A DNA stretch of 28,383 nucleotides from positions 1 through 28,383 of the IMG/VR virus record IMGVR_UViG_3300033146_002649, one strand, 5' to 3'. The stretch is from a virus. The notes beneath the pieces are model-generated. The model saw nothing but the letters and a program-made list of their open reading frames with translations, did not search any database and was not told the DNA's origin. How positions within the stretch are numbered: the stretch's first letter is position 1; each line of letters opens with the position of its first letter. Made by a program: the position numbers and the translations under genes. Shown piece after piece: positions 1 through 28,383 of this stretch.

Positions 1-1
1 T

Positions 2-114
2 TAGTTATCTATTTTTCTCTTTGAGAGTTCTTATAGAAGATTATCTTATTAATGTTTATTTTTATAGTTATCTATTTTTCTCTTTGAGAGTTCTTATAGA
101 AGATTATCTTATTA
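2..114. repeat. Two copies of a 50-bp tandem repeat (left end of control region)
   Basis: Bases 2-51 and 65-114 are identical over 50 bp and are spaced 63 bp apart. The same unit occurs at 28283 and 28339, where the period is 56 bp. Each copy carries the short palindrome CTCTTTGAGAG. The array crosses the ends of the window, so the true copy number may be larger than shown. Likely role (inference): iterons of a replication origin, or binding sites in a control region. It is not a CRISPR array, because the units adjoin with almost no variable spacer. Confidence 0.9.
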
Positions 115-162
115 TAACTACAAATACTAAATAACTAAATATTCAATTCCTGTTGTTGCCAA
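109..162 (+). repeat. Inverted-repeat block A, left copy
   Basis: These 54 bp are a perfect reverse complement of 27649-27702. The left copy directly abuts the last 50-bp repeat. The conserved length is far beyond chance and neither copy is in a gene, so it probably binds a protein or forms part of the origin. Block order differs between the two sides (see the finding on the control region). Confidence 0.92.
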
Positions 163-225
163 TGTTTAAAGCAGGTGTTTTCAAAAGGTAATACAATCAC
201 TAACAAATGTATCTTATTTTTAATT

Positions 226-250
226 AAAGCAAGATTTTTTGCTTTTTTTT
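226..250 (+). terminator. Intrinsic terminator facing the right operon
   Basis: The stem AAAGCAA / TTGCTTT encloses a 6-base loop (GATTTT) and runs straight into a T tract ending at 250. It would stop rightward transcription coming out of the repeat array before it reaches the promoter at about 340-402. A matching terminator in the opposite direction occurs at 28009-28030. Confidence 0.7.
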
Positions 251-325
251 GTTTTTAGTAAGTCTCTTAATTCTATGATAGATAATAACTTAACCCACCT
301 AAAAAAAGGGTATATTCTATAAACA
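244..325 (+). repeat. Inverted-repeat block B, left copy
   Basis: About 82 bp match the reverse complement of 27935-28015 with roughly seven mismatches. The core TAACTTAACCCACC and its flanks are identical in both copies. Both copies begin at the T tract of an intrinsic terminator and lie between the repeat arrays and the promoter block C. Confidence 0.88.
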
Positions 326-338
326 AAAGAAAGCAGAT

Positions 339-415
339 AAAAAAAACTTCAAAAAAAAAGAAAATAAAAAAAATTTTTTCTTGCTAAGAAAGTATTTATA
401 AATGTAAGGTAATTA
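339..415 (+). promoter_or_regulatory. Rightward early promoter region (block C, left copy)
   Basis: Bases 339-402 match the reverse complement of 27532-27595 almost perfectly apart from A/T run lengths. A-tracts resembling an UP element precede a TATTTATAAATG box and the leader TGTAAGGT. The same box and leader recur before the BRO-type gene (24947-24964, minus strand). A small dyad, AAGGT/ACCTT, follows at about 407-421. TTGCTA upstream is too close to the box for a normal sigma-70 -35, so the exact -35 is uncertain. The position just upstream of the first right-arm gene supports a promoter role. Confidence 0.7.
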
Positions 416-444
416 AAACCTTATTTAAAAAAAAGGAGATAAAG

Positions 445-978
445 ATGATTGAAAAAAAAGAATGGAAGCTATCAAAAGAAGAGATAAAAGCAAAGGTAGA
501 GGAATGGAGAGAGACAGAGAACCCAGAATTGTTGGAGGAACTATTAGAATTACTAAAACCTATAATAGAGAAAGCAACAGTAATAAGAGCAAGAAAGCAG
601 AATAAATATAATAACGTAGAAACAGATGAAGTTAGAGGAGAAGTAATAATAACACTTTTAGGCTACTTTAGAGACCCAAAGATAAATAACATAGTATCAT
701 TTGCAAAAGACTTTCTATGGCGTTCTAGGGAGACCACAAGAGAGAAAAGAGAGAGAACAGAGACAGAGACAGGAATAGATATAAATAGTGAAGCTAAATA
801 TGATATAGCACTACTAGTAGAAGAGTTAAAAATGAAAACAACAGACACAGTAGAGAGAGAATTTATAGAATTATTGTATAATGGAGAACAAAAAAAGGAT
901 ATAATAGAGAAACTAAATCTAACAAAACTCCAATATGAGGTATATACAATCAAAATAAAGAGGTTGATATATGTCTAA
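445..978 (+). CDS. Small sigma-70-like factor (putative)
   Basis: 177 aa; the start is supported by AAAGGAG seven bases upstream. Residues about 32-105 look like sigma region 2: an acidic helix, then a stretch like the region 2.3-2.4 aromatic/basic segment (SFAKDFLWRSRE, 85-96). Residues 134-174 look like the helix-turn-helix of region 4 (VEREFIELLYNGEQKKDIIEKL). Sigma factors of this size direct RNA polymerase to alternative promoters; here the likely role is switching transcription to phage middle or late genes. It is the first gene of the right early operon and overlaps the next gene, also sigma-like, by 8 bp. No anti-sigma partner was seen. Family placement is by eye and moderately sure. 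Confidence 0.65.
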   Translation: MIEKKEWKLSKEEIKAKVEEWRETENPELLEELLELLKPIIEKATVIRARKQNKYNNVETDEVRGEVIITLLGYFRDPKINNIVSFAKDFLWRSRETTREKRERTETETGIDINSEAKYDIALLVEELKMKTTDTVEREFIELLYNGEQKKDIIEKLNLTKLQYEVYTIKIKRLIYV

Positions 979-1723
979 ATACTACTGGAATGAAGACACA
1001 GATGAAAAATTAGCAGAGTATATAGCAACAAAAGATGAGGAATTATTTGAAAAGGAATTATACCCTAAAATAAAAAAAATTGTTGAAAATATATTACTAA
1101 GCTCTAGTTTTAGGGATTTGATTGTTTCTTTTTCCGCAGAAGAGATGTTTTCTAGGGCAATCTCACACCTGTATGAGATATTAGAGAAGTGGAATAGTAA
1201 TAGGTCAAGTGGGTTTACATTTCTATCTGTTCAAGCAAAATATTTTTATTGGAACTTACGTCTATCTCAAACAAAAAAAACCAAAAAAGAGGTGAGTTTC
1301 AGCCATGCAACCGATAATAATGGAAAGGAAATAAACACAGAAATAGTAAAGGTCTCACTACAACAGTATGAGATAGCACAACAAGAGACACAACAAGAGA
1401 TACATAATAGACTTTTTCGTGAGGAGACAGCAAAGATGTTGGAAGAGATATTAGCACAAGAAGAGAAGAGTATGGAGTTGGAGGAAGTCGGTTTTGCTAT
1501 TCTCTATATGATTCAAGAGGAGAATTACAAGGAATTTTTCTCAAAAAAAGAATTAAATGTTACCGATTTTTCTAAGGAAATAAAAAAGATAACAGGTAAA
1601 AGGGTAAACACCAATCATATTGTAAAAATGTTGAAACTTCTTCGCTCTGAGAAACCAACAATAAAATATAGAGTGAGGGATAGACAAGAAGAGCTAAGAA
1701 GATGGGAGAGGTTACAAAGATGA
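971..1723 (+). CDS. Phage late sigma-like factor (T4 gp55-like region 2)
   Basis: 250 aa, starting within the previous gene with AGAGG upstream. The N-terminus (YYWNEDTDEKLAEYIATKD) and the segment FTFLSVQAKYFYWNLR (82-97) resemble the region 2 signature of phage sigma factors of the T4 gp55 type, which carry a 'SYFTxIxxNxxL'-like core. The C-terminal 100 residues could hold a second DNA-binding domain (about 195-235). Such proteins recognise short TATAAATA-like late promoters with RNA polymerase. Its overlap with another sigma-like gene suggests a co-translated pair, either two factors acting in sequence or a factor and co-activator. The gp55 relationship is an inference from pattern, without alignment scores. 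Confidence 0.6.
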   Translation: MSKYYWNEDTDEKLAEYIATKDEELFEKELYPKIKKIVENILLSSSFRDLIVSFSAEEMFSRAISHLYEILEKWNSNRSSGFTFLSVQAKYFYWNLRLSQTKKTKKEVSFSHATDNNGKEINTEIVKVSLQQYEIAQQETQQEIHNRLFREETAKMLEEILAQEEKSMELEEVGFAILYMIQEENYKEFFSKKELNVTDFSKEIKKITGKRVNTNHIVKMLKLLRSEKPTIKYRVRDRQEELRRWERLQR

Positions 1724-2412
1724 GCAATAAACAAGATTTTCAAGACTTTATGTATCTGAAAAAAGATGAGATGGAAGAGGTGAGAAAACAAAAGAACAAA
1801 AAAGAGGGTAAAAATATAATACTAATAGTGGAAGATGTAATAGATAAATTGGGAAAACATCAAATGACAGATAAAATGTTGATAAATGTTCTTAGAGACA
1901 CCAAAAAAAAACATGATAGTTTTTCTACAAAAGATGTCTACTATGTTAATCTTCTCCCAAAAAAAGGTGATAGGTTGCCAAATCCTAAAATGAACAATAA
2001 AATAACAATATTAAGACATCTTTTAGAAATAAAAACAGTAAATATAGAAAATAAAAACTCAAATTATGTAAAGGATATAGTATTAGGGAAAAACCAAACA
2101 TTAGAAATGCGAAAAGCAGACTTAATTTATATATTCTCCCCAAGAGAGTATAAGAAAACTACAAATCCTCAAAAGAGAGACAAAAGAATAAGGTTTGCAG
2201 TCTCAAGAGGGTTTACAAAATATTTAAAATTATTGTACACAGCAGGAATAATATCAAAATGTGGAGATTCAAAAGAGATATTGTTAGGATTTAGAGATGA
2301 GGAAAGGAAGAGATATAGTGGAAAAAAAAGGGATATAGCAGTAGTCAAACAAATAGTTCATGAAAAATTTAAAGACTTTAGAGGCTATTATCCATTTCAT
2401 AGGATTTTCTAA
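1720..2412 (+). CDS. Unknown early protein, third gene of sigma operon
   Basis: 230 aa from the ATG at 1720, chosen because it forms an ATGA overlap with the preceding stop and has GGGAGAGG upstream; a longer version from 1702 is possible but poorly placed. The protein is basic and rich in lysine. The C-terminal half (about 150-205) alternates helix-like and strand-like stretches that could form a winged helix, but no family is recognised. Translational coupling to two sigma-like genes suggests a transcription cofactor or DNA-binding accessory (inference only). It is followed immediately by the first C-tract element. Confidence 0.75.
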   Translation: MSNKQDFQDFMYLKKDEMEEVRKQKNKKEGKNIILIVEDVIDKLGKHQMTDKMLINVLRDTKKKHDSFSTKDVYYVNLLPKKGDRLPNPKMNNKITILRHLLEIKTVNIENKNSNYVKDIVLGKNQTLEMRKADLIYIFSPREYKKTTNPQKRDKRIRFAVSRGFTKYLKLLYTAGIISKCGDSKEILLGFRDEERKRYSGKKRDIAVVKQIVHEKFKDFRGYYPFHRIF

Positions 2413-2436
2413 TCCCCCCTAAGGTATGTGAGAGAC
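2411..2436 (+). promoter_or_regulatory. C-tract element E1 (variant)
   Basis: AATCCCCCCTAAGGTATG directly follows the stop codon of the early operon. The first 17 bases match the elements at 2652, 7412 and 11066, but the 3' half diverges. It is followed by an imperfect hairpin (TATGTGAGAG paired with CTCTCCACATA). Confidence 0.6.
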
Positions 2437-2640
2437 TGCTTTTCGCTCTCCACATATCTACATTCATTAATCAGGAAAAATGAACAAGAAAATAGGAAAG
2501 CGGGATTATTGCTTTTTTGTCCAAGACGAGCAAACTATATTACCTCTCGCTTATATTACTCTTATTTTTATTTTTGTTTGTGTTTTCTCCTTTGTTACCC
2601 TCTTGTTGGAAGTAAATCTCCGATGAGAGGGGTTTTTTTA
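2413..2640 (+). ncRNA. Structured intergenic stretch, candidate non-coding RNA
   Basis: This 228-base stretch has no credible gene. It contains a hairpin at about 2424-2455, a terminator-like AAAGC/GCTTT stem with T-run near 2495-2520, and a terminal intrinsic terminator at 2598-2639. The element E1 sits at its 5' end. This layout (element, structured body, terminator) would suit a small RNA or an attenuator region for read-through from the early to late genes. Neither expression nor family is known, so this is an inference. Confidence 0.35.
2598..2639 (+). terminator. Intrinsic terminator at end of right early operon
   Basis: CCCTC (2598-2602) pairs with GAGGG near 2627-2631, with a nested CTC-CGAT-GAG hairpin, and is followed by seven T residues. 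It separates the early sigma operon from the late region, which then starts at element E2. Confidence 0.7.
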
Positions 2641-2651
2641 TCAACAAAATA

Positions 2652-2687
2652 AATCCCCCCTAAGGTATAGAGAGATAAACAAATAAC
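2652..2687 (+). promoter_or_regulatory. C-tract element E2 before the head module
   Basis: The 36-base element beginning AATCCCCCCTAAGGTATAGA is practically identical at 7412 and 11066 and closely related at 20618. Each copy sits 48-73 bp before the start of a gene module. Conserved parts are CCCCCCTAAGG and GATAAA 13 bases after the C tract. It could be a promoter for the phage sigma-like factors or an mRNA processing site. Here it follows a terminator and leads the portal gene, which favours a promoter. Confidence 0.6.
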
Positions 2688-2716
2688 AACCAAAAAGAAG
2701 AGGAATAAACCATAAA

Positions 2717-4180
2717 ATGATATACGCAAATAGCATGGCAGAAGACATAGTCAGAAAGTCTTATGAAAAATCAGTAGCAAAAATAACAGAGGAACGTAAA
2801 AAAGAAGTACAATCCTTTTGGCAGAATGAAGAGAAATTAAGAGAAATAACAATTAAAGAATTAAATTTTTACAGAAATTATCAAAACAAATATAATCTTG
2901 ATAGAATTAATCAAACACAAGCAGACCCAGACTTAGCAAAGAGATATAAAACATACTTCCCATTGGTACAATCAATTATTAATGAGTCCAGTATAGTATT
3001 CGATGAGGGTTATGTGTGTGAAATAAGAGATGAAGATAGCACAAAAGACACAACAGAAGATAATAAAATATTAAATAAGTTGTTGCTAGACATAGCTTTA
3101 CATTCAAAAGTATCAGATGTAAATAAATACACCAACTTAAATAACAGTTGTGGTGTGCTAATTACTCAAGACGCAGACGCAAAGATAAATCTAAGAATAT
3201 GCACAAAAGACTTATTTACATTAATCCCATCACAAGAGGATAATACAAAAATAGAAGAGCTATATGTCTATGTAGGGAAAGTAGAGGGTGCAGACAAGTA
3301 TAAGGCAGATAGAACACAGTATGTAAGATATACAGCAGAGACAATATCAAACGTTCTAATCAACTCTAAGACAGGTATAGAGATAGTAGTAGGAGAAGTA
3401 GTAGATAATCCTTTTGGTTTCATTCCTTTTGTATTATTCACATCAGAAGAACCAATTAATGGTCTATTCCCAGAAAAGGATAATCCACTAATAGAGCTAA
3501 ATCTAAATATTAACTTAGATATTATGAGATTAAATGCTATAAAGGACTTCCAAACATTCTCAAAATTGATTATTACAGGTGTTGACATGGACACAATCAA
3601 TTCAGGTATGGGTTCATTTTTAAACTTATACAATGATAGTGATACAATTACACCAGACGCAAAGTTTATTACACCATCTGCTAAACTAATGGAACTTAAC
3701 ACAATCATTCAAGACAATATAAACCTAGCAGGTTCAGTCATGGGATTAGGAACAAGTGCTTTTAGAGGTAGTGGTCAACATACATCAGGTTTCTCATTAA
3801 TGCTCTCAAAAGAAGATATAATCAGAAACACTAGAAAACAAATACCTAGATATATAGCTAAGACAGAAAAACTAATCAACATGATTATAGAAGTATATAA
3901 TTACACTACACAGACAAAAAGAATAAGAGATAATCATATATTATCGTTTTCAATCAATCCAGTAGTAGCAATATTATCAACTCAAGAAAAAGAAGATAGT
4001 TACCAAAGAAGAATAAACTTAAAAATATCATCTCCAATAAGAATATTAATGGAAGAGAATAATCTAAGTAGAGAAGAGGCATTAGAGCTATATACAGAGA
4101 TAACAGAAGAGAATACTATGAATGGTACAGAAACAACAGTAGCAAACCTATTAAGCTTTGATACAACAGAACTAGACTAA
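2717..4180 (+). CDS. Portal protein (SPP1 gp6-like)
   Basis: 487 aa. The portal forms the dodecameric ring at the capsid vertex through which DNA is packaged and released. Typical portal traits are the NPFGFIPFVLF segment (about 231-241), the long helical wing and stem after it, the AFRGSGQHTSG stretch near 350, and a C-terminal SSPIRILMEENNLSREEAL helix. Length fits the 450-500 residue class. GAGG lies an unusually long 13 bases before the ATG; a start at 2735 has no better ribosome site. It is the first late gene after element E2. Its position before terminase is unusual, as terminase normally comes first. The family call is confident. Confidence 0.88.
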   Translation: MIYANSMAEDIVRKSYEKSVAKITEERKKEVQSFWQNEEKLREITIKELNFYRNYQNKYNLDRINQTQADPDLAKRYKTYFPLVQSIINESSIVFDEGYVCEIRDEDSTKDTTEDNKILNKLLLDIALHSKVSDVNKYTNLNNSCGVLITQDADAKINLRICTKDLFTLIPSQEDNTKIEELYVYVGKVEGADKYKADRTQYVRYTAETISNVLINSKTGIEIVVGEVVDNPFGFIPFVLFTSEEPINGLFPEKDNPLIELNLNINLDIMRLNAIKDFQTFSKLIITGVDMDTINSGMGSFLNLYNDSDTITPDAKFITPSAKLMELNTIIQDNINLAGSVMGLGTSAFRGSGQHTSGFSLMLSKEDIIRNTRKQIPRYIAKTEKLINMIIEVYNYTTQTKRIRDNHILSFSINPVVAILSTQEKEDSYQRRINLKISSPIRILMEENNLSREEALELYTEITEENTMNGTETTVANLLSFDTTELD

Positions 4181-4196
4181 GAGATTAAACACAGTT

Positions 4197-4958
4197 ATGA
4201 GCAATCAAACAGACCTATATACACAAGATGAAAAGAGATTTAAGACAATACTAAATAAAGTATCTAAACGCTTAATATCTCTTCTAAGTCAAGAGTCAGG
4301 TAATCTTCAAGTAAAGAATGGTATAATACAAGGTACAACAGAGAACTTAAACTATGTCTTAGCCCTCAAAAACAAACAGGAAGAGATTTTAAACAAAGCA
4401 GGGTACAATGAGTTACTTGAAGAGTTTAAAAAGGCACAGATAGACACATTTAAAGCTCTAAACAAAGTAGCAATACCAGACTTAGGGTTTGAACCTTTAT
4501 TCACATCAACACAAAAAGAATATTTCTTAACAGCTATAAAGACAGATATAACAAAACTAAAAGGATTATCAGAGCAGTCAATACAGTCAGTACTAGATAT
4601 AATGATAGAAAGCATAGTATCAGAACTAGACGATAAGACATTAGCATTAAAGATAAGTAAAGTAGTAGACAATAAATTTGTAAGATATAGTGAAACATAT
4701 AGAGAGACAGCAAGAAACCAACTCATACAAACAGTAGTAGACAAAGAATATGATAACCTTATAGAAGAGGGAGAAGATGTTTATTATGAGTATGTAGGAG
4801 CAGACGATGATAGAACCAGACCAATATGTCAGTGGGCATTAAATAAGTTATACTTCACTAAAGACGAAAAGAAAGCTTATGAAGAGAAACATGGTATAAG
4901 ATATAATTGTAGACACAACTTCATCATAATTGATAAATCAGACATGAGTAAACAGTAG
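4197..4958 (+). CDS. MuF-like phage head morphogenesis protein
   Basis: 253 aa. The C-terminal part has the MuF/SPP1 gp7 signature: GADDDRTRPICQW (about 200-213) and RYNCRHNF (about 234-241), a conserved D/C/C pattern of minor head proteins that bind the portal and enter the capsid. The N-terminal 150 residues are helical. In SPP1 the homologue helps DNA ejection. It follows the portal by 16 bases, the usual gene order. No toxin domain is fused at the C-terminus, unlike some MuF proteins. Confidence 0.82.
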   Translation: MSNQTDLYTQDEKRFKTILNKVSKRLISLLSQESGNLQVKNGIIQGTTENLNYVLALKNKQEEILNKAGYNELLEEFKKAQIDTFKALNKVAIPDLGFEPLFTSTQKEYFLTAIKTDITKLKGLSEQSIQSVLDIMIESIVSELDDKTLALKISKVVDNKFVRYSETYRETARNQLIQTVVDKEYDNLIEEGEDVYYEYVGADDDRTRPICQWALNKLYFTKDEKKAYEEKHGIRYNCRHNFIIIDKSDMSKQ

Positions 4959-4976
4959 GGGCAAAGGTAAAGTAGA

Positions 4977-5453
4977 GTGACACCAACATCAACAGAAGAA
5001 AAAATAGCAACATTAACAACTAAAGTCGCAGTAATGGAAGTAGAGATAGAAAGGGTAGAAGCAACGGTTAATACCAGAATAGATAACTTAGAACAAAACA
5101 TGAACAGTAAGTTTGAAGTAGTAAACAAAAGATTTGATAACGTAGACGAGACATTAAAGGACATCAAAAAAATATTAGCAGTATTAGATGAAACTTATGT
5201 AAGAAGAGATAGTGTAAGACATATAGTAGCAGATAGTAGACTAGAAAGCGACATTATCTATGTAATGAATAAAGATTTGCCAGTAAAGATAAATGAACAC
5301 CTAGAACATATAGGTGATAAAGATAGGCGTAGACAAAAAGATAAGCTATCAATTATGAAAGGTTGGCACTTCATAGTGTTTACAATCATAGCTATGTTAT
5401 GGAGATTGTTTGAAATGCACCAACAACAAATATTAAATGGAATAATAAAATAA
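4977..5453 (+). CDS. Coiled-coil protein with C-terminal membrane segment (XhlA-like)
   Basis: 158 aa from a GTG start; AGG lies about 12 bases upstream and no good ATG is available. Residues 5-60 form a heptad-rich coiled coil, residues 105-125 are highly charged, and 128-145 (GWHFIVFTIIAMLWRLF) form one membrane-spanning helix near the C-terminus. This layout resembles the XhlA group of phage membrane proteins that act with holins, but no family is certain. It lies between head genes rather than in the lysis region. Alternatives are a membrane-bound superinfection or assembly factor. The function is not known. Confidence 0.7.
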   Translation: MTPTSTEEKIATLTTKVAVMEVEIERVEATVNTRIDNLEQNMNSKFEVVNKRFDNVDETLKDIKKILAVLDETYVRRDSVRHIVADSRLESDIIYVMNKDLPVKINEHLEHIGDKDRRRQKDKLSIMKGWHFIVFTIIAMLWRLFEMHQQQILNGIIK

Positions 5454-5550
5454 GTGTTACTTAACTAAATATCCAACTTTACCATAGTGAGTAAGAGGAA
5501 ATGTTAAGTAACACTTAATTAAGGGATATATAATTAAAGGACTTAATTAA
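5451..5550 (+). repeat. 15-bp inverted repeat and direct repeats before terminase (packaging-site candidate)
   Basis: TAAGTGTTACTTAAC (5451-5465) is repeated inverted and perfectly at 5503-5517 with a 37-base gap. ACTTAATTAA appears at 5513-5522 and again at 5541-5550, each followed closely by GGGA. The left arm overlaps the stop codon of the preceding gene. Such symmetry next to the terminase gene suits a packaging (pac or cos) recognition site or an operator; there is no T-run, so it is not an intrinsic terminator. Confidence 0.6.
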
Positions 5551-5570
5551 AAGGGAGAATAGATAATAAA

Positions 5571-7412
5571 ATGTCAACAAGTAAAGACGCATTTAAGAAG
5601 TCATTAGAAGATGAGAAAGCGATACAAAATAAAGTAAAGAAAGCAGATAAAAAGCAGAAAGCAGAAGAGAAAGAGACCAGAAGAAGAGCAAGGAAGATAA
5701 AAAAAGCTAATCCAGTAAGTCATAAAAGGACAGCAAAGGGTGTTAAGAAACTTTGTGACAAAGACTTAAAGAAGATAATAGCATTAACTCAATATTCATC
5801 AACTGCTAGAGAGATTGCAAACTACTATGGTGTTTCAGTGAGTACATTAGACTTATATTTTAAAGACCAAGGGTACGTAAATTTTAAAGATTTTCAACGC
5901 ATACATAGGTTACATCACATACCACAGGTAAAGAAAACACTCTATAATTTAGCTATGTCAGGCAATATGCCAGCGATAAAAATGCTCTTAAATAACTTAT
6001 CTAACATAGTAGACAATCCAGTAAGAGGAAACTCTGAAACAGCTCCTAGAGTAATGATAATAGATGAGGATATGACAGCAGATAGCATTAAGATAGAAAA
6101 CGATGAGAGAGCAATCTTATTCAAGAAAGCACAATTCTTAACACATCAATGGAATTTCCTAAGAGCAAAGAAAGAATTTGTATGCTTAGTAGCAGGATAT
6201 GGAGCAGGTAAGACTCATTCATTTCTAAGAAAAATATTACTATCTAGTCAAACAAGAATAATGAATAGTGGAGAATATAAAGGAAAGTCTTCAGGTATTG
6301 TTATATATCCAACTCATAAGTTAGCAAAGGCTCTATTTTGGAATCCTTATCTAAACCTACTAAGCTCATTAAATATAGACTATACTACAAACGTTCAAAA
6401 CAATACAATAGAGACAGCACACGGACTTATAACAGTATTCACAGCAGAGACACCAGAAAAGATTATAGGTGTTGAGGCAAGTTATATAGGTTTCGATGAA
6501 TTAGATAGAATGAAAAAGGCTAAGCTAACATGGGAAAATGCAGTTGGTAGACTTAGAGGAAGTGACGACCCTCAAATATTTTGTGTAACTACACCAGAGG
6601 GATTTGGATTTACTTATGATACATTTGTTAAAGAGCCTAATGATAGACTTCAACATGGTAAAGAGATAAAGACAGAGATAATCAGAGGTAAGACAAAAGA
6701 TAATCCATATTTAGATGAGGGTTACATAGAGAGACTTAAAGACCAGATACCTAGTAAGAAACTAGAAGCTTATCTAAATGGTGAGTTTGTTAATCTTAAT
6801 GGGTTACAGGCAGTCTATGAATTTGATAGAGCAATACACACAGCACAAGTAAAGCAACAAGAAGATAAAGATATATATATTGGCTTAGATTTCAATGTAG
6901 ACCCCTTATCTGCTATTGTGTTTCATGCTAAGACATCTATCAACAAACGTAATCAACCTCAATTAGATTATCTAAAAGTGTTTAGGTCAATATCATTAAG
7001 AAACAGTCACACTAGAGCATTATGCAAAAAGATAATAAAAGACTATCCAGATAAGAAGATAACATTTATTGTTGATAGAAGTGGTAATCAAAGACATACT
7101 AATGGAGACAAGACAGATGTTCAAATCTTAAAAGAATATGGATTTAATGTTGTATATCTTAATAAACTATCAGAGAGAGACAAACTAAACAATTTAAATA
7201 GAGAGTTCGAGAGAGGTACAATAACAATATCTAATAGAGCTACTCATCTAATAGAGGATTTAGAGAGGTGTGTAACAGACCAACTAGGTAAGATAGATAA
7301 ATCAGATAAAGAGAGAACTCATCAGCTAGACGCTTTAGGTTATTCTATATCATGGTTATTAAGAAATAGACCAGTAGGAACAAGCTATGCAAGTTACAAA
7401 GGTATTTTATAA
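5571..7412 (+). CDS. Terminase large subunit with fused small-subunit-like N-terminal domain
   Basis: 613 aa. The large subunit pumps DNA into the capsid using ATP and cuts the concatemer. The ATPase shows Walker A AGYGAGKTH (208-216), Walker B YIGFDE (305-310) and the coupling motif CVTTPEGF (338-345). The nuclease has acidic residues D440 (GLDFN), D502 (VDRSGN) and D587 (HQLDALG). The first 160 residues are extra: a basic tail, a helix-turn-helix (about 66-95, TAREIANYYGVSVSTLD) and a helix like those of small terminase subunits (LAMSGNMPAIKMLLNN, 127-142). No separate small subunit was found, so both functions may be in one chain. GGGAG lies 13 bases before the start. Confidence 0.93.
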   Translation: MSTSKDAFKKSLEDEKAIQNKVKKADKKQKAEEKETRRRARKIKKANPVSHKRTAKGVKKLCDKDLKKIIALTQYSSTAREIANYYGVSVSTLDLYFKDQGYVNFKDFQRIHRLHHIPQVKKTLYNLAMSGNMPAIKMLLNNLSNIVDNPVRGNSETAPRVMIIDEDMTADSIKIENDERAILFKKAQFLTHQWNFLRAKKEFVCLVAGYGAGKTHSFLRKILLSSQTRIMNSGEYKGKSSGIVIYPTHKLAKALFWNPYLNLLSSLNIDYTTNVQNNTIETAHGLITVFTAETPEKIIGVEASYIGFDELDRMKKAKLTWENAVGRLRGSDDPQIFCVTTPEGFGFTYDTFVKEPNDRLQHGKEIKTEIIRGKTKDNPYLDEGYIERLKDQIPSKKLEAYLNGEFVNLNGLQAVYEFDRAIHTAQVKQQEDKDIYIGLDFNVDPLSAIVFHAKTSINKRNQPQLDYLKVFRSISLRNSHTRALCKKIIKDYPDKKITFIVDRSGNQRHTNGDKTDVQILKEYGFNVVYLNKLSERDKLNNLNREFERGTITISNRATHLIEDLERCVTDQLGKIDKSDKERTHQLDALGYSISWLLRNRPVGTSYASYKGIL

Positions 7413-7446
7413 ATCCCCCCTAAGGTATAGAGAGATAAACAAATAA
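7412..7446 (+). promoter_or_regulatory. C-tract element E3 before the scaffold/capsid module
   Basis: This copy is identical to the one at 2652 over about 35 bases and begins at the last base of the terminase stop codon. It lies 48 bp before the 79-aa gene start. No terminator separates it from terminase, so if it is a promoter it adds transcripts for the capsid genes. Confidence 0.6.
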
Positions 7447-7459
7447 GGAGATTATCAAA

Positions 7460-7699
7460 ATGGATAAGGTAAAAAAAGAGACAATGAATAAGAAACCTAG
7501 AAAAGCTATTAAGATTGAACAGAAAGTAGAAGAGGTTAAAGGTGTTGAAGTTACATTTACTAAAGACCTTACAATCACATTAAAAGACATTAAAGTAACA
7601 TTTACTAAGGGAGACAAGACAGACAAACTTCCTATCGGCACAATAAGTAGACTAAGTAGATTAGGATATATAAATAACAAAGAGGTAGACAATGACTGA
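7460..7699 (+). CDS. Small hypothetical protein ahead of scaffold
   Basis: 79 aa with a strong AAGGAG nine bases upstream. It is basic at the N-terminus; residues 28-70 look like paired beta strands (VEVTFTKDLTITLKDIKVTFT). No family is recognised. It overlaps the scaffold gene by 8 bp and so is probably co-translated with it. A head-associated or assembly role is inferred from position only. Confidence 0.75.
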   Translation: MDKVKKETMNKKPRKAIKIEQKVEEVKGVEVTFTKDLTITLKDIKVTFTKGDKTDKLPIGTISRLSRLGYINNKEVDND

Positions 7700-8339
7700 A
7701 GAAGAGAAAAAAAAGCTTAAACAGGAACAGGAAGAGGGCAAGGTTGAAGAGCCTAAGACAGATGAACCTAAAGTTGAAGAACCTAAGGTAGAAGATAAAA
7801 CAACCGTTCTTGAAAAAGAGATTGCAGAACTTAGACAGGCTCTATTGGAAAAGGATAAAGCAATCTTGAAAAAAGAATTAGAATATAGTACTTTACAAGC
7901 TAATGTTTCAGAGAGCAAATTAGAGCAAAAGGCGATGGAAGATAGATTAGCAGTTTTCCAAAAAGTAGAAGAAGAAAAACTAACACAAGAACACACAGAT
8001 TTTATTGCTATGTTTAATGGTATCACAGAACAAGATAGTAGATATACAACAGTACAAGCAATCAAAGATGAGTTTAGTTTCCCAGAGAGTGGACAGGAGT
8101 TGTCACAAGAGCAAATGACAGCAAACCTAAACAAGTATAAAATGTTTGCAAAAACAAAAGTATTTGAACTCCATCAACAGGAACAAACAAATAACAACGG
8201 TGGAACAATAAACACAGAGGATAAGAAGCTTATAGTAAATTTAGCTCACCCTCTCAAAGTACCACCAACACAGAATATAGCAACTAGGAACGCTCCAATC
8301 CCTAGAAACGATAGTAACAACCCATTATTTAATCAATAA
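7692..8339 (+). CDS. Scaffolding-type protein
   Basis: 215 aa, placed directly before the major capsid gene. Residues 1-40 are low-complexity and acidic, with repeats of the type EEPKVEEPK; 40-100 form a strong coiled coil; the C-terminal 40 residues are flexible and contain several prolines and asparagines. This layout is typical of internal capsid scaffolds, which guide capsid protein into a procapsid and then leave. Scaffolds rarely share sequence, so the call rests on composition and gene order. No protease domain is seen, so removal could be by exit or by another protease. Confidence 0.75.
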   Translation: MTEEEKKKLKQEQEEGKVEEPKTDEPKVEEPKVEDKTTVLEKEIAELRQALLEKDKAILKKELEYSTLQANVSESKLEQKAMEDRLAVFQKVEEEKLTQEHTDFIAMFNGITEQDSRYTTVQAIKDEFSFPESGQELSQEQMTANLNKYKMFAKTKVFELHQQEQTNNNGGTINTEDKKLIVNLAHPLKVPPTQNIATRNAPIPRNDSNNPLFNQ

Positions 8340-8365
8340 TTACAAAGAGGAAAAAATAAAATAAT

Positions 8366-9331
8366 ATGGCATATACAACTTTAGCAAAAATTAATGACGC
8401 TTATGTAGGCTCATCAGTATCTATTGCATCAGGACTTATCAAAAGAAATACTTTTATGGGTATCTTACCTTTTGCATCAGCATCTCACGGAAACAAAGAC
8501 AAATTTAGACTTTATGACACTTCTCCAACAGTATCAAGAACAAATGATACAGAGAATTACACACCATCAGCATTAGACCCAACACTTACAGAACTTAGCC
8601 TTACTATGTTAGGTATCGTACATCAAGAACCTGCAAGAATTGTAGACCAATTCCCAGTACCAGAGGGTATGGCAGAACGTACATCTTATGAGGCTTATTT
8701 TGCTGAAAGACAATCATTATTTCTTAATGCTCTAGGCAAAGAATTTACTGAAAGATGTTTCTATGGAACTTCAACAGGTTATGATTTTGAGGGTATTATC
8801 CCACAAGCAACAGCAGACTCAACAGTAACAGACTTAGGTGGCGGAGCAGGTGCTTCAACAGATATTATGATTATCAGATTTGACGAAGAAAACTGTCATG
8901 GTTTATTCAACGAAAAATTAGTAGCAGATAATAAATTAGTAGATGTTAGATGGACACCGTCAAAAGGTGCTACTCAAATGGTATCAAATGCTAGTGGTCA
9001 ACAAACACAAGTTTATTCAGCAGTATATAGTACAGCTTTAGGACTTAAAATTGCTTCTAGTGGTTATGTATCAGCAATTACTGGTATTGACGCTTCAAAC
9101 AAACCAACAATAGCTAATATTGATAAAGCACTTAGACAAGCAGGTCAATACCTAGATAGAGCTAATACTATTATTATTTGTTCTCCATTAGGTTACACTT
9201 ACTTATCTGAAGTATTAGGTGGCGATTTAAGACGTTACACATCAGCTAATATCGGCGAACTTAGTACAGTTGTAGAGACTTACAATGGTTCTATGGTTAT
9301 TATTGACAACAACGTTTCAGACGCAAAATAA
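8366..9331 (+). CDS. Major capsid protein (HK97-fold, inferred)
   Basis: 321 aa. It follows the scaffold gene, has the length of an HK97-type capsid protein lacking a long N-terminal delta domain, and contains features common to them: an N-terminal arm, a long region with aromatic and glycine residues (FYGTSTGYDFEGI), and a C-terminal A-domain-like stretch ending in VETYNGSMVIIDNNVS. GAGG lies 15 bases before the ATG in an A/T-rich spacer ending AATAAT, as for other abundant virion proteins here. A terminator follows at 9375. Capsid identity is confident; the fold is inferred. Confidence 0.85.
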   Translation: MAYTTLAKINDAYVGSSVSIASGLIKRNTFMGILPFASASHGNKDKFRLYDTSPTVSRTNDTENYTPSALDPTLTELSLTMLGIVHQEPARIVDQFPVPEGMAERTSYEAYFAERQSLFLNALGKEFTERCFYGTSTGYDFEGIIPQATADSTVTDLGGGAGASTDIMIIRFDEENCHGLFNEKLVADNKLVDVRWTPSKGATQMVSNASGQQTQVYSAVYSTALGLKIASSGYVSAITGIDASNKPTIANIDKALRQAGQYLDRANTIIICSPLGYTYLSEVLGGDLRRYTSANIGELSTVVETYNGSMVIIDNNVSDAK

Positions 9332-9374
9332 TATATAAATTAATTATATAAACAGACAATAATAAATAAAAGAT

Positions 9375-9410
9375 GGGGAGATGGGTTTAAAATATCCTCT
9401 CCCCTTTTTT
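9375..9410 (+). terminator. Intrinsic terminator after the capsid gene
   Basis: GGGGAGA (9375-9381) pairs with TCTCCCC (9398-9404), followed by six T residues. It lies inside the late region with no C-tract element after it, so partial read-through must feed the following connector genes. That would keep capsid mRNA in excess. Confidence 0.88.
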
Positions 9411-9445
9411 AGTATATATATAGAAAAGGGATATTATTAAAAAAA

Positions 9446-10198
9446 ATGAAAACATGGAAAGAATATAACTTTGTCTCTCTTAACGATTTAGCTAATTATG
9501 AGACAGAGATAAATAAGACAGCAGGTAAGAAACAAATATATACTTATAGTGGTGATACAATTATATCAGGTACAGCATGGGGAAGAGACCAACATGCAAC
9601 AGTAACCTTTATAGATTTTACCACAAAAGACTATCCTTTTGAAGAAGATAGAAGTTTACAAATTGAGGGTACTTTAAAGGACTATTTCTCAATAGAGGTA
9701 TATGAAACGGAAACAGAAGAGTTATTAGCTAGATACAACTGTTTTGAGGGTGTCAATGATACTATTGCAATAGATATAGTAGGAGACTTTAACTATCCTA
9801 TTCAAACTACAAGAGTATTAAATAGACTTCAGAATGATTGGTCACACATGATAGAGAGAGCTAAACTAGATTTAGGCAGAGAGCTAACAAACTATTATGA
9901 CAATAGAAACTTTGATTTAGACTCTACAATAGATAAGATAGATAATAAGCATTACTTCAAATCAGCTATAATCTTCTTAACACTATCATATATCTTTAGT
10001 GATTTGTCATTAGGTGCTAGTGCAGACTTATATGAATATAAATCAGATAGTTATAAAAAGAAGTTTAATAGAGAGCTTAAAGTAATCATAGAATTAATAG
10101 ACTTTGATACCGATGGAGATGGAACAGTTGACATAGACCATGTAACAGCAACAGATACCATTGGAAGAAGTTATGAGGGTAAAGTTACATTATGGTAA
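9446..10198 (+). CDS. Head-tail connector-like protein with calcium-loop motif
   Basis: 250 aa. The first 120 residues look beta-rich. Residues 123-215 are helical and resemble head-tail adaptor (gp6-like) proteins, which sit under the portal. Near the C-terminus DTDGDGTVD (221-229) matches the DxDxDGxxD calcium-binding loop of EF-hand or dockerin type. The gene lies after the capsid terminator and overlaps the next gene by 7 bp. The connector role comes mainly from gene order, and the N-terminal domain is not recognised. Confidence 0.65.
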   Translation: MKTWKEYNFVSLNDLANYETEINKTAGKKQIYTYSGDTIISGTAWGRDQHATVTFIDFTTKDYPFEEDRSLQIEGTLKDYFSIEVYETETEELLARYNCFEGVNDTIAIDIVGDFNYPIQTTRVLNRLQNDWSHMIERAKLDLGRELTNYYDNRNFDLDSTIDKIDNKHYFKSAIIFLTLSYIFSDLSLGASADLYEYKSDSYKKKFNRELKVIIELIDFDTDGDGTVDIDHVTATDTIGRSYEGKVTLW

Positions 10199-10638
10199 TA
10201 AACACAATAGAGAGACAGATAATAACAGAAGTTAAAGAGATATTAGCAGATGTTGATTATGATTGTATAGGTATATTCCCAGAGATAACAGAGATAGGCA
10301 ATAATTATCCTTGCTATACTATTAGATTTAATGGTGAAACAGAATATACTTATAACTTACATTCTCAAGAGTCTACAATATTATTAGATATTCTTGTTAT
10401 TACTAACGATGTTGTGGATATATTAGTTACACAGACAGGTATAGAAGAGACTATCAGACAAAAGATAACAACTAACCTAAGCCTTAATAACATTATAATG
10501 ACAACTAACCTTACTAACATAGATAGAGGCTCTAGTTTAGAGACTAATGAGAACTTAGCATTTGATAGAGCAGGTTACTTTGAGGGTGTCAATATATCTG
10601 TTATGTCTTTTGAGATTGGTGTAAGAAAGGTTAGATAA
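10192..10638 (+). CDS. Tail terminator/completion-like protein
   Basis: 148 aa. The pattern is a helix (ERQIITEVKEILADVD), a strand giving NYPCYTIRFNGE, then alternating strands ending in a conserved-looking IGVRKVR. This suits the tail terminator/minor capsid fold that caps the tail tube and joins it to the head. Position between the connector and the gpG-like gene agrees with that. It overlaps the previous gene by 7 bp. The call is structural and positional, without a strict sequence motif. Confidence 0.6.
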   Translation: MVINTIERQIITEVKEILADVDYDCIGIFPEITEIGNNYPCYTIRFNGETEYTYNLHSQESTILLDILVITNDVVDILVTQTGIEETIRQKITTNLSLNNIIMTTNLTNIDRGSSLETNENLAFDRAGYFEGVNISVMSFEIGVRKVR

Positions 10639-10640
10639 AT

Positions 10641-11066
10641 ATGATTAAGTTCAAACCACCTAAATTTAAACCTCCTATAATACCAGTAAAGAAAATGCAA
10701 CAAACATTATCTAAGACAGCAGTTCAAGATGTTACTAATAATAGAGTAAGAACAAGCAAAGGACTAGATGTAAACCTAAGACCTTTCCAAAAGTACTCTC
10801 TTAAAACTATTAAATATAAATTATCTAATGGTGTTACATCAGGAACAAAACCTAATTTAATGGACACAGGTACTCTAATGAGAAGTATCATGCACAGAAA
10901 AATCAAAGATGGTTATGAGATATTCTTACAAGCTAGAAATAGAATAGGAGAATATCACCAATATGGGAAAGGTAACAATCCCAAAAGACAGTGGTTTGGA
11001 TTAGATAAGAACTTCATTAAGAAGATTAATACTGCAATGGGAAAGGCTTTTCTAATCAAAAAGTAA
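10641..11066 (+). CDS. Tail completion protein (Mu gpG / virion morphogenesis family)
   Basis: 141 aa. The central block MDTGTLMRSIMHRKI followed by EYHQYGKGNNPKRQWFGLD matches the 'L-x-x-TG-x-L-x-x-S ... YxxxHQxG ... P-x-RxxxGL' pattern of the Mu gpG/phage virion morphogenesis family. Those proteins finish the tail and allow head-tail joining. The gene starts 3 bp after its neighbour. A proline/lysine-rich N-terminus (KFKPPKFKPPIIPVK) precedes the domain. The stop codon runs directly into element E4. Confidence 0.78.
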   Translation: MIKFKPPKFKPPIIPVKKMQQTLSKTAVQDVTNNRVRTSKGLDVNLRPFQKYSLKTIKYKLSNGVTSGTKPNLMDTGTLMRSIMHRKIKDGYEIFLQARNRIGEYHQYGKGNNPKRQWFGLDKNFIKKINTAMGKAFLIKK

Positions 11067-11101
11067 ATCCCCCCTAAGGTATAGAGAGATAAACAAATAA
11101 C
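11066..11101 (+). promoter_or_regulatory. C-tract element E4 before the tail module
   Basis: This is a perfect copy of the element at 2652, and its first base is the last base of the preceding stop codon. It lies 73 bp before the tail-tube gene. Confidence 0.6.
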
Positions 11102-11138
11102 ATAAACAATATTAACAAGAGGAATATAAAAAAATAAT

Positions 11139-12116
11139 ATGGCAAACATTAAAGGTCAATATACAGAAGTAATAATAAAGGCAAACGAAGAATATGCTTT
11201 TAACGATGGCGATTTATCAGCAGACACAAAGACATTTGGTTCAGTAACATGTGAAATGACACCAGAACAAGAAGTAGTAGATAGAAGATTTTCAAGTAAA
11301 TCATACATGGACGCTCCCTGTAATAGTATAGAGGGTAAAAAAGGTGGAACAGTAACACTAAGTGGTAAGCTAACTAAGTCTATCATGCCTGTTATATTAG
11401 GTGGCTATTTCATGAATAACTCACTATTAACAGAATCAACAACACCATTAACACTTAACACAGATACAGTACCAGACTCAGACTTATACAGTTATGATAT
11501 TTTCAAGTCTTATGACAGAGGAACTACTAATGTGTGTTCAGTTGCAAAAGGTTGTGTAGTAGAGTCAGTAGAATTAACACCAGACGACAATGGTCTTTGG
11601 GATTTCACTATTAACTTTAGAGCTATGACAGTAGTATTAGAAGAAGTAGTATCTTATATAACAGACGCTCCAGCAGTAACTTGCGATACAGATTTCATGA
11701 GAACAGTTGGTGTAACAAGCTTTATGTCCGATGGAGACGACTCACCAATAGACACAGTTACAATGAAATTCAGTAATGAGTTTATTGACGACAAGTATCT
11801 ATATGCAGGTAAGAATGAAAAACAAAAGGAAGTATTAGCAACTAGAAGTGGTGAAATGACTGTTGAGGGTCTATATGAATCAACACAAGTTATGCCTCAT
11901 ATAAACCTTAGTGACTTCTTAGAGATTACATTATCAGATGGTATTGGAACAGCTTCAGGTGACTATAAGGTTATATTTACTCTTAATGGTATTCCAACAT
12001 CAGTATCATTACCAGATGTAGAGAAAGGTCTTTATGTGGTTAACTCAACAAGTAAATTACAAAATACTGGTTCAGGTACAAAAGGTTTATCCTTAGTAAC
12101 TCAAACAATATCATAA
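11139..12116 (+). CDS. Major tail (tube) protein
   Basis: 325 aa. It is first in the tail module and just before the tail chaperone and tape measure genes, where the tube protein belongs. The sequence is beta-rich, with glycine/threonine-rich loops and a likely Ig-like or decoration domain toward the C-terminus (about 185-325, with NGIPTSVSLPDVEKGLY). Tube proteins stack as hexamers to form the DNA channel. GAGG lies 16 bases upstream with an AATAAT spacer before ATGGCA, as for the capsid gene, fitting high expression. The call is mainly by position. Confidence 0.72.
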   Translation: MANIKGQYTEVIIKANEEYAFNDGDLSADTKTFGSVTCEMTPEQEVVDRRFSSKSYMDAPCNSIEGKKGGTVTLSGKLTKSIMPVILGGYFMNNSLLTESTTPLTLNTDTVPDSDLYSYDIFKSYDRGTTNVCSVAKGCVVESVELTPDDNGLWDFTINFRAMTVVLEEVVSYITDAPAVTCDTDFMRTVGVTSFMSDGDDSPIDTVTMKFSNEFIDDKYLYAGKNEKQKEVLATRSGEMTVEGLYESTQVMPHINLSDFLEITLSDGIGTASGDYKVIFTLNGIPTSVSLPDVEKGLYVVNSTSKLQNTGSGTKGLSLVTQTIS

Positions 12117-12149
12117 AAATATAAATATAAAACAACGGAGATTAGAAGA

Positions 12150-12551
12150 ATGACTAAAGAACAAAAGAAAGTAAAAGAACAACTCTTAATGAGTGCATTT
12201 ATCGATAATGATAAAGACTATAAAAAAGAAGTTGTCATGGACTTTGGCGATGGAAACACAGAACTAATAGCAACTATTAAACATCTAACTCAAGTAGAGA
12301 CATTAGAGTGCTTTGAACAAGTTGGAGAGGAAGCTCTTAAAACCTCTACTGGTGCTTATCATTATATGGTATTGTTAGCAGAGAAATCTATTGTAAACTG
12401 GATATTTGAGGGAAGAGAGATTACAGCAGAAAATATTGAAATGTTATCTGTTGGATTTTCAGAACTTATTTTCAAGGGTATCAATGATTTAGAGGAAATT
12501 TGGTTGAAGAAATTGACTAAGACTAAAAAAACTAAGAAAACCAAAAAGTAA
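12150..12551 (+). CDS. Tail assembly chaperone-like protein
   Basis: 133 aa with a GGAG site. It is helical after residue 45, acidic overall, and ends with a lysine/threonine repeat (KTKKTKKTKK). Chaperones of this class bind the tape measure while the tube forms. Many are made in two forms by a -1 frameshift; here the A-rich end offers a slippery-looking run, but both shifted frames stop soon and a terminator follows, so no long fusion is made. The call is positional plus size. Confidence 0.6.
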   Translation: MTKEQKKVKEQLLMSAFIDNDKDYKKEVVMDFGDGNTELIATIKHLTQVETLECFEQVGEEALKTSTGAYHYMVLLAEKSIVNWIFEGREITAENIEMLSVGFSELIFKGINDLEEIWLKKLTKTKKTKKTKK

Positions 12552-12574
12552 ACTAGGTAGAATAAAATAGACTT

Positions 12575-12611
12575 AAAGGGGTAGGGTAATTAAAAATCCT
12601 TTCCCCTTTTT
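12575..12611 (+). terminator. Intrinsic terminator after tail tube/chaperone genes
   Basis: AAAGGGG (12575-12581) and nearby GGG pair with CCTTTCCCC (12598-12606), followed by T residues. Like the one at 9375 it is internal to the late region, so it probably lowers expression of the tape measure and hub genes compared with the tube protein. Confidence 0.85.
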
Positions 12612-12630
12612 GTATATACAGGAGAAAAGA

Positions 12631-13311
12631 ATGATTTGGAATTGTGAAGATACTATATTTACTTTAGAGACTTATCCTATCTATTATAATGGAATAGCAA
12701 TAGCTCAATTTAGGTTTCCAACAGAAAAGCAGATGAAAGGCTACATCTATAAAACAAGCACACAAACACTTTTAGGAGAAGAGGTGACTTACTTTACCTC
12801 TAACATAAGAAACAGTCTTAAACTAATGGTTTTAAGCCTTGATAGTTGGATTTTCCCTCAATCTATAACAGAGGATAACATAGAGAACTTGAATATAGAC
12901 ATCTTAACTAAATTGTTAGGTGATATTATGAAGTATATAAATGAGATTAATAACATTGAAGCTTACAAGAACAACTTAAAGAAAATGATAGAGTTATTAG
13001 AAAATGGTGAGAACCTTAAATTAGATGAGAAGTTTTTCAATTCAAGTTTAATGGTTGAGGCTTTTTGTTCTAATTGTAAGTTGAATAAGACAGATAAATG
13101 TGACAATAAGAAACAGAAGATATTAAAAGTATCTCAAGACATAATAAAATATGCTTACTTAAAAGTAAACCAAAAGACTGTTGAATATCCTAGAAAGGGT
13201 ACTTGGGAAGACCAAACAGTATGGTTTAATCTCTTATATGATTATGCTTGTAGTTATATTCAAGAATGTAGGAATAATAAAATGAAAAGAGAACAAGACA
13301 AGCACAAATAA
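12631..13311 (+). CDS. Hypothetical protein between chaperone and tape measure
   Basis: 226 aa from the ATG at 12631, chosen for AGGAG eight bases upstream; an in-frame TTG at 12610 lies inside the terminator and is unlikely. The N-terminal part looks beta-rich, then helical (about 95-145). A CSNCKLNKTDKC cluster (about 147-158) could bind metal or form a disulfide. Position matches the second tail chaperone of many siphophages, but it is made from its own start. No family is recognised. Confidence 0.7.
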   Translation: MIWNCEDTIFTLETYPIYYNGIAIAQFRFPTEKQMKGYIYKTSTQTLLGEEVTYFTSNIRNSLKLMVLSLDSWIFPQSITEDNIENLNIDILTKLLGDIMKYINEINNIEAYKNNLKKMIELLENGENLKLDEKFFNSSLMVEAFCSNCKLNKTDKCDNKKQKILKVSQDIIKYAYLKVNQKTVEYPRKGTWEDQTVWFNLLYDYACSYIQECRNNKMKREQDKHK

Positions 13312-13333
13312 AAAGAATTATTAAGAGGAATAT

Positions 13334-15907
13334 ATGGCAACAAATATACAAAAACTAAATTATAGAGTTACCACAGATGGTGTAAAGAAGTCTCAAAAAG
13401 AATTTGATGGTATGTCAGAGAGCGTAAAAGGTGTAGGTACTAGTGCAGTAGCAATGTTAGGAACTTTCGTCTCTGTTGGTGTAGTATTAAAAGGATTAAC
13501 AAATAGTTTCAATCTCTTCATTGAGCAAAGAAATAGTGTAATCTTAATGACTTCTGCAATATCAGAAATGAATGCAGAGGCAACATTATCAGCTAAAGGA
13601 CTTCAAGATTTAGCTAGTGGATTTCAAAAGGTTTCTAATATTGGTGATGAAAACATCTTAAAGAACATTTTTACTCCTATGATTAATTCAGGTGTTAAAG
13701 CTCAAGACACTATCAAACAATTAACACAAGTAATATTAGATAGTAATGCTAACAATAGAGGTAGTATAGAAAGTATTTCAGAGCAAATCAATGGTGTAAT
13801 AGATGGCAGTGTAACATCTTATACTAGATTAGCTAAGGTATTTCAAATATCAGTAGAAGAATTAAAAGGTGGTTTAGATGGACTATCTACTTCAACTCAA
13901 AGAGCAGGAGCATTAGCTACTATATTAGGTGGCAAGTATGAGGGAATGGCTAAAAAGACTATCAATCCAGTTCAACAAATGCAGAATGCAATAGGAGATG
14001 TAGGAGAAGAAGTTGGTAAAGCTTTTGCACCTATGATTACTGCAATGGCTAATAGTGTTTCTGGTTTCCTAAGTATCAAAGAAAATGTAGATAGTCTTGT
14101 TACTTCGATACAGATTTTATCAGGTTCTTTAATTTTGATAGGTACTAAGATGGTTACATTAAAGGCTATTGCTATCGGTAAGTATTTTGCAACAGCAGGA
14201 ATAAGTGTAGCAAAATATACCACATTCTTAGCAAAGGGTGGTTATGAAACTTTAGTCTTAGCAAAGGGATTAAAGAAAAATGTAGAGATGTTAAGAAAAT
14301 CGGCAATATCATGGAGAGAGGAGAGAGACGCTTGTAGGTCAGGTTTTGCAACAATGGAAACTAGAAAGATGTATGAAGATGGTCAAATAAGAGTTAGAGA
14401 AAAATATATGTCTCAAAACAAAAAATACATTGGCAACATGAAAGAAATTCGCACAGAAAATCAAGCATTTGCAAAATCCATAAAGCTAAATATTGGTTCA
14501 ATATTAGGTTGGATAACAGTGGCAACAACAGTAATAACAGTAGGTTACCAATTAGGCAAGTCTTTTGGTTGGTGGGGAGAAAAGGCAGAAGATGTAACTA
14601 AAAAGATGAAAGATTTAACCACTTCTGTTGGAGAATCAGCAGACGCATTATCAAACCTTAATAGAGTTGAGATTTTTGGTGAGGGAGAATTAGATAAGTT
14701 TTCAAAGATAGTTGAAGTATTTGAAGATTTGGGAATAAAAGTAAACAAAACAAAACTATTGGGAGACTCTAAGGGTGTGTACATAAAGGAATTAAAAGAG
14801 ATTGCAAGAGTTAAAATCGAGCATGAGGCTTTACGTTCACTTTATTTAGAGAGAGAAGAGGCACAACAAACATATAATAAACTATTAGATAGAGCTGAAA
14901 AGCTTAAAGCAAAGGGTTTAGGGAATACTGATGTAGGATTAATTAGATATAGAAATGTAGGAGATGAATTAACAGAAGCTAGTAAGAACCTAAATATCCT
15001 AAATGAGAGATATAAGGTACTTTACACATCTATAAATAAGGTAAGAAAGGCTAAAAAGGAAGATGAAGATAAAGATGAAATAGAGCCTAATGCAAGCCTA
15101 AGACAGGATAGAGAACAGCCAGATGGTTATCATAACTTTATACAATCCCAAATAGATGAGGCTAAAAGATTTGTAGCTTATCAAGATGGTGAACTAACAC
15201 ATAGAAAAGAATATTACAATGCTATTTCAGGGATATATAACGACTACCTTAATACACTATCCAAACATGGTGAAGAATATATGACAGCTAGAACTCTTCA
15301 GATAGATGGGGAGATGGACAAACTAAGAGAGTTTGGTGTTTCAGAGTCTCAAATACTAATAGCAAGGAAATTAGCATTAGATGAGTTGACAAATGGTGCT
15401 ACCGAAAGTAGTAATAAAATGATTGAGAGTTCAGGTGGGTTCAAACTATGGAGCGGTGTTGCTACAAACTCTATCAATGCTATTAGTAGTGAAATGATGG
15501 GTTGGATTAAGATAACAGCAAGGTCTACTAATGAGGGAGCTAAACTATGGTATGCTTTTGCTCAATCTATGATACAACAAATAGGGAAGATAATAACACA
15601 ACTATTAATAATGATTGCAGTTCAGAAGATTGCAGGAGCTTTTGGTATGAGTATGTTTGGAGGAACTGTTGGAAGTTTACTAACTGGATTTTTCAAAGAC
15701 GCACCAACAGGCGGAGGCACTTCAACATCTGCAAACCCTATTGACATCTCTTCAGGTAGTACATTATCAACACCAACAGGTGGAAGTGATATAATAGGAA
15801 AGCTAGAAGATGTTGTTAATGCTATATATCAAACTCAAACAAGAATAGGTGATATAGAGATGGCTAAAGTAGTTGAGAGCGGTAACTTACAAAGGGCGGT
15901 AATCTAA
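13334..15907 (+). CDS. Tail tape measure protein
   Basis: 857 aa, the longest gene of the window. The N-terminus is a long helix with a hydrophobic patch (about 35-60) and the repeated helical pattern of tape measures. Hydrophobic segments occur at about 387-416 and 741-790, where they could interact with the membrane during DNA ejection. The C-terminal region with FAQSMIQQIGKIITQLL resembles the ends of lambda-type tape measures. By the usual rule of about 0.15 nm per residue the tail would be roughly 125-130 nm, an estimate only. A GAGG site lies 7 bases before the ATG. Confidence 0.92.
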   Translation: MATNIQKLNYRVTTDGVKKSQKEFDGMSESVKGVGTSAVAMLGTFVSVGVVLKGLTNSFNLFIEQRNSVILMTSAISEMNAEATLSAKGLQDLASGFQKVSNIGDENILKNIFTPMINSGVKAQDTIKQLTQVILDSNANNRGSIESISEQINGVIDGSVTSYTRLAKVFQISVEELKGGLDGLSTSTQRAGALATILGGKYEGMAKKTINPVQQMQNAIGDVGEEVGKAFAPMITAMANSVSGFLSIKENVDSLVTSIQILSGSLILIGTKMVTLKAIAIGKYFATAGISVAKYTTFLAKGGYETLVLAKGLKKNVEMLRKSAISWREERDACRSGFATMETRKMYEDGQIRVREKYMSQNKKYIGNMKEIRTENQAFAKSIKLNIGSILGWITVATTVITVGYQLGKSFGWWGEKAEDVTKKMKDLTTSVGESADALSNLNRVEIFGEGELDKFSKIVEVFEDLGIKVNKTKLLGDSKGVYIKELKEIARVKIEHEALRSLYLEREEAQQTYNKLLDRAEKLKAKGLGNTDVGLIRYRNVGDELTEASKNLNILNERYKVLYTSINKVRKAKKEDEDKDEIEPNASLRQDREQPDGYHNFIQSQIDEAKRFVAYQDGELTHRKEYYNAISGIYNDYLNTLSKHGEEYMTARTLQIDGEMDKLREFGVSESQILIARKLALDELTNGATESSNKMIESSGGFKLWSGVATNSINAISSEMMGWIKITARSTNEGAKLWYAFAQSMIQQIGKIITQLLIMIAVQKIAGAFGMSMFGGTVGSLLTGFFKDAPTGGGTSTSANPIDISSGSTLSTPTGGSDIIGKLEDVVNAIYQTQTRIGDIEMAKVVESGNLQRAVI

Positions 15908-15909
15908 TT

Positions 15910-17655
15910 ATGAGACTAAAATTATATGAGTTGGTATATGGAGACACACTAAATTACACAGATTATCTTATTGATGAAGTTGAAATAGCAGATGTAAAGC
16001 TACCAACTAAGAAACTAACATCTGTAAACTACTTTAATATAGAGGGGGAGCAATTATCTGTTAGTTTCTTAATGACAGACAGCTTAAATATCCCCTTATT
16101 ACTAAATAGAAACAGCTTTACTCATTACTTCTCAACAGATTTATTAAGACTTTATGGTGTTGTTGTAGACGATGGTAACAATAGTTTATTTGAGGGAATG
16201 GTAAAGACAGCCTTTGATTATGATGAGGGAACAATGCTAGTTAGTAAGCTTACTTTATTAGATGGTGTTTACATACTTAATAAATATTGGTTAGGTGATA
16301 AGGATATACCTATGAAAGACCCTGTATATATTGATAACTTCCCAGATGATGGAGATAATTATGGTATGGAGGTTTCAAATGTTTGGGATTTACCTATCAA
16401 TACCTTATTTGATTATATTAAATTTGGAACAATCTATATTAAAGGACTTAGAAGTAAGCAGATAAATACTAAGACTGCTTTACAAATGATAGTTAGAGAA
16501 AAGTTATTCAAACAATACACACCTTTCAGACTTAATTATGATAGTTTCGACTATGGAGAAAAGACAGTCAACTTTAATGATGTTGAAGTAGCTACATTAG
16601 AAGATTTATTTATTGACTTTGACTTAGAAAATGATAATCAAGTAGTATTAGGTGAGCTAGGTTCAGAGGATTATTTCTCTAAATATAATATAAGTGTTTT
16701 CTTACAAAAGGATTATTACAGGAATAACCCAACACCAGAAGAGGGAGATTTCATTGGTGAGGGTTGTTTCTTATGGTTCATAACTTATAAATCTGTATTT
16801 GAAAGAGAGTATTATCACTTAGTAGAGGACTTAACAATAAGTAAATTCTCAATTAGATATAGTGATGGTAGCTTTACAAAAGTACAAGAGGACTCAATAA
16901 GCTCTGATAAGGTAATGACAGCTATGGAAGAGTACATAGGAACAGGTCAAGAGTTCTTATATGCTAACTTTCTTAGAGGTGAAATATATGAATATGATAC
17001 TATCTTTAGAGATAATGTTAGTTATACCCCTGAAAGCAGAGAGCTAAGTTATTACTACAACAACGCTTTAGAGGGATTTCCTACAACTATAAACGTGCCA
17101 TCTTATACAGGTGGGTTATATAGTGATGTAGCAACATTAACAGTAGACTTGACAGCTGATAGTAAACCAGTATTATATAGTTCAGTTAATAACTTTGTCT
17201 ATGACACCTCTGATATAACCTTATCAAAAAGAAGAGATAGCGATGTCCTAAAGAGTTTATGTATATTAGACAACATAACACCAATAACAGATGGACACTT
17301 GATTAAATTCATTAATAAGATACCTTATGAGGTCTCTACACCATCGGCAGTAATCAATTTATACGACCATGAATGTAGAACAAAATATGTTTCAAGCACA
17401 ATTAATAGGTTTTCAACTAAAGATGTTGAGCCAATGTTTAATGGTTACTTCTTATCTATCTTCTATCAAGAGTTGTATAGTTACCTTTATGACAATTATA
17501 ATGTAAAGAAAACATTTGAACTGTTTAGCACCAACTCTAAGATAAGCACATTAGCTCTAGGTGATACTATTCAACATAATGGAAACACTTATTTTGTTAT
17601 AGAGTATTCAACAACAAACAATATAACAACAATAACAACAATGGGAGAGAGATAA
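15910..17655 (+). CDS. Tail hub / baseplate protein (putative)
   Basis: 581 aa, placed directly after the tape measure with a 2-bp gap. The N-terminal 100 residues look like a beta-rich tail-hub domain (pattern YTDYLIDEVEIADVKLPTKK). The C-terminus ends in a small beta segment (LGDTIQHNGNTYFVIEY, about 555-571) often seen in tail-hub proteins. Aromatic and acidic residues are abundant. It is probably the distal tail/hub protein at the tip of the tube. No enzymatic motif such as a lysozyme or peptidase domain was seen. Confidence 0.62.
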   Translation: MRLKLYELVYGDTLNYTDYLIDEVEIADVKLPTKKLTSVNYFNIEGEQLSVSFLMTDSLNIPLLLNRNSFTHYFSTDLLRLYGVVVDDGNNSLFEGMVKTAFDYDEGTMLVSKLTLLDGVYILNKYWLGDKDIPMKDPVYIDNFPDDGDNYGMEVSNVWDLPINTLFDYIKFGTIYIKGLRSKQINTKTALQMIVREKLFKQYTPFRLNYDSFDYGEKTVNFNDVEVATLEDLFIDFDLENDNQVVLGELGSEDYFSKYNISVFLQKDYYRNNPTPEEGDFIGEGCFLWFITYKSVFEREYYHLVEDLTISKFSIRYSDGSFTKVQEDSISSDKVMTAMEEYIGTGQEFLYANFLRGEIYEYDTIFRDNVSYTPESRELSYYYNNALEGFPTTINVPSYTGGLYSDVATLTVDLTADSKPVLYSSVNNFVYDTSDITLSKRRDSDVLKSLCILDNITPITDGHLIKFINKIPYEVSTPSAVINLYDHECRTKYVSSTINRFSTKDVEPMFNGYFLSIFYQELYSYLYDNYNVKKTFELFSTNSKISTLALGDTIQHNGNTYFVIEYSTTNNITTITTMGER

Positions 17656-17658
17656 GCT

Positions 17659-18222
17659 ATGAGCTATAAACAATTATTCGATACAGGGGAAGTATGTTTA
17701 CATTTCCCAGAAAGTGGCGAGGATTTGATATTTGAGACAGCAACAGTACTTATGGATTGGACTAAGGAGCTAACACAAATAACTACTAGTTCAGGTCTTA
17801 TCTGTTCTAAGTTTTTAGGATATAGAGCAAACATAAGTATAGATATTTTTAACTTTTGTGACAATGATTTTACTAATATCTTAACATTATTAGAATATAT
17901 TAGAGAACACACAAATAGAGATAGCACAGATTTACCTTTCTATATCATACCTAGAAGTAATAATGTAACTGGTTCTCAATACTATTGTAACCTTGTAACA
18001 AAGGATATAGAGTTTGGTGATGTTGATGAGAATGATAATACAGGTCAAACATTAACATTAGAGTTTGAAACAGCAGGAAGAGTCGCTAAGATACCTATTT
18101 ACAGTACTTTAGCAGAGGCTATATTAATGTTTGTTGAGGGTGGTGTAGAAGAAGAGTTACAAGTCTCTAAGAACTATCAAGTAGAAAGTATAAGAATATT
18201 AGAAGAAGAGGAGACAGTATAA
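17659..18222 (+). CDS. Tail-tip protein, paralogue of the adhesin N-terminal domain
   Basis: 187 aa. Its whole length matches the first 150 or so residues of the next gene: both have F/I-x-F, a T/S-rich strand and GLICSKFLGYR or GNIIRKTRGYR, then a paired IDIFN / IEILN, then FYIIPR / FRIYPK, then a GQTLTLEFETAGR / GQILNFNVKGR end. This is most likely a domain that docks to the tail tip. It begins 3 bp after its neighbour and ends one base before the adhesin start, so the two are probably translated together. The function is inferred from this pairing. Confidence 0.7.
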   Translation: MSYKQLFDTGEVCLHFPESGEDLIFETATVLMDWTKELTQITTSSGLICSKFLGYRANISIDIFNFCDNDFTNILTLLEYIREHTNRDSTDLPFYIIPRSNNVTGSQYYCNLVTKDIEFGDVDENDNTGQTLTLEFETAGRVAKIPIYSTLAEAILMFVEGGVEEELQVSKNYQVESIRILEEEETV

Positions 18223-19818
18223 ATGGCATATAAAAAGATATATGGAAGAGGTGGAGTAGCAGTAGGTGTAGGATTAGAGAACTTTATTTTTCCAGATGGG
18301 AAAGCAACAAACCTTAAATTTACACCAGAAGTAGACTCAATGACAACTAATAATGGAAATATCATTAGAAAGACTAGAGGTTATAGGTTCTCATGTTCTA
18401 TTGAGATACTAAATGATGGTACTGTAAGCGATACTTTCATTAATATGGTAGATAGACTAGGTACAGACATAACAAGCTTTAGAATCTACCCTAAGATAGG
18501 TTGGTTGCCAGATGGAGCATATAACTTAGCAGAGACACCTAACTATGAATGTGTACTATCTTCAGCTTTGAAGTTTAGTCATATAAGTGACAGAGAAGAT
18601 ATGGGGCAGATACTTAATTTTAATGTTAAAGGTAGAGCATTATTAGAAGATTTACCTAGTTATCAATTTGACAATTTCCCTCTTCAAGGTAGTGGTACTC
18701 AAGCATTTCCTTTCTTAATTCAAACAATAGAGGACTTTATGTTTCTACATGATGAAGATTATTTATGGGAACATTCATATTATTATAAGCAGACAATAGC
18801 AGAATTAGACCTAACAGATACAAGCATGTTCTTAGGTGGATTAGGTTATAGACCTATTGGAACTTATGAAAATAAATTTAGAGGACATTATGATGGAGAC
18901 AACAATGTAATATCAAACTTTAATTATAGTGTTACAGATACTAATGATATTGGATTGTTTGGTATATGTAGTAGAGGTAGTTTTAGAAATATGCAATTTG
19001 AATTTTGTAGGCTCATAGGTAGTGGTGATAGTGAAAGGTTTGGGATATTAGTAGCTAGAACTTATTATACTTATCTACGCAATATAAACCTATATAGATG
19101 TAGAGTATCTGCACAAAGATATACAGGTGGTATTGTTGGACAAGCTTATTACACTAGTATGAATAAGTGTTCTAATAACAGCTTTTTTGGTGGTGGAAGC
19201 TCCTCTGTTTATGCTCCTCATGGAAGTGTAGGAGGCTTAATAGGATATGCAGATACAACAACATTAAGAGACTGTTGGGTAAGAGTAGAAGTAAAATCAT
19301 CTAGTAGTTGTGGTGGATTAGTAGGCTATCTAAGAACTCATTCTAATATAATTACAAGTTTCTCCACAGGTAATGTAACCACTCAAAGTATTGGTGGAGG
19401 GCTTACTGGTTATTGTGATGGTAAAATATCAAACAGTTATTCAAGAAGTAATGTGAAAAGAATATCCTCTACGGCAACAGGTAAGTTGGGGGGATTAACA
19501 GGTTTTATGGGGTTCAAAGCAGAGATAATTAATAGCTTTTGTACTGGTGATGTTGTAACAGGCTCTCCAGATACAGGAGGTTTCATAGGCTTAAAAGATG
19601 AGGGAGCTGAATCTGTTTTCTCATTTTGGGATATAGACACCTCTAATTGGTTAACCAGTACAGACAGTGGTGAAATAGGACACCACACAACGGTATTAAC
19701 TACAAGAAGTTTTTATATCTTATGGAACTTTTCAACAGTGTGGTCAATGGACAATTCAGGTGTAATCAATGATGGTTATCCCTATTTAATGCAGATAGAT
19801 AGTACACACCAACAATAA
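18223..19818 (+). CDS. Receptor-binding adhesin with GLUG repeats
   Basis: 531 aa. Residues 1-150 form the anchor domain shared with the preceding gene. Residues about 240-480 contain GLUG-type repeats: GGIVGQ (302), GGLIGY (336), GGLVGY (363), GGLTGY (392), GGLTGF (423) and GGFIGL (451), with intervening strands such as NSYSRSNV. The C-terminus ends with the GYPYLM motif (517-522). GLUG repeats form beta-helical surfaces in bacterial secreted or cell-wall proteins. This suggests a tail spike that binds host surface polysaccharide, its repeats perhaps captured from a bacterial adhesin. It has no visible enzymatic active site. Confidence 0.8.
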   Translation: MAYKKIYGRGGVAVGVGLENFIFPDGKATNLKFTPEVDSMTTNNGNIIRKTRGYRFSCSIEILNDGTVSDTFINMVDRLGTDITSFRIYPKIGWLPDGAYNLAETPNYECVLSSALKFSHISDREDMGQILNFNVKGRALLEDLPSYQFDNFPLQGSGTQAFPFLIQTIEDFMFLHDEDYLWEHSYYYKQTIAELDLTDTSMFLGGLGYRPIGTYENKFRGHYDGDNNVISNFNYSVTDTNDIGLFGICSRGSFRNMQFEFCRLIGSGDSERFGILVARTYYTYLRNINLYRCRVSAQRYTGGIVGQAYYTSMNKCSNNSFFGGGSSSVYAPHGSVGGLIGYADTTTLRDCWVRVEVKSSSSCGGLVGYLRTHSNIITSFSTGNVTTQSIGGGLTGYCDGKISNSYSRSNVKRISSTATGKLGGLTGFMGFKAEIINSFCTGDVVTGSPDTGGFIGLKDEGAESVFSFWDIDTSNWLTSTDSGEIGHHTTVLTTRSFYILWNFSTVWSMDNSGVINDGYPYLMQIDSTHQQ

Positions 19819-19858
19819 ATAAAAATACAAATATATATAAAAGGAAGTAAATAATAAT

Positions 19859-20599
19859 ATGGCAAAGACAATAAGAGCAATAGCAAGAGTAGTAGACGAA
19901 GACGTAGTAAGAACAGGTATATGGTATTTTGCAACAGACCCAGAAAGTGGTGATAGTGGTAAAATCAAAATGGAAGATGTAGCTAAGGCAACAGTACTAT
20001 TAGAATTTCCTAATACTACCGCACCAGAAATAGAGAGAGTATGTGCAGATACAACTGTAACAGGAACAGAAATAGACCAATTAGCAGGTGTTAATGTAGG
20101 TGGAAATACAGCAGGAGACATTATAACAACTAATGGTACGCAAACCCTTACAAACAAAGGACTTACAACACCTCTAATCAATGGAGAGGAAGTAACAGTA
20201 AATGGTACTCAACTAGACTTGCTAAGTGGTTGCAGTTCAACAGGTAATCTCCGTAATGTAGAGCAAGGTGGTAATATAGGTAATCCAACAGTAACAGTAG
20301 ATGAGTCAAGAGTAGCTCATGGATATACTGAAATAAATGCTTCTGCTGATATGGACTTTACTTTATTGCCTACCACAAACAATGTTAGAAGTGAACAAGT
20401 AACAATATTTAATTCAACTACTAGTGGAGCTAAGGTTTACATTTATGCTACTTCACCAGATGTATTTAGATATACGAGTTCTAGTGGTTTAGACTCAACA
20501 TGCACTAGAATGACTCTCTCAGATGAGGGTATAGTTCATTTAATGGCTTATAAGAAAGGTTGGTTGGTTCTAGGTAAGGCAGGAATAAGTTTTAGCTAA
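19859..20599 (+). CDS. Tail or head fibre-like structural protein
   Basis: 246 aa. The central part (about 75-125) contains the fibre-type repeat TLTNKGLTTPLINGEEVTV, a pattern of trimeric phage fibres. The C-terminal part (from about 155) looks like a compact beta domain (VTIFNSTTSGAKVYIYA) that could be the tip. The start has AAGGAA 12 bases upstream and the second codon is GCA, as in other abundant virion genes here. It follows the adhesin by about 40 bp. Whether it is on the tail or on the head cannot be told. Confidence 0.68.
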   Translation: MAKTIRAIARVVDEDVVRTGIWYFATDPESGDSGKIKMEDVAKATVLLEFPNTTAPEIERVCADTTVTGTEIDQLAGVNVGGNTAGDIITTNGTQTLTNKGLTTPLINGEEVTVNGTQLDLLSGCSSTGNLRNVEQGGNIGNPTVTVDESRVAHGYTEINASADMDFTLLPTTNNVRSEQVTIFNSTTSGAKVYIYATSPDVFRYTSSSGLDSTCTRMTLSDEGIVHLMAYKKGWLVLGKAGISFS

Positions 20600-20607
20600 A
20601 TAATAAA

Positions 20608-20650
20608 GGGGGTGTAAAATCCCCCCTAAGGTACAGAGGGATAAAGATAA
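20608..20650 (+). promoter_or_regulatory. C-tract element E5 with upstream hairpin
   Basis: A variant of the element at 2652 (CCCCCCTAAGGTACAGAGGG from 20621) is preceded by GGGGG (20608-20612), which pairs with the C tract across TGTAAAAT. The hairpin has no T tract and may instead be an attenuator or hide the element in RNA. It precedes the holin candidate by 67 bp. Confidence 0.6.
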
Positions 20651-20684
20651 ATAATTAACAATATATAAGAGGAGAAAAGAAGAG

Positions 20685-21086
20685 ATGGAAATACTAAAAA
20701 CATTATTAATGGATAATATACCTATGGTAATATTAATTGTATCTAGTGTATTAGCAGTTGTAATAGGCAAGCTAATGAAAAAGGAAATTGATAAAAAGGA
20801 TATTCAAGAAATCATAGAGAAACTTTTAGTTATATTTATGGATATTGAAATAGCGGTTAAAGAAGATAAGATAGCAAACCTAGTGAATCTTCCAAAACAT
20901 AAACTGTTAGATGTTGCAGTAGAAAGACTTAGAAAAGAAGTACCTAAAAAAATAATTAAGAAGATTGAAAAAGATAAGAAGTTTTTATCGGTTAAATCAT
21001 TCGCACAATTTACATGGGATTTAGTAGGTAAAGACTTTGTTAAGAAAAACATTAAAGAATTTATAAACAAGAAAAAGGGGAAATAA
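20685..21086 (+). CDS. Holin-like protein
   Basis: 133 aa with a GGAG site. One hydrophobic segment (about 11-31, NIPMVILIVSSVLAVVIGK) is followed by a lysine-rich helical tail. This matches the layout of LL-H-type holins, which form a pore in the cell membrane at lysis. It is first after element E5 at the end of the virion genes. No lysin gene lies next to it. A membrane-anchored coiled coil of another function cannot be excluded. Confidence 0.6.
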   Translation: MEILKTLLMDNIPMVILIVSSVLAVVIGKLMKKEIDKKDIQEIIEKLLVIFMDIEIAVKEDKIANLVNLPKHKLLDVAVERLRKEVPKKIIKKIEKDKKFLSVKSFAQFTWDLVGKDFVKKNIKEFINKKKGK

Positions 21087-21087
21087 G

Positions 21088-21345
21088 ATGAGTGCAATAG
21101 GAGATAGCTTAGCTAACATGACAGCTAGTAGCTTTGTAGTAATTAATGGTGGAGAAACAGTAGACACAAAGAACTTTATAGCTCTTTTAGTCCTTTCAGA
21201 AGAGGGAGAATTAGGCAATATAACATTTTCAAATGAAAATACAGAAGATTTGACAGGTGAGGAGCTACCTCAAGGGTTTATGCTTTCAGGTCAATTCACA
21301 AGTGTCCAAGTTATCACTGGAAAAGTAATAGCTTATCAAAGGTAA
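21088..21345 (+). CDS. Small virion-type beta protein, paralogue 1
   Basis: 85 aa, two bases after its neighbour, with GGGGAAATAAG as a ribosome site. It has the pattern VLSEEGELGNITF...DLTGEELPQGF...VQVITGKVIAY, shared with the next two genes. Short proteins of this shape (strands, a 'lp-x-G-f' turn, and a final 'v-i-tGkviay' strand) occur near phage fibre genes and may decorate the virion. No function is proven. Confidence 0.72.
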   Translation: MSAIGDSLANMTASSFVVINGGETVDTKNFIALLVLSEEGELGNITFSNENTEDLTGEELPQGFMLSGQFTSVQVITGKVIAYQR

Positions 21346-21351
21346 AGACAA

Positions 21352-21603
21352 ATGAGTTACGTTGATAAAATTTCAAGGTTGACAGCCACTCATTTTGTAC
21401 CTTTAGAAGTTGGTGTTAATAATACTAAACATATTTCTGCCTTTACTATCATTTCAGAAGAGGCGACATTAGGCACTATTATTCTTGAAGATGGTACAGT
21501 ACTAGACCTTTCTAGTTATCCTCTTCAGGTAGGGTTTTTAATCCCTTTGCCTATGGTTTCAATAGAGGTTATCTCTGGTGTAGTTAGGGGGTTTCTAAGA
21601 TGA
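21352..21603 (+). CDS. Small virion-type beta protein, paralogue 2
   Basis: 83 aa and the most diverged of the three: it has IISEEATLGTIIL and VGFLIPLPMVSIEVISGVVRGF, but the DLTGEELP block is reduced to LDLSSYPLQ. It lies 6 bp after paralogue 1 and overlaps the next start by 4 bp (ATGA), so all three are likely co-translated. The ribosome site is weak (GGTAAAG). Confidence 0.72.
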   Translation: MSYVDKISRLTATHFVPLEVGVNNTKHISAFTIISEEATLGTIILEDGTVLDLSSYPLQVGFLIPLPMVSIEVISGVVRGFLR

Positions 21604-21863
21604 AGAATTATAAATCTGATAAGTGGAATGGTATGGTGGGGAATATAGCACAAGTAGTAGAAGATGGGGAAAGCATAACAGGAAGTATTATAGGATTTCA
21701 TGTTATTTCAGAAGAAGCAACATTAGGTAATATAACATTTTCAAATGGTGCAGAAGATGTAGACTTAACAGGTGAGGAATTACCTCATGGTTTTTGCATT
21801 AACGCTATGTGTATCAATACTTTAGAGGTTATTACTGGAGCTTTGTTGGTATATTTTAGATAA
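21600..21863 (+). CDS. Small virion-type beta protein, paralogue 3
   Basis: 87 aa with a 17-residue N-terminal extension relative to the others (MKNYKSDKWNGMVGNIA). VISEEATLGNITFSNG and DLTGEELPHGF match paralogue 1 closely. It is the last gene of the late region; the transcript ends at the terminator at 21894. The triplet probably arose by tandem duplication. Confidence 0.72.
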   Translation: MKNYKSDKWNGMVGNIAQVVEDGESITGSIIGFHVISEEATLGNITFSNGAEDVDLTGEELPHGFCINAMCINTLEVITGALLVYFR

Positions 21864-21893
21864 GAAGATTAATTAATTTTTAAATAAATATAG

Positions 21894-21930
21894 AAAGGGA
21901 GAACAATTATTTTGCTCTCCCTTTTTTTTA
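21894..21930 (+). terminator. Terminator between convergent operons
   Basis: AAAGGGAG (21894-21901) pairs with CTCCCTTT (21917-21924) and continues into a T-run. It lies in the gap between the rightward late region and the leftward early operon. The A-run at its start also gives a weaker U-rich tail for the opposite strand, so it may act both ways. Confidence 0.85.
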
Positions 21931-21947
21931 TTATACACTAACTCATA

Positions 21948-22631
21948 CTAATACAAGTCACCACTTGCTATTCTTTGTCTTCTCTTTATTCTGTTTTCTA
22001 TCTCTATTTTTTTCTCTTCTGTCACTCTCTGCTCCTCCTCCAATCTCTCTTTTCTTCTACTAACAGCTCTTAATCTTTTCATTTCTTTTTCTTTTCTTCT
22101 TTGTTCATCATTATGTTTTTTGTTATTTTCTTCAAGCAAAAGCTTATCTTCTCTTATTTTTCTAATATCTCTCCTATGTTTTTTACTTTCAAGAATGAAA
22201 TTTCTATTCTCTTCAGCCTCAATGTCAACATGTTTTCTCCAGTTGGGTAATTGCCTACGAAGAGTGCAGTCCTCTATCTCTCCATACTCCACCATTTTCT
22301 TGTACACCTTTTGTTTTCTATATTTTTCTATCAACTTCTCAAAGACACTTTTTAGCTTTTCCCCCTCCCTTTTAGAAATTGTAAGAAATTTTGATAAACC
22401 ATGAGAAGTAAAAGAATAAGAAAGAAGAGGGTTTCTATAATTCCTACATAATCCCCAAACATCGCTCAAACCTTTTAAGTCATAATCCAATGTTGGTTTT
22501 GGCAGTTTAGGGGAAACCTCTTTATCACACCTCTTGCATACAATATTATTAGTGTTTACAAAAGTCAAAAAATCCCCCTCATATATTATCTCTCTTCCAC
22601 ACATTTCACAAAAAACTATTTCCTTACTCAC
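21948..22631 (-). CDS. Zinc-ribbon protein with basic coiled coil
   Basis: 227 aa. Four cysteines at 8, 11, 32 and 35 (CEMC and CKRC) form a clear zinc-ribbon-like site. Residues about 130-220 are highly charged and form a long basic coiled coil rich in arginine, lysine and glutamate. The middle (60-110) is helical and aromatic-rich. Such a layout suits a nucleic-acid or polymerase-binding protein. It is last in the left operon and overlaps the preceding gene by 4 bp. No family is recognised and no catalytic motif is seen. Confidence 0.72.
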   Translation of the reverse strand: MSKEIVFCEMCGREIIYEGDFLTFVNTNNIVCKRCDKEVSPKLPKPTLDYDLKGLSDVWGLCRNYRNPLLSYSFTSHGLSKFLTISKREGEKLKSVFEKLIEKYRKQKVYKKMVEYGEIEDCTLRRQLPNWRKHVDIEAEENRNFILESKKHRRDIRKIREDKLLLEENNKKHNDEQRRKEKEMKRLRAVSRRKERLEEEQRVTEEKKIEIENRIKRRQRIASGDLY

Positions 22632-23197
22632 TTTATTATCCCCATTTCTCTACCAATCTCAATATCCTTTCTACTTATGTAAGTATCTTCTATTGTTTTT
22701 ATGTTGGTATCATCTACTGTACTATACTTCTTAGCCATCATGCTAATAATCTCTCTAGGTGTATTATAACCATATTCTAGTAATGTCATAGCTTCTTCAT
22801 TACCCCAACCAGTAGCAAAATACTTATCTTTAATCTCATAGATAGATGTCCTCATTGCCTCAATCTCTTGAAATGTAAGTTGGTAAGCTTTCTCTTTTTG
22901 ACAGATAATGATTTGTGAGTCTCCTAAAGCTATACATTTGCTATTCAATAACTTAGAAAACTTAGCTCCAAAATCAACTAGAAATTCTAATGATAGATTA
23001 ATCGGAAATTCCGACTTTCTTAAAAGGTTTATAAACATCTTATTGATTGTTACATCTCCTGTTGTACCTACTAAGACATTTTCATCGACCTTATAAGCTT
23101 TAACCTCGTCTCTTGATATAATGTTATCTGTGAGTCCTATACTATCTGTTGTGATTACATTCTTGTTGTTCAATCTACTTAATATTACTAGTGACAT
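22628..23197 (-). CDS. Proteasome/HslV-like (Ntn-hydrolase-fold) protein
   Basis: 189 aa with AGGGGAGGA upstream. The N-terminal ILSRLNNKNVITTDSIG, GTTGD (44-48), and the ATGWGNEEAMTLLEYGYN block (128-145) resemble 20S proteasome beta or HslV subunits, which have a Ser/Thr near the start, a central GxxGD-like turn and GSGxxxAxxxLxxG. True proteases expose an N-terminal threonine; here TTDS is at 16-19 with no visible processing site, so activity is uncertain. It may be an assembly or regulatory homologue. It is in the early arm, not in the structural cluster. Confidence 0.6.
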   Translation of the reverse strand: MSLVILSRLNNKNVITTDSIGLTDNIISRDEVKAYKVDENVLVGTTGDVTINKMFINLLRKSEFPINLSLEFLVDFGAKFSKLLNSKCIALGDSQIIICQKEKAYQLTFQEIEAMRTSIYEIKDKYFATGWGNEEAMTLLEYGYNTPREIISMMAKKYSTVDDTNIKTIEDTYISRKDIEIGREMGIIK

Positions 23198-23453
23198 CTA
23201 AGTCCTCCCCTAAATCTTCTAAACATTCTCTTACTTCTTTTGTTGCTTTTCTCAATCTACCAAAACTATCTGTTGTTACTTCTTTAAGTTCTTTAAATTC
23301 TTGTTTCATTTCTGCTCTAAAGTCTTGCATACTATATCTAGCAGAGTTTACATCACCTATAAGCTCATCTACTAATCTGATTATCTTTTTGATTGGGTCT
23401 TCTTCTATTATCTCTACTGCTACTGTCTCATGTCCTTTAATTGTCTTAATCAT
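23175..23453 (-). CDS. Small acidic coiled-coil protein
   Basis: 92 aa, its start 30 bp beyond the C-tract hairpin and preceded by AAAGG. Most of it, 20-85, is a charged helix with heptad-like spacing (RLVDELIGDVNSARYSMQDFRAEM). It overlaps the next gene by 23 bp. No function is recognised. Confidence 0.68.
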   Translation of the reverse strand: MIKTIKGHETVAVEIIEEDPIKKIIRLVDELIGDVNSARYSMQDFRAEMKQEFKELKEVTTDSFGRLRKATKEVRECLEDLGEDLDVTSNIK

Positions 23454-23483
23454 TTTGTTTTCCTTTGTTGTTGTTATTTTATT

Positions 23484-23507
23484 CTTAGGGGGGTATCTAA
23501 ACCCCCC
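23484..23507 (-). promoter_or_regulatory. C-tract hairpin element E6 in left operon
   Basis: On the minus strand, GGGGGG pairs with CCCCCC across a loop (TTTAGATA) and the sequence goes on CCCCCCTAAG, matching the 5' half of the late-region elements. It lies in the 66-bp gap before the 92-aa gene. It lacks a T tract, so is more likely a processing or regulatory hairpin than a terminator. Confidence 0.55.
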
Positions 23508-23519
23508 TGTATCAATTAC

Positions 23520-23939
23520 TTACATCTTTTCTAGTTCTTTTTCCATTGCAACCTTTTGTAGCTCCAACCTTTCTATTGCTTGTTTTTTTATAAAAGTGTG
23601 AAGTGTTGTGACTATATACTTCTCTCTTTGAAAAGACATTTCAACAATCTTAGCAAACACCTTTAGTAGTTCATCTTTTACAAATATCCTTTCAACAACA
23701 TTTAATTCCACCTCACACCAATATAAAACCTCTGTTAGTGTTGGCTTGTTCTTATATGCTTTATGAAAATCTTTTATAAAATCTATAATCAACTCATGAC
23801 TTTTTGTCGCAAAGTTATCACCATTAATCTTTTGTAAACCTAATAATTCCTTTGTAGTTTCATAATCACTTAAAAATACTGCTACTATCTCTGTTTGATA
23901 CTCTCTATTTATGAACATTTTTTTGTTATTCTTTTCCAT
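23520..23939 (-). CDS. Free-standing DnaB N-terminal-domain-like protein
   Basis: 139 aa from the ATG at 23939, chosen because AAAGGAG lies 8 bases upstream; the upstream ATGs overlap the preceding gene. Residues about 10-70 resemble the helical N-terminal domain of replicative DnaB helicases (a short helix, then LSDYETTKELLG, then ATKSHELIIDFIKDFHKAYKNKPTLTEV by pattern). The final stretch FIKKQAIERLELQKVAM is like the DnaB linker region. There is no ATPase half and no Walker motif. It could bind and load host DnaB, or block it. Similarity is by eye. Confidence 0.58.
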   Translation of the reverse strand: MEKNNKKMFINREYQTEIVAVFLSDYETTKELLGLQKINGDNFATKSHELIIDFIKDFHKAYKNKPTLTEVLYWCEVELNVVERIFVKDELLKVFAKIVEMSFQREKYIVTTLHTFIKKQAIERLELQKVAMEKELEKM

Positions 23940-23958
23940 CTTATTCTCCTTTGTTTTG

Positions 23959-24903
23959 TTAAAATTTTCTAAATTCATCATTTATGAATGCGGTTATTAT
24001 TTGGTTTTGGTCGGATTTTGTGAAGTCGTCAAAGTCAGCGTCAATGTTAGGTAATCTGTTGAAATACTTAATAGTCTCATTTCTAAAGAAAACATCTATA
24101 CTGCTCTTTGTTACATGCCCTTGTTTGTTCTTGTTGATTACTTCATCTTCCATGAGAATATCATAGATGTATGTCTTACCCTCTTTTGTCCATTTCATAC
24201 TAGAAGTATCAATACCGTTAAAAGTACTATCTGTTATTTGAGCATACTCTGTTGGAATACCACTATATAATACCCAAGTGCTACCACTCTTATAACAAAC
24301 ACCTTTAATTTTAAGATATTGGTTTAGTTTCCTAGCAGAGCTAATACCGAACTGTTTCGCTACTGTTGTTGTGTTAGCTAATGTAGAAGAGCCATAAAAA
24401 GTTTTTAGCTTATCTTCTAGTTTCTCTACTTTCTCTGTCTCAATTTGTAGGTTTGTTGTTAGTTGGATTGTCTCATTTTGTAACATCTCAATCATTTGCA
24501 CACTATCTGCTAAGACTTTCTCTACCATTTGAGCAGGTGTAAGAGTTGGTGTTATTGTTTTACCTCTTCTTAGGTCTCTCAAAATATGTTTAACTTCTTT
24601 TTTAAACTTCTTAGCTATTGGTTTTCTTGATTGCATTAATATTTCATACAACCCATCTTCAGTTACAAACCACATATCTCTGTTTTGACCTGATGCAAGA
24701 ATTGTTTGCATCAGCTTTTCTTCCTCGTCAATAGTTTTTAACATTTCACTTGCTCTACTATGCTCAATCCATTCCGCAATATCTTTAGCTAAAAATTTAG
24801 GTTCATCTAAGTCACCATAGATTTTTAGTTCTTTTTCTAATACTATTACGCTCTTCGCTACTTCTACTCTCTCAACTTTTACAATTTCGTTGATTTTTCT
24901 CAT
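23959..24903 (-). CDS. BRO-N / KilA-C-type regulatory protein (antirepressor family)
   Basis: 314 aa. Residues 17-113 form a BRO-N domain: VIVLEKELKIYGD, FLAKDIAEWIE, the LASGQNRDMWFVTEDGLY segment and the helix KKFKKEVKHILRDLRRG. Residues 125-168 form a coiled coil, and 175-240 resemble a KilA-C helix-turn-helix (TVAKQFGISSARKLNQYL). BRO/KilA proteins are DNA-binding regulators, often antirepressors, in phages. The gene has its own promoter at 24947-24990 that shares motifs with the C blocks. No repressor target was found in the window. Domain calls are quite sure. Confidence 0.82.
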   Translation of the reverse strand: MRKINEIVKVERVEVAKSVIVLEKELKIYGDLDEPKFLAKDIAEWIEHSRASEMLKTIDEEEKLMQTILASGQNRDMWFVTEDGLYEILMQSRKPIAKKFKKEVKHILRDLRRGKTITPTLTPAQMVEKVLADSVQMIEMLQNETIQLTTNLQIETEKVEKLEDKLKTFYGSSTLANTTTVAKQFGISSARKLNQYLKIKGVCYKSGSTWVLYSGIPTEYAQITDSTFNGIDTSSMKWTKEGKTYIYDILMEDEVINKNKQGHVTKSSIDVFFRNETIKYFNRLPNIDADFDDFTKSDQNQIITAFINDEFRKF

Positions 24904-24946
24904 GTTGTCTCCTATCGCTATTTTTTTTGTTTATTGGTTTTTGTCA

Positions 24947-24995
24947 CCTTACAATTATAAATACTAAACCTTTCAAAACTTTTTTTTATTTTTTT
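24947..24995 (-). promoter_or_regulatory. Promoter of the BRO-type gene
   Basis: On the minus strand, A-tracts and GTTTTGAAAGG lead to TATTTATAATTGTAAGGT (24947-24964 on the plus strand), matching the promoter before 445 (TATTTATAAATGTAAGGT). A -10 TATAAT is visible within it. It lies 44 bp before the ATG. Confidence 0.7.
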
Positions 24996-25127
24996 TGTTT
25001 TTTCAAAGTTTTTTTTAAATGTTGTAATTTTCTTGTATTTTCCTCTATTTTGCATGAGTTAGAGGACAAATCCTCAACTTCTATTTTAAATAGGGGAATT
25101 GCGATAGGCAAACTTAGATATTTTCTC

Positions 25128-25225
25128 AAAAAAATAAGAGGGAGACTATCATATTTCAGATAGAAACCCTCTTAGACACCACTTACCAAAAGAAAAGTAA
25201 GATAGTAATGAAACGAACAAACAAT
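25128..25225 (-). ncRNA. Candidate small RNA with own promoter and terminator
   Basis: About 98 nt. Minus-strand promoter: TTGACA (25254-25259 on the plus strand), 16-base spacer, TATAGT (25232-25237), a near-consensus host sigma-70 match. The transcript would begin near 25225, form a CTTAC/GTAAG stem (25182-25201) and end in a hairpin TAAGAGGG/CCCTCTTA with inner CTATC/GATAG (25135-25174) followed by seven U residues. Promoter, body and terminator make a complete RNA gene. It could be a regulator of the phage or host, or an attenuator of the downstream BRO-type gene. Expression is not shown. Confidence 0.6.
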
Positions 25226-25231
25226 AAAACA

Positions 25232-25259
25232 ACTATATAACTTGCTATATTTTTGTCAA
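25232..25259 (-). promoter_or_regulatory. Near-consensus sigma-70 promoter
   Basis: TTGACA, 16 bp, TATAGT on the minus strand, directly behind the stop codon of the helicase gene. This is the best host-type promoter I see in the window. Confidence 0.75.
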
Positions 25260-25271
25260 CATAAATTTCAG

Positions 25272-26531
25272 TTATCTTTTAAGCTTTTTAATTCTCTTTT
25301 GATAACCATCTAATGTTATAGGTTCTTCATTCAACCACATTTGAAACAAAGTACGCATTCTAATACTAGGGATATAGACATTTATCTCCTCCCCATTTCT
25401 AATTGCACTTCTCCAAATCCATTGTATCATTTCAGATAATGCCCACTGAAGTTTATGGTCTGGGTGGATTGGACAGTCTTTATCTTGATAGAAAGTTTCT
25501 ATAAAGGGGTTTAAATATCTATTAGAAAGGTATATTACATTTGTTTTATGCCCATAATCATTTGTTCCTTTCATATTCATACTTAGAAAAGACTTTTGAT
25601 ACTTCCCCAAAACATCTATTTTCATATTCTTTAAGCAAGTTACTAATGTATTTTCCACTTTCCCTTTATATTTGTTTCTTATAACATTCGTAACATTTCT
25701 TTTTAACTGTGCTTTCTCTTTTTTACCCAATCTCTTTGTCCAATTTGTAGCAAAAGCAGTACTACTATACCCTACATTGTTTATTTTGCCCTCTAATATT
25801 GTTATTTTCTTTTTAATATCGCTTATTTTTACTTCTCTTTTATCAAAAAGCTCTAATTTCTCCCAAGTGTAACCTAAAAATCTAAAATATTGAGCCATCA
25901 TAGAACAATCAAACATATAAGTAAGTATTATAATATCCTCAAAACAGTCAATAGTCTCACGACTTAATAACCATGTAAAGAAAACACTCTTTACTACATC
26001 TTTATCTTTCATTATATTGGTATAATAAACTGTACCCTCTTTTTTCATGAGCTTAACAAAGTTCTTATCAACTAATTCTGTCTCGTCTCCTCTCTTCTCT
26101 ATCCATTCTGCAACACCATTTTCACAAAACTTAACCTTTTCTAATACTGTTAGTAGTCTAAAGTCTCCTTTCTTTAAAGATTTTGTCTCTATTACTTCTG
26201 AAACTTCATCAAGTATTAATGTAAACCCACCTTTAACTATTAGCTCTCTTACCTCTTCATCAAAAAATTCAAATGCTTTATGAGTTGTTGCAATAGAAAC
26301 ACCACTATCTAATTTCTTTAATAATGTTCTGTGACTTAACACACCATCTATATAAGGACTTTCCACATTAGGACATTTAGATACTATTCTCTTCACTTCT
26401 GATATAGTTGGGGTAATATATATAAAACTTCTATAAGAGTGTCTATTCATGTACCCTATGGCTCTATTTGTTTTTCCTGTTCCCATTACTTCATCTACAA
26501 CTTTAATTCTTGTTTGTTCTTTTCTATTCAT
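25272..26531 (-). CDS. SF2-like helicase (putative replication helicase)
   Basis: 419 aa with a GGGAG site before the ATG. Walker A EVMGTGKT (14-21), a TTH element after a strand (82-84), and motif II LILDEVSE (105-112) mark an ATPase of the helicase class. Near the end QWIWRSAIRNGEEINVYIP (370-388) resembles the arginine-finger motif VI. The middle is rich in basic helices. With no polymerase or primase nearby, it likely opens the origin or unwinds DNA for host enzymes. It lies behind the promoter/operator at 26555-26600. Fine family unknown. Confidence 0.75.
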   Translation of the reverse strand: MNRKEQTRIKVVDEVMGTGKTNRAIGYMNRHSYRSFIYITPTISEVKRIVSKCPNVESPYIDGVLSHRTLLKKLDSGVSIATTHKAFEFFDEEVRELIVKGGFTLILDEVSEVIETKSLKKGDFRLLTVLEKVKFCENGVAEWIEKRGDETELVDKNFVKLMKKEGTVYYTNIMKDKDVVKSVFFTWLLSRETIDCFEDIIILTYMFDCSMMAQYFRFLGYTWEKLELFDKREVKISDIKKKITILEGKINNVGYSSTAFATNWTKRLGKKEKAQLKRNVTNVIRNKYKGKVENTLVTCLKNMKIDVLGKYQKSFLSMNMKGTNDYGHKTNVIYLSNRYLNPFIETFYQDKDCPIHPDHKLQWALSEMIQWIWRSAIRNGEEINVYIPSIRMRTLFQMWLNEEPITLDGYQKRIKKLKR

Positions 26532-26554
26532 CTTCTTAATCTCCCTTACTTCTC

Positions 26555-26605
26555 TATACTAACTATAAATAGTATAAAAGCAAACTTTATTTTCTTTTTT
26601 TTTCA
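26555..26605 (-). promoter_or_regulatory. Promoter with palindromic operator before helicase
   Basis: On the minus strand A-tracts and GTTTGC precede TATTTATAGT. The box lies inside a palindrome: TATACTA (26555-26561 on the plus strand) with TAGTATA (26570-26576), and ACTATTTATAGT within it. An operator overlapping a promoter box suggests autoregulation. The A-tract plus TATTTATA layout is shared with blocks C and the BRO promoter. Confidence 0.65.
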
Positions 26606-26745
26606 TTTTCTCTTGTTCTATCATTCTCACTCTTTATCAATAATCTTACTAAACACTCTAATTCAAACACTTTAGACCTCATTTCTTTAGTTTCCTTATT
26701 TACTCTGTTGTCTATATACCTATCAATAGTTTTCTTGAAAAACAT
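26587..26745 (-). CDS. Small 52-aa coiled-coil protein
   Basis: The frame starts with ATG at 26745 and ends TAA at 26587-26589. AAAGGGAG lies 6 bases upstream, overlapping the end of the preceding gene, which stops 3 bases before. The product starts MFFKKTIDRYIDNRVNKE and is a charged helix with a lysine-rich end. It is shorter than usual gene-finder limits but has a strong ribosome site and coupled position. No function is recognised. The downstream promoter overlaps its final codons. Confidence 0.68.
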   Translation of the reverse strand: MFFKKTIDRYIDNRVNKETKEMRSKVFELECLVRLLIKSENDRTRENEKKRK

Positions 26746-26747
26746 AA

Positions 26748-27482
26748 TTAGCTCCCTTTCCTCATATCTATTCTTTTTCTAAACATACTATAACCTATCC
26801 CATTTCTACCAAAACGCTTATATGACGCTTTCTCTGTTGAAATGGCTTTTGATACATCTTCCTTTATATCCTCTTCTGTACCTATCTCATTCTTAGCTAC
26901 AAGTGTGTTCTCTATACTATCTATATCATTTGTTTCTGTTATCATTGGTTCTTCCTCAAGACTATCTAGGAAATCTTGAAATTCACTATCTATTTCTCCT
27001 TGTTCCTCTTCTATTTCCTTTTGTTCAGCAAAAATGATAAGTTTTAACTCTATCCCCTCTATATCTATAAAGATGTTTATTAGTTGTCTTAAATCCTTTT
27101 GTTCAAACATAACAACCTCTAAATCTTCTCCAACTACAAACCCTCTAATAAATTTTATATCCTCTTCTTCTCTAACTCTCTCTATTGCTTGATTATATTC
27201 TCTTACTTCATCTATAACGTTTTCTAAGAAGTTCTCTAATGTTATGTAATTACCCTCTAAAAGCTTAAAATCATCTACTGTGCCTATTATCTCTTTTGGT
27301 GTGGTATGTAATTCATCTTCAACCTCTATAAGCTCCTCTATGGTTTCATTGTTTAGCTCTCTCTTAATTCTTCTAAACTTATCAACACCTTTCTCATTTT
27401 TTGTTGTCTTTGACTTATGTCCATTGTCTATCAAAGAACTGAAATGTCTTGCTAATGTACTCTTGCTTTCTCTTCTGCTCAT
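26748..27482 (-). CDS. Acidic early protein of unknown function (first gene of left arm)
   Basis: 244 aa from the ATG at 27482, chosen because GGAG lies upstream; a TTG at 27527 would add 15 residues but has no ribosome site. The first 50 residues are basic (SRRESKSTLARHFSS), the middle (about 60-210) strongly acidic with glutamate runs, and the C-terminus basic (RFGRNGIGYSMFRKRIDMRKG). It is the first gene after the inverted promoter block, so an origin-binding or host take-over role is possible, but no family is recognised. Confidence 0.75.
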   Translation of the reverse strand: MSRRESKSTLARHFSSLIDNGHKSKTTKNEKGVDKFRRIKRELNNETIEELIEVEDELHTTPKEIIGTVDDFKLLEGNYITLENFLENVIDEVREYNQAIERVREEEDIKFIRGFVVGEDLEVVMFEQKDLRQLINIFIDIEGIELKLIIFAEQKEIEEEQGEIDSEFQDFLDSLEEEPMITETNDIDSIENTLVAKNEIGTEEDIKEDVSKAISTEKASYKRFGRNGIGYSMFRKRIDMRKGS

Positions 27483-27510
27483 CTTTTCTCCATTCATAAT
27501 TTTGTTATTT

Positions 27511-27605
27511 GATTGGTGTATATCCAATCTGTTTATAAATACTTTCTTAGCAAGAAAAAAATTTTTTTTATTTTCTTTTTTTTGAAGTTTTTTTTGAATA
27601 TGTGG
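27511..27605 (-). promoter_or_regulatory. Leftward early promoter region (block C, right copy)
   Basis: Bases 27532-27595 are the inverted counterpart of 339-402, with A-tracts, TTGCTAAG and TATTTATAAA. In the leader a perfect dyad, GATTGG (27511-27516) and CCAATC (27524-27529), overlaps the start of transcription and may be an operator. It faces the left operon as the other copy faces the right operon. Confidence 0.7.
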
Positions 27606-27648
27606 TTTTAAGGCTTATCTTAGGCTTTTTTTGGACTTTCCTCAAATG

Positions 27649-27702
27649 TTGGCAACAACAGGAATTGAATATTTAGTTATTTAGTATTTGTAGTTATAAT
27701 AA
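27649..27702 (-). repeat. Inverted-repeat block A, right copy
   Basis: 54 bp identical to the reverse complement of 109-162. Here it lies between the promoter block C and the 58-bp repeats, not beside the 56-bp array as on the left. The order A, B is therefore swapped between the two sides. Confidence 0.92.
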
Positions 27703-27716
27703 AATAGATTATATTT

Positions 27717-27884
27717 ATTGTTATATTCTCTTATATTTCATATAATATCTTATATAATGTTAGTAGTTTTTTATATTGTTATATTCTCTTATATTTCATA
27801 TAATATCTTATATAATGTTAGTAGTTTTTTATATTGTTATATTCTCTTATATTTCATATAATATCTTATATAATGTTAGTAGCT
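27717..27884 (+). repeat. Three tandem 58-bp AT-rich repeats (possible DNA-unwinding element)
   Basis: Units start at 27717, 27775 and 27833; the first two are identical (58 bp), and the third matches for 50 bp. They are almost only A and T, with CATATAATATCTTATATAAT inside. Such easily melted direct repeats are typical of origins. No copy occurs in the left half. Confidence 0.9.
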
Positions 27885-27934
27885 TTTAGGGTTTAATCTT
27901 TTCTTTATATCTTTATATTTTTTTATTAATCTTC

Positions 27935-28015
27935 TGTTTATAGGATATTCCTTTTTTTAGGTGGGTTAAGTTATTATCTATCATAGAGTTATAAGACTTA
28001 CTAAAAACAAAAAAA
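27935..28015 (-). repeat. Inverted-repeat block B, right copy
   Basis: About 81 bp match the reverse complement of 244-325 with roughly seven mismatches, and it is located next to a minus-strand terminator just as its partner is next to a plus-strand one. Confidence 0.88.
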
Positions 28016-28030
28016 CCACAAAATCGTGGT
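28009..28030 (-). terminator. Intrinsic terminator facing the left operon
   Basis: Minus-strand ACCAC/GTGGT with loop GATTTT, followed by seven U residues. It mirrors the plus-strand terminator at 226-250 and would stop transcripts coming out of the repeat array toward the left operon. Confidence 0.68.
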
Positions 28031-28035
28031 ACTTT

Positions 28036-28260
28036 TATGATAATACTCTATAAAACACTCCCAAAAGAGAGAGAAATAGATAACCAAAACATACTAAAAA
28101 TAATCTTCTATAAGAACAACCAAAGGTGAGAGATAGACAACTAATAATTTAAGAATATAACTAATTACTATAACCACCAAAGGGGAGAGGTAAATAAAGC
28201 TATATAAGACAATCAAAACATAAAGACTATAAGTTATATAACAAACAAAAGATAATCAAT
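28036..28260 (-). repeat. Degenerate 60-bp repeat array, opposite to the 56-bp repeats
   Basis: CTATAA cores occur at 28048, 28108, 28168 and 28227, about 60 bp apart. The second copy is the clearest: AATCTTCTATAAGAAC is the exact complement of part of the 56-bp repeat. The CCAAAGG and AGAGATAGACAAC portions are also inverted versions. Thus an older, diverged array faces the recent perfect array across about 28260. Confidence 0.72.
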
Positions 28261-28270
28261 CCTACATAGC

Positions 28271-28383
28271 TTATTAATGTCTTAGTTATCTATTTTTCTC
28301 TTTGAGAGTTCTTATAGAAGATTATCTTATTAATGTCTTAGTTATCTATTTTTCTCTTTGAGAGTTCTTATAGAAGATTATCT
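28271..28383 (+). repeat. 56-bp tandem repeats at right end
   Basis: Full copy 28283-28332 and partial copy 28339-28383, period 56 bp, preceded by a half-unit at 28271. The sequence stops inside a repeat unit; joined to base 1 it continues into the two copies at 2-114. Confidence 0.9.
28338..28383. other. 46-bp end overlap with bases 1-46
   Basis: The last 46 bases are identical to the first 46. This is the usual sign of a circular or circularly permuted assembly. As it lies wholly in a tandem repeat, it can also come from repeat collapse, so exact size and copy number are uncertain. Confidence 0.85.

Follow-up and report, generated by a model that had tools for sequence, protein, structure and literature searches.

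Organization of the Locus

The window analyzed here is the whole 28,383-bp stretch of the IMG/VR virus record IMGVR_UViG_3300033146_002649, a single genome. Its genes lie in a rightward block (445–21863) and a leftward block (27482–21948), which converge at a terminator-like hairpin at 21894–21924. The first 46 bases of the window are exactly the same as the last 46 in direct orientation, as detected by self-BLAST of the flanks, and joining the ends on this overlap, which itself sits within a tandem repeat, produces a 28,337-bp circle and a seamless 56-bp tandem array. Very probably, both contig ends are joined into a single stretch of ~1.25 kb. The joined flanks form a single divergent intergenic region of about 1.25–1.3 kb (1,299 bp as a gap), from which both gene blocks diverge. 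This is the sole divergent intergenic gap of the genome and by far the largest gap, the second largest being 368 bp, and its GC content is 22%, compared with 31.5% genome-wide, and 13–15% in parts, a composition expected of the AT-rich unwinding region of an iteron-containing origin. The genes and elements around the join are as follows.

1..114, + strand: 56-bp direct array continued across the join; units 1–55 and 65–114 with a short spacer between
109..162, + strand: block A, left copy; 54/54 identical to its partner
244..325, + strand: block B, left copy; weak outward terminator-like hairpin ahead (~226–245)
339..402, + strand: left copy of block C, with A-tracts, TTGCTA, and TATTTATAAA; 42 bp from its end to the ATG at 445
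445..978, + strand: rightward operon, first gene; 177-aa product assigned to no family
24955..25016, − strand: third copy of C, located upstream of the antirepressor gene; 77%, E 5.6e-8; score reached by 0/200 shuffles
25272..26531, − strand: leftward-operon gene for an SF2 helicase-like protein (YonV/PHROG 2467 family); E 2.3e-62
26561..26614, − strand: C-like element ahead of the helicase gene, a tentative fourth copy with its match near 26586–26614; has an A-tract, TTTGC, and TATTTATA; score reached by 2/200 shuffles
26748..27482, − strand: first gene of the leftward operon; the GGAG-preceded ATG at 27482 is probably the start, in preference to the TTG at 27527
27532..27595, − strand: right copy of block C; 49 bp from its end to the probable ATG at 27482
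27649..27702, − strand: right copy of block A; displaced to a position farther out than block B
27716..27887, + strand: tandem array of three 58-bp units, right flank only; Tandem Repeats Finder (TRF), 99% matches
27935..28015, − strand: block B, right copy; outward intrinsic-terminator-like hairpin ahead (28030–28015, then T7)
28031..28144, − strand: 56-bp unit in two inverted, diverged copies (28031–28087 and 28089–28144); scores 29.5–30.5, shuffle maximum 23
28282..28383, + strand: 56-bp iteron-like units, direct; one full unit and a 46-bp end overlapping position 1; TRF period 56, 100% matches

Inverted Block Pairs

The first-pass annotation had described A, B, and C as inverted pairs spanning both window ends, and self-BLAST of one flank against the other recovers all three. 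The A copies are identical over 54 bp (54/54, 100%), the B copies share 92.7% identity over 82 columns including an exact 38-bp core (272–309/27950–27987), and the 64-bp C copies are 97% identical with homopolymer lengths as the only differences. Exact inverted matches of 54, 38, 29, 28, and 22 bp are found in the joined region, while the longest one in 300 dinucleotide-preserving shuffles of the same region is 11.8 bp on average and 17 bp at most. The orientation of both C copies, outward toward the divergent operons, and the swapped block order were likewise borne out: from the center outward, the left side reads repeats-A-B-C and the right side reads repeats-B-(58 bp × 3)-A-C.

An outward hairpin followed by a T-run lies on the inner side of both B copies. 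It is strong at right B (−10.3 kcal/mol, z −3.85) and weak at left B (about −5.8 to −5.9 kcal/mol, z −1.0), and is kept at both copies although the stem sequences differ. The folding signal of B itself is modest (z −1.1 to −1.6), and cmscan detected no Rfam match for B in the right flank, or in the whole window at gathering thresholds; B was therefore rejected as an RNA element. Folding also reveals an imperfect dyad in A. Probably, A and B are binding sites for phage or host regulators, and the dyads and other features of B, A, and the arrays would fit protein-binding sites.

Repeat Arrays and Geometry of the Joined Region

The 56-bp unit is present in at least three direct copies and at least two diverged inverted copies. 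Its direct copies and the three 58-bp units are the putative initiator-binding repeats in a comparison with iterons. The inverted units differ by ~20%, one 58-nt match being 81% complementary, and further inverted remnants sought at 28149–28255 have scores inside the shuffle null. The unit holds an imperfect dyad whose folding is not beyond that of shuffles. By eye, the 58-bp units seem to share an origin with the 56-bp units, but this idea was discarded, as the score of 20.5 falls inside the shuffle range (maximum 23).

Because the last ~100 bp of the window share their orientation with the first 115 bp, and inverted copies lie at 28031–28144, the symmetry axis is placed in the right flank at ~28.26 kb; as the two sides are unequal in length, midpoints of the individual pairs spread over 28.07–28.30 kb. 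Around the axis, C, B, and the 56-bp units follow a collinear order and nest, and A alone is displaced, together with the 58-bp array. Thus, of the “rearranged palindrome” proposed in the first-pass annotation, the order swap stands, and the structure is better described as a palindrome of C, B, and repeats in collinear order, from which a single module is displaced. The relative orientation of every block is preserved between the two sides, A being the only one moved. One inversion cannot swap the order while keeping all orientations, but duplication of an A-B unit in tandem with subsequent loss can, and we infer that the swap arose in the latter way.

The pairing of A with A′ crosses that of B with B′, and therefore no single hairpin accommodates all pairs. 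In the minimum-energy single-strand fold of the region, 63/64 positions of C, 78/81 of B, and 88/114 of the repeats are paired, and no position of A is paired with A′. The hairpin replication intermediate suggested earlier is weakened by the crossing and by this predicted fold. The other suggestion, co-evolution of the two halves by recombination, would be compatible with A copies that are perfectly identical next to flanks that have diverged. Recombination may even be active between the two 54-bp copies of A, inverting the central repeat segment or homogenizing the two sides by gene conversion, though we consider this rather unlikely. If the A pair does recombine, the control regions of the two operons would evolve in concert, or the orientation of the origin and repeat array would switch.

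Block C as a Probable Promoter Module

C consists of A-tracts followed by TTGCTA-N10-TATAAA. When left C was compared with 32 upstream regions, right C and the third and tentative fourth copies were the only ones standing out clearly, and weak matches confined to the A-tracts were seen at 12150 and 17659; the null for these copies was 200 shuffles of the region tested. The match of the third copy runs on through GTAAGGT, as in left C, and all copies, the tentative fourth included, end ~40–55 bp ahead of start codons, at distances of 42–54 bp. Given that the antirepressor gene and, tentatively, the helicase gene also have a copy upstream, the preferred interpretation of C is a promoter module shared among genes, not half of a palindrome. 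It contains no canonical −35/−10 pair at normal spacing, its own spacing being unlike that of a standard sigma-70 pair, and sigma-70-like matches in the stretches containing the region are not commoner than in shuffles. Just past each flanking C, in the presumed 5′ leader, there is a hairpin with a 7-nt loop (404–424 and 27510–27529; z −1.3 and −2.1), the stem sequences of the two being unrelated.

Genes of the Flanking Operons

The helicase-like protein matches the YonV/PHROG 2467 profile over residues 2–407 (E 2.3e-62) and is 35% identical to YonV of Bacillus phage SPBc2. Its predicted structure (pLDDT 88.8) matches an XPD/DinG-type core (E 2e-7), so that a full-length profile match and an SF2 core both place it in the family. 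It is a reasonable candidate for an origin-acting protein, and no recognizable Rep or DnaA-like protein was detected among the genes scanned. In the literature found, the YonV family has no tested function; one paper names yonV along with SPbeta, on a toxin-antitoxin pair.

The leftward block also encodes a BRO/KilAC antirepressor. In addition, a 153-aa protein encoded at 23520–23981 (−) weakly matches part of the DnaB-like helicase PHROG 19 (E 7e-4) and is too short for an ATPase domain; possibly, it is a DnaB N-domain mimic or a loader. An HslV/proteasome-like peptidase (PHROG 1040, E 1.6e-8) is encoded at 22628–23197 (−) in this small phage. In the rightward block, products of 445–978 and 971–1723 (+) look sigma-factor-like by eye, being helical with an HTH-like C-terminus. 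This sigma-factor reading was dropped in view of the lack of a family or structure match and a low-confidence model.

Relatives and Comparable Systems

No relative of the phage was found in viral_contigs with the helicase, the capsid, the terminase, the 581-aa tail-region protein, or the 250-aa product of the second gene as queries. A family-wide helicase search returned only relatives of ~30–39%, sharing no other gene of the window except for remote antirepressor matches. By tblastn, the portal, the capsid, and the 581-aa protein (encoded within 2717–17655, +) matched none of 50,697 annotated phages, which places the phage in a lineage that has been poorly sampled. A pattern search with the core of B gave no match, and that with the core of A gave one, inside an unrelated coding gene, which was put down to chance. 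The surroundings of other YonV-family genes (166 loci, 3.0 Mb) were searched for exact inverted pairs of at least 22 bp within 2.5 kb; only two loci have even one such pair and none has more than one, compared with three block pairs here; a long inverted match in another of these loci (L161) was masked N and was discarded. The region looks like an unusually elaborate version of a known arrangement in a phage for which no close relatives were found.

Iteron-type origins with an origin-acting helicase are a general class, to which the AT-rich gap, the repeat units in direct and inverse orientations, and the helicase gene in a flanking operon correspond. In contrast to those origins, the units of 56–58 bp are longer than typical iterons, and the helicase is a candidate origin-acting protein. 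As for transcription, lambda nutL and nutR are a pair of control elements, one copy per divergent early operon. In HK022, putL and putR are related elements, one for each early operon, and a put site is ~70 nt (PMC9378689). The present phage likewise has two related copies of similar length, one per divergent operon. It differs in having three DNA blocks and repeat arrays, and in the position of B: a put/nut-type site is a transcribed two-stem RNA element downstream of the early promoter, whereas B is located upstream of C, the presumed promoter and the only supported candidate. Another likeness is found in the start-associated sequences (SAS) and ESAS of cluster K mycobacteriophages, repeated composite elements just upstream of several genes, whose function is not established; SAS go with starts of many genes, and ESAS add imperfect 17-bp inverted repeats (PMC3203893). 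Both cases are repeated composite control elements upstream of phage genes with inverted repeats included, while C is ~64 bp long with A-tracts and has three to four copies, two of which form a mirrored pair with A and B. By analogy, the logic of the region resembles that of lambdoid put/nut pairs and its repeated composite elements resemble SAS/ESAS, as likenesses rather than as membership in either.

Proposed Control Region and Probable Origin

Our favored reading, to which we give a probability of roughly 0.6, is that the joined region combines mirrored promoters and operators of the divergent operons with a replication origin, the whole being built on an iteron-like array. The transcription-control part alone is firmer than this combination. 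Of the divergent promoter and bidirectional origin suggested in the first-pass annotation, the shared control region is well supported by the only divergent gap, the outward C copies, and the recurrence of C, and the origin is plausible, in view of iteron-like arrays in both orientations, 22% GC, the largest gap of the genome, and the SF2 helicase gene in the leftward operon. The GC skew also changes at the region, but the switch in gene direction there accounts for this just as well.

It is possible, though on balance doubtful, that the mirrored modules serve solely as promoters and operators of the two divergent operons, with the origin elsewhere or in a single block. The occurrence of C away from the center, the terminator-like hairpins flanking the center, and the HK022 precedent of putL and putR, related elements serving both early operons (PMC9378689), suit such a role; the long arrays in two orientations and the AT-rich 1.25 kb exceed the needs of promoters, and there is no second comparable gap in the genome. 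Contig ends lying within repeats, with inverted copies near both of them, might instead be the real termini of a linear genome, the composite being either a telomere-like hairpin end or an inverted terminal repeat with imperfect copies. This is improbable: the ends of an inverted terminal repeat are inverted complements, while the outermost ~100 bp of both ends here are direct repeats with the exact 46-bp overlap, the symmetry axis is internal (~28.26 kb), and the A pair crosses the B pair. Contig ends are also known to carry artifactual inverted duplications, and a foldback chimera formed in assembly or amplification could have joined inverted copies at the contig end. Such copies would be identical and collinear, but here B differs by ~7% and the inverted 56-bp units by ~20%, the order differs between the sides, and different genes flank each side, so that we give this explanation hardly any credence.

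If the joined region is both control region and origin, each operon would be started by its own copy of the promoter module C, and A and B on each side would be regulator-binding sites through which a common set of signals would act on both operons. The central 56-bp array, containing dyads and present in both orientations, would most likely be the initiator-binding part of the origin, probably joined in this by the AT-rich 58-bp array, and the outward terminators at the B blocks would insulate the origin from transcription. Such an organization would represent a compact way for a phage to couple the start of replication with two opposing transcription programs via mirrored modules, in which the order of modules is free and their orientation is kept. 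Furthermore, with a helicase gene and a candidate origin close together in a 28-kb phage, the locus may offer a way to test the function of the widespread and uncharacterized YonV family.
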